Shown piece after piece: positions 1 to 64,000 of a DNA stretch of 64,000 nt (positions are counted from its first letter, which is position 1; every line of letters starts with the position of its first letter). Made by a program: the position numbers and the translations under genes. This DNA comes from Chromobacterium violaceum ATCC 12472 (GTDB taxonomy: Bacteria > Pseudomonadota > Gammaproteobacteria > Burkholderiales > Chromobacteriaceae): positions 2,799,752 through 2,863,751 of the forward strand of contig NC_005085.1 of the NCBI RefSeq assembly GCF_000007705.1. Direction: 5' to 3'. The notes beneath the pieces are model-generated. The model was not told the DNA's origin, did not search any database, and saw only the letters and a list, made by a program, of their open reading frames with translations.

Positions 1-2691
1 GGGAGCGATCGCAGCTTTCAACCACGCCGGGCGTGGTATATCCAGATTTTTCCTCCCCTCAGTAGACATTATTCTATTCAGAATGTGATTCACCAAGCCG
101 TCTACTGTGCCAAATCCAAGGTCTACAGATGCTGCAATGACTCCGGATACACCTCCGCTAGCCACTTTTTTCAGCCCCCATTCCTGCAGGTACTTGTCGA
201 ATGTGTCGGTACGATTAAGCTCTTTTTCTATTTTATCAGGCAGCGATAATTTCCCATCCGCTATGTCATTGATTGCCTGAACAACACGATTACGCAGCAA
301 AACGGCATTCGGATCATTAGTTCGGCCAAAGCTCTGCTTCAGATTTTCGTTAAACACATGGTCCATCGCCCGTTCGATGATTTCATCTGGAACCTCAGGG
401 TGTGCTTTCGAATATTGCTCGACCTGTTCAGATGCCCACATGCCGACAGCCTTGCCCAGCCGACCATCTACGTCGAAATTATGCAACTTCTCCCCTGTGG
501 CCGATTTGACCGTGTCTTTAATTTTATTCTTAATAATTTTCGCATTTGAACTTATAACTTCCAATGCCTTGAGCTGATCTTTTTTATTATCCGATAAGGC
601 AGCCTTTTCAAGCTCTACTGCAGTTCGGGATAGCATCTCCGCAGCCGATGTGAGTGACTCTTTGAACTCGTGCGTTGTGACGTTTTGCTGCGTGTTTTTC
701 GGCTCTGGCAGATGTGAAATTCTTTCCTGCACTCGCTCTTTAAGCGTCTGGCCCACTTCCTGTGCAAACTCACGCGCCTTTTCGCAAACATCACGGTACA
801 TGTCCGATGGATAATTTTTGTTTTTACCTGCCTGCTCTACAACTTCTTTCAGTTCACTCGTGACTCGTGTTAATTTTTCAGTCGTTGACTGAATTTCTAG
901 CGCCGCAGCAGAAAAGACAGGCTTTGCCACACCAGGGAGAAACTCTCCTCTCAGCATTCTGATCAGAGCGTCTCCCTGTTTTTCCTGAGGAGCGCGAGGG
1001 ATATTCAGTGCCGGCAGGGGGGATTTGGCATGCATTTTCTCCCCTCCTGCAAAAACCCTCATCGCATCGATTACCGGTTGGAAAAATTCATCAACTCGGT
1101 TAGGAGCTTTATAATAATGATTCTTCGGTTTTGGTGCTCGCTCCGGATCGCTCAGCGCAAACCGTAACACATCCATTCCGCGCGTGAATTTATTTTTTAT
1201 TTTCTCTCCGACTTGACTCCCACCTCGTGCCACAAGTTTAAAAAAAGGGTCGTCCTTTCCAATCTGCAACTTTTCTTTTACCGCTTTCCAATCCGTGCTA
1301 AGCAAGCTTCCGTTCAGGGCTCTTACAACGGCAACATTATCATAGTCTCTTTTCTCTTCAGCCTTAATTTTCCCAGCAATTTTATCCAAAAGCGAACCAT
1401 AGTTTGCGATTTCTTTTAATTGACCGACAATGCCATCGAGTGAATCAATTGCCGTAGCAACCCCATTCGCAATCAGAATATGTGGCGTCGATTTTCCAAA
1501 ATGATTTTGCAGCTCCTGCATATCTTCTTTTTTATTCAGATAATCCAACCCTGAAGGTCCGGGAAGGCTTAAAACTTCATAGGCCCTCGCCTCAGCCACC
1601 TTCGCTGCGCTCTTTATTTCTTTTATTGTCTCCAGCAGCTTCCCTGCCATCGGATTATTTTTCTCTGCCGTTTCGACCGTCCAGTTTTCAGCAGAAATTA
1701 ACATTTCTTTTGCCTGCGTCAACCCTGTCACGGCTGATTTCATGGCGGCAATCACGTCATTCAATTGTTTGACTGAATGACGGGTTTTTGTGGCCTCATC
1801 GGTATCCTGCTGTTTCCCCAATACCGCTTGTGAGCAGTCCGCCATCTGCACCAAGCTCTGTTGAAGTAGTTGCAGCTCATTTGCAATAGATTGCAGCTCA
1901 CCCGGCAATTCCTCGTATATGGCACCCAGATCATCCTTTATACTATTTAACTCTGCCCTATTTAGCTCTGGTCTTTCTGGGCTGTGCCCTTTAATCTGAA
2001 ACGTCTTCCATCCCAAGTACTCGCCCTTGAACTCGGCATCGAATTTTTTAACTGCCTGATGATACAGTTCTTCCGATTTCTCTGCCCCCAATCCATCTGC
2101 TACTGGCTCCTTGACAGACTGCTCTGAAAAGAGCTTGACTAACTCTCTTTCTAGCCCGGCCAGCTCTTCACTTTTAAAGCCACCTTCGATGTCTGCATCA
2201 TTAGATAGGAACTCCTGCGTGTATTTCTCTTCCAGTTCGATCAGCTCATCAGGCTTCCCATCATTTTCGGGCATCCAATTGTTTTCCTGATTACTGACCA
2301 TTTGCTGAAGGGTTTCCTCAATCGCATGCTCTATCCGCCCTAGCTCGTACTTAGTCAAATGCTGTGACACTCCACCAGCATCGGACATGCCAGTGGATAA
2401 CCTTTCCATCTCGCCATCACTCAGCTTTCCATTTTCCTTAAGCTCGGATGGGAGAGAGGGGATAAGTTTAAGGCAGCACTGATATAGATCGCGGATAAAA
2501 TCATCTTTAGTCCAGTCCTGACCAGCAGACTCGAGGCCGGATTTCATTTGGATAGCCGTAAACAAATTCATCAGCGGCGCGAACGGGCTCTCTGCGAGCG
2601 TTTTTTCACCACTTTTCTGAATTGTGGCCACAGACGAACTAGCATCTACACGGTTTTGGGTATGATACAATCGCGATGTATTTTGGACCAT
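1..2691 (-). CDS. Very large AT-rich protein, putative T3SS effector (3' end outside window)
   Basis: The reading frame stays open from the ATG at 2691 to the left edge, giving at least 897 codons. GGAG lies 8 bases before the ATG. The product starts MVQNTSRLYHTQ, is hydrophilic, rich in Lys, Glu, Ser and Leu, largely helical in character (for example ELQSIANELQLLQQSL), and has no signal peptide or obvious membrane segment. I recognise no family. Its base composition is clearly lower in G+C than the secretion operon to its right. It follows sctL on the same strand after a 137-bp gap, so it belongs to the left arm of the SPI-2-type cluster. Position, size, Ser/Gln-rich N-terminus and foreign composition suggest a secreted effector; this is inference. 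A translocation-associated structural protein is the alternative. Confidence 0.6.
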   Translation of the reverse strand, partial: MVQNTSRLYHTQNRVDASSSVATIQKSGEKTLAESPFAPLMNLFTAIQMKSGLESAGQDWTKDDFIRDLYQCCLKLIPSLPSELKENGKLSDGEMERLSTGMSDAGGVSQHLTKYELGRIEHAIEETLQQMVSNQENNWMPENDGKPDELIELEEKYTQEFLSNDADIEGGFKSEELAGLERELVKLFSEQSVKEPVADGLGAEKSEELYHQAVKKFDAEFKGEYLGWKTFQIKGHSPERPELNRAELNSIKDDLGAIYEELPGELQSIANELQLLQQSLVQMADCSQAVLGKQQDTDEATKTRHSVKQLNDVIAAMKSAVTGLTQAKEMLISAENWTVETAEKNNPMAGKLLETIKEIKSAAKVAEARAYEVLSLPGPSGLDYLNKKEDMQELQNHFGKSTPHILIANGVATAIDSLDGIVGQLKEIANYGSLLDKIAGKIKAEEKRDYDNVAVVRALNGSLLSTDWKAVKEKLQIGKDDPFFKLVARGGSQVGEKIKNKFTRGMDVLRFALSDPERAPKPKNHYYKAPNRVDEFFQPVIDAMRVFAGGEKMHAKSPLPALNIPRAPQEKQGDALIRMLRGEFLPGVAKPVFSAAALEIQSTTEKLTRVTSELKEVVEQAGKNKNYPSDMYRDVCEKAREFAQEVGQTLKERVQERISHLPEPKNTQQNVTTHEFKESLTSAAEMLSRTAVELEKAALSDNKKDQLKALEVISSNAKIIKNKIKDTVKSATGEKLHNFDVDGRLGKAVGMWASEQVEQYSKAHPEVPDEIIERAMDHVFNENLKQSFGRTNDPNAVLLRNRVVQAINDIADGKLSLPDKIEKELNRTDTFDKYLQEWGLKKVASGGVSGVIAASVDLGFGTVDGLVNHILNRIMSTEGRKNLDIPRPAWLKAAIAP

Positions 2692-2734
2692 GATTTACAC
2701 TCCAGACAATATTAAAAGACAAATATTCACAAAC

Positions 2735-2759
2735 CAGAAGATTACTGAAAAATCTTCTG
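2735..2759. other. 9-bp perfect inverted repeat in the leader of the large AT-rich gene
   Basis: CAGAAGATT and AATCTTCTG flank a 7-base loop between sctL and the large gene. On the minus strand the stem is not followed by a T-run, so it is a poor intrinsic terminator. It may be a leader hairpin or an operator. Confidence 0.35.
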
Positions 2760-2828
2760 AAAAAGATTAAGTCCCTACAGCTCACCTCACTCGCACCACA
2801 AAAACACCTTATGCGAGAGCTCCTAAAT

Positions 2829-3635
2829 TCATCCTTGGCTAGAATCGACAACAGGCTCAGCGGCGCTACCCAGACTAGCGCTCACACTCATAAAATTACC
2901 GCCGCGTGCTTCTATAAAATCTTTAGGAAAAAGAGAGAGTTCGCCTTGTTGTGGGATATTGCAATCAAGCAAGCGCTCTTGCCACATTTCATGACTATGC
3001 GAAAACAAACGGCTTATGGCCCAATCAAATTGCTCATTCAAGCTCAATGATAGAATCACCAACGGCGTCTGCAATAACGCCTTGCCCGCCATAATGCTGG
3101 CGTCAGATTCAATAAGCAGCTTGGGGAAAGAAATCAATGCCTGCTTGAGTTCCTCATATTGCTCAGGGCAAACATATAACACACCCTCTTCACTATCCAG
3201 CAATGCTCTGACACGCTCTCGCAGCAGATTAATCAGCAGCTGCGACTCGTTTTGCTGTCCATAATACTCTTTAAACACTTTAATCAGAATATCGCACAAT
3301 TGACCTTCCAGCCGTTCAATAATCTTATGCTCCAGTTCCTGCTCGGCAATCAACCATTCAACGACATTGGCAACCGCTTGTTGCCGAAGCGCAGGCGCCT
3401 GCTGCTCTAGATTTTTCAACCCGTCCTGCCATGCGGCTTCACTTATTTCTTCATACATTTCACACAAATTTTCGATTTTTTTCTCACCATCTTGGATAAT
3501 ACTTTTCGCCTGCTCTCTAGCTTGTTCGATTATTTCACTCGCTTCGATATAGTCTGCCAAATCACCGGCAGGAATAATCGGCCCAAGCGGCGCATTGCCC
3601 GGCAGTTTCGTGATGGGAAGGGAAAGCAGGGTCAT
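2829..3635 (-). CDS. sctL: T3SS ATPase stator protein SctL (SsaK/YscL/FliH family)
   Basis: The 268-aa product matches the SctL/SsaK pattern: a short N-terminal segment (MTLLSLPITKLPG, comparable to SsaK), a long charged coiled-coil (about residues 30-130), then a C-terminal domain that contacts the ATPase. SctL holds the ATPase SctN and links it to the SctQ sorting platform on the cytoplasmic face. I chose the ATG at 3635 because the SsaK-like N-terminus begins there; an upstream in-frame start at 3710 would overlap ssaE. It lies 53 bp after ssaE on the same strand. Base composition is AT-rich like the neighbouring large gene and unlike sctC/sctD, suggesting a mosaic operon. Confidence 0.82.
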   Translation of the reverse strand: MTLLSLPITKLPGNAPLGPIIPAGDLADYIEASEIIEQAREQAKSIIQDGEKKIENLCEMYEEISEAAWQDGLKNLEQQAPALRQQAVANVVEWLIAEQELEHKIIERLEGQLCDILIKVFKEYYGQQNESQLLINLLRERVRALLDSEEGVLYVCPEQYEELKQALISFPKLLIESDASIMAGKALLQTPLVILSLSLNEQFDWAISRLFSHSHEMWQERLLDCNIPQQGELSLFPKDFIEARGGNFMSVSASLGSAAEPVVDSSQG

Positions 3636-3688
3636 GAAGCATCCAGTTCTTGATAATCTGACAGTCGCCGTCGTTTCGGCAGACAACG

Positions 3689-3910
3689 CTAGGGGTGATA
3701 TCTGCGCCACAAGATGGCGATGACTCGGCCAGCTTGTACGCAGGCAACTTGCAGCAGGGCGATCTCCTGCCGCCGTTGCAAACTGTGCGGTTGGCTCAGT
3801 TGCTGTTTCAGTTGCGCTTCCCCGGCTTCCAGCCGGGCGAGCAGCGCATCGCGCACCGCGCCATGCACGTCCCGCCGCAGCGCGTCTTCCAGATGAGTGA
3901 TACGGGCCAT
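3689..3910 (-). CDS. ssaE: SsaE/YscE-family small T3SS chaperone
   Basis: A 73-aa, Leu-, Gln- and Arg-rich helical protein. Its C-terminal RVIAILWRRYHP strongly resembles the NIINIIYYRYHN motif that ends the conserved part of Salmonella SsaE. YscE/SsaE proteins work with a TPR co-chaperone to keep the needle subunit or translocators soluble in the cytoplasm. AAGGA lies ahead of the ATG at 3910. It follows sctD by 20 bp, giving the SPI-2 order ssaB-C-D-E. The needle gene and TPR partner are not in the window. Confidence 0.75.
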   Translation of the reverse strand: MARITHLEDALRRDVHGAVRDALLARLEAGEAQLKQQLSQPHSLQRRQEIALLQVACVQAGRVIAILWRRYHP

Positions 3911-3930
3911 GGTTTTTCCTTATTGGCGAT

Positions 3931-5154
3931 TTACAGATGAAGTGGAATGGAAACCAGCCGCTGCTCCTGTATCAGGGTCAGCGCGGTGTGGCTCAGCGCA
4001 TAAATCCGGTAGCCGCTGGGCAAGGTGCCGCCTTGCTGCAGACGCATGCCATTGGCCAGTTCCACATAAATGGAGTTGGCGTTGCCGCCCACGCTGACGA
4101 TGGCCGCAGGCAAGATATTCGCCGCCGGCGCTGCGGCGGGGATGTTCTGGAAACGGGCTTTCAGCCGCGTGCCGTCCGCATTGAAGGCCGCTGCCTCCGC
4201 CGCTACCGCGCGGGCCCGCTCAGGAGGCAGCTGTCCGCTGATCAGCAATTCCTGGCCGGACACGCCGATGCTCAGTCCGTCCAGCAGACGCTGGCGACTC
4301 AGCCGATCGACCAACCGGCCGAACAATTCGGCTCGATCATTAACCACACGCCAGCCATTCAGCGCAGATATCGCCCTCAGCTGCGTACTCGCGCGCAGCC
4401 AGGCGGCATTGGCCTGGATCGCGCCGTGGATAACAACTTGATCTGGCTTGGCTCCGGCGCTGACTTCCACTTCGCGGTAGCCGTTCAATTCCAGCACTTG
4501 GCGAACCTGGCGGCGCAAGGTGTCGGCGTCCAGGCTCTCGTCACTGAAGTTCAAGCCTTGCTCACGCATCCGGCCCCGCAGCCGCTCGATGGCTTTCGAT
4601 GAGGCGCACAAGCCACTCAAACGGACCACGCCGCGCTCATCCCATTCGGCTTTCACACCCGACAGGCCTGGGTCGGCCATTTCCCGCGCCAGCCAAGCCC
4701 GCGCATCAAACAGCGGCGGCTCGACCGGCTTGGGCCACAGCAGCACCGCTGTCGCCAATGCGGCGCAAATCAGCACGATGCCTCCGGCCAAACGCCAGGA
4801 GCGGGCCGCGGGCTTAGTCGTGGCGACTTCAGGCAGCCGTCGGGACGGCAGCGTCAACATCGCCAAAGCCGCATCCGCTTCGGCCAGCACCAGCCCCTGT
4901 CCGGCCAGGTCTATCGCCTGCCCCAACGGCAGCGCCTGGCCAGCATCCCACGGCAAACCCTCTACCCACACTGGGACCGGCGGCGCCATCGTCACGCCTT
5001 CCGGCGTCACGGTCAGCACGGTCGCGGCCCCCTCTTCCAGCGCCAGCGCGATATCCGGGTCGTCGCCGCCCAAGCGGAGCTCACCGGCAGGCAATTCCAA
5101 CTCCCGCCCCGCCAGCGGGCCGTTCAGCCACTTCAGCTTGAACAAATATTCCAT
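3931..5154 (-). CDS. sctD: T3SS inner-membrane ring protein SctD (SsaD type)
   Basis: The 407-aa product has the SctD layout: a cytoplasmic FHA-like domain (about residues 1-110, starting MEYLFKLKWLNGPLAGREL), one membrane segment near residue 125-145 (GIVLICAALATAVLLW) and a periplasmic region of ring-building repeats (residues 150-407). SctD forms the outer ring of the inner-membrane basal body and docks onto SctJ and the secretin. A GTG at 5160 is an alternative start two codons upstream. It sits 12 bp downstream of sctC and 20 bp upstream of ssaE. Confidence 0.85.
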   Translation of the reverse strand: MEYLFKLKWLNGPLAGRELELPAGELRLGGDDPDIALALEEGAATVLTVTPEGVTMAPPVPVWVEGLPWDAGQALPLGQAIDLAGQGLVLAEADAALAMLTLPSRRLPEVATTKPAARSWRLAGGIVLICAALATAVLLWPKPVEPPLFDARAWLAREMADPGLSGVKAEWDERGVVRLSGLCASSKAIERLRGRMREQGLNFSDESLDADTLRRQVRQVLELNGYREVEVSAGAKPDQVVIHGAIQANAAWLRASTQLRAISALNGWRVVNDRAELFGRLVDRLSRQRLLDGLSIGVSGQELLISGQLPPERARAVAAEAAAFNADGTRLKARFQNIPAAAPAANILPAAIVSVGGNANSIYVELANGMRLQQGGTLPSGYRIYALSHTALTLIQEQRLVSIPLHL

Positions 5155-5166
5155 TTTCACTGCGCC

Positions 5167-6654
5167 TTAGGACTGAACCGCGGGTTCGGCCTTGATCAGG
5201 AATAGGCGAACGGTGCTGCGGCTATTTTTCTGGGTAGAGCGGAACAATTTGCCTATCAGCGGGATATCGCCCAGCAACGGAATCTTGCTCTCGCCCTCGC
5301 TATGCTCGTCCTGGACAAACCCGCCCAACAACAAGCTTTGACCGGCTTTCAGCAGTGTCTGGGTGGACACTTCAGCATTCAGCGTCTGCGGCAGCGGCTC
5401 ATGCTGGCTGACCGTGCCGGCCTGGCGGCCATCCTGAATCACCAGCGTCAACATCACGTTGCGCTGGCCGCCTTCATCAACCAGCCGCGGTGTGACCCGT
5501 AGCAGAGAGCCGGTGGAGATGGATTCCAATTTGGCGACTTTTTCCGCCAACAGCTTGGTGTAGAACGTGATGTTGCGGTCCAGCACCGCCTGGGTGTTAT
5601 CCAGCGTCACAACAGAAGGACGGGACAGGATCTGCGCCTTGGCCTTCTGTTGCAGCGCATTGAGCTTGACCATGAAGCCACCGGTGTTGGAAATCACGGT
5701 GGAGAAATTGTCCGAGCCTTGCTGACCAGCACTGTTGAAACTGATGCCGTTGCCGCCGATGCTGGCCGATGCCGACCAATCGATGCCCAATGCGCTCAAA
5801 TCTTGGGAATTGACATCGATGATCATCACCGACACCTCAATCAACGCCGGTTTGCGGTCAAACTGCTCAATCAAACTGGCATATAGCGGCATATTGATTT
5901 TGCGATCACGCACAATGACCGCGTTCTGGCGCGGATCCGCCGAGAACATCGGCAAGCTGCGGTCGGTCGGCGGCTGCTGGCCTTGGTTTTCCTTCAATGG
6001 CAGCGTGCGGCCCTGCGCCATGTCCTTCAGCACGCTCACCACCCCCGGCACCGCCACCTGTTGGCCGCGATAGCTGTAGCTGCCATCCGCCGCGGTAGCG
6101 TATTTCAACGGGAACAGCTGGATGATTTCCTGGTTTTGTTCGTGATTGAGCTTCTGCTCATCAATGCGCTTGGCCAGCTGTTCCACCCGGTTGAGGCAAA
6201 TCGGCACGCCATGCACCTCCATCGCGTTGGACGCCGGCACCGCGCGCACCCGGCAATAGCGCCGGTCCAGAATGCCGCTGCCCTGCAATTGGCTGATCAA
6301 AGTGCTCACCTGCAGATAGGCGGGGGTGATCAGCTGGCTGCTCACTTCTTGCGCTTTGTAAACGTAGATGGCTTGCCCGTCGTAATACCATGCCAGCTTA
6401 TGCAGGCGCGCCAGCTGATCCAGCGCCTGCTCCGGCGGCATGCTGCGGATCGCGCCGATAAAGGGCTCGTCGACCTGCTTGCTTACCACCACCGGGACGC
6501 TGTAATTGGCGCCCAGATCGCGCAGCACATCCGCCAGCTTGCTGCCGCGAGTGGACAGGAAAAATGGCGCGCTACTCTGCCATGGGATAGCTGCGAACGC
6601 CTGTGCGCAAGTCAATGCGACCAAGCCAGGGCCAAGCCATTTCGATGCTCTCAT
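5167..6654 (-). CDS. sctC: T3SS outer-membrane secretin SctC (SsaC type)
   Basis: A 495-aa secretin. A signal peptide (MRASKWLGPGLVALTCAQAFA) precedes N0/N1-type periplasmic domains (about 25-190) and the secretin barrel domain (about 240-490) with hallmark stretches such as VPGVVSVLKDMAQG, QILSRPSVVTLDN and IPLLGDIPLIGKLFR. It forms the outer-membrane ring of the injectisome. The start was set at 6654 because its ATG overlaps the ssaB stop (ATGA) and has GGGAGG in front, so translation is probably coupled. Confidence 0.93.
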   Translation of the reverse strand: MRASKWLGPGLVALTCAQAFAAIPWQSSAPFFLSTRGSKLADVLRDLGANYSVPVVVSKQVDEPFIGAIRSMPPEQALDQLARLHKLAWYYDGQAIYVYKAQEVSSQLITPAYLQVSTLISQLQGSGILDRRYCRVRAVPASNAMEVHGVPICLNRVEQLAKRIDEQKLNHEQNQEIIQLFPLKYATAADGSYSYRGQQVAVPGVVSVLKDMAQGRTLPLKENQGQQPPTDRSLPMFSADPRQNAVIVRDRKINMPLYASLIEQFDRKPALIEVSVMIIDVNSQDLSALGIDWSASASIGGNGISFNSAGQQGSDNFSTVISNTGGFMVKLNALQQKAKAQILSRPSVVTLDNTQAVLDRNITFYTKLLAEKVAKLESISTGSLLRVTPRLVDEGGQRNVMLTLVIQDGRQAGTVSQHEPLPQTLNAEVSTQTLLKAGQSLLLGGFVQDEHSEGESKIPLLGDIPLIGKLFRSTQKNSRSTVRLFLIKAEPAVQS

Positions 6655-7040
6655 ACCCGCCTCCCAGCTGCCGAGCCAATGGATGAAACCGAAGAAGCAT
6701 GCTTGACCAGCCAGGCCACCACGGCCAGTTGCTGATTCAATGTGGCTTCCCACTCGACGGCACTGAGACCATGCTCATGACGGCGGACCAGATATAGTTT
6801 GCCGCGCTCGAGCAATAAGCCATCATCCAGATTGGTGCGTATCGACGCCAGCCATAGACAAACGCGCTGGAGCCAGGCGTCATCCAAGACCTCCAGTTCG
6901 ATTTCAATAGCCAACGTGATTCCTTGCGGATAGGACCATCCCCAAGCGGGGACGCCTGCCAGATCCAGGAGCCAGCGATCACTGCGGGGCGAGAGCACGC
7001 AAACCCATTCCAATGCGGCCAAAGAGTCAGGAAGTTTCAT
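6651..7040 (-). CDS. ssaB: SsaB/SpiC-like T3SS cytoplasmic switch protein
   Basis: A 129-aa protein with no signal peptide, directly before sctC and overlapping it by 4 bases, the position ssaB (spiC) holds in Salmonella SPI-2. The pattern of a WLLDLAGVPAWG segment near residue 25, an acidic middle and a C-terminal helix (LNQQLAVVAWLVKH) resembles SpiC. In Salmonella SpiC acts with SsaM and SsaL to hold back effectors until translocators are exported. Similarity is weak by eye; a CesT-type chaperone is the main alternative. An SsrB-type inverted repeat lies 58 bp upstream. Confidence 0.6.
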   Translation of the reverse strand: MKLPDSLAALEWVCVLSPRSDRWLLDLAGVPAWGWSYPQGITLAIEIELEVLDDAWLQRVCLWLASIRTNLDDGLLLERGKLYLVRRHEHGLSAVEWEATLNQQLAVVAWLVKHASSVSSIGSAAGRRV

Positions 7041-7098
7041 CGCGTCTCGATTACGTTGGGGAAGGCTGACATTGTGCGAAGATCGTCAGCGGAGATTT

Positions 7099-7116
7099 AT
7101 CAGGTGATGACCTGAA
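7099..7116 (-). promoter_or_regulatory. 7-4-7 inverted repeat, putative SsrB operator for ssaB-sctC
   Basis: On the minus strand it reads TTCAGGT-CATC-ACCTGAT. It lies in the 217-bp region between the divergent ssaB (start 7040) and ssrB (start 7258), oriented towards ssaB. Two almost identical copies lie at 10962 and 16640. The 7-4-7 geometry matches the palindrome described for Salmonella SsrB. Assignment to the local SsrB is inference. Confidence 0.6.
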
Positions 7117-7257
7117 ACCCTGCGTAGCGACGCCCCTTCTCTTTTTTACTTGCGCTCTTGACTGCCTACTTACTTACGGTACTTGACGGAATCGGTAGAG
7201 GATCAATACTCTGATGAGGACATTCCTAAAATCAGCGATGCCAAATAGGTAGACATC

Positions 7258-7911
7258 ATGATGACGCCAGCCGCCCCTTCCGACGCTGCCGTACAACGGG
7301 TACTTTTGGTAGAAGACCATTCCCTATTGAGCAATGGCATCAAAAACCTGTTATCGGCATTGCCAAGCTATCATGTGGTCGGTGAAGTCAATGATGGTCT
7401 GGGAGTCTATTCCGCCTGTCAGCGGTTAATGCCGGATTTGGTATTGCTGGACTTGGGTTTGCCAGGCATGGATGGCATCGACGTCATTCGCCAATTGAAA
7501 CAACGCTGGCCGGAGCTGAACATCATCGTGATCACCGCCGACAGCGCCGAACATAGAGCGCGGGCGGCGCTGGATGCGGGAGCGCTCGCCTATGTGCTGA
7601 AGAAAAGCCCGCAACAGACTTTGCTGGCCGCGCTACAGATTGCATCCCAGGGTCATATTTTCCTCGACCCGTCCCTCGATCTGGAACAAATCACCGAAAC
7701 CCGCAACGTGGAAGGCCCAACCCGGCTGACCATGCGGGAAAACCAGGTGCTGAAGCTAATCGCGGAAGGCATGCGCAACCGGGACATCGCGGAGAGTCTG
7801 AAAATCACCATCAAGACAGTGGAAACCCACCGGCTGAATCTGATGCGCAAACTGGATGCCCACAATGCGGTAGAGCTGACCAACTGGGCGATCCGACTAG
7901 GCATACACTAG
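7258..7911 (+). CDS. ssrB: NarL/FixJ-family response regulator, SsrB-like
   Basis: A 217-aa two-domain regulator: receiver domain (about 13-130) with phospho-acceptor Asp65 in LVLLDLGLPGMDG and the conserved Lys in YVLKKSP, then a LuxR-type helix-turn-helix (about 155-215, LTMRENQVLKLIAEGMRNRDIAE). In Salmonella SsrB activates SPI-2. Lying inside the SPI-2-type cluster and facing an SsrA-like kinase supports that role. There are two ATGs in tandem at the start, with AGGTAG upstream. It is transcribed alone, divergently from ssaB and convergently with ssrA, unlike the tandem ssrAB of Salmonella. Confidence 0.88.
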   Translation: MMTPAAPSDAAVQRVLLVEDHSLLSNGIKNLLSALPSYHVVGEVNDGLGVYSACQRLMPDLVLLDLGLPGMDGIDVIRQLKQRWPELNIIVITADSAEHRARAALDAGALAYVLKKSPQQTLLAALQIASQGHIFLDPSLDLEQITETRNVEGPTRLTMRENQVLKLIAEGMRNRDIAESLKITIKTVETHRLNLMRKLDAHNAVELTNWAIRLGIH

Positions 7912-8105
7912 CTCGGAGGTTTGCTTGCCCAAAACCGAAGAAAAGAAGAAGGTTAGTTAGGCCCAAGCACAGATCCATCGATGTGAGTCCGGCCCGCATG
8001 AAATCATCCCCAAAGCGGTGAAGCGGGTCCGCGAATGCGCGCCACTTCATGGAGTCGACGCGCTATTGCCGGCATTCAGTTGTGACGAAGCGTGTACAGA
8101 TGTTG

Positions 8106-10880
8106 TCATTGCATGGAGTCGCAACCATCGGCTTTCAGCAATTCTCGTAACCTGTCTATGTCTCGCCGACTTGGCCAGGCATCTTTCATGATTCCACCCT
8201 CCAGCCGTTCGCAAACCAGATGCACGCTTTCCATCCCAGCCAGGCCCGCGCACCCCTTCAACGCATGGAGCGCTTCCAACAGCTCCTGTGATTCTCGCGC
8301 TTCCCATGCCTTGCCGATGCGTTCGCCAAACAACAGAAGGGTCGCGCCCAACTCCTCGCGAAGCTTGTTATCCACCAGTTCCAGCATCGGTTTTTGCAAC
8401 TGGGCATTCGGCATCAATTCAGCGCCTCGGGCCAGTTGCAAGGATACCGCCAGCTCAATCGCCGCCATCAACTGCTCCAAACTCAGCGGCTTGGGCAAAT
8501 AACCACTCATTCCCGCCGCTTTGGCCCTCTCCCCCTCTCCGGATATCGCATTGGCTGTCAGCGCGATGATGGGGACCTCGGCATCCAGAACATCGGCGTC
8601 CGAGTCGCGCCAGCGCCGCGTCGTCTCATAACCATCCATATCCGGCATGCGCACGTCCATCAGCACCAGATCGTAGACAGCCTGCCTCCCATGCTCCAAC
8701 GCCTCCCGGCCGGAAGCAGCCGTTTCCACCTTGTGTCCCAGCTCGAGCAACATCCGGCCGACAATATCGCGATTGACGCTGACATCGTCCACCAACAATA
8801 CCTTCAACGACCACGGGCACAAGGAGAGCGGCGCGGAAACATCTTCAACCAACTCCTCATTATGGATGATAGCCTGCAAAATCCGCCATAAACGCCACGG
8901 CAAATACGCCAGAGATGGTGACTCCAGGCGTGAATCCTCTCCTTCTTGCGGTTCGATTCCCCACATGCGTAATTGTGGATGCAAAGCTTTTGGCGCGATG
9001 AAAGGACCGGAGAGTTTTTCTAGCACAGCAAGCGAATCACTCAATGGCAGCATCAAAGTAAAACAAGATCCCTTTCCCAGTTCGCTCTGCAGCAAGATTT
9101 CTCCGCCCATCAAATTGGACAGCCGGGAAGCGATGGTCAATCCCAGGCCATTGCCGCCATTATGCATATGAACCTGAACAAATGGTCGAAAAATATCCAG
9201 TTGCTTGTCTTCCGCAATGCCTGGGCCCGTATCCTCAATGGAGATCGCCAGCATGTCTCCCTTGCGCGCAACCAGTACGCTAATGTGCCCGCTCTCGGTA
9301 AACTTGACCGCATTGCCTAGCAGATTGATTAGAATTTGCTGCACCCGCATGCGATCCATAGCCATTTCAGCCGGAACCTCATCTGTTACCAAAACTCTTA
9401 GCGCCAAATCTTTTTCTTGGGCCCGCAAATGAATGGTCAACATGACCTGATCCAGTACCTGCAAAACAGATACGGATTCGTATGACAACTCCAGCTGGCC
9501 CGCTTCGATATGGGAAAAGTCCAGCAAATCATTAATTATGATCAGTAGATAATCCGTGGAAAACCGCGCAGTATCGATGAGCTCTCTTTGCTGCAATGTG
9601 AGTGTACTGCGCTGCAACAAGCTCAATGCGCCCACCACCCCATTCAGTGGTGTGCGTATTTCATGACTGATGCTGGCAATATGCTCACTCTTACGCCGGC
9701 TCATCAGCTCTGCTATTTTTCTGGCCTCGTCCAACTCTTGGGTGCGCTTATGCACACGTGCTTCCAGTGTCCGATAGTGGGACCGAATCGTGGCCAACAG
9801 CTTATTGTAGGCCTTGGCTATGCGACCCAATTCATCCTGGCGGTTGTCTGGCAGACGGTAATCTAAATTCAACAGCTTGAAACGATCTATCACCGCAATA
9901 ATCCGCTGCAAAGGACTGCCCACTTGTAGCTTAAGCACCAAAAACGTAATGACCAGCAGCATAAACAGCATTATGACGGTTGATGGCAAGGTTCCAAGTA
10001 GTAGGTCCAAAGACTTGCTTGCCACTGCACGCTGTGGATATCTGGCGACCATGCTCCATGGAGGCCCCTTAAAGGGCTTGCATACATAGTAAAAATCATC
10101 AATCCGGACAGAGACGTCTTCATTGCAAGATGGGAAATGGGCGGCAGGAAAATCTTCGAAAGGAATCGCTTTATCCGTCGTCGCTATAGGTAGCCATTCT
10201 CCATCATAGGTCAACATCGCAAAAGAAATATCGTTTCTCAACTCATGATTCGGCATGGGCATCCGCCAAACTTCAACATTCTTGCCTATCATCACTCCGG
10301 TGTCAGGCTGAATTTCGGCAACGGAAACATATAATTTATTAGTAACATCCCAAAAGGGCCTGCCCCAGTGAAAACCATGCGTACCGGGCGTATTGGCAAG
10401 CTGGCTAAGTATACGCATCCTTTTTTGCAAATAGACATCGGACATAGAGTTTGGATTAAAGAAAACAAACCCTTGCTTCGGCAACATTACGAAAGTCGAT
10501 TCGTGATCGCTTCCGTTCTCATCGCCGAATATCTCCACAATCTGCATTGCTTTTTTCAGCTGTTGCGGATCGGGCTTTGCCCCAGAAAATGGCACAAATA
10601 CCGTTCGTTCGACGGCGACGTCAAGATCCGCTTCACTTTTCATCGATGCCCATAAAGTAGATAGGGTATGAATGCGCCGCTCAGCCTGTTCATAATGGTT
10701 GCTCTCATCATTTACCGAAGCGCTGAGTTCCAATGAAAGCTCATTGCGGATAATGCTTTGCGTGCTGATATAACGCGAATAAAAAACAATGCATTCCGAG
10801 GAAAGCCAAAAAATGATGATGACACAGCCAAGCGTGATGACTAGACGCCAGGTCAGAGCGGTTTCCCATAATTTTTTCAT
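8106..10880 (-). CDS. ssrA: Tripartite hybrid sensor histidine kinase, SsrA-like
   Basis: A 924-aa kinase: N-terminal membrane helix (about 10-30), large periplasmic sensor (about 30-300), second helix near 310-335, HAMP, HisKA with SISHEIRTPLNG (about 405), HATPase with a GNGLGLTIASRL-type G box, receiver domain (LVLLMDVRMPDMDG-like acceptor site near 750) and a C-terminal HPt domain (LHALKGCAGLAGM). This is the SsrA/ArcB architecture. A TTG at 10910 is open in frame, but ATG 10880 (MKKLWETALTW) gives the better membrane-anchor start. Its G+C is lower than the structural operon's. The partner is presumably SsrB, although the two genes are convergent with a 194-bp gap that shows no clear terminator. 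Confidence 0.87.
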   Translation of the reverse strand: MKKLWETALTWRLVITLGCVIIIFWLSSECIVFYSRYISTQSIIRNELSLELSASVNDESNHYEQAERRIHTLSTLWASMKSEADLDVAVERTVFVPFSGAKPDPQQLKKAMQIVEIFGDENGSDHESTFVMLPKQGFVFFNPNSMSDVYLQKRMRILSQLANTPGTHGFHWGRPFWDVTNKLYVSVAEIQPDTGVMIGKNVEVWRMPMPNHELRNDISFAMLTYDGEWLPIATTDKAIPFEDFPAAHFPSCNEDVSVRIDDFYYVCKPFKGPPWSMVARYPQRAVASKSLDLLLGTLPSTVIMLFMLLVITFLVLKLQVGSPLQRIIAVIDRFKLLNLDYRLPDNRQDELGRIAKAYNKLLATIRSHYRTLEARVHKRTQELDEARKIAELMSRRKSEHIASISHEIRTPLNGVVGALSLLQRSTLTLQQRELIDTARFSTDYLLIIINDLLDFSHIEAGQLELSYESVSVLQVLDQVMLTIHLRAQEKDLALRVLVTDEVPAEMAMDRMRVQQILINLLGNAVKFTESGHISVLVARKGDMLAISIEDTGPGIAEDKQLDIFRPFVQVHMHNGGNGLGLTIASRLSNLMGGEILLQSELGKGSCFTLMLPLSDSLAVLEKLSGPFIAPKALHPQLRMWGIEPQEGEDSRLESPSLAYLPWRLWRILQAIIHNEELVEDVSAPLSLCPWSLKVLLVDDVSVNRDIVGRMLLELGHKVETAASGREALEHGRQAVYDLVLMDVRMPDMDGYETTRRWRDSDADVLDAEVPIIALTANAISGEGERAKAAGMSGYLPKPLSLEQLMAAIELAVSLQLARGAELMPNAQLQKPMLELVDNKLREELGATLLLFGERIGKAWEARESQELLEALHALKGCAGLAGMESVHLVCERLEGGIMKDAWPSRRDIDRLRELLKADGCDSMQ

Positions 10881-10961
10881 AATCCAAATAATCCTGAAAC
10901 CGATGCGCAAGGGGCGCCCCTATCCCTTTTGCAAAGTTAAATCATACGGTACGTCTACTCC

Positions 10962-10979
10962 TTCAGGTATTCACCCGAT
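10962..10979 (+). promoter_or_regulatory. 7-4-7 inverted repeat, putative SsrB operator for ssaM-sctV operon
   Basis: Reads TTCAGGT-ATTC-ACCCGAT on the plus strand, 112 bp before the ssaM ATG, in the 211-bp region between divergent ssrA and ssaM. Both half-sites are identical to those of the copy at 16640. It could also control ssrA, whose start is 81 bp away on the other side. Confidence 0.6.
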
Positions 10980-11091
10980 AGTCCCACTCCGAGCATTTTT
11001 AGATCATAGCCCGAGCCTGGCGCCTTTGCCGCTTAGCACCCGATGCCGGACTTTCGGCCGAGCCCACCCACCACCACCTCAGAGAAGCCTG

Positions 11092-11457
11092 ATGGAATTA
11101 CAAACCGCACGGCGGCTGGAGCAGTTTCTTCAGCTGTCCGAGCTGCCCACGCCCCGTGTCGAACCGCGGATGGAGTTCTCCATGCCACCGTTCCGGCTAT
11201 ACATCGAATACCTGGACGGCCGGGTCCTGCTGTCGTTGGCCCGGAGCATCGAACATGTTCACCAGAGTGAAGCCTTGAAACGCTTGCTGGCATCCTGCCA
11301 ACCGGCCAGAACCCAGGGCACGCCATTGCGCGCCTATATTCTGCGCGATCAGCAGGTACTGAGTTGCGCCCCCTCCGCAGGCAGTGAAACCAACCATTGG
11401 CTCGCCTGTGTGCAAACCATGCGGCGCCTGCTCGAAGCTACGGCTGGAGAAGCCTGA
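11092..11457 (+). CDS. ssaM: SsaM-like T3SS secretion switch protein
   Basis: A 121-aa protein resembling Salmonella SsaM along its length: N-terminal RLEQFLQLSEL, central FRLYIEYLDGRVLL and C-terminal YILRDQQVLSCAPSAGSETNHWL, comparable with LFLLRDGLAMSCSPPLSSSAELWL. SsaM works with SpiC/SsaB and SsaL to order translocator before effector secretion. It is immediately upstream of sctV with a 1-base TGATG overlap, as in SPI-2. The start at 11092 has GAGAAG in front. The frame is open further upstream, but homology begins at this Met. Confidence 0.8.
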   Translation: MELQTARRLEQFLQLSELPTPRVEPRMEFSMPPFRLYIEYLDGRVLLSLARSIEHVHQSEALKRLLASCQPARTQGTPLRAYILRDQQVLSCAPSAGSETNHWLACVQTMRRLLEATAGEA

Positions 11458-13508
11458 TGAACCAGATCAAATCCTTCCTGATGATGGCGGCCGGGCGACA
11501 GGATATCGTCCTGGCGGTCATGCTGCTGGTGGCCGTGTTCATGATGATCATTCCATTGCCTACCGGCCTGGTGGACTTCATGATCGCGCTCAATCTGATG
11601 ATCGCCGTCATCCTGCTGATGATGTCGCTGTACATCCGGGAGCCGCTGGAATTTTCAGCCTTCCCCTCGGTATTGCTGATCACCACCCTGTACCGCTTGG
11701 CGCTGACCATCAGCACCACCCGGCTGATCCTGCTGCAAGCAGACGCCGGTGAAATCGTCTACACCTTCGGCAGTTTCGCGGTGGGCGGCAACCTCGGCGT
11801 GGGCTTGATCGTATTCGTGATCATCACCGTGGTGCAATTCATCGTCATCACCAAGGGTTCGGAGCGGGTGGCGGAGGTCAGCGCCCGCTTCTCGCTAGAC
11901 GCCATGCCCGGCAAGCAGATGAGCATAGACGGCGACATGCGCGCCGGGGTCATAGACGCCAACGAGGCGCGCCGCCTGCGCGGACTGGTGCAAAAGGAAA
12001 GCCAGCTGTACGGCGCGATGGATGGTGCGATGAAATTCGTCAAGGGCGACGCCATCGCCGGCATCATCATCATCCTGGTGAACATCCTGGGCGGCACCGC
12101 CATCGGCGTGATGATGCACGGCATGAGCGCGAGCGCGGCCCTGTCCACCTATGCCATCCTGTCGATCGGCGATGGTTTGATCGGCCAGATACCGGCGCTG
12201 CTGATTTCCATCACCGCCGGCACCATCGTGACCCGGGTGCCGGGCGAGCAAAGACTGAACCTGGCCAGCGATTTGACCGACCAGATCGGCAAACAGCCGC
12301 AGGCCCTGCTGCTGGCCGCGTCGGTGCTGCTGGTTTTCGCGCTGATTCCCGGCTTCCCAGCCATCTACTTCATCATTCTCGCCGCGATGGTCAGCGCCGC
12401 CGCATGGTGGGTGAAAAAGCGCAAGCGTGCCGCCAGGAGCGACTCCACGGGCTCGCCCTCCTCCGAATCTGGAGCCGATGCCGGCGGCGAGACCGCCAAT
12501 ATGTCGCCCGGCGCCACGCCGTTGATGATGCGCCTGTCGCCTGACCTTATCCGTTCCAGCCGCCTGCCGGCGCTGCTGGACACCTTCCGGCACGGCAAGT
12601 TCGAGCAGTTGGGCATTCCACTCCCGGAAATCCAGCTGCAGAAGGACGCTTCACTGGCTGCCGGCACATTGCAGATTCTGCTGTACCAAGAACCGGTGTT
12701 GACAGTTTCGCTGCCCGAGCGGCTATTGCTGGCCGACATCGCCTCGCCCAAGCTGCCGCAATCCGAGCAGACCGACAAGCTGCCTTTCGGCAATCTGAGC
12801 CTGCAGTGGCAGAGCCCGACGCAAAAAGAAGCCTTGTCCGCCATCGGCGTCCAGCTGCATCAGGATGAAGACCGGATCGTTCATTGCCTGTCCATCATCA
12901 TCGACCGCTACGCCGCCGAATTCGTCGGTGTGCAGGAAACCCGCTTCCTGATGGATGCGATGGAGTCGAAATACGCCGAGCTGATCAAGGAAGTGCAACG
13001 CCAGCTGCCCATCGGCCGCATCGCCGACGTGCTGCAGCGCCTGGTGGCGGAAGGCGTGTCCATCCGCGATCTGCGCAGCGTGTTCGAGGCCTTGATCGAA
13101 TGGGCGCCGCGGGAAAAAGACCCGGTCATGTTGCTGGAATACGTCCGCATGGGCCTGCGCCGGCACATCGTCACGCGTTACCGCGCCGGACAACCCTGGA
13201 TCAGCGGCTGGATGATAGGCGACACCATAGAAGGCATGGTGCGCGAAGCGATACGGCAGACTTCGGCGGGCTCCTACTCGGCGCTGGATCCTGAGCATAA
13301 CCAGGCCATCATGAGCTGCATCCGCGAGGCCGTCGGCGACGCGGAGAAACGCAATCAGGTGCTGATCACGGCGATCGACGTGCGGCGATTCCTGCGCAAG
13401 GTGGTAGAGAGAGAATTCTTCAACTTGCACGTGTTGTCGTTTCAGGAAATCGGCGAAGAAGCGGAATTGCGCGTGGTCGGCAATATCGACCTGATCGGGG
13501 AGTATTAG
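11457..13508 (+). CDS. sctV: T3SS export gate protein SctV (SsaV type)
   Basis: A 683-aa FHIPEP-family export gate. Eight predicted membrane helices fill about residues 15-330, with the family loop [16 protein letters not shown] near 150; a cytoplasmic ring domain follows (about 370-683), including [20 protein letters not shown]. The nonameric SctV ring couples proton motive force to export and selects substrates. The start overlaps the ssaM stop by one base; the stop lies one base before sctN. Confidence 0.95.
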
Positions 13509-13509
13509 G

Positions 13510-14844
13510 ATGCGGCTTCCAGACATCCGTCTCATCGAAAACACGCTGCGGGAACGACTGACCCTGGCCCCGGCACCGCCTGGGCAACGCTCCGGCGTGG
13601 AACTATTCGGCCGGGTCACGGAAATCGGCCCCACCCTGCTGAAAGCCTCGCTGCCCGGCGCCAGCCTGTCGGAGTTATGCCGGCTGGAACCTTCCGGCAT
13701 CGAGGCCGAAGTGGTCGCCGTCACTGGAGACCACGTGATGCTATCGCCATTCAAAGAACCGCTGGGCGTCACCATCGGCAGCCGGGTCAGGCCTTCCGGC
13801 AGCCCACACCAGTTGCGCCTGGGCGATTTCCTGCTGGGGCGGGTCGTCGACGGACTCGGCCGTCCGCTGGATGGCGACGAGCTTCCCGCCGACAGCGAGC
13901 TGCGCAGCCTGGACGGACCCGCGCCCAATCCGCTGACCCGGCAATTGATAGACACGCCGCTGCCGCTGGGCGTCAGGGCCATCGATGGCTTGCTGACTTG
14001 CGGCATGGGTCAGCGCATCGGCATCTTCGCCGCGGCGGGCGGCGGCAAGAGCACGTTGCTGGGCATGATCTGCGACGGCAGCCTTGCCGACGTCATCGTG
14101 CTGGCGCTGATTGGCGAACGGGGCCGTGAGGTGCGTGAATTCCTCGAACATACCTTGTCGGAGGAGGCTCGGTCCCGCTCCATCGTAGTGGTGTCGACAT
14201 CGGACCGTCCGGCGCTGGAACGGCTGAAAGCCGCCTACACCGCCACCGCCATCGCCGAGCATTTCCGCGACCAGGGTAAGAACGTACTGTTAATGATGGA
14301 CTCCCTGACCCGTTTTGCCCGCGCCTCGCGCGAGATCGGCCTGGCCGCGGGAGAACCCGCCGCTGCCGGCGGCTATCCGCCAAGCTTCTTCGCCCGCCTG
14401 CCCCGCCTGCTGGAACGGGCCGGTCCGGCTGAAACCGGCAGCATCACCGGCATCTACACCGTTCTGGTCGAGGGCGACAACCTCAACGAACCAGTCGCGG
14501 ATGAAGTCCGCTCCATTCTGGATGGCCACATCGTGCTGTCGCGCAAGCTGGCCGAGACCAACCACTACCCGGCCATCGATATCGGCGCCAGCGTCAGCCG
14601 GATCATGGGCCAGATCGTCAGCGCCGAACACCGCCAACAGGCCGGCAAATTGCGCCGGTTGATGGCCGCGTACAAGGAAATCGAGCTATTGGTCCGGGTG
14701 GGTGAGTACCAACCTGGCCAGGATGCAGAAGCGGACGAGGCGCTGGAACGCAAGGACGCGATCCGGCAATTCCTTTGCCAATCCGTCACCGAAAAGAACG
14801 ACTTTGAAGAAACACTGGAACAGCTATGGCAGACAGTCGACTGA
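13510..14844 (+). CDS. sctN: T3SS ATPase SctN (SsaN type)
   Basis: A 444-aa F1/FliI-type ATPase that strips chaperones and unfolds substrates at the export gate. The Walker A site is [12 protein letters not shown] with Lys180; [11 protein letters not shown], a Walker B-type [13 protein letters not shown] and a conserved [19 protein letters not shown] stretch follow. Full family length. It starts one base after sctV and its end overlaps sctO by 19 bp. Confidence 0.96.
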
Positions 14845-15206
14845 CCTTGGCCACTCTGCTGTCTCTCAAGCAAAGGCGCGAACGCGGCATCCGGGCGGCC
14901 ATCGCCAAACTGGAACAGCGGGAAGCCGATCTGAACGGCCATAAGCAGCAGCTGTTGCAAGAGCGGCAGCAGCTCTGGCGCCAATGGCGCAATTGCGGCG
15001 CCGCCGAGCAAGTGCTCGATCAGCAGGAATGGCAGTCGTTCAAGTCCCAGCTGGCCGACTACTACCACCTGGATCAATGCCTGCTCGAGCAAGTGGCGGC
15101 GACTGACAAGCAATGCGCCGATCTGCAAATTGCTAAGGCGGAGCAGCGGCAGTTGTTGCGCCAGGCCCTGCTGGACCAGGAAAAATTCAAGCTTTTGATG
15201 GAGTGA
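14826..15206 (+). CDS. sctO: T3SS central stalk protein SctO (SsaO type)
   Basis: A 126-aa, almost entirely charged coiled-coil protein (heptads from [25 protein letters not shown] to the C-terminus). SctO is the FliJ-like stalk linking the ATPase hexamer to SctV. Identification rests on the coiled-coil character, length and position between sctN and sctP. Confidence 0.82.
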
Positions 15207-15208
15207 AC

Positions 15209-15691
15209 ATGGATATCTTCCCCTTGCATCTGCGCCGCTACGCCAGCCAGATGGACGACAACACGCATCATGGCCCGTCCGACGAGCATGACGAAAAACA
15301 TTTCGCTGCCCTGATGGCGGCTGCGGAAACACAACCCGACCCTCAGCGTCAACGGCCTAACGCCGGCGCCTGGATCGATTTTGTAACGTCCACCGCGGGC
15401 CCGCGCCTATCTGCGAGTCAATCTACATCCGCGCAGGAACAACCATTGCCACAGGCCGCGGCTAATAAATTGGACCATCTGCGATTGCGGCTGACCAATG
15501 GCCCGCTGGCCGGCCTGGAACTGGAGGCCGAATGTCATGGCATCGAGTTGCTGATCAAGCTGCGTTCGCTCGATCTGCAAGCATGCCGTCACGCCTTCGG
15601 CAGCGCATCCGAACTGGAATGCATGTTGAGCCAGCAGTTCGACCGCCCCGTGCAGATAGAGGTGATAGATGCCAATTCCCCGCTTAAGTAA
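15209..15691 (+). CDS. sctP: T3SS needle-length/substrate-switch protein SctP (SsaP type)
   Basis: A 160-aa protein in the ssaP slot. The N-terminal half is polar, Gln/Pro/Ser-rich and probably disordered; the C-terminal half (from about residue 85, LRLRLTNGPLAGLELEAE) resembles the substrate-switching domain of SctP proteins. A GTG at 15203 is an alternative start overlapping sctO, but ATG 15209 has GGAG at good spacing. It is short compared with SPI-1 InvJ, which fits the short ssaP family. Its end overlaps sctQ by 23 bp. Confidence 0.72.
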   Translation: MDIFPLHLRRYASQMDDNTHHGPSDEHDEKHFAALMAAAETQPDPQRQRPNAGAWIDFVTSTAGPRLSASQSTSAQEQPLPQAAANKLDHLRLRLTNGPLAGLELEAECHGIELLIKLRSLDLQACRHAFGSASELECMLSQQFDRPVQIEVIDANSPLK

Positions 15692-16634
15692 GGAAACCGG
15701 CCTGCTGTTGAGCAAGGTCGGCCATGGCCGGCGGCTGGATTCCGCCGACGGCAGCCTGATCCTGTCCTTCAACCACCGCGAGGCTGGCCCAGGACTGAGC
15801 CTGATCGCCCAGTTGGATGACCAGCCGGTAAGGCTATGGATGGCTGAGGCCCAATGGCTGCAATGGGTAGAGCCCATGCTGTCCCTCCCCTCCTGGGACA
15901 TGGCCCCGCCCGATTTGCGCGAATTGCTCGCCGTCTGGACCCTTGCCGACGCAGGCAGCGGCCTGGACGACCTGGGTCTGCCTTGGCCGCAGGCCACGCG
16001 CTTGGAACCGGAACCCATCGATGCGGGCATGGGTTGGCGGCTGAGGATTCTGCGGGATGAGCGACAGCTTGATCTATTGGTGCGGGACGCCCCCCAGTCC
16101 TGGCTGGACGCCGTTGCCGAACAGGCCTATCCAATAGAAATGGATGAAACGGAGACGGCCATTACAGCAGGCGTTTCGCTGATCGCGGGCTGGAGCATGG
16201 TGGAAATGGCCTCCGTTCGCAAGCTGGTCGTCGGCGATGCGCTGCTGCTGCGCTACAGCTTCGACGTTGCGGCCGGGAAATTCGGACTATTCAATCGACA
16301 GCCGATCGCCAGCCTGATGCAGGACGGCGAAACCGGTATTTTCACCGTGGAGACTCTGATGAGCGATTTTGAAGACTGGATGGATATCACCCCGACCCTC
16401 AGCCCAGCGGAAGAGCAGGCCCTGGGCGACGCCATGATCACCGTCACCGTGGAAGTGGCGAAGATGGAACTCCCCTTGCACCAGCTGGGCAACCTCCAAC
16501 CCGGCACCCTACTCTCCAGCGCGGTCAGCAGCGACGGCCTGGTCACGTTGAAGGCCGGCAGCCGTCCTATTGCCCGCGGCACCTTGCTGGACATCGACTC
16601 TCGCCTGGCGGTACGGATCGAGCACCTGTGCTGA
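15669..16634 (+). CDS. sctQ: T3SS sorting-platform protein SctQ (SsaQ type)
   Basis: A 321-aa SctQ protein. The C-terminal SPOA domain (about 245-321) contains VEVAKMELPLHQLGNLQPGTLL and ends RLAVRIEHLC, typical of the family. SctQ builds the cytoplasmic pods that dock cargo to the ATPase complex. The start lies inside sctP. A well-formed internal start at codon 231 may give a separate C-terminal product. Confidence 0.88.
   Translation: MPIPRLSKETGLLLSKVGHGRRLDSADGSLILSFNHREAGPGLSLIAQLDDQPVRLWMAEAQWLQWVEPMLSLPSWDMAPPDLRELLAVWTLADAGSGLDDLGLPWPQATRLEPEPIDAGMGWRLRILRDERQLDLLVRDAPQSWLDAVAEQAYPIEMDETETAITAGVSLIAGWSMVEMASVRKLVVGDALLLRYSFDVAAGKFGLFNRQPIASLMQDGETGIFTVETLMSDFEDWMDITPTLSPAEEQALGDAMITVTVEVAKMELPLHQLGNLQPGTLLSSAVSSDGLVTLKAGSRPIARGTLLDIDSRLAVRIEHLC
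16347..16634 (+). other. Probable internal translation start giving a short SctQ (SctQ-C)
   Basis: GGAG at 16349-16352 stands 6 bases before an in-frame ATG at 16359 (codon 231 of sctQ, MSDFEDWMDI). A product from there would be 91 aa and hold the complete SPOA domain. Salmonella SsaQ and Yersinia YscQ are known to make such short forms, which join the full-length protein in the sorting platform. Confidence 0.6.
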
Positions 16635-16639
16635 GACGG

Positions 16640-16657
16640 TTCAGGTATCTACCCGAT
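16640..16657 (+). promoter_or_regulatory. 7-4-7 inverted repeat, putative SsrB operator before sctR
   Basis: Reads TTCAGGT-ATCT-ACCCGAT, with half-sites identical to the copy at 10962. It begins 5 bases after the sctQ stop and ends 59 bp before the sctR ATG, in the only sizeable gap (82 bp) of the sctV-sctU operon. It may mark a second promoter for sctRSTU. Confidence 0.6.
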
Positions 16658-16716
16658 GGGAGGCTGGCGAACACAATTGAATAATGAGGATATTCAATGT
16701 TACGCCGGTTTTCCCC

Positions 16717-17367
16717 ATGTCCTTACTAGACCAACCGCTGCAATTAATCGTCTTGCTGTTCGCTCTGTCCATTCTGCCGCTACTGGTTGTACTGGGCACT
16801 TCGTTTCTCAAGCTGGCCGTTGTGTTCGCGCTGCTGCGCAACGCATTGGGCATCCAGCAGATTCCGCCCAATATCGCCCTGTACGGGCTGGCGCTGATTT
16901 TGACCTTGTTCATCATGGCGCCGATAGGCTTGGAGATTCAGGACAATCTGATCGCCCACCCGATCAAGATCGAATCCCCAGCCTTCATCCAGCAGGTCGA
17001 ATCTGGTGTCTTCACCCCGTACCGCGTATTCCTGGAACGCAACACCGCTCCGGAACAGGTGCACTTCTTCGCCGACATCGGCCATCAGATCTGGCCTGAG
17101 AAATACCAGCAGAGGATTCCTGACAATTCGCTGCTGGTGCTGATGCCGGCCTTCACCGTGAGCCAGCTGATCGAAGCGTTCAAGATCGGCTTGCTGCTGT
17201 TTCTGCCCTTCGTCGCGATAGATCTGGTGGTATCCAACGTGCTGCTGGCCATGGGCATGATGATGGTATCGCCGATGACCATATCCATGCCGCTGAAACT
17301 GTTGGTTTTCGTTCTGATGAACGGCTGGGAAAAGTTGCTGGGCCAGCTGGTTCTTTCTTTTTCCTGA
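16717..17367 (+). CDS. sctR: T3SS export apparatus protein SctR (SsaR type)
   Basis: A 216-aa FliP-family membrane protein with four predicted helices and signature stretches LRNALGIQQIPPNIALYGLAL and AMGMMMVSPMTISMPLKLL. Five SctR subunits form the core of the export pore with SctS and SctT. The ATG at 16717 (MSLLDQPLQL) matches the SsaR N-terminus (MSLPDSPLQL) but has no clear ribosome site; an in-frame ATG at 16684 would add 11 residues. Confidence 0.92.
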   Translation: MSLLDQPLQLIVLLFALSILPLLVVLGTSFLKLAVVFALLRNALGIQQIPPNIALYGLALILTLFIMAPIGLEIQDNLIAHPIKIESPAFIQQVESGVFTPYRVFLERNTAPEQVHFFADIGHQIWPEKYQQRIPDNSLLVLMPAFTVSQLIEAFKIGLLLFLPFVAIDLVVSNVLLAMGMMMVSPMTISMPLKLLVFVLMNGWEKLLGQLVLSFS

Positions 17368-17382
17368 GACGGGGAGACCATT

Positions 17383-17652
17383 ATGAGCGAAGCCATGATC
17401 GCCCAGCTCGCCACGCAGATGATGTGGCTAGTGCTACTGTTGTCGCTGCCCGTCGTCGTCGTCGCCTCTTTCGTCGGCGTGCTGGTCAGCCTGGTGCAGG
17501 CGCTGACGCAGGTGCAGGACCAAACGGTGCAATTCTTGGTCAAGCTGCTCGCCGTGTCGGTCACGCTGGCCATGACCTATCACTGGATGGGCGACGTGCT
17601 GCTCAATTACGCGGGATTGGCATTCGATCAGATCACGCAAATGCGGGACTGA
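17383..17652 (+). CDS. sctS: T3SS export apparatus protein SctS (SsaS type)
   Basis: An 89-aa FliQ-family protein with two membrane helices (LVLLLSLPVVVVASFVGVLV and LLAVSVTLAMTYHWM) and the family stretch LVQALTQVQDQTVQFLVKL between them. Four copies wrap the SctR/SctT pore. GGGGAG precedes the ATG; it ends one base before sctT. Confidence 0.93.
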   Translation: MSEAMIAQLATQMMWLVLLLSLPVVVVASFVGVLVSLVQALTQVQDQTVQFLVKLLAVSVTLAMTYHWMGDVLLNYAGLAFDQITQMRD

Positions 17653-17653
17653 C

Positions 17654-18427
17654 ATGGTCTACTGGACGCAATGGCTGCCGGTGCTCGGCCTGTGCATGCT
17701 GCGCCCGCTGGGTGTCTTTCTGCTGATGCCGCTGTTCAGCACCGCCAATCTGGGCGGCGCGCTGATCCGCAACTCGCTGGTGCTGATGATCGCTCTGCCC
17801 CTGCTGCCGGTTTACCCGCAATGGCAGCTGCCCGCTGCCGGCGCCTGGGGCTATGTCCTGCTCGCTGCCGGAGAAATATGTATCGGGCTCATGATCGGCT
17901 TCTGCGCCGCCATCCCGTTCTGGGTGCTGGACATGGCCGGTTTCCTGATAGACACCATGCGCGGCTCGTCGATGGCCAGCGTGCTGAACCCCTTGCTGGG
18001 CCAGCAGTCCTCGCTGTTCGGCCTGCTGTTCACTCAGATATTCGGCGTGCTGTTTCTGATCAGCGGCGGCTTCAATGAATTGCTCGAAGCGATTTACCAG
18101 TCCTACGTGACCCTGCCGCCCGGCGCCGCCATCCACTACTCGCCCGAAGCCCTGTCGTTCTTCTATCGTCAATGGCAGCTGATGTACGAGCTGTGCCTGC
18201 GCTTTTCCATGCCCGCCATCGTGGTCATCCTGCTGGTGGACATGGCGCTGGGCCTGGTCAACCGTTCCGCTCAGCAATTGAATGTGTTTTTTCTGTCCAT
18301 GCCGATCAAGAGCGCGTTCGCGCTGCTGATGCTGATCGTCAGCCTGAGCTTCGCCTTCAACGGCTTGCTGGATTACAGCGCGCATTTCACCAAGCTGACC
18401 GACGCCTTGCTGGAGCAGTTGAGATGA
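17654..18427 (+). CDS. sctT: T3SS export apparatus protein SctT (SsaT type)
   Basis: A 257-aa FliR-family membrane protein with about six helices and motifs such as GFCAAIPFWVLDMAGFLIDTMRG and VDMALGLVNRSAQQLNVFFL. A single SctT closes the SctR5 ring. Its stop overlaps the sctU start (ATGA). Confidence 0.93.
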   Translation: MVYWTQWLPVLGLCMLRPLGVFLLMPLFSTANLGGALIRNSLVLMIALPLLPVYPQWQLPAAGAWGYVLLAAGEICIGLMIGFCAAIPFWVLDMAGFLIDTMRGSSMASVLNPLLGQQSSLFGLLFTQIFGVLFLISGGFNELLEAIYQSYVTLPPGAAIHYSPEALSFFYRQWQLMYELCLRFSMPAIVVILLVDMALGLVNRSAQQLNVFFLSMPIKSAFALLMLIVSLSFAFNGLLDYSAHFTKLTDALLEQLR

Positions 18428-19479
18428 GCGAGAAAACCGAAAAACCCACCCCCAAGAAAATTCGGGACGCCCGCAACAAGGGACAGGTGGCCAAGAGCAC
18501 CGAGATCACCAGCGGCGTGCAATTAGCCGTATTGCTCGCGTATTTCTGCTTCGAAGGTCCCCATCTGCTGCAAGCGCTGCAGGGGATGCTCAATGTCGCG
18601 ATCAGCGTCGTCAACCAGGATCTCGTCTTCGGCATCAATCAATTAACCGGCGCCTTCCTCGAGCTCGCCATGCGCTTTCTCGGCGGCATCGCCGCGCTGG
18701 TCATTATCATGACCATCGCAGCGGTCATCGCGCAGATCGGCCCCTTGCTGGCGACGGAAGCGCTGAAGCCGTCGTTGGAGAAGTTGAATCCGGTCTCCAA
18801 CCTCAAGCAGATGTTCTCGATGCGCAGCCTGTTCGAGTTCATGAAGTCCATCTTCAAAGTGACGATATTGTCGCTGATTTTCTTCTACCTGCTGCGACAG
18901 TACAGCCCATCCATCCAATTTCTGCCCTTGAGCGATGTCGCGACCGGCATGCGCGTCAGCACCCAGCTGCTGTTCTGGATGTGGGCTTCGTTGATTGGCT
19001 TTTACATCATTTTCGGCATCGCCGATTTCGCCTTCCAGCGTTACAACACGACCAAACAACTGATGATGTCTCTTGAAGACATCAAGCAGGAATTCAAAAA
19101 CTCGGAAGGCAATCCCGAGATCAAGCAAAAGCGCAAGGAAGCGCATCGCGAGATTCAAAGCGGCAGCCTGGCCGACAATGTTTCCAAATCCACCGCGGTG
19201 GTCCGCAACCCCACCCACATCGCGGTTTGCCTGCGCTACCAGCCCGGCGAAACTCCTCTCCCTCAGGTGACCGCAGTCGGCCGCGATGCGATGGCCTTGC
19301 ATATCGTGAAGCTGGCCGAAAAAGCCGGCATCCCGGTGGTGGAAAACATTGAAGTCGCGCGCGCGCTGGCCGCGAAAACCAAGATCGGCGGGTACATATC
19401 CGCCGAGCTATTCGAACCGGTTGCGCAGATCCTGCGCTTGGCCATGAATATTAACTATGACGATGAAGACGATGATTGA
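18424..19479 (+). CDS. sctU: T3SS autoprotease/substrate switch SctU (SsaU type)
   Basis: A 351-aa FlhB-family protein: N-terminal MSEKTEKPTPKKIRDARNKG, four membrane helices (about 30-210), then a cytoplasmic domain with the self-cleavage site NPTH at residues 262-265. Cleavage between Asn and Pro lets the apparatus switch from needle to translocator export. The start overlaps sctT by 4 bases; its end overlaps the lytic transglycosylase gene by 23 bp, extending the operon. Confidence 0.95.
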   Translation: MSEKTEKPTPKKIRDARNKGQVAKSTEITSGVQLAVLLAYFCFEGPHLLQALQGMLNVAISVVNQDLVFGINQLTGAFLELAMRFLGGIAALVIIMTIAAVIAQIGPLLATEALKPSLEKLNPVSNLKQMFSMRSLFEFMKSIFKVTILSLIFFYLLRQYSPSIQFLPLSDVATGMRVSTQLLFWMWASLIGFYIIFGIADFAFQRYNTTKQLMMSLEDIKQEFKNSEGNPEIKQKRKEAHREIQSGSLADNVSKSTAVVRNPTHIAVCLRYQPGETPLPQVTAVGRDAMALHIVKLAEKAGIPVVENIEVARALAAKTKIGGYISAELFEPVAQILRLAMNINYDDEDDD

Positions 19480-20200
19480 CATCAAGCCCATTATCAGGTT
19501 TCTGCTATGTAGTGTCAGCTTGGTTTCGCATGCGTGGGCAGCCCCGCTTGCCGAGTCCTCTCCATCCCAATCCGCGCCCTTGGTCTGGACCCGGGGTCCA
19601 GAGCCATCCGCTCGCGCAGGTTCGGAGCCGGCGGCCTCCAGCCAACCCGTCTCATCCGGCCCGGAAACCAAGACAGCACCTCAAGACGGCATCGCCGCGC
19701 ATCTGCCGCTGGCCCATAAAATATCCCATGAGCTGGATCTCGATCCCAAACTGCTGCATGCGATCATCAAGGTCGAATCCGGCTATCGGCCTCGGGCCAT
19801 CTCGTCAAAGGGTGCCCAAGGCCTGATGCAGGTGATGCCGGAAACCGGGAAACGCTTTGGATTTACCGATTTGATGAATCCGGAAAACAACTTGCGCGCC
19901 GGCGCCAGCTATCTGAAATGGCTGCTGAATCACTTCGAGAACGATCTGGAGCTTGCAATCGCCGGATATAACGCAGGAGAAGGCGCAGTTAAAAAGCATG
20001 GCAGGAAAATCCCGCCTTATCCGGAAACGCAAAACTATGTAAAAAAGGTAATGGCATCGTATTCGGAGCCAGAATCCCATCCCTTGCCTCCAAGCCCCTC
20101 CCCCGCACCCCGCAAAACCCAGACACCGCCCCCTGCGGGAAAATCCATCCCGGCCAAGCTATTCGGCTTGCTGCTGTCATCTCCGCTCGCCCCTTCCTAG
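19457..20200 (+). CDS. Periplasmic lytic transglycosylase of the SPI-2-type T3SS
   Basis: A 247-aa exported protein: signal peptide (about 1-28, ending SHAWA), a Pro/Ser/Ala-rich linker, and an SLT domain (about 85-200) with catalytic Glu107 in KVESGYRPRA, GAQGLMQVMPET and AIAGYNAGEGAV. A Pro-rich tail follows. It would open peptidoglycan for injectisome assembly. Three in-frame ATGs (19457, 19463, 19472) lie within the sctU end, so the exact start is open. Salmonella SPI-2 has no such gene in this slot. It is the last T3SS gene before the truncated umuC. Confidence 0.85.
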   Translation: MTMKTMIDIKPIIRFLLCSVSLVSHAWAAPLAESSPSQSAPLVWTRGPEPSARAGSEPAASSQPVSSGPETKTAPQDGIAAHLPLAHKISHELDLDPKLLHAIIKVESGYRPRAISSKGAQGLMQVMPETGKRFGFTDLMNPENNLRAGASYLKWLLNHFENDLELAIAGYNAGEGAVKKHGRKIPPYPETQNYVKKVMASYSEPESHPLPPSPSPAPRKTQTPPPAGKSIPAKLFGLLLSSPLAPS

Positions 20201-20210
20201 AAGCTAGATC

Positions 20211-21116
20211 GTGTGGACTTTACCCGGGGCAGTCCAGATAGGCATCCCGGTCAGTGTCGGCATCGGCCCCAGCAAAACGCTGGCCAAGCTGGCCAACCAC
20301 GTCGCCAAGCGGGTGGCGGGCTGGGACGACGGCGTGTTCGACTGGAGCTGGCTGTCCCCGGCCGAAACCGACGCGCTGATGGCTCGGCTGCCGGCCGGCA
20401 AGGTATGGGGCGTCGGCCCCCGGCTGGCGGCCGGGCTGGCGGAGAAGCGCATCGACACGGCATTGAAATTGAAGCGGGCCGATCCGCGCTGGCTGCAGCG
20501 CAACTTCAGCGTGACGCTGGAACGCACGGCCGCGGAGCTGAACGGCGTCAGCTGCCTGAGCCTGGAGGAAGCGGCGCAGCCCCGCCAGCAGATCATCTCC
20601 AGCCGGTCCTTCGGCGAAAAGACCTCGGATCTCGCCGTGCTGTCGGCCGCAGTCAGCCACCACATCGCCCGCGCCGCGGAAAAGCTGCGCGAACAAGGCA
20701 GCGCCGCGCGGCTGGTCGGGGTCAGCGCGCGCACCAGCCCTTTCGGCGACGATCCCTACCACGGCTATACCGTGGTGCCGCTGGCCCAGCCCAGCGACGA
20801 CACCCTGGAGCTGGCCGCCGCCGCGCTGGCCGGGCTGCGCGCCGTCTATCGCCGCGGCCTGCGCTACCAGAAAGCCGGCGTGGTGCTGATGGAGCTGTCG
20901 CCGCGCGAGCGGCGGCAGGCCGATCTGTTCGCCGCCGCGCCCGATCCGCGGCGGCAACGGCTGATGCGGACGCTGGACGCGATCAACCGGGCCTATGGCC
21001 ACAGCTGCGTCAAGCTGGCGTCGGAAGCGCTGACGCCTAATTGGGAAATGCGCCAGGACCAACGCTCGCCCTGCTATACCACCCGCTTCGATCAACTGCC
21101 GACAGCGCGCGCCTAA
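20211..21116 (+). pseudogene. umuC: umuC (DNA polymerase V subunit) lacking its N-terminal third
   Basis: The 301-codon frame matches UmuC from GIPVSVGIGPSKTLAKLANH (about residue 130 of E. coli UmuC) to the end (SPCYTTRFDQL). It includes VWGVGPRLA, RSFGEKTSDL and YQKAGVVLMEL. About the first 130 residues are missing, including the metal-binding catalytic Asp and Asp-Glu of the palm, so it cannot be a polymerase. An in-frame TAG just before the GTG at 20211 closes the frame, and the lytic transglycosylase gene ends only 10 bp upstream. The simplest reading is that the edge of the T3SS island cut the gene. Confidence 0.85.
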
Positions 21117-21228
21117 GAGTGGCTAACAAAATTCCTGATGCGGCGTTGCGCCGACTTGTCGTACTCAAGTACGGCCTGCGTCGGCGCGCCTTGCCTCAGC
21201 CTCGAAACTGATTTTTGTCAGCCGCTCT
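21116..21228. repeat. 113-bp imperfect palindromic repeat
   Basis: The ends AGAGTGGCTAACAAAATT and ATTTTTGTCAGCCGCTCT pair at 15 of 18 positions. Inside are a second arm pair GCCGAC (21150) and GTCGGC (21180) and a central CGTACT-CA-AGTACG (21160-21173). It begins at the stop codon of the umuC remnant. The TACTCAAGTACG core resembles dispersed palindromic elements I associate with beta- and gammaproteobacteria, perhaps a MITE or REP-like element; it may also terminate transcription. No second copy was noticed in the window. Confidence 0.6.
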
Positions 21229-21241
21229 AAGCCCGGACTGC

Positions 21242-21592
21242 CTACCAGTTGCCGCCGGACGCGCCCGACAACACCACGTGATCCGGATCGCCGCCGCGCG
21301 GCTTCGGCAAGCCATCGGCGGGACTCGGCGCCCGCATCGGCTTGAACGCGTCCGCCGGTGTCCAGCCAGGCGCGGGCCGCAGAGTGATTTCCAGCTCCCC
21401 GTCCTCGGTTCTGACGCAATGGACCGAGCAGGCGGCCGCGTGCGTGACAACGGCTTCGGCGTCGCCCGGTTGCAAGACGATGTCGATCAGGCTGCGATGG
21501 CCTGCGCCGACCATCAGCTCAAGCGGCCGCTCCGCGACGGAGAGAAGCTCGAGCAAGGTTTCGTCGATCTGGAAACGAAAAGAACGCTGCAT
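21242..21592 (-). CDS. Small protein of unknown function
   Basis: A 116-aa product beginning MQRSFRFQIDETLLELLSV, with a hydrophilic, Pro/Gly-rich C-terminal third. No signal peptide, membrane helix or family was recognised. AGAGGA lies 11 bases ahead of the ATG at 21592. It may be part of the older chromosome between the two T3SS clusters. Confidence 0.5.
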   Translation of the reverse strand: MQRSFRFQIDETLLELLSVAERPLELMVGAGHRSLIDIVLQPGDAEAVVTHAAACSVHCVRTEDGELEITLRPAPGWTPADAFKPMRAPSPADGLPKPRGGDPDHVVLSGASGGNW

Positions 21593-21711
21593 GAAAGGCG
21601 ATTTCCTCTGCCTGTTGAGATGATGGCCGCCATTCTCTCCTTGTCCGGCAAAAACCACTTTCAAAAAACAGTCACTGCGCCGCGGCGGGAAACCCGCCTC
21701 CCGAACAAATG

Positions 21712-21749
21712 AAAAAGCCGCTCCCGGGGACTCGCGCCCCGGGAGCGGC
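21712..21749 (-). terminator. Rho-independent terminator of the cupin gene
   Basis: A perfect 13-bp stem (GCCGCTCCCGGGG with CCCCGGGAGCGGC) and a 7-base loop, followed on the minus strand by TTTTT. It lies 15 bp after the cupin stop. Confidence 0.9.
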
Positions 21750-21764
21750 TCTCCGCCGCAGGCC

Positions 21765-22196
21765 TTACTCGGCCTTGGCGCTGAGCGGCACGCCGGCGGC
21801 TCCCGCGTAGAACACCAATAGTTCCACCGGCTGGTCCCCGGTGACGCCGCGATGCTGCGTGCCCACCATTTCCGCCAGCGTGTCGCCGGCGCGCAAGCGC
21901 TTCTGGCGCTTTCCGTCCCGGGTCTCCACGGTCACCTCGCCGCTGACCACGTACGCGGCGTTGGGAGAGGCGTGGGTATGCCAGGGCAGGCTGGAGTGAG
22001 GCGGAATCGTGATGCGCACCATCGTCAGCTCCGGCTGCCCCTGCGGATAGGATGTGTAAAGCGCGCCATCCCAGGAGCGCTCGGTCTTGAGCAGCGTTTC
22101 GACGTGCGCCCCGCCCCCCTCCGCCGCATGGACGAACGGCGCGGCCGCCAGCGCGCTCAAGAGAAACAGCCCCGCTCTTGCCTGACGAATCTTCAT
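21765..22196 (-). CDS. Exported cupin-domain protein
   Basis: A 143-aa protein with a signal peptide (MKIRQARAGLFLLSALAAAPFVHA) and one small cupin domain: HTHASPNAAYVVSGEVTV gives the two metal-ligand His of motif 1, and a later HRGVTGDQPVELLVFYAG gives the motif 2 His. Such periplasmic cupins often bind a metal; the substrate is unknown. It is a single-gene unit with its own terminator and no visible link to secretion. Confidence 0.75.
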   Translation of the reverse strand: MKIRQARAGLFLLSALAAAPFVHAAEGGGAHVETLLKTERSWDGALYTSYPQGQPELTMVRITIPPHSSLPWHTHASPNAAYVVSGEVTVETRDGKRQKRLRAGDTLAEMVGTQHRGVTGDQPVELLVFYAGAAGVPLSAKAE

Positions 22197-22280
22197 GTTT
22201 TCTCCTTCTGTGACTTGTTGGGTAAAGGCATGCCGCCACCCGCGGGCGGAGCCGGTTCGACGCCGCCGCGCCGGAGCGGT

Positions 22281-22574
22281 TCAACACATTCCGGCTTCCA
22301 GGCGGCGTCGAACCGCCGCGCAGACATCGGCCACCGTGCGTATGCCCGCGATGTCGTCGACGCCCAGCTCGATGCCGAACGCGTCATTCAAGGCCATCAG
22401 CATGTCCAGCAGCTCCAGCGAGTCGGCGTACAAATCGTCCACCAGCCTGGCCTGAGGCTGCAAGCGCCCGGCATCGGCGGAAAGGCTGTACGCCATCACC
22501 TCCCTGACCATGGATTCGATATCACGATGCACCGCGACGGCCTCCGGCGCGACTGGAATCGACATGCAGGCCAT
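22281..22574 (-). CDS. iacP: Acyl carrier protein IacP of the SPI-1-type T3SS
   Basis: A 97-aa acyl-carrier-type protein with the phosphopantetheine site DSLELLDML (Ser52 counted from the ATG at 22574; ATG 22565 is an alternative). It follows sipA on the same strand and overlaps its 3' end, as iacP does in Salmonella, where it assists secretion of translocators and effectors. It is the last gene of the SPI-1-type operon here; sicP and sptP do not follow. Confidence 0.82.
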   Translation of the reverse strand: MACMSIPVAPEAVAVHRDIESMVREVMAYSLSADAGRLQPQARLVDDLYADSLELLDMLMALNDAFGIELGVDDIAGIRTVADVCAAVRRRLEAGMC

Positions 22575-24579
22575 CCGTGGTCAGAACCACGCCGCATGGT
22601 TTGCTCGGCAGCGGCGCGCGGCGCGCCTCCTCGTCCGCCTGGATGCCCAGCGCGTCCAGCAGCCCGGCCACCAGCGGATTGGCCGGCTTGGCGCTGGGCA
22701 ACAGGTTGGCCTCGCGTATCAGGGTGCGCGCGAAACTGCGCAGGGCCTGGCGATGCCGCTCCAGTCCGGGATGCCCGGCCAGCGCTTGCCGCAGCCGCGC
22801 CGCGTCGTCGGCCAAGCGGTCTTCGCCGCCGGAAGCGAAACGGTCCAGCACCTTATCCTGGTCGAAACGGTCGCTGGGCAGGATACGGTTGCGCAACGCC
22901 TCGAATTCCCGCCGCTGCGCCATCGGCTGAGCGGCGGCCGGCTCCAGCGCGCCGCGCACCGCCCGCAACAGCTCGTTCTCGGCCCTGCGCGGAGACGCGA
23001 GGCCGCGCAGATAGGCCTGGGTCGGCAGCATGTACAGATTGCCATCGCGGAACCTGATGCCGTCGAAGCCGCCTGCGCCCGGCTGGCCGGCGTCGGCCGG
23101 GATCGCCTCGCCGGCAGCAGGCTGCTGCGCGTCCTCGCCGCTCGCGGCGGCATCCAGCCGCGCCGGCGTCGCGATTTTCGTGATTTTCGCGCCGTCCGCC
23201 GCCGTCAGCACGGCGGACAGGCTGTCTGCCACGGCGCGGGCCGCGCCATGCAGGCTTGCGCCCGGATCGTCCCGCGGCGGCAGCGCGCTCAGGCCGTCGC
23301 TCCCGAGGCCCGCCAGCCTGACAGCCGATGATTCGGCTGCCCCGCCCGGCGACAATGGCCGGGTGCCGGCGGTTCCGATGGCCGCGTCCACCAGCCCGGA
23401 CAGGCTCTGTCCCACCTGGTCGACGGCATTCAGCAGCGGATGGCGCCCAGCGGCAGGCGAGGCCGGCCCGGACAACACCGCCTGCTGCGGCTTGGGCAGA
23501 TCCTGGCTGGCCGCGGTCCGCAGCGACGCCGCCAGCCCCGACGCGGGGAAACCGGACGAACGGAGATGGCGGTCGCCCTGCCGCGCGCCGCCCAGGTAGG
23601 TGTCGCCGCGCCGGTTCCAGCGCCGGTTGTCCTGGCTGTTGTCGTTCCAGTGGATGCTGTTGTCGATGTGGTAATGGATTTCCTGCGGCCGCTGCGCCTC
23701 TCCCGGCCCCGCCGGGCCGGGGTCCGGGCTGGGCGTCGGCCTGGCCGGACCGTCGCGCGCAGGCTCCTCCGGCGCCCGTTGGCCCGGACCGGGCGGCAAG
23801 GCCTCCAGCAGGCTGCGCAGCAATTGCGGCAGCACCGCCACGGTATCGAGGTCGCGCGCCAGCGTGCCCACGCTGAAACCGCGCTGCTCGATCAGGTCGC
23901 CGCGGCGCTGGCGCAGATCTTCGAAGGCCTGCATCGCCGCGCTGTCCACCAGCCCGGTGATCTGCCGGCTGGTGGCCTCGTCCAGCTGTCGCCCCAGATG
24001 GGTTTCTACGCAGGACAGGATGAAGGTGGTCACCTCCGCGCGCATGAAATCGTTGCCCAGCTTTTGCGCATCGCCCTGGCAGTGCCGGCTGGCGATCTCC
24101 GCCAGCTTGCGCTCCAGGCCGCTGCGCAGCTGATAGTGCTTGTCGGTTCTCTGGGTCCAGGGGCCGAAAGCGGACTTCTCCCCCAAGCCATCCTTCAGGA
24201 TTCGGGCGGCGTACTGCTGCGCCAGGTCGTCCAGCGTCTTGCCTGCGGCGGGGTCGAGATCCGGCTGCCGCTTGAGCTGGCTGTAGACCTTGGCGAATTC
24301 GGCGATCTCCAGCTTGGCGTAGCGATTGGGCGAGGCCTGGTACAGCTCGCCCAGCTTATCGGCATGCGGCGAGGCGGCGAACAGCGTCGCCACGCTGCGG
24401 CGGGCGTAGTCGGCCTGGTAGCTGGCCAGATCGGCCAGCGAATGGCGGCGCGCGGGTTCGACGCTGTCGGCGCGCACATCGCGCAATTGCCGTCCCAGCG
24501 GACTGGCGGGGCCGGCCGTTCCGTCCGGCGGCGCGGACAAGGGGCGCATCGCGGCGTGGGAAGCTCCTGTGATGGGCAT
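22522..24579 (-). CDS. sipA: SipA-like actin-binding T3SS effector (CipA)
   Basis: The 685-aa product equals Salmonella SipA in length and position (after sipD, before iacP). The N-terminal part (about 20-265) resembles the SipA chaperone-binding/F1 region; the C-terminal part (about 520-660, [20 protein letters not shown]) resembles the actin-binding domain. SipA bundles actin to promote bacterial entry. The middle is Pro/Gly/Ala-rich, with an unusual His/Asn/Trp-rich patch near residues 300-330. InvB, encoded in this cluster, is the expected chaperone. Confidence 0.78.
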
Positions 24580-24598
24580 GTGTGGCGCTCCTGTGCGT

Positions 24599-25798
24599 TC
24601 AGATTTGCAGGAAGGACTTGGCGGTTTCCAGGCAGCTGCTGATGGTGCTGCTGAGCACCTTGACCAGGTTGTCGAACAGCGAGTTGGCGTTGCTGTACTT
24701 CTGGGTCAGCGTCTGCAGGGTGTTTTTCAGGTTTTCCTCCTGCGCCTTGAAACCGGACTGCCAAGCCTGGAACTTAGCGTTGTCCAGTTCCAGCTCGGTG
24801 CCGCTGCCCAGCGCGCCCACATCCCGGATCATGGTGTCGATCGGCGTCATGTCGACCACCACGACCCAGTTGCCGTCGGCCGCTTTTTGAACACAAGAAA
24901 ATCCTGGGGGAGGAGCATCGGGCAATCCCATTTCCTTGGCCCACTTTCTGGCGTCGCTCTCGCTGCCGCCCTGAATGCCGCCATCCTTGCTCTGCGCCGG
25001 AAACAGCACGGCCTTCTTGTTGTCCAAGTTGTCGCCCAGCGAAAAATCCTTTTTCAGCTTTTCCAGCGCGGCCTTCAACGCGTCCACGTTCAACTTGACC
25101 TTGTTGCCGTCGCCGCCGGGTTTGATCCAGTTGGCCATCTGCGACAGGATGTCGCTGAACGCCTTGTAGAAATCGGTGTACTGGCCGACCACGTTCTCGT
25201 AGACGCCCAGGTAGTTGTCCTTGATCTTGCCGATTTGGTCGCTGATCATGTCCCACAGGTCGCTGTCCGCCATGCCCTGGCCGGCGGCGGCATTCGCCGA
25301 GTACAGCATGGGCGCGCCGGCGGAGCGGGCCTGGGGCGGCGCGTCGGCGAACACGTCGTCCAGCCCGGACTGCAGCGCCTGCTTTTGCTCTGCGCTCATC
25401 GCGTGGCCGCTTTGCGCCACGCCTTTCAGATTGCCTTCGAACAGCCTGGCGCTCACGGTCTGCGCGTTCCGGGCCTCGTCCAGTTCCGCGCCCGGCGCCT
25501 CGCGCCTGGCCTGCGGCGGTTCGCCGCCGGAGAACGCCGCCGCCGAGCGTTGTGCCGCCAGCCTGGTTTCGTAAGCGGTCTGGCGTTCGACGCTGGCGCG
25601 GACCTCGCGCGCGGCCTGGCCCAACTCGTCGGCCTTGGCCCGGGCGGCGGCCAGCGCCGGCGCGGCCGATCCCTGCGGCGCGGCGCGCGTCTGTCCGGCG
25701 GATGCGTCCGGCGCGTCGGATTGCGGCGCGGCGGCCTGGGTTTCGAGAGCTTGCGGCCGCGTCAGCGGCAGAGAAGCGGAAGTTTGAATGCCGTACAT
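24599..25798 (-). CDS. sipD: Needle tip protein SipD (CipD)
   Basis: A 399-aa hydrophilic tip protein. The C-terminal half (about 170-399) has the SipD/IpaD coiled-coil pattern, with [25 protein letters not shown] and a final helix [21 protein letters not shown]. It caps the needle and regulates translocator release. The ATG at 25798 ([11 protein letters not shown]) has GGGGGA ahead of it. It lies between sipC (141-bp gap) and sipA (19-bp gap). Confidence 0.88.
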
Positions 25799-25939
25799 GG
25801 AAATCCCCCTGCGGGGCCAGCGCCGGCGCCTGGGCACGCACGGCGACGCTGGCGGGATGAATGGTGCGGAAAGCCGCCCCGGCCGCGAAAGCCGGGGCGA
25901 CAGGCGGAGAGCGGATGCTCCCGCCTTCCTGCTGGCGGA

Positions 25940-27196
25940 TCAGACGCGGATGTTGCCGGCGATCGCGGCCATGGCCGAGCTCTTGGACTGGCTGATGCCT
26001 TCCAGCGTGCGCAGCAGCTCCTGGATGATGCTGTCGGCCTTGCGGCTGCTTTCGCGGGTCTCCTCGGAAGCCGTGCTGGCCACGCGGCTGGAAGCCTGGC
26101 TGATCTGCTGCTCGGACTGTTCCAGCGTGGCGGCGTAGCGGCCGGAGCCGCCGGCGATGTTGCCGGCCGCGGCCGAGCTGTCCATGATCGCCTTGCCGGT
26201 GGTCTGCTTGGCCTGCGCCTTGAGCTTGGTATCGTCCATCGCCAGCTGCTCGGCCTGGCTCTTGGCCGTCAGGTCCTCGGTGCTGCTGCCCAGCGCGGCC
26301 TCATGCTGCCTGGCCAGCTTCGAATTGCTGGACTGCAGGCTGATCTTGTCGCCGGCCATGCCGTCGGCCACGCTGGCGGCCGCATTCGGCTGCGCGCTCA
26401 GCTCGGCCACTTCGGGCCTTGCCGCGCCGTTCTGCGGCTTCAGGCCCACCTGCTTCAGGCCATCGGCATCAGCAGCCAGTTTGACCGTGTTCTGGCGGCT
26501 CAGCGTGGCCTGAACGTTGCGGCCCTCGTCGCCCAGCTTGCCGAGCTTGGGGGCGTTGTTCTTCAGCGCGCCGCGCTCGGCGTTGAGGCCGTTCAGGCTC
26601 TTCTTGGCCCCGACGCCGGTGATGGCCACCTGGCCCACGCTCTGCACGATGCTGCTGGACAGGTTGGCGATGCCCTCGCGCACCATCGATGCCGCGGTGG
26701 CCTTGGTGGCGTCGAAGCTGACCAGCGACAGCTTGGTGCTCAGCGCGTTGTCCGCGGTGCGCAGCGCCGACATCAGCACGATGGCCTGGGACAGCAGCGC
26801 CGCCATCCGGGTGGACAGGCCGCTGATGTCGAAGCCGGGGTCCTGCTCGGCGCCGCGCTGTTCCAGCTCCTTGTCGATGATCTGTTCCAGCTTGTTGGCG
26901 GTGTGCTCGACGCCGGCGGTGAAGCCCGCGTCCTCGCGCTTGGCGGCCAGCCAGCTATGCAGCACGCCGGCGTCTTCCGGCTTCAGCAGGCTCTTGGGCT
27001 GGGCCAGGTCCGGCTTGCCCGCCAGCGCGCCGGCCAACTCGCGGCCGACTCCGCCGCTCTGGCTCAGGATGGACTGCAGGGTGCCGACCGATATCAGTCC
27101 GTCCTGCGCGCGGAGCTTGCCCGCGCCGTCGGCGAGATCGGCGCCGCCCAGCGCCGGGCGGGACGGGAACAACGGGGAAGAGGTAATGGCAGTCAT
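25940..27196 (-). CDS. sipC: Translocon protein SipC (CipC)
   Basis: A 418-aa Ser/Ala/Gln-rich protein with a moderately hydrophobic segment (about 125-165, LSTRMAALLSQAIVLMSAL) and a helical Ser/Thr-rich C-terminus, as in SipC/IpaC. With SipB it forms the host-membrane pore. It sits 19 bp downstream of sipB. Confidence 0.87.
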   Translation of the reverse strand: MTAITSSPLFPSRPALGGADLADGAGKLRAQDGLISVGTLQSILSQSGGVGRELAGALAGKPDLAQPKSLLKPEDAGVLHSWLAAKREDAGFTAGVEHTANKLEQIIDKELEQRGAEQDPGFDISGLSTRMAALLSQAIVLMSALRTADNALSTKLSLVSFDATKATAASMVREGIANLSSSIVQSVGQVAITGVGAKKSLNGLNAERGALKNNAPKLGKLGDEGRNVQATLSRQNTVKLAADADGLKQVGLKPQNGAARPEVAELSAQPNAAASVADGMAGDKISLQSSNSKLARQHEAALGSSTEDLTAKSQAEQLAMDDTKLKAQAKQTTGKAIMDSSAAAGNIAGGSGRYAATLEQSEQQISQASSRVASTASEETRESSRKADSIIQELLRTLEGISQSKSSAMAAIAGNIRV

Positions 27197-27215
27197 GATG
27201 GATTCCTCATATTCT

Positions 27216-29488
<2,273 letters not shown>

Positions 29489-29582
29489 TCACCAACCCGG
29501 CAGAGCTGGCTGGCGTCCCGGCCTTTCAGCCTGGACAGCGTCATTTAACCGCGCCCGCCGGGGTCAAACATTCAGGAATCGC

Positions 29583-30644
29583 TCATGGCCCGCCGGACGG
29601 CTCATCGTCCGGACGACCGGCGTTTTCCACCTGTTCCAGCCATTCGAGCAGGCGCAGCACCTCGTCCACCTCTTCCAGGTTGATGAAGGAATAGCGGCGG
29701 TGGCTGGCCAGGATGCGCCGCGCCAGCGGCACGTCGCGCACCACCGGCACGCCGACCTTCTCCGCGTAGGCGCGCACCGCCAGCGCGCGCTGGTTGGTTT
29801 CCATCACCGACACGAAGGGGATGGGCACCAGCTCGGGCCGGAAATAAATGCCGATGGCGATATGGGTGGGGTTGGCGATGATCAGCCTGGAGTTCTCCAC
29901 GTCCGACTTCACCTGCTCGGACAGCAGCTCGAAATGCGCCTCGCGCCGGCGCGACTTGATTTCGGGATTGCCTTCCTGCTCCTTCATCTCGCGCTTCACT
30001 TCCTGTTTGTCCATCTTCATGTCCTTCATGAACAGGAAGTACTCGGCCAGCGCGTCCAGAATCAGGATCAGCACGATGCAGCCCAGGCAGGTCAGCACCA
30101 GAGACAGCAGCAGCTCTCGCCACACGGCGGCGATGTCCATGACGCTGCCGTTAAGCTGGGCGAACAGCAGCGCCTTGTGCTTGCGCCAGATCAGCGCCAC
30201 GGCCACCACGAAGCTGGCCAGGTACAGCAGCGCCTTCACCGCCTCCTTCACCGTGCGCAGGCTGAACAGCTTCTTGAAGCCGTTGATCGGGTTGAGCGCC
30301 TCCAGATTGAGCTTGAGCGCCTCGCTGGCCAGCACGAAGCCGGTCTGCAGCAACACCGGCAGCGCCGAGGCGGCCACGCACAGCAGGAAGATGGGCAGCA
30401 GCAATTTCAGCCCTTGCCAGAACACCGCCTGGGCGTAGCCGCGCATGTCCAGCTGGAAACCGCCGGCCAGGGCCTGGCGGAAAATGCCCATCAACTCGAC
30501 CAGCGAGCCGAACGACACCAGGTAAGCCACGCCGCACAGCGTCAGGCAGGCCACCACCAGGTCGCGGCTCTTGAAGGACTGGCCCTTTTTGGCCGCGTCC
30601 TGCAGCTTCTTGCGCGTGGGTTTCTCGGTCTTGTTGGACGACAT
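29583..30644 (-). CDS. spaS: T3SS autoprotease/substrate switch SpaS (SctU)
   Basis: A 353-aa FlhB-family protein beginning MSSNKTEKPTRKKLQDAAKKGQ, with four membrane helices and the NPTH cleavage site at Asn258, the residue number known for Salmonella SpaS. It completes the spaOPQRS set and starts one base after spaR. Confidence 0.95.
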   Translation of the reverse strand: MSSNKTEKPTRKKLQDAAKKGQSFKSRDLVVACLTLCGVAYLVSFGSLVELMGIFRQALAGGFQLDMRGYAQAVFWQGLKLLLPIFLLCVAASALPVLLQTGFVLASEALKLNLEALNPINGFKKLFSLRTVKEAVKALLYLASFVVAVALIWRKHKALLFAQLNGSVMDIAAVWRELLLSLVLTCLGCIVLILILDALAEYFLFMKDMKMDKQEVKREMKEQEGNPEIKSRRREAHFELLSEQVKSDVENSRLIIANPTHIAIGIYFRPELVPIPFVSVMETNQRALAVRAYAEKVGVPVVRDVPLARRILASHRRYSFINLEEVDEVLRLLEWLEQVENAGRPDDEPSGGP

Positions 30645-30645
30645 G

Positions 30646-31413
30646 TCAGCGCACCAACCAGGTGCCCAGCGCGCCGGGGCGCAGGGCCAGGCCGGCCACC
30701 GCGTCGGGCAGCACCGGCGCGAAATAGAGCAGCATGATCAGCAGCGCCGCCGCGCTTTTCACCGTCAGCGACACCGCGAACGCGTTCATCTGCGGCGCAA
30801 AGCGCGACAACAGGCCCAGCACCGCCTCGGACAACAACAGCGTCGCCATCACCGGGCTGGCCAGCACGATGGATTTGGCGATCACCTGGTTGAGCAGGGA
30901 CAGCACCGGCGCCAGCGGCGGCAGGCCGTCGCCCAGCGGATCCAGCAGCTGATAGCTCTGGCGCATCACGTCCAGCATCAGCTCCATGCCGCCGCCCTGC
31001 AGGTAGACAGCGGCGGCGAACAGGTTGAGCAGATTGGCCATTTCCGAGGTATCCACCCCGTTGGCCGGATCGATGCTGCTGCTGAGCGTGGCGCCGCGCT
31101 GGTTGTCTATAATGCTGCCCATCGCGTGGAACGCCCAGAACGGCCAGGCCAGCAGGCAGCCCAGCAACAGGCCGACCGTCGCCTCCCGCATCAGCAGCGC
31201 CAGCAACGGCCAGGCCTGCATCGCGTGCATGGCCAGCGGCGGGTGCGGCCACAGGCCCAGCGCCACCAGCATCGCCACCGAGGTGCGCACCATGCCGGTC
31301 AGCGTGTTGCCGTTGAGGAAGGGCAGGATGAAGAACACCGGCGCCACGCGGGCGAAGCCGATGGCGGCCGCGGCCACCCAGCCGTGCACCTCGAAGAAAA
31401 AGCTGAACTGCAC
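30646..31413 (-). CDS. spaR: T3SS export apparatus protein SpaR (SctT)
   Basis: A 255-aa FliR-family membrane protein with about six helices (for example GFARVAPVFFILPFLNG) and the conserved LACLLGWPFWAFHAMGSIIDNQRG-type loop. It closes the export pore formed with SpaP and SpaQ. It starts 3 bp after spaQ. Confidence 0.93.
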   Translation of the reverse strand: MQFSFFFEVHGWVAAAAIGFARVAPVFFILPFLNGNTLTGMVRTSVAMLVALGLWPHPPLAMHAMQAWPLLALLMREATVGLLLGCLLAWPFWAFHAMGSIIDNQRGATLSSSIDPANGVDTSEMANLLNLFAAAVYLQGGGMELMLDVMRQSYQLLDPLGDGLPPLAPVLSLLNQVIAKSIVLASPVMATLLLSEAVLGLLSRFAPQMNAFAVSLTVKSAAALLIMLLYFAPVLPDAVAGLALRPGALGTWLVR

Positions 31414-31416
31414 GCG

Positions 31417-31677
31417 CTATCCCTTGGCCAGCGCCAGCCGCATCACTTCGCGGCCGAAGGCGAGCAAGGTCTCGCCGTACCAGCCGGACAGCAGGAACAG
31501 GCACACGCTGACGCCCAGCAGCTTGATGCCGAAAGGCAGCGTCTGTTCCTGCAGCTGGGTCACGGTCTGGAACAGACCGACCAGCAGGCCGATCACGGTG
31601 GCCACGATGATGGGCCAGGCCGACATCATCAGCACCAGGTACAGCGCCTTGTTGCCGGCGAAAACCAGATCGTTCAT
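31417..31677 (-). CDS. spaQ: T3SS export apparatus protein SpaQ (SctS)
   Basis: An 86-aa FliQ-family protein, two membrane helices with the conserved [23 protein letters not shown] segment. Unlike other neighbours in the operon it is separated from the preceding gene (spaP) by 97 bp. Confidence 0.93.
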
Positions 31678-31774
31678 ACAAACCTCTCAATCAGCAAAAG
31701 CCTTGAACACGTGGGCATGAAACCAAACACGTATCCGACGCGCCCCGAATCCCCGTCCGCGCAGCGGACTCCCT

Positions 31775-32437
31775 CTACGTCGCCAAATCCAGGTACTGCA
31801 GCACCAGCCCCTTGGACAGCAGCGTCCAGCCGTCCAGCGCCACGAACAGCACCAGCTTGATCGGCACCGATATCGTCACCGGACTCATCATCATCATGCC
31901 CAGCGCCAGCAGCACGCTGGAGATCACCAGGTCCACCACCACGAAGGGCAGGTAGAGGTAGAAGCCGATCTTGAAGGCGCTCTTGATCTCGCTGAGGGCG
32001 TAGGCCGGCAGCAGCGCGAAGATGGACGGCTTGTCGTCCGGCGCCGCCGCCTCGCCGCCGTCGCGCTCGCTGCGCTGGCTCTGCGCCTTCTCGAAGAAGC
32101 GGGTCAGCTCAGGGTCGGAATACTTCTGCAGATAGCCGCGGTAACCATCCAGCCCGTTTTCGACGAAGTTGTTGACCGCCTCCACGCTGGTGAAGCTGAC
32201 GCGCTCTTCCTGGTAGTAGCCGTAGGCCTGCTGCGCAACCGGCAGCATCACGAACATCGACAGCATCAGCGCGATGCCGTTGAGCGTCATGTTGGACGGC
32301 ACTTGCTGCAGACCCAGCGCGTTGCGCACCATGACGAACACGATGGAGAACTTGACGAAACAGGTTCCGGACGCGATCAGGAAAGGCAGCAGCGTGGAAA
32401 ACGCCAGCAGCGCGATCAGCGAGATATCATTCGACAT
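31775..32437 (-). CDS. spaP: T3SS export apparatus protein SpaP (SctR)
   Basis: A 220-aa FliP-family protein with four helices, VRNALGLQQVPSNMTLNGIALML and ALGMMMMSPVTISVPIKLVLF. The core pentamer of the export pore. Its ATG lies 11 bp inside the end of spaO. Confidence 0.95.
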   Translation of the reverse strand: MSNDISLIALLAFSTLLPFLIASGTCFVKFSIVFVMVRNALGLQQVPSNMTLNGIALMLSMFVMLPVAQQAYGYYQEERVSFTSVEAVNNFVENGLDGYRGYLQKYSDPELTRFFEKAQSQRSERDGGEAAAPDDKPSIFALLPAYALSEIKSAFKIGFYLYLPFVVVDLVISSVLLALGMMMMSPVTISVPIKLVLFVALDGWTLLSKGLVLQYLDLAT

Positions 32438-32720
32438 CGCCCGACCCGCCCAGCCATTGCGCCACTTCCACGCCCAGCCGCCCGTCCAGCTGCACCAGCT
32501 CGCCTCGGCCCAGCAGCGCGCCGTTGGCGCGCAGCTCCACTCGGCGCTCCGCGTCCGCGCTCAGCGGCAGGACATTGCTGCGGCAGAGCTCGCGCAGCTC
32601 GTCCAGCGTCACCTCGCTCTGCTGCAGCACGAATTCCAGCCGCACCGGCAGCCGGTCCAGGTCGGCCAGCGGCCGCGTCTCGGCCGCTGCCGCCATTTCG
32701 TTCTGCCATTCCATGATGAT
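32427..32720 (-). other. Probable internal translation start giving a short SpaO (SpaO-C)
   Basis: AGAGGGA stands 6 bases before an in-frame ATG at 32714 (codon 202, MEWQNEM). The 95-aa product would be the second SPOA domain. Salmonella SpaO has an internal start at almost the same codon (203). Confidence 0.65.
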
Positions 32721-33317
32721 TCCCTCTTCCGTCCATTGATAAGTTCCGATCGCCCGTCCGTTGCAGCTCACCGTCTGCGCCGGCCTGGAAATCAGCAATA
32801 CGTCGCCGGCCTTCGCCCGCCGCAGCAGCGACGGGCTGACCATGCTGTCGCCCAGCAAAAAGCGCAGCGGCATCGGCAGCCAGCCCGGCACCCGGTCGCG
32901 CGCGGCCTCGGCGGGCGCCGGCGCTTTTTCCAGCCACACCTCGCCCTGCGGGGTGTCCATGCGCAGCATCGGCCGCTGCGGCAACTGGGAGCCTTCCCGG
33001 CGCTCGCCCGCGACGATTCGTCCCAGCGGCATGTCCGCCACCGGCCACGACAGCGGCGCCTCGCAGGCGGCGATCAACTCGGACAGGCGGTCGTCCATGC
33101 CCGCGGCGCTGGCCAGGCTGGCCAGTTCGGGCGCCATGTGCCGCAGCCAGGCCCTGGGCTGCAGCCAGCCCTGCCAGCTCCCGTCCGCGCCGGCCACCTT
33201 CAGCCAGCAACCGTGGGACGGCGGATAAGCGATGCGCACGTCCTGCCCGGCCCATGCCTCGCCGCAGCGCCGCAGCGCCAGCGCCGCGCCATCCACCTGC
33301 CTCAATGCCAGCCTCAA
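32427..33317 (-). CDS. spaO: T3SS sorting-platform protein SpaO (SctQ)
   Basis: A 296-aa SctQ protein with C-terminal SPOA domain (about 215-290, LPVRLEFVLQQSEVTLDELREL, ending GRLGVEVAQWLG). It builds the cytoplasmic sorting platform with OrgA and OrgB, which are not encoded here. It overlaps invJ by 4 bases and spaP by 11. Confidence 0.9.
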   Translation of the reverse strand: MRLALRQVDGAALALRRCGEAWAGQDVRIAYPPSHGCWLKVAGADGSWQGWLQPRAWLRHMAPELASLASAAGMDDRLSELIAACEAPLSWPVADMPLGRIVAGERREGSQLPQRPMLRMDTPQGEVWLEKAPAPAEAARDRVPGWLPMPLRFLLGDSMVSPSLLRRAKAGDVLLISRPAQTVSCNGRAIGTYQWTEEGIIMEWQNEMAAAAETRPLADLDRLPVRLEFVLQQSEVTLDELRELCRSNVLPLSADAERRVELRANGALLGRGELVQLDGRLGVEVAQWLGGSGDVE

Positions 33318-34315
33318 CCCTCTTCCTCCTCGTCACGCTGCGGCTGCCGGCCGCCGCTGCCCTGTCCGCCGTCATCGCGCAGCGTCCATTGCTGCGGATT
33401 GCCGCTTTGCCACTGCTCGGCCAGGCGCTGCTGCACCAGTCCGTCGGATGGCGTCAACGACAGCTGCGTCGCTCCGGCATGGCCCAGCGCCTGCACGCTC
33501 ACCGCGTGCTCTCCGCCCCAGCGCTGGAAGCGATAGGTCAGGACTGCGCCGCTCTCCTGCGCCTGCGCCGGCGTCGCCGCGCCTGCGGCCAGCGCCTGCT
33601 TCCAGTCCGCGCGGCTGCGCGGCGCGGCTGGCTGGGCCGCCTGCGCCGGCAAATGCGCCTGGTGCTGCGCCGCCTGCGGCGCCATGCCCGGCGCCGGCAT
33701 CGCCGCCGGCTTGGTCTCGCCTTCGCGCGCTTTTTTCGCCGGCGGCGCGTCATTCGACGCCGGCGCCGCTTCGCGCACATGTTCCTGGAGCAATGTCTCC
33801 GTCTGCGGCGAAACCGTCCCAGCGTCGCCGCCGGCCAGCGGCATCGCTTCATCCTTCAGCCGCGCCGCGGCGCCATCCACGGCCTTAAGCCTCGCCTCCC
33901 CGCCTTCGCCGCCGATCGCCTGCGGCGCGAACGCCTCCCTCCAGGCCGGCAACGCGAACGGCGACAATTGGGTCTTGCCGCCCCAGCGGGCGCCCGCCTT
34001 GCCGTCTTCCGACAAGCGCTTCCCGGCGGCGCCGGCAACATGCGCGCGGGGCGAGGCGTCCTGCTCGACCGATGCCGCGCGGCGCGGCTGCGCCTCTCGC
34101 GGCGCGTCCCGTTTCTGCCGCCAATCCAGCGGCAGCGGCGGCTGCCAGCGCTCCGCCAGGGCGGAGGGCTCCGCGCCGGGCTCGGAATCATCATTCTGGC
34201 GTTCCCGCTCCAGCGACGACGCCTCGCGCTCGAACGCCTCTTCCAGGCCCATGCCGTCCCCGGATTGCTCCGTCGCCGGCGCCATCGCCACCATCACCGT
34301 TTTCACGCCTTCCAT
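33314..34315 (-). CDS. invJ: Needle-length regulator InvJ (SctP)
   Basis: A 333-aa, Ala/Pro/Glu-rich, poorly ordered protein in the invJ slot and of almost the same length as Salmonella InvJ (336). The C-terminal 100 residues (AVLTYRFQRWGGEHAVSVQAL) are the ordered substrate-switch part. The start at 34315 lies in another frame within the 3' end of invI. A longer open frame upstream (to 34720) is only antisense-free overlap with invI and was not used. Confidence 0.75.
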   Translation of the reverse strand: MEGVKTVMVAMAPATEQSGDGMGLEEAFEREASSLERERQNDDSEPGAEPSALAERWQPPLPLDWRQKRDAPREAQPRRAASVEQDASPRAHVAGAAGKRLSEDGKAGARWGGKTQLSPFALPAWREAFAPQAIGGEGGEARLKAVDGAAARLKDEAMPLAGGDAGTVSPQTETLLQEHVREAAPASNDAPPAKKAREGETKPAAMPAPGMAPQAAQHQAHLPAQAAQPAAPRSRADWKQALAAGAATPAQAQESGAVLTYRFQRWGGEHAVSVQALGHAGATQLSLTPSDGLVQQRLAEQWQSGNPQQWTLRDDGGQGSGGRQPQRDEEEEG

Positions 34316-34758
34316 GCCGTCGCCTCTTCCTGTTCCGTTTCTTCCGCGCGCAGGCTCAACAGGCGCGCGCGGCGCCGTTCCGTCTGCTGCCAGCGGCGGT
34401 ATTTGTCTTCCTTGCGCAGCCACTGCGCCAGCCGCTTGCTCAATCCGTCTTTTTCGTCCTGCAACTGCCTGCGCTTTTCCTCCAGCGCATCCAGCTGCAA
34501 GCCCAGGTTTTGCCGTTGCCGCCGCAGCACCGCCTGCTTGCGCAGCAAGGCGAACAGCTCGCCCCGGTCCAGGCTCTGGCCGGCCGGCCGCTGCGCCTGC
34601 AGCAGCTCCCGCAGGCCCGCGTCCTGCGACTGCACCGCTTCGCGCTCCCTGTCGATCTCCGCCTCTCCCCGCGCCAGCTGCGCGAGGCCCGCGCGGCAGC
34701 GCGATTGCGCGGCCTGGCAACGGGCCAGCAGCGGTCCGAGCTTAAGCGCGGAAGCCAT
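34303..34758 (-). CDS. invI: T3SS central stalk protein InvI/SpaM (SctO)
   Basis: A 151-aa charged coiled-coil protein (Arg/Gln/Leu heptads throughout), length and position as Salmonella SpaM. It links the InvC ATPase to InvA. It overlaps invC by 17 bp and invJ by 13 bp. Confidence 0.82.
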
Positions 34759-36031
34759 CCATGCTCTCCAGCGTGTCCCGGTAAGCGGCTCGCTCGTCCA
34801 TGCGCTGGCGCAGCCACCGCCGCAGCGGATCGCGCAGGCTCATCGCCCTGTCGTTGTCCGCGTTCTCCCCTGGCCGGTATTCGCCCAGGTCGATGAACAC
34901 CTGCAGCTCCTCCAGCCGCGCCAGCAGGCCGCGCACGGCGGCGGCCGCCTGCTGCTGGCCGGTGTCCGTCACTTGGCCGGCCACGCGGCTCGCGCTCTTG
35001 AGCACGTCTATCGCCGGGTAATGGCCCTGGCCGGCCAGCTTGCGGCTCAGATAGATGTGGCCGTCCAGGATCGAGCGGATCTCGTCCGCCATCGGGTCCG
35101 GCTCGTCGTCGCTCTCCAGCAGCACCGTGTAAAAAGCGGTGATGCTGCCTGCGCCGGTGGCGCCCGGCCGCTCCAGCAGGCGCGGCAGGCTGTCGAACAC
35201 CGAGGCCGGATAGCCGCGCCGGGCCGGCGGCTCGCCGGCGGCCAGCGCCACGTCGCGCAGCGCGCGGGCGTAGCGGGTCATCGAATCGACGAACAGCACC
35301 ACCTTCTTGCCCTGGTCGCGGAAATACTCGGCCACCGTGGTGGCCAGCAGCGCCGCGTTGCAGCGGTCCACCGACGGGAAATCCGAGGTGGCGAATACCA
35401 GCACGCAGCGGTCGCGCTTGTCCGAGCCGCGCAGCGCCTCGGCGAATTCCGTGACTTCGCGTCCGCGTTCGCCGATCAGGCCGATCACGAACACATCGGC
35501 GTCCGCCTGTTCGATCAGCATGTGCATCAGCATGGTCTTGCCGCAGCCGGCCGAGGCGAAGATGCCCACTCGCTGGCCGACGCCGCAGGTCAGCAGGCCG
35601 TCTATCGCCCGTACGCCGGTGGCCAGCGGTTCGCGCACGCCCACCCGGCGGGAATAAGGCGGCGGATCGCTGTCGATGTCGCGCGCCTCGCCGCCGCCGG
35701 CCGCGGCCGGAGAAAAGCGTTCGACGACGCGGCCGGTCGGGTCCAGCACCGCGCCCAGCGCCTCCTCGCCCACCCAGGCGGACAAAGCCCGGCCGGTCGG
35801 CTGCAGCACCGCCTCTCGCGACAAGCCCCTGGCGTTGCCGATCAGGCTCAGCACCGCCCGCTCATGCTGGAAGCCGACCACCTGCGCCCGCGCCACCACC
35901 TCGCGCTCCTGCCAGTTGCGGCGGATCTCGCACAGCTCGCCTACCGCCACCCCGGGCAGCACCGCCTCCAGGATGGGGCCGGACAGGCGCTGGGGGTTGG
36001 CCAGCCTGCGCAGCAGCCGCGGCGGCTTCAT
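34742..36031 (-). CDS. invC: T3SS ATPase InvC (SctN)
   Basis: A 429-aa ATPase with Walker [14 protein letters not shown] (Lys165, the residue number known for Salmonella InvC), [11 protein letters not shown] and [14 protein letters not shown]. It releases chaperones and unfolds cargo. ATG 36031 overlaps the invB stop (ATGA); the frame continues upstream through invB and that part was excluded because the family N-terminus begins at [10 protein letters not shown]. Confidence 0.95.
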
Positions 36032-36435
36032 CGCAGCACCGTCTCGCAGCAGCGCTCCAGGCTGTCGAAGAAGCCGTGCAGCGCGTCGGAGAAGGCGCGG
36101 CCGTCCTCCAGCCGGTCGGAGCGCACCAGCGCGCGCAGCTCCAGCGCGCCTTCGTTCAGCGCCAGCTGCAGCCGGCCGCCCTGCGCGTAGCCGCAGTCCT
36201 GCATCAGCAGGGCCAGCAGCTCCGGCGCCCGCTGGGCCACCGCCGCGTCGCCATGCTCGGTCAGCGTCGCCCACAGCCAGACGTCATCGTCCTGGGCGGC
36301 CACATGGATGCTGGGCAGGTCGTGCAGGTCCAGCGCGATGGTGGAATGGTTGTCCAGCGGGCCCAGCAGGCTGGGGTCGCAGCCGCTTTCCTGCAGCGCT
36401 GAACGGACCAGTTGGGCGATATCCTGTTTGAACAT
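36028..36435 (-). CDS. invB: T3SS effector chaperone InvB/SpaK
   Basis: A 135-aa class IB chaperone ([25 protein letters not shown]), acidic, position between invA and invC as in Salmonella. InvB-type chaperones deliver SipA and other effectors to the ATPase. Confidence 0.9.
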
Positions 36436-36450
36436 GGGCTTGCGTCCTCG

Positions 36451-38514
36451 TCAGATAGTTTTGATCACATTGACCGACACGCTGTCGGTGATTTCGCCGA
36501 AAGACACCACTTCCAGCTCGCGGAAGCGGGTTTCGACCAATTTCTTGATGAAGCGCCGCACGTCGACCGAGGCGAGCAGCACCATGTCCTTGTAGGCGAC
36601 GCCCAGGCCCTCCAGGCCCAGCGCGAACAGGTCCATCAGCTCGTCGGACGCCGCCGGCTCCAGGTTGAGGAAGGCGCCGGCCGAGGTCTGGCGCACGCCC
36701 TTGCGCACCATGTCCTCCACTTCTGCCGACACCATCACCGCCCGCAGCTCGCCGCCGGCCGAGAATTTGTGGCAGATGTAGCGGGCCAGCGCGCCGCGGA
36801 CGTGTTCGACCAGGTTGATCACGTCTTTCTCGCGCGGCGCCCACAGCGCCAGCGCCTCCATGATCAGCTTCATGTTGCGCACCGAGATGCGTTCCGCCAG
36901 CAGGCGCTGCAGCACTTCGGCGATGCGCTGCACGGTGGCATGGCGCAGCACCTCCTTCAGCAGGTCGGGGTACTTGCCCTCCAGCTGGTCCAGCATGTGC
37001 TTGGTTTCCTGGACGCCGAAATACTCGTTGACGTGGCGGGCCAGCAGCGCCGCCAGGCAGTGGTAGAGCTCGTCCAGCGCCGGGCGCAGCTGGTAGCCCA
37101 GCTTGGCCAGCCGGTCGCCGTCCTCCGGCCTCACCCACACGCACTCGCGCTCCAGCACCGGCTGCACGTCCAGCGCCAGGATTTCCTCGCTGGGATTGAC
37201 CACGCGCGCGAGGTCGAAGCGGATCGGGAATTCATCGGCGCGGATCTCGTTGATCAGCACCGCCACCCGGTTGTCGTCCATGCCCTCGGCTTCGCGCAGC
37301 AGCATGTCCGGCAGCCGCACGCCGTAGTCGATGAAAAACTGGCTGCGCAGGCGCTCGGCCAGCTGCGCCTGCTCCAGCGCCGCGCGCCGGCTGGCCGGCA
37401 CCAGCAAGATCAGCGGCACGGTTTCCGCCGCCACCTTGTCCAGATTGCCTATCAGGCCGAGCGAACTGTCCGCCCCGCCCGTCCTCGCCGCGTCGCCCGG
37501 AGCCGAACCGCCCTTGGCCGCCTGGGCCGGCATGCCCGGCGCGGGCTTGCCGGCGGCGGCGCGTCGCTTGTAATAGAACAGGCCGCCCAGCGCGGCGGCC
37601 AGGATCAGGAACACGATCAGCGGGAAGCCCGGCAGCATGCCCACCGCCAGCGCCAGCACCGCGGTCACCACCAGCACGAAGGGATTGCCCAGCAGCTGGC
37701 TCATGATGTTGCGGCCCATGTTGTCGCTGTCGCCGTTGACGCGGGTGACGATGAAGCCGGCGCTGATGGCGATCAGCAGCGCCGGGATCTGCGCGACCAG
37801 GCCGTCGCCGATGGTGAGCATCGTGTAGGTGGACAAGGCGGCGGACAGGTCCATGCCGTGCTGGGTCATGCCCACCGCGATGCCGCCGATGAAGTTGACG
37901 AAAATGATGATGATGCCGGCGATGGCGTCGCCCTTGATGAACTTCATCGCGCCGTCGAAGGAGCCGTACAGCTGGCTCTCGCGCTCCAGCACGCTGCGGC
38001 GCTCGCGCGCGCCGTCGGCGTCGATGATGCCGGCCTTGAGGTCGGCGTCGATGCTCATCTGCTTGCCGGGCATGCCGTCCAGCGAGAAGCGCGCCGCCAC
38101 TTCGGCCACCCGCTCCGACCCCTTGGTGATCACGATGAACTGGACCACGGTGACGATGGAGAACACCACGAAGCCCACCGCCAGGCTGTCGCCGATCACG
38201 AACTGGCCGAAGGTGGCGATGATCTCGCCGGCGTCGGCCTCGATCAGGATCAGCCGGCTGGTGCTGATGGACAGCGCCAGGCGGAACAGCGTGGTGATCA
38301 GCAACACCGACGGGAAGGTGGAAAAGCTGAGGATGCGGTCGATGTAGAACGAGCCCATGAACACCAGCACCGCCAGCACGATGTTCAGGCCGATCAGGAA
38401 GTCCACCAGGTAGGTGGGCAGCGGGATGATCAGCATCGCGATGATCATCACCATCAACAGCAGGATCAGCAGTTCCGGGCGCGATCGCGCGCCGTTCAGC
38501 AGGGAGTTCAGCAC
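36451..38514 (-). CDS. invA: T3SS export gate protein InvA (SctV)
   Basis: A 687-aa FHIPEP-family protein very close to Salmonella InvA: LLILLLMVMIIAMLIIPLPTYLVDFLIG at the N-terminus, [16 protein letters not shown], and the C-terminal ALWAPREKDVINLVEHVRGALARYICHKF. The nonameric gate selects and exports cargo. I chose a GTG at 38514 (VLNSLLNGAR, matching InvA MLLSLLNSAR) with GGATGGA in front; an ATG at 38547 would add 11 residues unlike InvA. Confidence 0.94.
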   Translation of the reverse strand: MLNSLLNGARSRPELLILLLMVMIIAMLIIPLPTYLVDFLIGLNIVLAVLVFMGSFYIDRILSFSTFPSVLLITTLFRLALSISTSRLILIEADAGEIIATFGQFVIGDSLAVGFVVFSIVTVVQFIVITKGSERVAEVAARFSLDGMPGKQMSIDADLKAGIIDADGARERRSVLERESQLYGSFDGAMKFIKGDAIAGIIIIFVNFIGGIAVGMTQHGMDLSAALSTYTMLTIGDGLVAQIPALLIAISAGFIVTRVNGDSDNMGRNIMSQLLGNPFVLVVTAVLALAVGMLPGFPLIVFLILAAALGGLFYYKRRAAAGKPAPGMPAQAAKGGSAPGDAARTGGADSSLGLIGNLDKVAAETVPLILLVPASRRAALEQAQLAERLRSQFFIDYGVRLPDMLLREAEGMDDNRVAVLINEIRADEFPIRFDLARVVNPSEEILALDVQPVLERECVWVRPEDGDRLAKLGYQLRPALDELYHCLAALLARHVNEYFGVQETKHMLDQLEGKYPDLLKEVLRHATVQRIAEVLQRLLAERISVRNMKLIMEALALWAPREKDVINLVEHVRGALARYICHKFSAGGELRAVMVSAEVEDMVRKGVRQTSAGAFLNLEPAASDELMDLFALGLEGLGVAYKDMVLLASVDVRRFIKKLVETRFRELEVVSFGEITDSVSVNVIKTI

Positions 38515-38572
38515 CAGAAGTCCATCCAATCGCAAACAGGCGCCCATGCGCCGGGTTGTTCGTCAAACAGCG

Positions 38573-39694
38573 TCAGTTTTCGCGCCGCCGCTCTATCTGT
38601 TCATGCCGGTAGGCGATGCCGGCCATCTCGCGCAGCGCCTCCAGCAGCGCCGGCTGCCACGACTCGTCCAGAAACAGCCTGGGCGGCAGCGTCTTGCAGG
38701 CCCGGAACAGCGCCTGCAGCAAGGCGGAGCGGTCGGCGTGCCGGCTCAGCAAGGCCTCGCGGCCGACGGTGTCCGCCAGCAGCGCGTCGACGCCGTCGGC
38801 TTGCTGCAGCAGGCTGAGCAGCAGCACCAGCCAGTCGGCCTCTTCCGGGTTGAAGCGGCGCGCCAGCGGATCGGCCAGCATGCGGCCGACGAACTGGACG
38901 TCGGCCGAGCGCAGCAGCTTGAGCTGGGTCAGCCGCCCCAGCAGGTGGCCGAACTCCAGCCGCGAGCAGCTGGCGTCCTGGGAATCGATGTCGGCCAGCA
39001 GCGCGCCTTCCATGAAATCCAGCACCGCCGCCCGCCGCTGGCAGCCGTAGCTGGCCACCCAGTCGGCGTAGATTTCGGCCTCGGACGCGTCGCTCTCCAG
39101 GAACTGGCGGTAACTGGCCCGCAGCAGCCCGGGGCTGAGATTCAGCGCCTTGCCGAACAGGCGCGCCTTCAGCGCGCAGTTGATGCCGGCCTTCAGCGGC
39201 TTGGGCTCCGCTTCCGCCTCCACCTGCGCCAGCAGCGCCTGCAGCCGCTTGCGCACGATTTCGTCCAGCTGCCTGCGCCGCAGCAGCTCCCGCAGCACCA
39301 GCACCAGGTCGCTGGCGTCGGGAAACAGCGCGCGCGCCTGGCGCAGCAGCTCCTCGGCCGACACGCCGTGGGTCTTGGCCACCTGCAGGATGCGCTGGGC
39401 CTTGGGCAGCGCGTCTTCGTCCAGCACCCGCTCGAAGCTGTCGGCCAGCGTGCCCACCTTTTTGTCGAAATCGCGCCGGTTGCGGAACTGGGCCATCACC
39501 GCCGACATTTCGTCGGTCGACTGGACGAAACGCTGCACTTCGGCCGCCGGGCTGCCGTCCTCCACCTGCTGCGCCTCGGCCTGTCTGGCCTCGCTCTGCT
39601 TCAACGCATCCTTCTGCGCCTCGGCCCTGGCCATCTGCTTGGGCGAACGCAGGCCGATGCTGAAGACGGTGCGCGGGGTGAAGTCGACGGCCAT
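38573..39694 (-). CDS. invE: T3SS gatekeeper InvE (SctW)
   Basis: A 373-aa SctW/YopN-MxiC family protein, helical and charged, in the invE slot between invG and invA. It holds back effectors until the translocators have gone out and interacts with SicA-translocator complexes. It starts immediately after the invG stop. Confidence 0.9.
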
Positions 39695-41380
39695 CTACTT
39701 GTCCTGCTGCTCGCGGTCCAGGTAATTGCGGACCCACTGCTGCAAGGGATCGGTCTCGATGCCGGCGCGGCGCACCAGGTCGGCCGACAGGTCGCTGGCG
39801 TCCGGCGTCAGCGCGTCGTCGATCTCGCGCGGCTGGATCAGGAACACCCGCACGGTATTGGTCTGTTTCGCGCTTTGATAGCGGAACAGCCCCCCAACCA
39901 GCGGCAGATCGCCCAACAGCGGCACCTTGCCCTCTCCGCGCTCGCTGGCGTCTCGGGTGAAGCCGCCGATCAACAGGCTCTTGCCCTGCGGCACGCGGGC
40001 CACGGTGCTGATGCGGGTGCGGCCGACCTCGGGCAGGCCGGCGTCCTTGTTGTCGCTGGAATAGTCGGGCGCGCGGGCCTGGCTGCCGTCCTCTATGCTC
40101 AGCGACATTTCGATCTGGCCATCGGCGGCGAAGCGCGGCAGCACGCTGATCAGCGTGCCGTAGGTGACATGCTGCAAGTCCACGCTGCGCTCGCCTTCCA
40201 GCTTGGCGTAGAAGGTGCGGTTGTTGTCGAAGATGGCCGGGATGTTCTCCTGGGTCAGCACCACCGGACGCGACACCACGTTGGCCTTTTTCTTGCTGGT
40301 CATCGCCATCACCGCGGCCAGGAAGCGGGTGCCGTCCAGCGTGCTCAGCGACCCCGCCTGGTTCAAGGTCACGCCGAGCTTGTTGCCCACGGTGACGCTG
40401 CCGCTCCAGTTGACGCCCAGTTGGTCCAGGTCGTCCTTCTGCAGGTCTATGATCCACAGCGACAGCTCGACGTGGCGCTTGGCCACGTCCAGCGCCCGCG
40501 CCAGATTCTCGATGAAACGCACCTGTTCGGCGGTGCCCTTCACCAGCAGGCTGTTGGTGTCCGGATAGGCGATCACCTTGATATCGCCGGCGGCGGCGTC
40601 GCGCTTCAGCGCTTCGGGCAGGCTCAGGCCGGCCTGGTAGGGCAGCCCCCTGCCCTCCTTGAAGTCCGGCATCGCCGGGATGTCGTCGCGCTTCTCGGCG
40701 GCGGGCGGAGCCAGGCCGGCGACCGGCTTGCGCTCGCCGTCCAGCAGCTTTTCGATCACCGTGGCCATGCCGGGAATGACGATCTTCTGGTCGCGCAGGT
40801 CGTAGGTGCGGTCGCCGACAAAGGTATTACCCAGCCTGACCACGCCAATCTTCTGCCGGCCAAGCTCCAGGCCGTCGCTCTGCTTGTCCATCATCGAGGC
40901 GGCGTTGACCACCAGGTCGACGAACACCGGCGGACCGGACACGTAGAAGGTGCCGCTGCGGCCGTCGCCGCGCAGCGGATAGCGCTTGTCGTACAGGCCG
41001 GACTTGCGCAGGAAATCGTTGAAAGCCTGCAGCGACACGTTGCGCAGCGACACGATGGAGCTGCGCGTCTCGCTGGCGTCGTAGACATAGATGGCCTGGC
41101 CGTCGTGGTACCAGATCAGGCCCAGCTGCTGCGCCATCTTTTCCAGCATCGCCTGCGGATTGGCAAGATCGAACTCGCCGCTGATCTGCTTGCGCGCGGC
41201 CAGCTTGCTGACGATCACAGGCTTCTTCAGCCGCGACGATAGCGCGTCGAAAAAGCCGCGCAGGCCATCTTTCTTGGCGACGTAGCCGCTGGATTCGGCC
41301 GCCTGCGGCGCGGACGCCGCGGGCTGGGCCAACAGGACCGCGCATCCGGACAGCAGCGCGCAAAGAAGGTGCTTGTTCAT
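39695..41380 (-). CDS. invG: T3SS outer-membrane secretin InvG (SctC)
   Basis: A 561-aa secretin with signal peptide (MNKHLLCALLSGCAVLLAQPAASA), N0 and N1/N3 domains (about 30-300) and barrel domain (about 330-545, with VVSRPVVLTQENIPAIFDN and VPLLGDLPLVGGLFR). The pilotin InvH is not encoded in the window. The start overlaps the invF stop by 4 bases. Confidence 0.95.
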   Translation of the reverse strand: MNKHLLCALLSGCAVLLAQPAASAPQAAESSGYVAKKDGLRGFFDALSSRLKKPVIVSKLAARKQISGEFDLANPQAMLEKMAQQLGLIWYHDGQAIYVYDASETRSSIVSLRNVSLQAFNDFLRKSGLYDKRYPLRGDGRSGTFYVSGPPVFVDLVVNAASMMDKQSDGLELGRQKIGVVRLGNTFVGDRTYDLRDQKIVIPGMATVIEKLLDGERKPVAGLAPPAAEKRDDIPAMPDFKEGRGLPYQAGLSLPEALKRDAAAGDIKVIAYPDTNSLLVKGTAEQVRFIENLARALDVAKRHVELSLWIIDLQKDDLDQLGVNWSGSVTVGNKLGVTLNQAGSLSTLDGTRFLAAVMAMTSKKKANVVSRPVVLTQENIPAIFDNNRTFYAKLEGERSVDLQHVTYGTLISVLPRFAADGQIEMSLSIEDGSQARAPDYSSDNKDAGLPEVGRTRISTVARVPQGKSLLIGGFTRDASERGEGKVPLLGDLPLVGGLFRYQSAKQTNTVRVFLIQPREIDDALTPDASDLSADLVRRAGIETDPLQQWVRNYLDREQQDK

Positions 41381-42141
41381 TTGGAAGCCAACTGGATGAT
41401 ATTGGACAGACCGCGCGGAGAGACGCCGATCAGATCCTTGATTTCATTTGAAAAATGAGAGGAGGACGCATAGCCGTGCTTGAGCGCCACCTGGGTCAGG
41501 CTGTCCCGCCCCTCCACCACGTCCAGCAGCGAGCGCGCCATGCGCCAGCCTCGCAGCTCGGTCTTGGCCGCATTGCCCAGCGCATTGCGGCACAAGCGGC
41601 GGAAATGGGAATAGGACACGCCGTAACGCTCGCCCAGCTGCTGCAGCTTGTCGCCGCAGACGGACTGCGCCAGCAGAAAACGCACCAGCCAGTAACTTTC
41701 GCTGCGCCGCAACAGCGACAGCAGCGCGGAGAACGCCTCCGTCGGCTGCAGCACCTGGCGCAGAAACCAGTACTCGCAGGCGCGCCGGTCGGCCCAGGCC
41801 TCGTCCTCGCCCAGCGCCAGCATCGCCCAGTGCGCGTCGGCGGGCGCCTGCTCCGCGTCGCGGGATTCGTCGATGAAAGCCAGCAGCTTGGTCAAGGCCT
41901 CCAGTCTCAACGGCTGGAAGCGCAGCCGCCCGCTGGATACCGACAGGTCCAGCCGGTCCAGCAGCAACAGGCCCCGCCATCCGGCCGGCACGTCCACGGT
42001 GTCGCCGCCCGCCGGCCAGGACAAGGCCAGGGAGGCCGCTTCCCGCGCCAGCACCAACCAGACTTCCTGGGCCGCCACGGACCTGGCGGCTGTCGCGTCC
42101 AATGTCTCCGGCGGGTTCAACACATCGTTTTCTGTCATCAT
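41377..42141 (-). CDS. invF: AraC-family activator InvF
   Basis: A 254-aa protein with a C-terminal AraC/XylS double helix-turn-helix (about 150-250: YGVSYSHFRRLCRNALG and DSLTQVALKHGYASSSHFSNEIKDLIGVSP). With SicA it activates effector and translocator promoters in Salmonella. The start is uncertain: ATG 42141 (MMTEN) gives the InvF-like length, but the frame is open to 42288. First gene of the minus-strand inv-spa-sip block. Confidence 0.85.
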   Translation of the reverse strand: MMTENDVLNPPETLDATAARSVAAQEVWLVLAREAASLALSWPAGGDTVDVPAGWRGLLLLDRLDLSVSSGRLRFQPLRLEALTKLLAFIDESRDAEQAPADAHWAMLALGEDEAWADRRACEYWFLRQVLQPTEAFSALLSLLRRSESYWLVRFLLAQSVCGDKLQQLGERYGVSYSHFRRLCRNALGNAAKTELRGWRMARSLLDVVEGRDSLTQVALKHGYASSSHFSNEIKDLIGVSPRGLSNIIQLASK

Positions 42142-42836
42142 CCACGCCCGTGCTGCGGGCTCCTGTCTCGATGTCGGCAGTTTCCCGCAGCGCTGGCAAG
42201 GAATCCTGATGCAAATCTGATGACAGTTGCGACCATTGTCATCAAGCCCCTTGAGCGCGATACGAAGCGCCGAACGAAAGAGAGGCATGGCCCAGAGAAG
42301 ATCGGGACAGTCTGTCCCGCGGACAGCAATCTAATCGCCCGCCGGCGCACCCCTTGCCGTGGCCCTGCAAATTTCAGATTTTCCGCCGTCGGAATGAGTA
42401 GATTTCCCGGCCAGCCGGGAGTGGGGCCCGCGGATCGGGCGGCATCGACGATGGCACCGCGCCTCAGTCCCCCCCGTCGGGAAGGCGCTGCTTGATGGCG
42501 GCAAACAGAACATGGCCAGCCGACGCGATCACCAGGCGGCGGATTTCAACCCGCAGGTCTCGTCCTGCATGGCGCCAAGGGACAGGCCGGCGAACTGGCG
42601 CATCCAGGCGATTTCACACAGCGGTCCTCCATGGCCGGATCTGGCAGGGCCTAGCATTGCCGCAGGCAGTAGACGCGCAACAGGGCGCTCAGCGGATTAG
42701 GCCGGGTGGGCGATGAGCCGGATCGATGGCGGCTGACCGTTACATCCGGGGCATAAGCCGCCCCATCTTGTCCGGGAAGCGGTCGCGGCGGCCGGGATCG
42801 GTGAAGGCCGGTTGCAAGCGCGTGGCGGCGCCGAGT
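42142..42836. other. 695-bp region without a supported gene
   Basis: Between invF and the sensor kinase, both on the minus strand. Short open frames on either strand show no recognisable product, ribosome site or conserved motif. The part next to invF should hold its promoter. A short minus-strand stretch around 42535-42665 (CEIAWMRQFAGLSLGAMQ in one frame) could be the relic of a gene, but this is weak. Confidence 0.4.
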
Positions 42837-44081
42837 TCAGCGCGCCGGTGATGCCGCAGGCAGAACCAGCAGCGCCACCAGCCCCCGGCTTGCCCGCCTG
42901 CGCAGCACGAGGCGGCCGCCAAAGCGTTCGGCTATGCTCGACACGATGGGCAGTCCCAGACCGCAACCATCTCCGCGATGCCGACCGCGCCAAAAACGCC
43001 GAGTGGCCAATCGACACTCCTCTTCGCTCAGCCCGTCGCCCAGATCCGAAACCTCGAAATTCACCATTCCCGCAGACGCGGAAACCGTCAGCACGACCGC
43101 CGCATCTGACGGCGAATAGCGCAGAGCATTGTCCAGCAGATTGCGCAGCGCGATCACCGCCAACTCCAGAGGCAAGGCCACCGCCAGCGCGGGCTGGACT
43201 GAACAGCTCACGCGCCAGCACAGCCCCCAGGTCGCGTCCTCCACCGCCCGGCCAACCACATCGTCCGCCCCGGCCCGCGCCTCCTCCGCGCTCGCGTCCC
43301 CCTCATCCAAACGCGCCAGCGTCAGCATCTGCTCCAATACCCGCTGCAGCCTGCTCGTGCCTTCAAGCGCATGGCCCAGCGCGCGCCTCGCCTCCGCATC
43401 GCCAACGATCTGCGCTACTTGCAGATGGGTTTTGATCACCGTTAACGGCGTCCGCAACTCGTGCGCGGCATCACAGGCCAGCCTCCGCTCCCGCTGCAAT
43501 GCCTGCCCCGTCCGAATCAGTAATCGATTCAAGCTAGCAAGCTGAGCCTGCGGTTCGCGCGGCAATCCAGGCAACGATGCCGCCTCCCTGGACAGCAAAC
43601 CTCGCAAACGCCCTAATTGTCGCCCCCCCAGGCCAACTCCCAGCCATACGATGGCCAGGCAGCCCGCCCAGACGATGAGAAAGCAGACGGCCACCCTCCT
43701 GCGGGCGCGGGACAGCTGGCGGGCGCGCAGCGCCCGGCGGTCAACACCATCGCGCAAGGCCTCATCGCTCAAGTTCCGGATGGCAACGCCAGAAACGGCA
43801 ACACGAGGATGAGGAGGAAGGCCGGGAACCGCAGGCAACATGTCCGTCTGCGCAGCGGTCCGTCGACAGACGCTCTCCTCTCCGGCACCAGCCGCCTTCC
43901 AGGGCCAAGACGTCGGCGTCGACGGCATCCGCGCCAGCCATCCGATCGCCCATTGCTCCGACGCTTCCGACCACTCATCCGCAACCGATCCCAGCTCCGA
44001 CAGAAACCAGACCGCCCCGCAGGCGAGCAACAGGCCAAGAACCGCGCCCAATATCAGGAATAGGCGCAGCCTCACGCTCAC
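42837..44081 (-). CDS. QseC-like sensor histidine kinase
   Basis: A 414-aa kinase: helix 1 (LRLFLILGAVLGLLLACGAVWFL), short periplasmic part (about 30-130), helix 2 (about 140-160), then HisKA with DAAHELRTPLTVIKTHLQ and HATPase with LRNLLDNALRYSP, LGDGLSEEE and GCGLGLPIVSSI. All catalytic motifs are present. The periplasmic part is not clearly similar to QseC. It overlaps the regulator gene by 4 bases (ATGA), so the two form an operon. Confidence 0.85.
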   Translation of the reverse strand: MSVRLRLFLILGAVLGLLLACGAVWFLSELGSVADEWSEASEQWAIGWLARMPSTPTSWPWKAAGAGEESVCRRTAAQTDMLPAVPGLPPHPRVAVSGVAIRNLSDEALRDGVDRRALRARQLSRARRRVAVCFLIVWAGCLAIVWLGVGLGGRQLGRLRGLLSREAASLPGLPREPQAQLASLNRLLIRTGQALQRERRLACDAAHELRTPLTVIKTHLQVAQIVGDAEARRALGHALEGTSRLQRVLEQMLTLARLDEGDASAEEARAGADDVVGRAVEDATWGLCWRVSCSVQPALAVALPLELAVIALRNLLDNALRYSPSDAAVVLTVSASAGMVNFEVSDLGDGLSEEECRLATRRFWRGRHRGDGCGLGLPIVSSIAERFGGRLVLRRRASRGLVALLVLPAASPAR

Positions 44082-44743
44082 TTCCCGACTCCGCCATAGC
44101 GATAACCCAAGCCCCTGACGGTTTTCACCACATTCGGACCGAGCTTGCGCCGCAGATGGCAGATATGGACGTTCAGGGCATTGCTTTCAATTTCCTCGCT
44201 ATAGTCGTACAGCCTGTCTTTCAGCTGGTCGGGACTGAGGATGCGGCCATCGGCGCGCAGCAAGGCCATCAACAGGGCCATTTCCCTGCGGGTCAGCGCC
44301 ACAGGGGATTCATCCAGCCACACCTCGCCTCGAGCCGGGTCCAAGCGCAGGCGACCATCCTCGATCACATCCACGCTGCGGCCGGCCATACGCCGAGTCA
44401 GCGCATGCAGCCTCGCGACCAGCTCATCCAGGTCGAATGGCTTCAGCAGATAATCGTCGGCGCCGGCGCGCAAGGCCGCCACCCTGTCCTCAACCGAATC
44501 CCGCGCAGTCAGCACCAGGATAGGCACCCTCACCCCGCGAGTGCGGAGGCGGCGAAGCAGGCTCATGCCATTCTCATCCGGCAAGCCCAGATTCAGAATC
44601 ATCACATCCACGTTCAATGTGGCCAGGGCAAGGTCCGCCTGAGCAGCGCTGCCAACCGCATCCACGATGCAGCCATTGGCGCGCAAGCCTGTAACGATGC
44701 CCTGAGCGATCAGCCGATTGTCCTCAACCAGTAATACCCTCAT
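44078..44743 (-). CDS. OmpR/QseB-family response regulator with Asn at the phospho-acceptor site
   Basis: A 221-aa regulator: receiver domain (1-115) and winged-helix DNA-binding domain (about 125-218, VALTRREMALLMALLRADGRILSPDQLKDRLYDY and SNALNVHICHLRRKLG). The acidic pair (VEDN) and Lys (LLKPFD) are present, but position 51, normally the phosphorylated Asp, is Asn (codon AAT, context MILNLGLPDENG). It may therefore act without normal phosphorylation. GGAGGGGAG precedes ATG 44743. Tandem TTAA half-sites in the divergent promoter suggest autoregulation. Confidence 0.87.
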   Translation of the reverse strand: MRVLLVEDNRLIAQGIVTGLRANGCIVDAVGSAAQADLALATLNVDVMILNLGLPDENGMSLLRRLRTRGVRVPILVLTARDSVEDRVAALRAGADDYLLKPFDLDELVARLHALTRRMAGRSVDVIEDGRLRLDPARGEVWLDESPVALTRREMALLMALLRADGRILSPDQLKDRLYDYSEEIESNALNVHICHLRRKLGPNVVKTVRGLGYRYGGVGK

Positions 44744-44778
44744 TTTCTCCCCTCCAGCCATAAGCATGGATCGGGCAG

Positions 44779-44806
44779 ATTAAGTCGGAGTTAACATTGG
44801 CTTAAT
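44779..44806 (+). promoter_or_regulatory. Three tandem PmrA/QseB-type half-sites
   Basis: ATTAAG, GTTAAC and CTTAAT follow each other with exactly 5 bases between them (11-bp period). PmrA/QseB-family regulators bind YTTAAK-N5-YTTAAK direct repeats. The site lies between the regulator gene (start 44743, minus) and the membrane-protein gene (start 44851, plus) and could control both. Confidence 0.65.
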
Positions 44807-44850
44807 TGAAGTCATCGAAGCTACGGGCGACTTCACTAACGGAGCGATTG

Positions 44851-45918
44851 ATGTCCCGACTTTTGCGCAGCTTGTGCCTGCTCGTCTGCTGGATGCCGGC
44901 AGCCAGTTCCCAGGCCCACCCACCGCCGAACTCCCGCCTCAGACCTAGCGCCATTCGCTTTACAGACAGCCGGACTCAGCCCACCCGGACAAGCAGCCTC
45001 CTCCCTGCCCATGCTTGGCGAACCACTGACTCATTTCACGATCCGGACCTTGCGAAGCCCCCAACCACCAGGCAGCGCGCCGCACCGCTCCTTACCGCCT
45101 TGCCTCAGGCAAACAGCCTTCTTCCAGAGTCGTCAATCACGCCATCGCCCAGCCAGAATCCTCCCCTGCTCTGCATCGTGGCCGACGCCAGGCTGCGCTG
45201 GATTCTGCTGCTGTTCACCATCCAAGGCCTGCTGCTGGTGCTGATCCCCCATGCCCTGTCAATGCTACCCCCATCCGGCCGTGATGTCGGTGCGATGATC
45301 ACCCCGCGGCACAACATGATAATGTCTTTGACCTATGTGCTTCCTCTGGCGCTAAGCTACCCGGCTGCGGCGGCGCTGATTGCCATGCTGGACTCCGGCC
45401 TTCGGACCGCCTTGCTGGATTCATGGTCCAACAGCCTGTTTCTGATCATTCTGGCCGAGCTGGCCGCGGCGATATTCTGGCTGCTGGAACTGCAGCGGCG
45501 CAGCATCATCGGCCCCGATCGGCAACCGCGATCACTGGCCGGCGCGGCCATCGCCGGCATATTGTCCTCGCTGCTGATCGTCCCCTGCATGACAGTCCTG
45601 CTGGCCTACATCGGCGACAGCAACGATATAGGCGAGAGCGCGCTGGCCCTGCTTGCCTCCGCGTTGGGAATAAGCCTGCCGCTATGGCGTCCCATCATGC
45701 GCCTGAGGGCGCAGACTCGACTCCGGCGGATACGGTGGAACCGCCCCCGCACCGAAGGCGGTTGTCCTTCTCCTCCCTGCGGCAACGCATGCCTATGGCC
45801 GGAGCAGACGACGGCGCCGTCCCGCCGGCGAGACGGCTCATCGTCAAACCGCTGCCCTCTCGCCCAAACGAGAATCCCCTCCCGTCCGGACGACACCCCG
45901 CCTAACCCGGACAATTGA
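44851..45918 (+). CDS. Membrane protein of unknown function, divergent from the QseBC-like pair
   Basis: A 355-aa product: signal-like N-terminus (MSRLLRSLCLLVCWMPAASSQA), a Pro/Ser/Thr-rich stretch to about residue 105, then four to five hydrophobic helices (about 110-285, for example WILLLFTIQGLLLVLIPHAL) and a hydrophilic Pro/Arg-rich tail. No family recognised. CGGAG lies 6 bases before ATG 44851. Its promoter contains the QseB-type repeats, so it is a likely target of the regulator. Confidence 0.65.
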   Translation: MSRLLRSLCLLVCWMPAASSQAHPPPNSRLRPSAIRFTDSRTQPTRTSSLLPAHAWRTTDSFHDPDLAKPPTTRQRAAPLLTALPQANSLLPESSITPSPSQNPPLLCIVADARLRWILLLFTIQGLLLVLIPHALSMLPPSGRDVGAMITPRHNMIMSLTYVLPLALSYPAAAALIAMLDSGLRTALLDSWSNSLFLIILAELAAAIFWLLELQRRSIIGPDRQPRSLAGAAIAGILSSLLIVPCMTVLLAYIGDSNDIGESALALLASALGISLPLWRPIMRLRAQTRLRRIRWNRPRTEGGCPSPPCGNACLWPEQTTAPSRRRDGSSSNRCPLAQTRIPSRPDDTPPNPDN

Positions 45919-45969
45919 ACTCAAAGCGTCTCGTTTCCTCCAAGCGACTGCCAACAAGGAGAAAACAGC

Positions 45970-46713
45970 ATGAAACCCGCTTGCGCCGTGGCTATCGCCG
46001 TGGGCCACGCCTCATTGTCCGCCGCAGCCGCAGCAGCAGCGGCCTGGCCCGCCCCCATCCAGGCATTGGAACAGCAAGGCTACGAAATCCTGGGCCGGTT
46101 CGACGGCCCGTCCGGCATGGCCGGCTACGCCGCGCTGCGCCTGGGCCGCCCGCAAACGCTGTACCTGACGCCGGACGGCAAGTATGCGATCGCGGGGACG
46201 ATGACGGATGGCGGCGGCGAGAATTGGAACCAAGCCGGCGTCGACCAGCGCTTCAGCGACGCGATGTGGGAACAATTGCAAGGCAGCGCCTGGATCGCGG
46301 ACGGCTCCCGGACGGCGGAGCGCGTGGTTTACCTGTTCACCGACCCCAACTGCCCGTACTGCAGGCAGTTCTGGCGCGACGCCCGCCCCTGGGTGCGCTC
46401 CGGCAAGGTGCAGCTGCGCCATATCCTGATCGGCATTCTCCAGGCCGACAGCCGCGGCAAGGCGGCCGCCATCCTGGCCGACGCCGATCCCGCCCGCGCG
46501 CTGGCGCGGCACGAGGGCGGCGCCGACACCCGTCCGCTGGGCCAGCCGCCGGCAGCCGTCGAGGCCAGGCTCGACGCCAACCACAGGCTGATGGAGAGGC
46601 TGGGCGCGTTCGCCACCCCGGCGATTTACTACCGCGCCGCGGACGGCTCGCTGCAGAAGGCCCAGGGCGCCCCGGGCGCGGCGGCGCTGCCGAAAATCCT
46701 GGGGCCGCGCTGA
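45970..46713 (+). CDS. dsbG: Periplasmic disulfide oxidoreductase, DsbG/DsbC type
   Basis: A 247-aa exported protein: signal peptide (about 1-26), N-terminal dimerisation-like region, and a thioredoxin fold with CPYC (Cys128 and Cys131) and the cis-Pro loop AFATPAIYYRAADG. DsbG/DsbC proteins rescue or isomerise disulfides. Placed 51 bp after the membrane protein, probably in one operon. Secretins and several injectisome parts carry disulfides, so a service role for the T3SS is possible but unproven. Confidence 0.82.
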   Translation: MKPACAVAIAVGHASLSAAAAAAAAWPAPIQALEQQGYEILGRFDGPSGMAGYAALRLGRPQTLYLTPDGKYAIAGTMTDGGGENWNQAGVDQRFSDAMWEQLQGSAWIADGSRTAERVVYLFTDPNCPYCRQFWRDARPWVRSGKVQLRHILIGILQADSRGKAAAILADADPARALARHEGGADTRPLGQPPAAVEARLDANHRLMERLGAFATPAIYYRAADGSLQKAQGAPGAAALPKILGPR

Positions 46714-46771
46714 GCGGCGGAAGCAAAAACAGGCATGGCCGCGCCATGCCTGTCCGCCGCGCCTTTTCGGC

Positions 46772-49360
46772 TCATGCCGCCAGCGGCTGCTCGACCAGTC
46801 CGGGGAAGGCCAGCTTGTCGGCCTGCCACAACGGGAGCTGACGCTGCATCATCTCGTCCAGCGCCGTCCTGGCGCCGTCGAAATCCACCTCGCCGGAAGA
46901 GAAGCCGCTCATCGCGGCGAAGAAGCGCTCGCCGAAGCCATCCTGAGGCTGGCGCTTCAGAAAATACTCCGCTTCCTTCCTCACCGCGGAACCCGGATCG
47001 GCCAGCTGGCGGAACAGACCGCTCAGCGCGGGTTTCTGCATGTCGGCCATGCCTTGCCAGCGCTCGGGCTCGCCCACTCCCTGCAAGTGCAGGTAATGCA
47101 TCATCGGCGCGGTCAGGGTGTTGTCGCCCCAGCGCTCGTAGGCCACGACGCTGGCCGAGCCGCCCGCGCTCAACCCCAGCTCCAGCGAAACGCCGGGTTG
47201 CAGCGGCACCCCGCCGGACAAGGCCACCGAAGCGTCGCCGCTGGCGACCACTCTGGCCAGCTGCAGGCGGAAGCCCGCCGCCTCTTGCGGGAAATCGGCT
47301 TGCCCCTGGTATTGCGGCCGATAGAAACGCAGCAGCAGGGTGGCCCCGGCGCCCAGCTGTCCGGTCAGCGCCGTTTCCATGCCGGCCAGCGCCGCCGGCA
47401 GCGCGTCCGCCAATCCATGCGGCGCCAACTGCGCTGCCAGCGCGTCCTTCAGCTTGTTCAGCGCGCCGGCGTCGCCCAGGCTGCCCGACAGAGTGACGCG
47501 CAGGTCCTTGTAATCGCCGGCCCGTACCGGATTCAAGTGCACCCTGTGCTGTTCGGTCAGGGATGCCTCCAGCTTCACGCCCAGCGGTCCCACGCCGCCG
47601 CCCAGGTCCAGCGCGTAGCTGCGGTTGCGGATTTGCAGCTCCAGCGTGTCGCGGAAAGCCACTCGCTTGGACAGCGCCTCCGCATTGTGGCGGACCGGCG
47701 GCGCGTACAACCTGGCGGCCATGTCCTTCAGCGCCCGCTCCGCCTCGCCGGCGTCTCCGCGCGACCTTGCCGCGATCAGCAAAGCCGCGTGCGCCAGCGC
47801 CATATTGGCCAGCGCGTCCTCTCGCCGCTTGCCCTGCCAGCTGGACACGATGGATTTTTCGATCTGCGCGCCGCCCTGGCGCTTGCCCACGCCGGCATCC
47901 AGCTGCTGCGCCACCGCGCAAAAATGATCCAGCTCCGCGCCCAGCCGCTCGGCCGCCTGGCGCAATGCCGCCGGCGAGCATTCGCGCAAGGCGGCCGAGG
48001 ACGCGGCTCCGCCCCCGGTCAGCCGGCTGAGCGGCCGCGTTCCAGCCTTGTCTTTCGGGCCGTCGAACAGCGCCTGGGCTTTTGCCTCGATGCCGGCCTG
48101 GCGCTGCGCGGCGACGACGGCGCTGCGCGCCGCGCCTTCCGGCGCGCTCAGCGCCTGCCAGTACGGCGTCAGCGAGTCCGCCTGGATGTCGATGCGCTCG
48201 ACCGACACCGCCGCGCCGGCGCTGACGCCGGCCGCCGCGGCCCGCGCATTGGCGCTGCCCTTGACGCTGACCACGTCGCCGCTCGGCACCACGGGCGCGC
48301 GGCCGCCAGGCAGCGCCGACGATGCGTCGCGCTGTCCGAGCCAGCCCTGCAGCACGCCCAGCCGCTGCTGCTGGTCGGCCGCCTGCTGCTGCAAACGGTG
48401 GTAATGCTGCAACTCGTTGCCGTGCCCCGGCCGGAACAGGCGGATCAGCGCGCCCACCGCGGCGCGGGCGCCGACGCCCAGCGTATCCCGGCGGGAACCG
48501 TGCCGCAGCCTCTCCGCATTCAGATGCACGAAGGCCTTGGCGCTGTTGTATTCCCGGTAGCGCGTCTTTTGCACCCGCCCCTCCACCCCGCCCGACAGCG
48601 AGGCGATGCCGACGCCGCCTTTGACGCCGGCGGAAGCGGAGGCGGAGTGGCTCTTGTTCTGGAACACGAAGCCTTCATCGTCGTTGTCCATGCTTCTGCC
48701 CCAGCCCAGCCCCACCGAGAATGTCGCCTTGGCGCCGGCCCCGCCTTCGCCCAGGCCGAGCCCGGCGCCGACCGACGCGCCCGCATGCTTTTCGCTGCCG
48801 GCGCCCGGACGGTCATAGCGCTGGAATTGCGGCAGCAGTTGCGTTTCGGCTTCCGCCCGGGCCAGCTGCGCCCAGGCGGCCTGCCCCTGCAGCGCCAGCC
48901 GCTCGCTCAACTCGGCCAACGGACTGTCCGCCGGCAGCTTGCCGGCCAGCTTTTCCATTTGCAGCGACAACCTCGCGCATTCGCGGATGTCCAGCGACTC
49001 GCCGCTGCCTTCGGCCAGCTGGCGGCTCAGATTGTGCAGAATGGCGACCGTGTCCGGCGTCATCGGATGGCGGCGCGGCCCCAGCCTCAGCGCATCCACC
49101 CAGCGCGGCCGGGCAGGCTCGGCCACTTGATACGCCCTATCTGACATCGCCCGCAAGGTTTCAAGCGTACCCTGCCGCAGCAGCTGCATGCCGGCGTCCA
49201 CCAGCTTGACCTCCGCGGCGGCTCGAGCCGGCAGCGGCGCCTGGCTGCGCACCGCGCGCAAACCGCCTCCCAGCCCGCCCGCGGCGTTCGCGGAGGGGTC
49301 CAAGGGACGCCAGGACAGCGGCGTCACCGAATTGTTCGTCCCCACATTTCCCAGCATCAT
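46772..49360 (-). CDS. Large Gly/Ala-rich protein, putative T3SS effector with beta-strand repeats
   Basis: An 862-aa protein without signal peptide. GAGGAG lies just before ATG 49360 (MMLGN); an ATG at 49375 is less well placed. The N-terminal 100 residues are Ser/Pro/Gln/Ala-rich. Three stretches show alternating Gly/hydrophobic patterns typical of amphipathic beta-strands (about 195-265, 585-640 and 680-760, for example ASVGAGLGLG, LDLGGGVGPLGVKLEASL and VSLELGLSAGGSASVVAY); the parts between are helical. This mix reminds me of AvrE/DspE-type pore effectors, which are about twice as long, but no family was recognised. Position next to hilA/invF and the small upstream partner suggest a secreted substrate and its helper. 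Confidence 0.7.
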   Translation of the reverse strand: MMLGNVGTNNSVTPLSWRPLDPSANAAGGLGGGLRAVRSQAPLPARAAAEVKLVDAGMQLLRQGTLETLRAMSDRAYQVAEPARPRWVDALRLGPRRHPMTPDTVAILHNLSRQLAEGSGESLDIRECARLSLQMEKLAGKLPADSPLAELSERLALQGQAAWAQLARAEAETQLLPQFQRYDRPGAGSEKHAGASVGAGLGLGEGGAGAKATFSVGLGWGRSMDNDDEGFVFQNKSHSASASAGVKGGVGIASLSGGVEGRVQKTRYREYNSAKAFVHLNAERLRHGSRRDTLGVGARAAVGALIRLFRPGHGNELQHYHRLQQQAADQQQRLGVLQGWLGQRDASSALPGGRAPVVPSGDVVSVKGSANARAAAAGVSAGAAVSVERIDIQADSLTPYWQALSAPEGAARSAVVAAQRQAGIEAKAQALFDGPKDKAGTRPLSRLTGGGAASSAALRECSPAALRQAAERLGAELDHFCAVAQQLDAGVGKRQGGAQIEKSIVSSWQGKRREDALANMALAHAALLIAARSRGDAGEAERALKDMAARLYAPPVRHNAEALSKRVAFRDTLELQIRNRSYALDLGGGVGPLGVKLEASLTEQHRVHLNPVRAGDYKDLRVTLSGSLGDAGALNKLKDALAAQLAPHGLADALPAALAGMETALTGQLGAGATLLLRFYRPQYQGQADFPQEAAGFRLQLARVVASGDASVALSGGVPLQPGVSLELGLSAGGSASVVAYERWGDNTLTAPMMHYLHLQGVGEPERWQGMADMQKPALSGLFRQLADPGSAVRKEAEYFLKRQPQDGFGERFFAAMSGFSSGEVDFDGARTALDEMMQRQLPLWQADKLAFPGLVEQPLAA

Positions 49361-49396
49361 GCTCTCCTCTTTCATTCTGCCTTCGGCAAGACCGGT

Positions 49397-49777
49397 TCAG
49401 CCCTCGCGCGCGCCGCCGAGATTGCGCGCCAGCGACAAGGCGCCGCCGGCGGACAGCCTGCCGCCCAACCGCTCCATGAGGCCAGCCAGCTCGGCGGCGT
49501 CGCTCCGGCGTTCGGCCGGCAAGGAAACGTCGTCGGAAAGCTGTTTCGCCATGCCCGCCGCGGCATCCAGTCCGCCTTTCAGCTCTGCCAGCCTGGCCTG
49601 CAAGTCGGCGCAGGCGCTGCCAGTCCCCGCCGCGGACCTCGGCGCGTCGGCCGCGACCGTGCCCACTCCGCGCAGACTGCCCCCCAGGGCAGAACCACCG
49701 GCCGCTGAAGCCGAAGGCGCGGCGGCCGCCACGCCAGACAGGCTCGGGCTCATCGCGCCCGATACGCCATTCATCAT
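49397..49777 (-). CDS. Small Ala/Gly/Ser-rich protein upstream of the large Gly-rich protein
   Basis: A 126-aa product beginning MMNGVSGAMSPSLSG: the first half is low-complexity Ala/Ser/Gly, the second half (about 60-126) helical (DLQARLAELKGGLDAAAGMAKQL). GGGAG precedes ATG 49777. It ends 36 bp before the large gene and is probably cotranscribed. The Ser/Gly-rich N-terminus could be a secretion signal, making it a small secreted protein; it lacks the acidic class I chaperone look. No family recognised. Confidence 0.55.
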   Translation of the reverse strand: MMNGVSGAMSPSLSGVAAAAPSASAAGGSALGGSLRGVGTVAADAPRSAAGTGSACADLQARLAELKGGLDAAAGMAKQLSDDVSLPAERRSDAAELAGLMERLGGRLSAGGALSLARNLGGAREG

Positions 49778-50282
49778 GATCACTACTCCCGCCCGGCCAG
49801 ACCGGGACAACGGTTTGCGGATGTTCGCCCGTCCGCGAGGAACCGGCGACTATGCGCAAAGCTACCCCAAGCCCCTCGGGCAGAACTTGCATAAAACGCC
49901 AACGCTCCTCTGTTTTTTTGAGAGTTTTCCCATTTGTAGCAAGCATCCTCTCGCGTAGTATTCCTACTCTAAATTGTTGTTTTCGCGATCGGTCCCAAGG
50001 ACAAGCCTTTCAATTCACGACAAAAGCATGCGCCCCTCGGGACACGCCATTGCTCTGAACGTTTTTTGCAAGCCGCCTTCGCAAGCGCATAAGTACCATG
50101 CGCTATCTGTGTGCATGCCGCGATGATGTAGACAAGTACCGGTACCGATCACCCGACACATCCAAGACAAAAAAACACGCCGACATGTCGCGCCGCTACG
50201 GGGAAGCGCGTGGCGCGACTGTCGACTCTATTCCTGCGGCTGGTCCGCACGGTGTTGCGCCACGCGCAAGAGGAACTGGAAG
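49778..50282. promoter_or_regulatory. 505-bp divergent control region between the effector pair and hilA
   Basis: No gene is supported here. The region is AT-richer than its surroundings around 49900-50010. It contains direct repeats AAGTACC at 50091 and 50134 (43 bp apart), the second overlapping a 10-bp palindrome GTACCGGTAC (50136-50145). Long leaders with activator and silencer sites are known for Salmonella hilA. Confidence 0.45.
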
Positions 50283-51968
50283 ATGGCGTTACATAACGAT
50301 GGTTTCATCAATCGGCAATTCGTCTTCGGCGATTTTGTCCTGCAATTCGACGGCGTGCTCTGTCACCAGGAACAGCAGATCAGCGTTCCGCCCAAAGAAT
50401 TGGCCGTACTCACCGCCTTGCTGGAGGCAGCCGGCGAACTGGTGAGCAAGGACGCGTTGCTGGACAAGGTCTGGCCGGACGGCGACGTCAACGAGGAATC
50501 GCTGACGCGCTGCATCTACGCATTGCGCCGCATCCTGCTGGAAGACAAGAGCAACCGCTACATCGATACCGTCTACGGCAAGGGATACCGCTTCAGCCGG
50601 CCGGTGGCGGTGGTGTCCCGCCCGACGGCATCCGCGCAGAAGTGCACGATGGCCATCCTGCCCTTCCGCACCGACGGCCAGCTGGACTCTCTGGAGCTGC
50701 ATGCCGCGCTGGTCCAGTGCCTGTCGCGCTACTCGCCGTTCGGCCTGGTGGTGATGCCTGCCACCATCACCCGCAATTGCGGCGACATCGCCGACATCAT
50801 CGCCATGATCGACCAGTTGCGGCCCGACTATTACCTGGCCGGCCAGGTGCAGCAACAGGGGGATTCCTGGCTGCTGCGGGTGGAGCTGGTGCGCGCCGAC
50901 GGCCATCAGTTGGTTCACCACGAAAGCATAGAGATCGGCCCGGGCGAGCATATCGCCGCGCTGCAGACCCGGCTGGCGAGCCTGCTGCCGCAACGCATTC
51001 CCGGCTTGCGCTGGCATCATGGCAACGGCAGCCAGCTGGACTCCCTGGACATGGCCATCACGTATCTGAACGGCCGCCATGAACTGCAGCAGCACACCCC
51101 TTCCAGCCTGAAACGCGCGCTGGCGCTGTTCCTGCAATGCACCAGCAGCCAACCCGGCAACGCGCTGCCCTACTGCAGCCTGGCCGAATGCTATCTGGCG
51201 CTGGCCCAGCTGGGCCTGTTCGACCAGGAGCGCGCGCTGGACGGCGCCCAGCAGGCGGTCGACCGCGCGGTGGCGCTGGACGCGGCCAATCCGCAGGCGC
51301 TGGGCCTGCTGGCCCTGCTGAGCAGCCTGCGCGGACAACAGACCATCGCCGAAGCCTTGTTCGAACAGGCGCGCATGCTGGCGCCCGATTCGATCGACAT
51401 CCACTACTACCACGCCTGGCACCTGTTTCTGTCCGACCGCATTCCCCTGGCGCAACGCTCGCTCGATGCTTGCCTGGAACGCGATCCCTCCCGCATCGCG
51501 GCCAGCATGCTGCAGCTGTGGCTGACCTATTGCGAGCACCGGCTGGACGAGGCGGTGGCGTTGGGCAAACGCCAGCTGTGCCAGTACGGCCAGGATCATC
51601 CGGTATTGCAGAGCATGCTGGGGCTGATGCTGGCCATCCAGGGGCAACACGCCCAGGCGGAAGAATTGGCCGCGGCGGTCAAGGCGTCGGGCGAAGAAGC
51701 CGGCCTGCTCGCCGTCAACGGCTGCTACATCGCTCATTGCCGGATGGGAGACGCCGCGCGCCCGTTGCTGCAGGATTTTTTGTCCCGCGTCGACTGCCGC
51801 CAGGTCCGCTCCGGCCTGCTGCCGCTGATCCTGGCGCTGCATGGCCGCGCCGGGGCGCTGCATCTGTTGGGCCAGCTGGAATCCGACCGCTACCTGTGGC
51901 TGCGGGCATCCCGCCAGGATCCGCGCCTGGCCGGCCTGTTCCATCCCCACTTGTCCGAAGCCGCCTGA
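50283..51968 (+). CDS. hilA: HilA-like master activator of the SPI-1-type T3SS (CilA)
   Basis: A 561-aa regulator: an OmpR-type winged-helix domain (about 10-108, VPPKELAVLTALLEAAGELVSKDALLDKVW, DVNEESLTRCIYALRRIL) and a long TPR-like domain with stretches shared with HilA (ATITRNCGDIADI, LRPDYYLAGQ, NPQALGLLALL). HilA activates inv/spa and prg/org operons; the C. violaceum orthologue is named CilA. AGAGGA lies 9 bases before the ATG. iagB follows in the same operon. Confidence 0.93.
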   Translation: MALHNDGFINRQFVFGDFVLQFDGVLCHQEQQISVPPKELAVLTALLEAAGELVSKDALLDKVWPDGDVNEESLTRCIYALRRILLEDKSNRYIDTVYGKGYRFSRPVAVVSRPTASAQKCTMAILPFRTDGQLDSLELHAALVQCLSRYSPFGLVVMPATITRNCGDIADIIAMIDQLRPDYYLAGQVQQQGDSWLLRVELVRADGHQLVHHESIEIGPGEHIAALQTRLASLLPQRIPGLRWHHGNGSQLDSLDMAITYLNGRHELQQHTPSSLKRALALFLQCTSSQPGNALPYCSLAECYLALAQLGLFDQERALDGAQQAVDRAVALDAANPQALGLLALLSSLRGQQTIAEALFEQARMLAPDSIDIHYYHAWHLFLSDRIPLAQRSLDACLERDPSRIAASMLQLWLTYCEHRLDEAVALGKRQLCQYGQDHPVLQSMLGLMLAIQGQHAQAEELAAAVKASGEEAGLLAVNGCYIAHCRMGDAARPLLQDFLSRVDCRQVRSGLLPLILALHGRAGALHLLGQLESDRYLWLRASRQDPRLAGLFHPHLSEAA

Positions 51969-52423
51969 TGCGCGCCGCCTTGCTCGCCGCCCTGCTGCTG
52001 GCCTCGCCGCTGGCTCGCGCCGATTGCTGGGACTACGCCGGGACGATGTTCAACATCTCGCCGGACCTGCTGTACGCGATCGCACAGCAAGAGTCCGGCA
52101 TGAAGCCGGACGCCATAGGCCGCAACCGCGACGGCAGCCGGGACCTGGGGCTGATGCAGATCAACAGCGCCCATCTGCCGCGGCTGCGCCAGCTAGGCGT
52201 GAACGAGCGGCAGTTGCTGGAGAGCCCCTGCCTGTCGGTCGTGGTGGGCGCCTCCATCCTGTCCGACATGATGAAACGCTACGGCTACTCCTGGGAAGCC
52301 GTCGGCGCCTACAACGCCGGCCTGTCGCCGAACCGGCACGCGCTGCGCATGCGCTACGCGCGACAGGTCTGGCAGCGCTATCAGAAACTGCAGGCGCCCG
52401 AAAGCGCCCGCCAGCAACCCTAG
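51968..52423 (+). CDS. iagB: T3SS lytic transglycosylase IagB
   Basis: A 151-aa protein with signal peptide (MRAALLAALLLASPLARA) and SLT domain with catalytic Glu42 (IAQQESGMKPDAIG), DLGLMQINSAHLP and AVGAYNAGLS. It clears peptidoglycan for the SPI-1-type needle complex. The start overlaps the hilA stop by one base (TGATG), the hilA-iagB pairing of Salmonella. Confidence 0.92.
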   Translation: MRAALLAALLLASPLARADCWDYAGTMFNISPDLLYAIAQQESGMKPDAIGRNRDGSRDLGLMQINSAHLPRLRQLGVNERQLLESPCLSVVVGASILSDMMKRYGYSWEAVGAYNAGLSPNRHALRMRYARQVWQRYQKLQAPESARQQP

Positions 52424-52492
52424 ATCAGCCGGAGCCGACATGCTGACCCGCGCCGCCGGCCCTCCCCGACCTGACAACCCGTTTCCCCGTTG

Positions 52493-52529
52493 GGCGGCGC
52501 CACCTGATTCTCGGCGCCGCCGTTTTTTT
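52493..52529 (+). terminator. Rho-independent terminator of hilA-iagB
   Basis: Stem GGCGGCGCC with GGCGCCGCC, 11-base loop, then G and seven T. It lies 70 bp after the iagB stop. Confidence 0.9.
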
Positions 52530-52546
52530 ACCCGCGCGCCGCCATG

Positions 52547-52572
52547 AAAAAACCCTCCGCCGGGGCGGAGGG
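52547..52572 (-). terminator. Rho-independent terminator of the BI-1 family gene
   Basis: Stem CCCTCCGC with GCGGAGGG, 4-base loop, and on the minus strand a run of six T. It lies 26 bp after the BI-1 gene's stop. Confidence 0.9.
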
Positions 52573-52597
52573 TTTCGATTGCCGGTATCCGGGCCGC

Positions 52598-53287
52598 TCA
52601 GTCGCGGTTGCCGGCGAAGGCCAGCAGCAGCTGCAGCAAGCTGGTGAACAGGTTGTAGATGCTGATGTAAATGGACAGCGCGGCGGAAATGTAGCTGTTC
52701 TCGCCGCCGTCGACCACGGTCTTGACCTGCCACAGGATCATCAGCGAGCTGAACAGCGCGAAGGCCGCGGCGATCATCAGTTGGAAGCCCGGCATGCGCA
52801 GGAACAGGTTGGCCACCACGGCCACCATCAGCACGATGGCGCCCACGGTCAGGAAGTTGCCCAGGCCGGACAGGTCGCGCTTGGTGGTGGTGGCGATGCC
52901 GGCCATCACGAAGAACACCGCGGAGGTGGCCGCGCCGGCGGTCATGATCAGCTGGCCGCCGTTGGAGAACTTGAGCGCGAATTGCAGCAAGGGTCCGAGC
53001 AGCACGCCCATCATGAAGGTGAAGCCCAGCATCAGGAACACGCCCAGCGAGCTGTAGCGGTTCTTCTCGATCGCGAATACCAGGCCGTAGAACACCGCCA
53101 TGATCAGCAGCATGCCGATGATGGGGCTGCCGGCCAGGAAGGCGAAACTCATGTGGGTGCCCACGATGGCGCCCATCACGGTCGGAATCATCGACAGGCC
53201 CAGCAAGCCGTAGGTGTTGCGCAACACCTTGTTGCGAACATCGGCCATCGGGGTCGATTGGTAGGCCGTTTGAAAATCCGGGTGCAT
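52598..53287 (-). CDS. Bax inhibitor-1/YccA family membrane protein
   Basis: A 229-aa protein with seven predicted helices and a short charged C-terminus (LLQLLLAFAGNRD), including GLLGLSMIPTVMGAIVG and AATSAVFFVMAGIATTTKRDLSG, the pattern of YccA/YbhL proteins. Some family members modulate FtsH proteolysis. CAGGAG precedes ATG 53287. Own terminator; no link to the T3SS. Confidence 0.85.
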   Translation of the reverse strand: MHPDFQTAYQSTPMADVRNKVLRNTYGLLGLSMIPTVMGAIVGTHMSFAFLAGSPIIGMLLIMAVFYGLVFAIEKNRYSSLGVFLMLGFTFMMGVLLGPLLQFALKFSNGGQLIMTAGAATSAVFFVMAGIATTTKRDLSGLGNFLTVGAIVLMVAVVANLFLRMPGFQLMIAAAFALFSSLMILWQVKTVVDGGENSYISAALSIYISIYNLFTSLLQLLLAFAGNRD

Positions 53288-53383
53288 GTGAAACTCTCCT
53301 GAGTTGATTATTCTGGAACTGCTGTTGGGATTGTAAGCAACAGACCATGCCGAAGGAAATAAGTTTCCCCAACCTATTCCTGC

Positions 53384-53412
53384 TTGTCTTGGGCTGCGCC
53401 TTGCGGTAATAT
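53384..53412 (+). promoter_or_regulatory. Sigma-70 promoter of tRNA-Leu
   Basis: TTGTCT and TAATAT with a 17-bp spacer, about 58 bp before the tRNA, followed by a GC-rich discriminator as is usual for stable RNA promoters. Confidence 0.65.
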
Positions 53413-53469
53413 CGCCTTCCCTCAAGGCGCAGATGCGGGCGATGTCCGTATTTTGCAAGCCATGTGGAT

Positions 53470-53554
53470 GCGAGAGTGGCGGAATTGGTAGACGCACTGG
53501 ATTTAGGTTCCAGCGCCGCAAGGCGTGAGAGTTCGAGTCTCTCTTCTCGCACCA
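53470..53554 (+). tRNA. tRNA-Leu (anticodon UAG)
   Basis: 85 bases with CCA encoded. The acceptor stem GCGAGAG pairs with TTCTCGC, the anticodon arm is CTGGA-TTTAGGT-TCCAG (anticodon TAG), there is a long variable arm (CGCCGCAAGGCG) and the T arm is GAGAG-TTCGAGT-CTCTC, all as in class II tRNA-Leu reading CUA/CUG. Confidence 0.97.
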
Positions 53555-53624
53555 CCCATCGGTTTTCCCTGCCGTTTCCGGCGATATTCTTCTAGCAAGA
53601 CAGCAGCACTCACCTGCGCCCCAA

Positions 53625-56600
53625 TCAGGCCGTGTGTTCGACCAGCCACGCCCTGGCCGCGCCGGCCACGCGCCGCAATTCTCCTCCGGCCTCCTGCAGC
53701 AAGGCCTGCCAGTCCTGACGCCGGCCTTCGCGGACCGCCAGCTCCAGTTGCTGGAGCCGCGCCACCAGCTCCGCCGCGCCGAATGAGCCCACGCTGCCGC
53801 GCAAGGCATGCAGCTGCCTGGCGCCGTCCTCCCGCAGCCCTTGCTCCAGGCTGGCCTGGATTCGCTCCCATTCCGGCTCGCTGGTATCCAACAGCATCTG
53901 CATCAGCTTGCGCACCCGTTCGAGCGCTGACGGGCTGGAGGCGGCCAGCCGCATCAGCTCGGCCGAGAACAGGCCTTCCTCCGGCGCTGCGGCCCGGGCC
54001 GGCGCTTCCGATTGTCCCAGATAACGGTCCAGCACCGCATACAGGCGATCCAGCTGTATCGGCTTGGCGATGAACTCGTCCATCCCGGCGCGCAGGCATT
54101 CGGACCGCTCCGCCGGAGACAGGCCCGCGCTCATCGCGACGATGGGCAGCTGCAAGCCCAGCTCGCCCCGGATCAGCGCCGCGGCGGTATCGCCGTCCAT
54201 TTCGGGCATCTGCCTGTCCATCAGCACCAGCGCGTATTCGCCGCCCCGCTCGCGCAAGACCTCCACTGCCAGCCTGCCGTTCTCCACCGTTTCCACCTGC
54301 ATGCCCGCCTGCTGCAGCAAGCCGCAGGCCACCTGTTGGTTGATAGGATTATCCTCCACCAGCAGAATGCGCGCAGGCTTCAGGTTCCCGGCCCGGGCAG
54401 CCGGCCGCGCGGCGCGCTTGCTCGCGCGCGCCGCCATCCAGGCGTCGGCCAGCACGCCGGCGATCACCGGCTTCACCAGCACGCCATCCAGCGCTGCGCG
54501 CCCCTCCTCCCGCTCCAGGCCAACCAGCTCGTCGGCGCTCGCCATCGCGATCAGGACGATGTCGCGGCCAGGCCAGCGGCGGCGGATTTCGCGGCACAGG
54601 TCCAGTCCATTCCCGTCCGGCAGGCGCCAGTCGAGCAGCGCGCCCGCGAATGCCGTCTCGCCCTCGCCCTCCAGCGCGGCCATCGCCTCTTGCGCGCCGG
54701 CAACCGCCTCAGGCAGCCCCCCCAGGCGCGCCACGTGCCAGCAAAGCGCCTGCCGGCTGCTCGCATTGTCAGCCGCCACCAGCACCCGCCCAAGTGGCAG
54801 GACCGCGGGCGGCTCCTTATCCGCAGGCTCAAGAGGCAGGGCGAACCAGAAACGGCTGCCCTCTCCCGGCCGGCTTTCCACGCCGATCTCGCCGCCCATC
54901 AGCTCGACCAGCCTTCGGGAAATCGTCAATCCCAGTCCCGTGCCGCCGAAACGCCGAGTGTTTGAGGAATCCGCCTGGATGAAAGGATCGAATATGGTCC
55001 TCAGCAGCGGCGCCTCCATTCCCACGCCCGTGTCCCGGACCGCGAACAGCAGCCAGTCCCGTCCATCCCGCTTCTCCCGTCCGACCGACACCGCGACCTC
55101 GCCCTCCGCCGTGAACTTGATCGCGTTGCCCGCCAGGTTCACCAGCACCTGCTGCAGCCTAAGCGCGTCACCGACCAGGGCGGCCGGAACCGCAGGGTCG
55201 ACCGCGATCACAAGCTCCAGGCGCTTGCGGGCGGCGTGCATCGACATCATCGCGGCCAGCGCGCCCAGCACCTCGTCCAGATCGTAGCGCGCCCGCGCCG
55301 CCTCCAGCTTGCCGGCCTCCAGCTTGGAAAAATCCAGGATATCGTTGAGGATGGACATCAGAGAACGGCAGGACAGCTGCAGCATGTCCAGATAGCTGCG
55401 CTGAACGCCGTCGAGGCGGGTGTTGGACAACAGCTCCAGCATGCCCAGCACGCCGTTCATCGGGGTGCGGATTTCATGGCTCATGTTGGCGACGAATTCG
55501 CTCTTGGCCCGGCTGGCGCGTTCGGCCTCCTCCTTCGCCGACTCCAGCATACGGGTCGCCTCCTTTTCCGCGCGGACATCCTTGGCGATGCAGACGAATC
55601 CGTACAGCCAGCCGTCCTGCCAGATGCCGGTGGTCACCAGGCTGACTGGAATGCGCCGGCCATCCTTGTGAAGGTAGGTCCATTCCTGGGTGATGCTGCC
55701 GCCGCCGCGCGTTTTCTCCACGAAAACGTCGAAACCGCTGACCGGACGGCCCAGCTCCTCGGACAATTCCCGCTCGCGGCGGGCCACCTCCTCCGGCAGG
55801 TGCAGGATCATCGGCGAAGCCAGGCCCACCATTTCATCCGCCCGGTATCCCAGCATGCGTTCCGCGCCGGCGCTGAAAATGCTGATCTCGCCCCGCAGAT
55901 CGGTGGCGATGATGGCGAAGTCGCTGGCGGAGTCGATGATGCCCTGCAGCCTGGCCTGCACTTCCTGGCGTTCCCGCTGCGCCTGCTTCAGCAGCGTGAT
56001 GTCGGTGACGAAGACATAGAAGCCCTGAACCCTCTCCTGCTGCCAGTGCGGCACATAGTGGGCCAGCAAGTGCCGTTCCTGGCCGCTCAGATCGATGATG
56101 CAGCGCTCCGCCAGACTCGCCACGCCATTCAGCGCGCCCTGGATGTAAGGCTGGTTGGCCCGATAACGCTCATCCCCTATCACGTGGCGCAGATGGCGTC
56201 CCCGGACATCCGCCATCTCCAGGCCCATCCAGTCCAGGTATGCGCGGTTGGCGAAGACATTGTGCAGATTGCCGTCCCAATAGCTGACCATGGCCGGCAT
56301 GGCGTCGAGCACGGTTTGCAGCTCCTCCCGCACGCGGCGCAACTCGGCCTGCCCTTCCTGCAGATTGCCGGCATCCCAGCATAATCCGTCCGCCCGCAGC
56401 GCCCGGCCCGACTCATCCCTTTCCACCCGGGCGAAGAGCCGGAACCAGCGCAAGCGTCCCTCCCCGTCCACGATGCGGCAATCCCACCCGGCCTCGGCCA
56501 CATCCCCCAGCTCTTCGGCCCAGAATTTGTCCCAGACCGCTTGCTCGTCGGGGTGCACGCATCCCCGCCAGCGCGGCCAGTCAACCTTTTCTTCGCTGCC

Positions 56601-57935
56601 GACGCCATGCAATGCGCGCATGCGCGCATCCCACCGCAGCGACTGCGCGGAGGCGTCCCACTCCCAGCGCCCGACGTCGAAGGCGCCGGCCAACGCTTCC
56701 AACTGCGCCTGCGCGCCGGCGGCTTTCCGACTGGATGACTGCCGCGGCCCCAGGTCCTCGGCCTGCAGCAGCCAGGCGGCGCCATCCATGCTCTCCTCCT
56801 GCGGCGTCAGGACAAGCTCGCAATCGACGGCGCGCCCATCGCCGTCCATCAGACGCAAGCGCAAGCGCTGCATCCTCCCCCCGCAAGCCAAAGCGGCATT
56901 CAAGCGGGAGAGGTCCTCCGGCGCGCAGACATCCGCGACGTTCATGCCCAACAAATCCGCCCGGCCCCTGCCCAGCAGCCTGCACAGCCCGTGACTGGCC
57001 TCCTGCAGGCTGCCGCGCCCGTCAAGCAAGGCGCAGCCCGCTTCCATGCCATCCAGCGCCTGCATCAGGCGCCGCCGTCCCAACCCGCGCTCGGCGTCTC
57101 CTCTTGCCGCCTGCCTTATCGCATGCGGCAAGAGCGCCGCGGCCAGCCAGAACAGGAGCTGGACCGACAAGGCGAGAGGCTCCGGCTGGCGCAACGGCGC
57201 CGGCATGGCTTCGGGGAAAAGGCGGATCAGCGTTTCGCAGGCCAGGACGGCCATCAAGGGCAGGAACAGCAGCGCGCCCGTCGCATCCAGCAACAGGCAG
57301 GCCGACAACGCTGGCAGAAGCAGGTCGGCCACGCCCAGGGGACGCCATCGCGCCATCAGCACGCCCCAGGCCAGCGCCAGCGCGGCAAGCGCGAGCAAAC
57401 GGTCCAGCCGCAGCCCCGCCGCGCCGGTCCGCCTCAGCGCCACCCATGGGGGCAACAGCGTCAGCGCGGCGACGATGCCGCCCGCGTACCAGCCGCCCGG
57501 GTCCTGCCAATGCATCAGCTGAAGCGCCAGCAGGCCCGGCAGACCCGGCAGCAGCGCCGCGGCCAGCGCGGCCGGCCATCCCCCGATGCCGCCACTCAGG
57601 CCAAGCGGCCATCGCTTGGCCGCCCGGTGGAGCAGCAAGCCCGCGCCGGCCGCCTGCATCCAGTTGGCCGCCGCCAGCGCGGCGGCCGGCAGCGCGCCCA
57701 GATGGGACCAGCCGCCCAGCCACAAGGCCGCCAGCGCCAGCGCATGCCGCCCAGGCCGGGTCCAGGCCTGACACAGCAGGATCAGGGCCAGCGCGTTGCC
57801 ATACCAGGGGATGAGCAGGCCGGCATGGCCGCGCGCCAAACCCAGCGCCCAGAAGGTGGACAGCGCGACGGCGCCGGCCAGCCCGGCGGCGGCGCGCCGG
57901 GACGGCGTGGACAGGCTGTCGGACAAGGACATCAT
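53625..57935 (-). CDS. Giant hybrid sensor kinase: membrane domain, PAS repeats, HisKA-HATPase, two REC, HPt
   Basis: A 1436-aa protein: about eight hydrophobic helices (1-270), PAS-type domains near 290-390, 410-525, 535-650 and 660-790 (one with [30 protein letters not shown]), HisKA with [21 protein letters not shown], HATPase with [19 protein letters not shown]1 ([12 protein letters not shown]), REC2 ([13 protein letters not shown]) and a C-terminal HPt domain ([16 protein letters not shown]). All phosphorelay residues are present. It ends a four-gene minus-strand operon, 33 bp after the PP2C regulator, and is convergent with tRNA-Leu. It probably feeds or reads the STAS/PP2C module. MMS at the start leaves two possible ATGs. 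Confidence 0.88.
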
Positions 57936-57968
57936 CAGACCAGGCTCCCTGTTGTCGATGGCGAAACC

Positions 57969-59669
57969 CTACAGCCTGAATTCCGCCTCCACTTCGTTGC
58001 CGCTGCCGTGGTAAACCAAGCTCAAGCACAAGGCATGCACCAGAGATACGCCGCGCCCGTGCCGATGGCCGCCAGCCTGCCGGCCCAGTTTTTCCATCAG
58101 CGTCGGATGATCGAACCCGCCGCCGCTGTCCCGGATGCGTATCCGCACGGCATCGCCGTCATTTTCGCCGCGCCGGCGCTCAAGCGTCAGCTCGATTTCA
58201 GCCCTCTCCAGCGCCCCCAGCCGTTCCCGCCTCAACATGAAATAGCGTTCGTAGCCGTCCGCCTGATCCTTCATCGTCGAATCCAGCCCCAGCACCCCGT
58301 GGTCCAGGGCGTTGTTGAACAGCTCGGATACGATCAGCAGCGCTTCCTTGAACTGCCGGCCGCGGAAACCGAGCTGATTCAGCCAGCCGATCAGCAGCGT
58401 AATGCTCTGATCGCGCTTCAGTTCCTCCGCGCTGAAGGCCAGGGTGACTTTCCAGGTGCTCAACTGCCCGCCGTCGTCGCGACTCAGGTGGTCGGCCACC
58501 CGGTCCAGCGCGGCGTTGACGCCGGCCTCCAGCCTGACCACGCCCAGCGAGATGTCGTCGCGGTTGTTGGCGCCGCCCAGGTGCCCGAGCACTGCCGACC
58601 GAACGTTGTTGAGCGGCGAGGACGGGCCCGCAATCAACGCCTGCAGCAACCCTCCGATGCCGAACTGTTCGCCCGCCCGGTTCTCGGCCTCGGTCAAGCC
58701 GTCGGAGCACACCACCAGCTGTCCGCTCTGCTCCCAGAAATAGGTTTCGGTGCCCCAGCAAAACTCGTCGGGAGACAAGATGCCCAATGGCGGATATTGC
58801 GACTTCCATTCCTTCATCGGACAACCTTCGTCGTCGACGAACATCACGCAGGGGATGCCGCCGTTCCAAACCTCGACGCAACCCAACTCCCAGTCGATGG
58901 TGATCAGCGCCGCGGCGACGAATCGCCCCACCGGCAGCAGCCGGTTGAGCTTGGCGTTGATCTCCCTAGCCATTGACGTCAAAGGGAAGCCGCGCCTCGC
59001 CATCGCGTAGAAGATGTCCACCGCCGGCAGGCAGGACAAGGCCGCGGACAAACCGTGCCCGGTGCTGTCCGCCAGCATCACGCACAGCTGCCCGGTCGGC
59101 GACAGCGCGCGCGCCAGCACGTCGCCGCTGAACTGCTCCGCGGACTGCTGCCAGCTGTAGACGCCGGGCAGATCCTGCTCCTCGCTGCCGACGATGCTGT
59201 CCAGCACATGCTTGGCGAACAGCTGCTCGCGCTCGTTGCTGTGGTAGTAGCTGACCAACTGCTGGGAATCGTCGGAAATCCGCCGCTGCATTTCGCTGAT
59301 GCGCTGCATCACGCGGATCTTGGCCGCCAGCATGGTCAGATTGATCGGCTTGGGCAGGTAATCGTCGGCGCCCACGTCCAGGCTGCTGATATGCGCCTCT
59401 TCGTCGCTGCGGGCGCTGAGGAAGATGATGGGCAGCCAGCGGTCGCCGCACAGTTGGCGGATCTGCCGGGTGGCCTCGTGGCCGTCCATCACCGGCATCA
59501 TCATGTCCATCAACACCATGTCGGGCAGCTCGCGCCTGCATTGCTCGACGGCCTGCTGGCCATTTTCGGCGTACCAGACCTGATGGCCCATCTCCTCGAT
59601 CACCAGCCCCATCAGCAGACGGGTCGGCTCGACATCCTCGGCCACCAGCACAGTGAAAGTGCGATCCAT
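57969..59669 (-). CDS. REC-PP2C-HATPase regulator (HsbR/RsbU type)
   Basis: A 566-aa three-domain protein: receiver (1-125, acceptor Asp in [13 protein letters not shown]), PP2C/SpoIIE phosphatase (about 180-390, [21 protein letters not shown] and [12 protein letters not shown]), and an anti-sigma-type HATPase (about 420-566, [15 protein letters not shown] and [14 protein letters not shown]). This layout matches P. aeruginosa HsbR, which dephosphorylates or phosphorylates the STAS partner according to the state of its receiver. The STAS gene lies 7 bp upstream. Confidence 0.9.
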
Positions 59670-59676
59670 GGGATGC

Positions 59677-59985
59677 TCAGTGGATGGTGAAGAACTTGTC
59701 GAAGCTGGCCACGTCGAGAATCTTGCGCACGAAGCCGCGGCACCCTGTCAGCGCGATGCCTTCTATGCCCTGCGCCTTGGCCCGGTCCCGCATCACCAGC
59801 AGCATGCCCAGCGCCGAGCTCTCCAGATAGTCTACCCGGGACAGGTCCACCTCCAGCCCCAGGCCCGATCCGCGCGCCAGCGCCTCGTCCAGGCAGGCGC
59901 GGAACGCCTCGTGCTGCTCGAAGTCGAAACGGCCCTCCACCGCGATCACCGACTTGTCGGCAGTCTTGCTCAACCTGACTCCCAT
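59677..59985 (-). CDS. STAS-domain anti-sigma factor antagonist (HsbA type)
   Basis: A 102-aa single STAS domain with the phosphorylatable Ser in [14 protein letters not shown]. As in HsbA/SpoIIAA proteins, its phosphorylation would be set by the kinase and phosphatase parts of the downstream regulator. Downstream targets in this bacterium are unknown. Confidence 0.88.
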
Positions 59986-60051
59986 CCCGTCCTCCTCTCC
60001 GCGTACCGCCCGGGCAGGCGCGGCCGCCGGACAGACTTGTTTCTCCCGCCG

Positions 60052-61218
60052 TCAGAACAGATCGATGTCGCCGGCCGACACGCCCTGCGGCGCGGCGCAG
60101 CCCTGATGCTTCTCGAGCAGCTGCTGCAGCCGCAGCCTCATGTCCTCCAACTCGTCCAGCCCATCCTTGCCGTTCATCTGCCGCATGCTGTCGCCCACCT
60201 GGTAAAAGCCCTGCATCCGGCTGTTCACGTTGCGCACCAGCGGCGAGACCAGGTCCTGGAACTGCAGCGCGGTCACTGTGGAGCGCACGCTGTCGCTCAC
60301 CCGTCCGGCGATTTGCGACAGTTGATCGACAGCCTGGCCGGTATCCGTATTCATCCTGGACAACTGGCTCAGCATGCCCTCGATCTGGGTTTTCGCGTCC
60401 AGCGCGAAATTCATGTCGCGGGACGCCATCTCGAAGATTTCCGATTTGGCGTGCTCGATGGCCTGCACCATCAGGTCTATCGACTGGCGTATCTGCCCGG
60501 AAAAGTCCGAGGAGCGCTGCGACAGCTTGCGCACTTCGTCCGCCACCACGGCGAAGCCGCGCCCCGCCTCTCCCGCGCGCGCCGCCTCGATCGCGGCGTT
60601 CAGCGCCAGCATATTGGTCTGGGCGGTGATCTCCGCCATATCGCTGAGCGCGGCCTCCACCGCGTCCACGCGCTGCTTGATCTCGTGCATCCGGTCGACC
60701 AGCACCATGGCGGTCTTGCTGGTGCTCACCGTGTTGTCGACGAATTCGGTCATGCTGTGAGAGGTGCGCTGCAGGAACGCGTCGAAGCCCATTTCCTCGC
60801 CCTGCTCTCCATGCTGGACGATCTTCATCGCCAGCGCCTGCTGCTCCCGCAGCATCGATTCGATGTCGGAAAAACCCTGCACCAGCTTGACGATGGCGTC
60901 GCTCAGTATGGTCTGCATCTGCGACACGTCGCGCTCCACGGCGCCGGACATGTCGGAAATGCCGTTGCCCAGCAAACCCAGCTCGCTCAGTATTTTCTGC
61001 CTGGCCTCGGACACGACGTCGACGGATGCCGCCGGCGCCGGAGGCGCGCCCAACAGCCAGACGATCAGCAGGCATCCGCCAGCCAGAACGGACAGGGCCA
61101 GGTAGCCCGGCAGGCCGCCGCCCAACAGGGCCAGCAAGCCGCAGGCGGCCAGCCACAGCGCCGCGCAGCTGGATACGATCTTAGGCCTGGGGTCCACCTT
61201 GATTTCAGAAGGATTCAT
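60052..61218 (-). CDS. Methyl-accepting chemotaxis-type protein with two helices and no sensor domain
   Basis: A 388-aa product: two adjacent hydrophobic helices (about 15-60, [19 protein letters not shown] and [18 protein letters not shown]) with hardly any loop, then a long coiled coil and the receptor signalling tip [38 protein letters not shown] (about 200-240). No periplasmic ligand domain, HAMP or CheR-binding pentapeptide is visible. It likely senses an internal or membrane signal. CGGA lies ahead of ATG 61218. First gene of the signalling operon. Confidence 0.87.
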
Positions 61219-61515
61219 TTTTCCGCCGGAATTAAAGGAGGGAAAATTGGATACCAATCATGCGTTCGGCATGTCCGCCTTTCGCTGCTGCCGATTATTG
61301 CGATATGGCGCATAAGGCGATGCCTGTCAAACAGCCAGTTGCAAAAACACAAGAAGCTTTGCCCCCGATCAGCAAGAATCATGCTGGCAGAATGCGGCGC
61401 CGCATGGTTGAATCCTGGTCAGCCGTCGCTTGAGGATTCATCCTTTGCCAGCCGTCCGGGGCTGTCGTTTAATGGCGGCCTCCACCGGACACGGCAAGCA
61501 GGACAGGAAACCCAC
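61219..61515. other. 297-bp divergent intergenic region, no gene seen
   Basis: Holds the promoters of the chemoreceptor operon (minus) and dsdA (plus). It is AT-richer around 61240-61390. No clear promoter or operator could be assigned by eye. Confidence 0.4.
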
Positions 61516-62862
61516 ATGATTCATGGAAAAACGCTGGCTGAATGGCAGCAGTCCCATCCCGAGATTCGCGAATTGACCGGCCTGCGCGAGTGCGCCTGGT
61601 TCAATCCCGCCGCCGCCCCCGCCGCCGAGGCATTGCCCGATGTCGGACTTGGCGCGGCAGACATCGCCGACGCATCCGCCCGCCTGCGGCGTTTCGCGCC
61701 ATACATATCCCGCGCATTCCCCGAAACCGCCGCCAGCGGCGGGATCATAGAATCGCCGCTGCTGCCCGTACCCGCCTTCCAGCAAGCGCTGGCCCGCCGC
61801 CGCGGACGCGAGTTGCCGGGACGCCTTTGGCTGAAGGCGGACAGCCACTTGCCCATCTCGGGCTCGATCAAAGCACGCGGCGGCATCTACGAGGTGCTGA
61901 AGCATGCGGAAGACCTGGCGCTGGCCAACGGCCTGCTCCAGCCCGGCGACGACTACGCCAGGCTGGCCTCCCCGGAAGCCCGCTCGCTGTTCAGCCGCCA
62001 TGGCATCGCCGTCGGCTCCACCGGCAATCTGGGCCTGTCGATAGGCATCATGGCGGCCAAGCTGGGCTTCCAGGCCGCCGTCCACATGTCGGCCGACGCC
62101 AGGCAATGGAAAAAGGACAAGTTGCGCGCGCACGGCGTAACCGTGGTCGAATACCAGACCGACTACAGCGCGGCGGTGGCGCGGGGACGGGAACAGGCGG
62201 CGCGCGACCCGGATTGCCATTTCGTCGACGACGAAAATTCCATCCACCTGTTCTTGGGCTACGCCGTGGCGGCGGAACGGCTGAAGGCTCAATTGGCGGA
62301 AGCCGGCGTGCGCGTGGACGCCGATCATCCGCTGTTCGTCTATCTGCCCTGCGGCGTGGGAGGCGGGCCCGGCGGCGTGGCCTTCGGGCTCAAGCAGGCC
62401 TTCGGCGACGCGGTCCATTGCCTGTTCGCGGAACCCACCCGCTCGCCCTGCATGCTGCTGGGCGTGCTCACCGGCCTGCATGACAAGGTCTCGGTGCAGG
62501 ACTTCGGCATCGACAACCGCACCGTCGCGGACGGTCTGGCCGTCGGCCGGCCGTCGGGATTCGTCGGCCGCGCGATGCAGAGGCTGATAGACGGCTATTA
62601 CACGGTGGACGACGATGAGCTGTTCCGCCTGCTGGCGATGCTGGAACAGACGGAAGGCCTGCGGCTGGAGCCGTCGGCGCTGGCAGGCGCGCCGGGCATC
62701 GCCCGCGTGCTGGAGGAAAACCAGGGCTACCGCCAGCGCATGGGGCTGGACGCGGATCGCCTCGCCTGCGCCACCCATCTGATCTGGGCGACCGGCGGCA
62801 GCATGGTGCCGGAAGCGGAGATGGACGGCTACCTGCGGCGCGGCCGCGCGCTGCTGGGCTGA
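61516..62862 (+). CDS. dsdA: D-serine dehydratase DsdA
   Basis: A 448-aa PLP enzyme converting D-serine to pyruvate and ammonia. The PLP Lys is Lys119 in [27 protein letters not shown] and the Gly-rich phosphate-binding loop [13 protein letters not shown] are present. Full length. AGGAAA precedes the ATG. The regulator dsdC follows 5 bp later on the same strand; no dsdX permease is adjacent. Confidence 0.95.
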
Positions 62863-62867
62863 GGCCG

Positions 62868-63785
62868 ATGCGCTCCGCACGGCTGGATGGCGGCCAGTTT
62901 GCCAATCTCCACACTTTCCTGGCGGTCGCCCGCCGGCTGAGCTTCGCCGCCGCCGCCGACGAGTTGTGCCTGACGCCCAGCGCGGTCAGCCACCGCATCG
63001 CCAGGCTGGAACGCTCGCTGGACCTGCGCCTGTTTCAACGGCTGACACGCGGCATACGCCTTACGCCGGACGGAGAACGCATCCTCGCCGCGCTGGAAAA
63101 AAGCATGGCCGAGCTCGACGCCGCCCTCCATCCCCAAGCCGGCGCGGAACCCGCGGGCCGCGTCGCGCTCTACACGCATCCGTCCATCGCGCAGTGCTGG
63201 CTGGCGCCGCGGCTGGCCACCCTTGTCGAGCGCCACCCCATGCTCGAACTCGACATCCGCTCCGGCAACGGCGACGCCGACTTCCGCGGCGGCGGCGCCG
63301 ATCTGGCGCTGTACTATGGCGATGGCCGCTTTCCGGGCCTGGCCTCCCTCAAGCTGATGGACGAGGAAATGGCCCCGGTCTGCAGTCGCGCCTATGCGGA
63401 GCGGCACGGGCTGCTGTCCGATCCGGCCCGGCTGCGCGACTGCCGCCTGCTGCATGACGCCCAGGCGTGGCGCCACGCCGCCCATGATGCGGAGTGGGCG
63501 CTCTGGGCAAGCCGCCATGGCGTCGAATCCCTGCTGCCGCCGCGCGCGCTGACGCTGGACCGCTCCGACCTGTGCCTGGCGGCGGCGGCCGGCCATGCCG
63601 GCATCGCCATCGGCCGCCGCCGTCTCGCCCAGGCGATGCTGGACAGCGGCCAACTGGTGCTGCCGCTGGGCGGCTTCGAGGCGGTGGAGCGCTACGCCTA
63701 CTACCTGGTCCACCCGCGGCAAACCGACTTGTCGGGGCGGTTGCGCGCCGTGATCGACTGGCTTGTCCAGTCGGCAGCCTGCTGA
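62868..63785 (+). CDS. dsdC: LysR-family regulator DsdC
   Basis: A 305-aa LysR protein: N-terminal helix-turn-helix (about 12-70, LHTFLAVARRLSFAAAADELCLTPSAVSHRIARLE) and effector-binding domain. The N-terminal resemblance to DsdC and its place next to dsdA support regulation of D-serine catabolism. In E. coli dsdC is divergent from dsdXA; here it is the second gene of the dsdA transcript. Confidence 0.85.
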   Translation: MRSARLDGGQFANLHTFLAVARRLSFAAAADELCLTPSAVSHRIARLERSLDLRLFQRLTRGIRLTPDGERILAALEKSMAELDAALHPQAGAEPAGRVALYTHPSIAQCWLAPRLATLVERHPMLELDIRSGNGDADFRGGGADLALYYGDGRFPGLASLKLMDEEMAPVCSRAYAERHGLLSDPARLRDCRLLHDAQAWRHAAHDAEWALWASRHGVESLLPPRALTLDRSDLCLAAAAGHAGIAIGRRRLAQAMLDSGQLVLPLGGFEAVERYAYYLVHPRQTDLSGRLRAVIDWLVQSAAC

Positions 63786-63911
63786 TCCGCCTCTGGCATT
63801 GCGCGCCGCGCCATTGCCAAGGCCAGGCGACGGCACCCGCGCAAAAGTCAATCGATGCGGGAGCATGTCTGCGCCCCCATTGCCGAACCCTGGCGGTGAA
63901 AGCCGGCAAGC

Positions 63912-64000
63912 TTAAAACGCCGCGATCAGGGTCAACACCTGACCGTCGCGCAGATGGAAACTGCCGTCGAACGCCCGCCCGGCCTCCAGCCCCGGCGCCA
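63912..64000 (-). CDS. 3' end of an unidentified gene at the window edge
   Basis: An open minus-strand frame enters from the right edge and stops with TAA at 63914-63912. The visible 28 residues (ending DGQVLTLIAAF) alternate polar and hydrophobic residues and close on Phe, as outer-membrane beta-barrels do. A porin or TonB-dependent receptor is possible, but too little is visible. Confidence 0.4.
   Translation of the reverse strand, partial: APGLEAGRAFDGSFHLRDGQVLTLIAAF

What the first reader, a model, noticed from the sequence alone, without database searches (positions are those of the whole stretch)
7099..16657. Three near-identical 7-4-7 inverted repeats ahead of the SPI-2-type operons
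TTCAGGT-N4-ACCYGAT occurs at 7099-7116 (minus orientation), 10962-10979 and 16640-16657. Thirteen of fourteen arm positions are identical in all three while the 4-base spacers differ. Each copy lies in an intergenic gap and points to a T3SS operon (ssaB-sctC, ssaM-sctV, sctR-U). I saw none in front of the SPI-1-type genes. The geometry fits the palindrome reported for Salmonella SsrB, so this is a candidate operator set for the local SsrB, with a more conserved sequence than in Salmonella.
Basis: partly seen in the sequence, partly recalled or inferred. Interest (0 to 1): 0.8.

Follow-up and report, generated by a model that had tools for sequence, protein, structure and literature searches.

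The report
SsrB-type switches before SPI-2-like operons
Three near-identical short palindromes are very probably the docking sites through which a Chromobacterium regulator of the SsrB/EsrB family turns on a Salmonella-SPI-2-like secretion system, at a fixed distance from the promoter; this is a well-supported new case of a known switch, not a new kind of system.

Summary
In detail: the three 7-4-7 palindromes are at the stated places and are the only exact copies in the 4.75 Mb genome. (1) The arms of copies 2 and 3 equal, at all 14 positions, the EsrB box printed for Edwardsiella; copy 1 differs at one. The local SsrB shares EsrB's recognition-helix stretch. (2) Exact boxes occur in 5 of 8 Chromobacterium genomes with an SsrA orthologue and 0 of 11 without; all 16 sites lie at T3SS promoters, in two lineages whose SsrA proteins are about 40% identical. 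(3) NANNAT begins exactly 22 nt downstream in all four own copies and in 23 of 25 hand-picked sites of the genus, 0 of 25 in the other direction. The box then sits at about -43.5, a class II activator position, and drives ssaB, ssaM and ssaR rather than ssrA or ssrB. (4) A fourth box, left of the window, drives an AraC-type gene and the needle operon; this recurs in other genera. The boxes are a known kind of operator, newly assigned here; I did not find the fixed spacing in print. No binding or transcript data exist here.

The parts
7099..7116 (-). SsrB/EsrB-type box, copy 1 (TTCAGGTCATCACCTGAT), faces the ssaB-SctC-SctD-SctL operon
7071..7076 (-). candidate -10 hexamer CACAAT, 22 nt after copy 1
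10962..10979 (+). SsrB/EsrB-type box, copy 2 (TTCAGGTATTCACCCGAT), faces ssaM-SctV-SctN-ssaO-ssaP-SctQ
   Evidence: arms identical to the printed EsrB box
11002..11007 (+). candidate -10 hexamer GATCAT, 22 nt after copy 2
16640..16657 (+). SsrB/EsrB-type box, copy 3 (TTCAGGTATCTACCCGAT), faces SctR-S-T-U and a transglycosylase gene
   Evidence: arms identical to the printed EsrB box
16680..16685 (+). candidate -10 hexamer AATAAT, 22 nt after copy 3; it overlaps the ATG at 16684, so SctR more likely starts at 16717
7258..7911 (+). SsrB-type response regulator (217 aa)
   Evidence: NF011896 328.7 bits over cut-off 242; DNA-binding domain 47/60 identical to EsrB 7vim, 34/56 to Salmonella SsrB 2jpc
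8106..10880 (-). SsrA-type hybrid sensor kinase
   Evidence: NF011874 1197.9 bits over cut-off 852, model position 1 at residue 11 of the longest ORF
2829..7040 (-). operon from copy 1: ssaB by position (129 aa, no NCBIfam hit), SctC, SctD, SctL
11092..16634 (+). operon from copy 2: SycN/SsaM-type chaperone, SctV, SctN, ssaO and ssaP by position, SctQ
16717..20200 (+). operon from copy 3: SctR, SctS, SctT, SctU, transglycosylase (iagB-like)

Best explanation
The palindromes are activating operators for the local SsrB-type response regulator, most probably the protein called CsrB in C. violaceum (identity inferred from the name alone). The sensor kinase SsrA phosphorylates SsrB (inferred from the family). 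An SsrB dimer binds the two inverted ACCYGAW heptamers (inferred). If the NANNAT hexamer is the -10 at -12 to -7, the box spans -52 to -35, centre -43.5, and no -35 hexamer better than 3 of 6 is present; so bound SsrB stands in for the -35 and recruits RNA polymerase (class II activation: geometry shown by sequence, contact inferred). Three such promoters drive the ssaB, ssaM and ssaR operons. A fourth, left of the window, drives an AraC/EsrC-type gene followed by the needle gene and SctJ. The translocon operon has no convincing box and is probably switched on second-hand by the AraC-type protein (inferred).
For: Arms equal to the EsrB box TTCAGGTaattACCCGAT (PMC12175530, passages). Regulator and kinase pass the NCBIfam models. 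The stretch KTVETHRLNLMRKLDAHNA is identical in EsrB, and its first 18 residues are invariant in the 7 Chromobacterium SsrB sequences aligned, of 8 genomes that have SsrA. Exact boxes in 5 of 19 genomes, 16 sites, all at T3SS promoters; 5 of the 8 genomes with SsrA, 0 of the 11 without. Promoter positions are kept in a lineage with another gene order. NANNAT at offset 22 in 23 of 25 sites, one more at 23, against 0 of 25 in the other direction; both further exact sites read later also fit. Best -35 match is 2 or 3 of 6 in all 25. Own genome, composite pattern up to 3 mismatches: 3 exact, 1 at two mismatches (the fourth box), one place at three mismatches on both strands; control 1. Other genera: NANNNT at exactly 22 in 36 of 64 sites against 10 of 64 away from the gene.
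Against: No binding, footprint or transcript-start data. The 25 genus sites were picked by hand; NANNAT was read off the same alignment; two rows facing the translocon operon, shown and without a -10, were left out of the count; one of the 25 (G003:C32:4906) faces a transposase-like ORF before the translocon genes. The Salmonella work says spacing to the start site is not strict (PMC2837388). Of 71 promoters examined in other genera, 4 had no site of 11/14 and 3 no detectable ssaM; NANNNT at 21-23 holds in only 18 of 34 ssaR sites, and other offsets also show peaks (14 of 64 at 33; 12 of 64 at 25 away from the gene). G008, G009 and G018 have only weaker boxes. In the EsrB paper the gel shifts used a 200-nt fragment; the box itself was located by motif (passages).
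Confidence: 0.9

Rival explanations
1. The boxes are operators of another regulator, such as the AraC-type protein encoded beside the translocon operon or the quorum-sensing regulator CviR.
For: An AraC-type gene lies in the same island and one box is at its own promoter.
Against: The arms equal the printed EsrB box. Boxes of 11-12/14 also stand at ssaR and ssaM in the Salmonella-like genome G699, where a search with the AraC-type protein gave no match at 1e-12. The CviR site as I recall it (CTGNCC-N4-GGNCAG) does not fit.
Confidence: 0.04
2. The inverted repeats act in RNA, as terminators or as leader hairpins.
For: Seven paired bases around a 4-base loop could form a short stem; copy 3 lies between two genes in the same direction. 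T runs of 5-6 lie some 15-30 nt away from copies 1 (plus strand) and 2.
Against: No T run directly follows any copy. Copies 1 and 2 are in divergent gaps. The box lies upstream of a hexamer at fixed distance, so it would not be in that promoter's transcript.
Confidence: 0.02
3. The boxes mark relief of H-NS-type silencing or repression rather than class II activation.
For: SsrB in Salmonella is also described as countering silencing (recalled; one title speaks of relieving biofilm silencing). The island is G+C-poor: 0.545 over genome 2778900-2819950, and 54 percent in a review passage.
Against: A fixed 22-nt distance to a -10 and no good -35 fit an activator that touches polymerase; relief of silencing needs no fixed spacing.
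Confidence: 0.04

Closest known systems
EsrB box of Edwardsiella piscicida (EsrA-EsrB)
   Same: 7-4-7 palindrome TTCAGGT-N4-ACCCGAT, identical at all 14 arm positions to copies 2 and 3 (PMC12175530, passages); same recognition-helix stretch; a second regulator, EsrC, under EsrB control (title in a reference list; passages; that EsrC is AraC-type is recalled).
   Different: In Edwardsiella the box is reported at the translocon (escC-eseE) operon; in this genome the translocon operon has no convincing box.
SsrB palindrome of Salmonella SPI-2 and Sodalis SSR-3
   Same: 18-bp, 7-4-7, at ssaB, ssaG, ssaM and ssaR promoters (PMC2837388, passages and section 9); half-site mCCyTA, five of six positions as in ACCYGA here.
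   Different: Fifth half-site base G here, T there. The paper reports a degenerate site, no strict spacing, and 24 palindromes at SsrB-regulated genes or operons. Here only four places in the genome have both box and -10 within two mismatches, all in the island.

Membership tests
SsrB/EsrB operator (7-4-7 box) | 18-bp palindrome of two heptamers with a 4-bp spacer | tested here: met
SsrB/EsrB operator (7-4-7 box) | heptamer sequence of the family (EsrB TTCAGGT/ACCCGAT; Salmonella mCCyTA) | tested here: met
   identical to the EsrB box for copies 2 and 3, one difference for copy 1; five of six bases of the Salmonella half-site
SsrB/EsrB operator (7-4-7 box) | placed at SPI-2-type promoters (ssaB, ssaG, ssaM, ssaR) | tested here: met
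SsrB/EsrB operator (7-4-7 box) | a cognate SsrB-type regulator with a matching DNA-binding helix | tested here: met
SsrB/EsrB operator (7-4-7 box) | direct binding by the regulator and dependence of transcription on it | not testable with these tools
   needs purified protein and a deletion strain
Class II activator promoter | site at a fixed distance next to or over the -35 position, centred near -41 to -44 (range recalled) | tested here: inconclusive
   offset 22 in 23 of 25 genus sites, no -35 better than 3 of 6; but the -10 is predicted, no start site is mapped

The most novel reading that the evidence does not exclude
A rigid promoter module (SsrB box, 22 nt, -10 hexamer, no -35) is the ancestral control unit of SPI-2-type secretion systems. 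It travelled with the island between Enterobacterales, Aeromonas, Pseudomonas, Pandoraea and Chromobacterium, with the AraC/EsrC-type gene as its conserved second tier; the absence of that gene and the looser sites in Salmonella-like genomes are derived.
Probability: 0.55. Interest if true: 0.6.

Novelty: new member of a known kind. Interest (0 to 1): 0.45.

Why it matters
Cpi-2 of C. violaceum has no clear requirement in systemic infection so far (PMC5686120, passages). The boxes give it a likely direct regulator and a short list of target promoters in the genome that can be tested. The near-fixed 22-nt spacing, seen in several genera, stands against the view of SsrB as an activator without a spacing rule and makes its contact with RNA polymerase testable.

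Tried and rejected
A scan at three mismatches is uninformative (7 matches against 4.69 expected). The one-mismatch site at 378431 overlaps the start codon of a GDSL lipase gene. Similar TTCATGT...ACCCGAT matches occur in G002 and G007, which lack an SsrA orthologue, so coding and start-codon constraint explain it best (genes there not checked); rejected as a target. The one-mismatch site at 1515867 is intergenic, but the -10 of its only gene-facing reading abuts the start codon; treated as chance. Off-island boxes in relative G003: those at C35 and C32:4906 lie beside transposase-like ORFs; the one at C3:184420 has TAGAAT at 22 and faces an ORF of at least 495 residues with no Pfam match; left open. 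The class-wide search found SsrA in 1 of 369 genomes, the own one, so enteric genomes were reached around a Yersinia. A 10/14 match before the translocon operon has its -10 over the start codon; rejected. Paper searches: searches listed no paper on a Chromobacterium SsrB site; I saw the listings, and passages of PMC5686120 and PMC10847564. The original papers on CsrB/CsrC and on the EsrB motif (reference 40 of PMC12175530) were not read. On promoter geometry: listings, plus passages of PMC2837388, PMC6136808, PMC12175530, PMC5626973, PMC7991086.

Full report
Observation. Their arms agree at 13 of 14 positions and the spacers differ. The symmetric pattern WTCRGGT-N4-ACCYGAW is found three times in the window and in none of 100 shuffles. 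In the whole genome (one contig, 4,751,080 bp; the size fits C. violaceum ATCC 12472, recalled) these three are the only exact matches. A loose scan at three mismatches is at chance level, so the claim rests on close copies.

Setting. The window holds the right part of a SPI-2-like island (Cpi-2), followed by SPI-1-type genes. NCBIfam names SctC, SctD, SctL, a SycN-type chaperone, SctV, SctN, SctQ, SctR, SctS, SctT and SctU, and the regulator pair passes NF011896 and NF011874. That these two models are SsrB and SsrA is recalled. The island continues left of the window: an AraC-type regulator, the needle protein (PF09392), SctJ and SctW on one strand; on the other, four SseB-like genes (all below NCBIfam's cut-off, three of three scanned over Pfam's EspA cut-off), SseC, SctB2 and SseE. 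A fourth box, ATCAGGTGATCACCGGAT at genome position 2786487, lies at the start of the AraC-needle operon. The longest AraC ORF begins upstream of the box; two later ATGs would put the box at the very start of the gene or outside it.

Test in relatives. SsrA orthologues over the family cut-off occur in 8 of 19 Chromobacterium genomes and, at E 1e-180, in none of the other 42 genomes of the family searched. Besides the own genome, two are close to the own protein (82 and 85%) and five are 39-40% identical. The exact symmetric box occurs in 5 of the 8 and in none of the 11 without SsrA; the reversed control pattern gives one place in each of two genomes. By my arithmetic, five positives all falling within 8 of 19 has a chance of 0.005. 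All 16 exact sites are at T3SS promoters (the G010 ssaR site by its match to that of G003, the G016 ssaB site by the SsrB ORF beside it). In G008, G009 and G018 the same promoters carry weaker forms. The gene order of the distant lineage differs, so the boxes are kept with the promoters rather than with the stretch of DNA. From box to ssaR start there are 56-59 nt in the six genomes measured (my count).

Fixed spacing. I picked 25 sites by hand, in 8 genomes, each read towards a T3SS gene (one, G003:C32:4906, faces a transposase-like ORF first). Two rows, the fourth box read towards the translocon operon in G000 and G012, show no -10 and were left out of the count. Positions 24, 27 and 28 after the box are A, A and T in 24, 23 and 24 of 25. 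NANNAT begins 22 nt after the box in 23 of 25 and 23 nt after in one; the next-best offset has 3 of 25, and the other direction has 0 of 25 at 22. NANNAT was read off the same alignment, so independent support comes from the rest. The own genome alone has four different promoters, all at 22, for which I estimate a chance of about 1e-5. Two exact sites read later also fit: G010 ssaR and G016 ssaB. No -35 hexamer at a 16-18 nt spacer exceeds 3 of 6 matches in any of the 25, while the -10 hexamers match TATAAT at 3-5 of 6 in 24. This places the box centre at -43.5. Copies 1 and 2, which stand in divergent gaps, thus face ssaB and ssaM; ssrB and ssrA have no -10 at that place. The -10 of copy 3 overlaps the first possible ATG of ssaR (16684), which argues for a start at 16717.

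Other genera. Thirteen have 51-72% identity: two Pseudomonas, Aeromonas diversa, three Yersinia, Acerihabitans and six Pandoraea; I did not use the other 67, at 27-43%. A search over 392 genomes around a Yersinia found 38 with SsrA. I followed 28 of those for ssaR, 27 with a match, 19 hand-picked genomes for ssaM and 18 for the AraC-type gene. Of 71 promoters, 64 had a box of at least 11/14; 4 had none and in 3 no ssaM was detected. NANNNT stood at exactly 22 in 36 of 64 and at 21-23 in 47 of 64. Away from the gene the count at 22 was 10 of 64; the largest other peaks were 14 of 64 (offset 33) and, away from the gene, 12 of 64 (offset 25). By gene, 21-23 held in 18 of 34 ssaR, 16 of 16 ssaM and 13 of 14 AraC-type promoters. 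Many ssaR misses carry TATAAC, TATAAG or GATAAC at 21-23. In Aeromonas and in G799 and G577 the scan took a farther box; the one nearer the gene fits at 22. So the spacing is a broad feature with slack of about one base, strictest in Chromobacterium. Related genomes are not independent.

The AraC-type gene. A relative at 1e-12 was found in 14 of 18 genomes searched, and not in the Salmonella-like G699 or in G660, G544 and G591. Its promoter carries a fitting box in 13 of 14. In Edwardsiella EsrC is under EsrB control and binds the translocon operon's promoter (PMC12175530 passages; PMC7991086 passages). The own translocon operon has no convincing box, so a two-tier chain, SsrB to AraC-type protein to translocon, is the best inference.

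Regulator and site. The own DNA-binding domain is 47/60 identical to EsrB (7vim) and 34/56 to Salmonella SsrB (2jpc). The stretch KTVETHRLNLMRKLDAHNA is shared with EsrB, while Salmonella has KTVETHRMNMMRKLQVHKV. That parallels the DNA: the EsrB box in PMC12175530 is TTCAGGTaattACCCGAT, identical in its arms to copies 2 and 3; Salmonella's half-site is mCCyTA (PMC2837388 section 9). In that Edwardsiella paper the shifted fragment was 200 nt and the box was located by motif.

What is known. The 7-4-7 site, its promoters and the Edwardsiella sequence are in print. I found no Chromobacterium assignment in the held library and no paper stating the fixed spacing (listings, with passages of five papers). 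The 2010 Salmonella paper says there is no strict spacing to the start site. The literature names CsrB and CsrC as island regulators in C. violaceum (PMC5686120 passages); I infer these are the present SsrB and AraC-type protein.

Verdict. Shown: sequence, uniqueness, conservation, spacing, family of the regulator. Inferred: phosphorylation, binding, polymerase contact, second-tier control.

Noticed in passing
window 1-2691, continuing left (genome 2793608-2802442, minus): A 2944-residue ORF inside Cpi-2 with Pfam matches to Tox-PLDMTX and Tox-HDC.
   Followed up: partly
L080 (genome 2782917-2786279, minus): Four SseB-like genes in tandem in the translocon operon, two long and two short; one copy is what I recall for Salmonella.
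   Followed up: no
window 20211-21116: About 290 residues matching the C-terminal part of UmuC (model positions 132-422, below the cut-off) between the two secretion islands; probably a remnant.
   Followed up: no
L198 at 1544 and 1691; L199 at 1307 (unnamed relative G003): Three boxes with the Salmonella-like arm ACCTTAT or ACCTTAC in a repeated stretch beside transposase-like ORFs (transposase by eye).
   Followed up: partly
L197 at 1521-1538 (G003:C3:184420): Off-island box TTCAGGTCAACACCTGAG with TAGAAT 22 nt on, facing an ORF of at least 495 residues without a Pfam match: a possible extra target in that relative.
   Followed up: partly
L005 at 1501-1518 (genome 1515867): Intergenic one-mismatch copy before a 431-residue protein with no Pfam match.
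   Followed up: partly
L081:4036-5196 (genome 2792035-2793195): A GbpA-like lytic polysaccharide mono-oxygenase gene inside the secretion island.
   Followed up: no
G432 C206 and C203 (Yersinia aldovae genome): Two SsrA-type kinases in one genome, suggesting two SPI-2-type regulator pairs.
   Followed up: no
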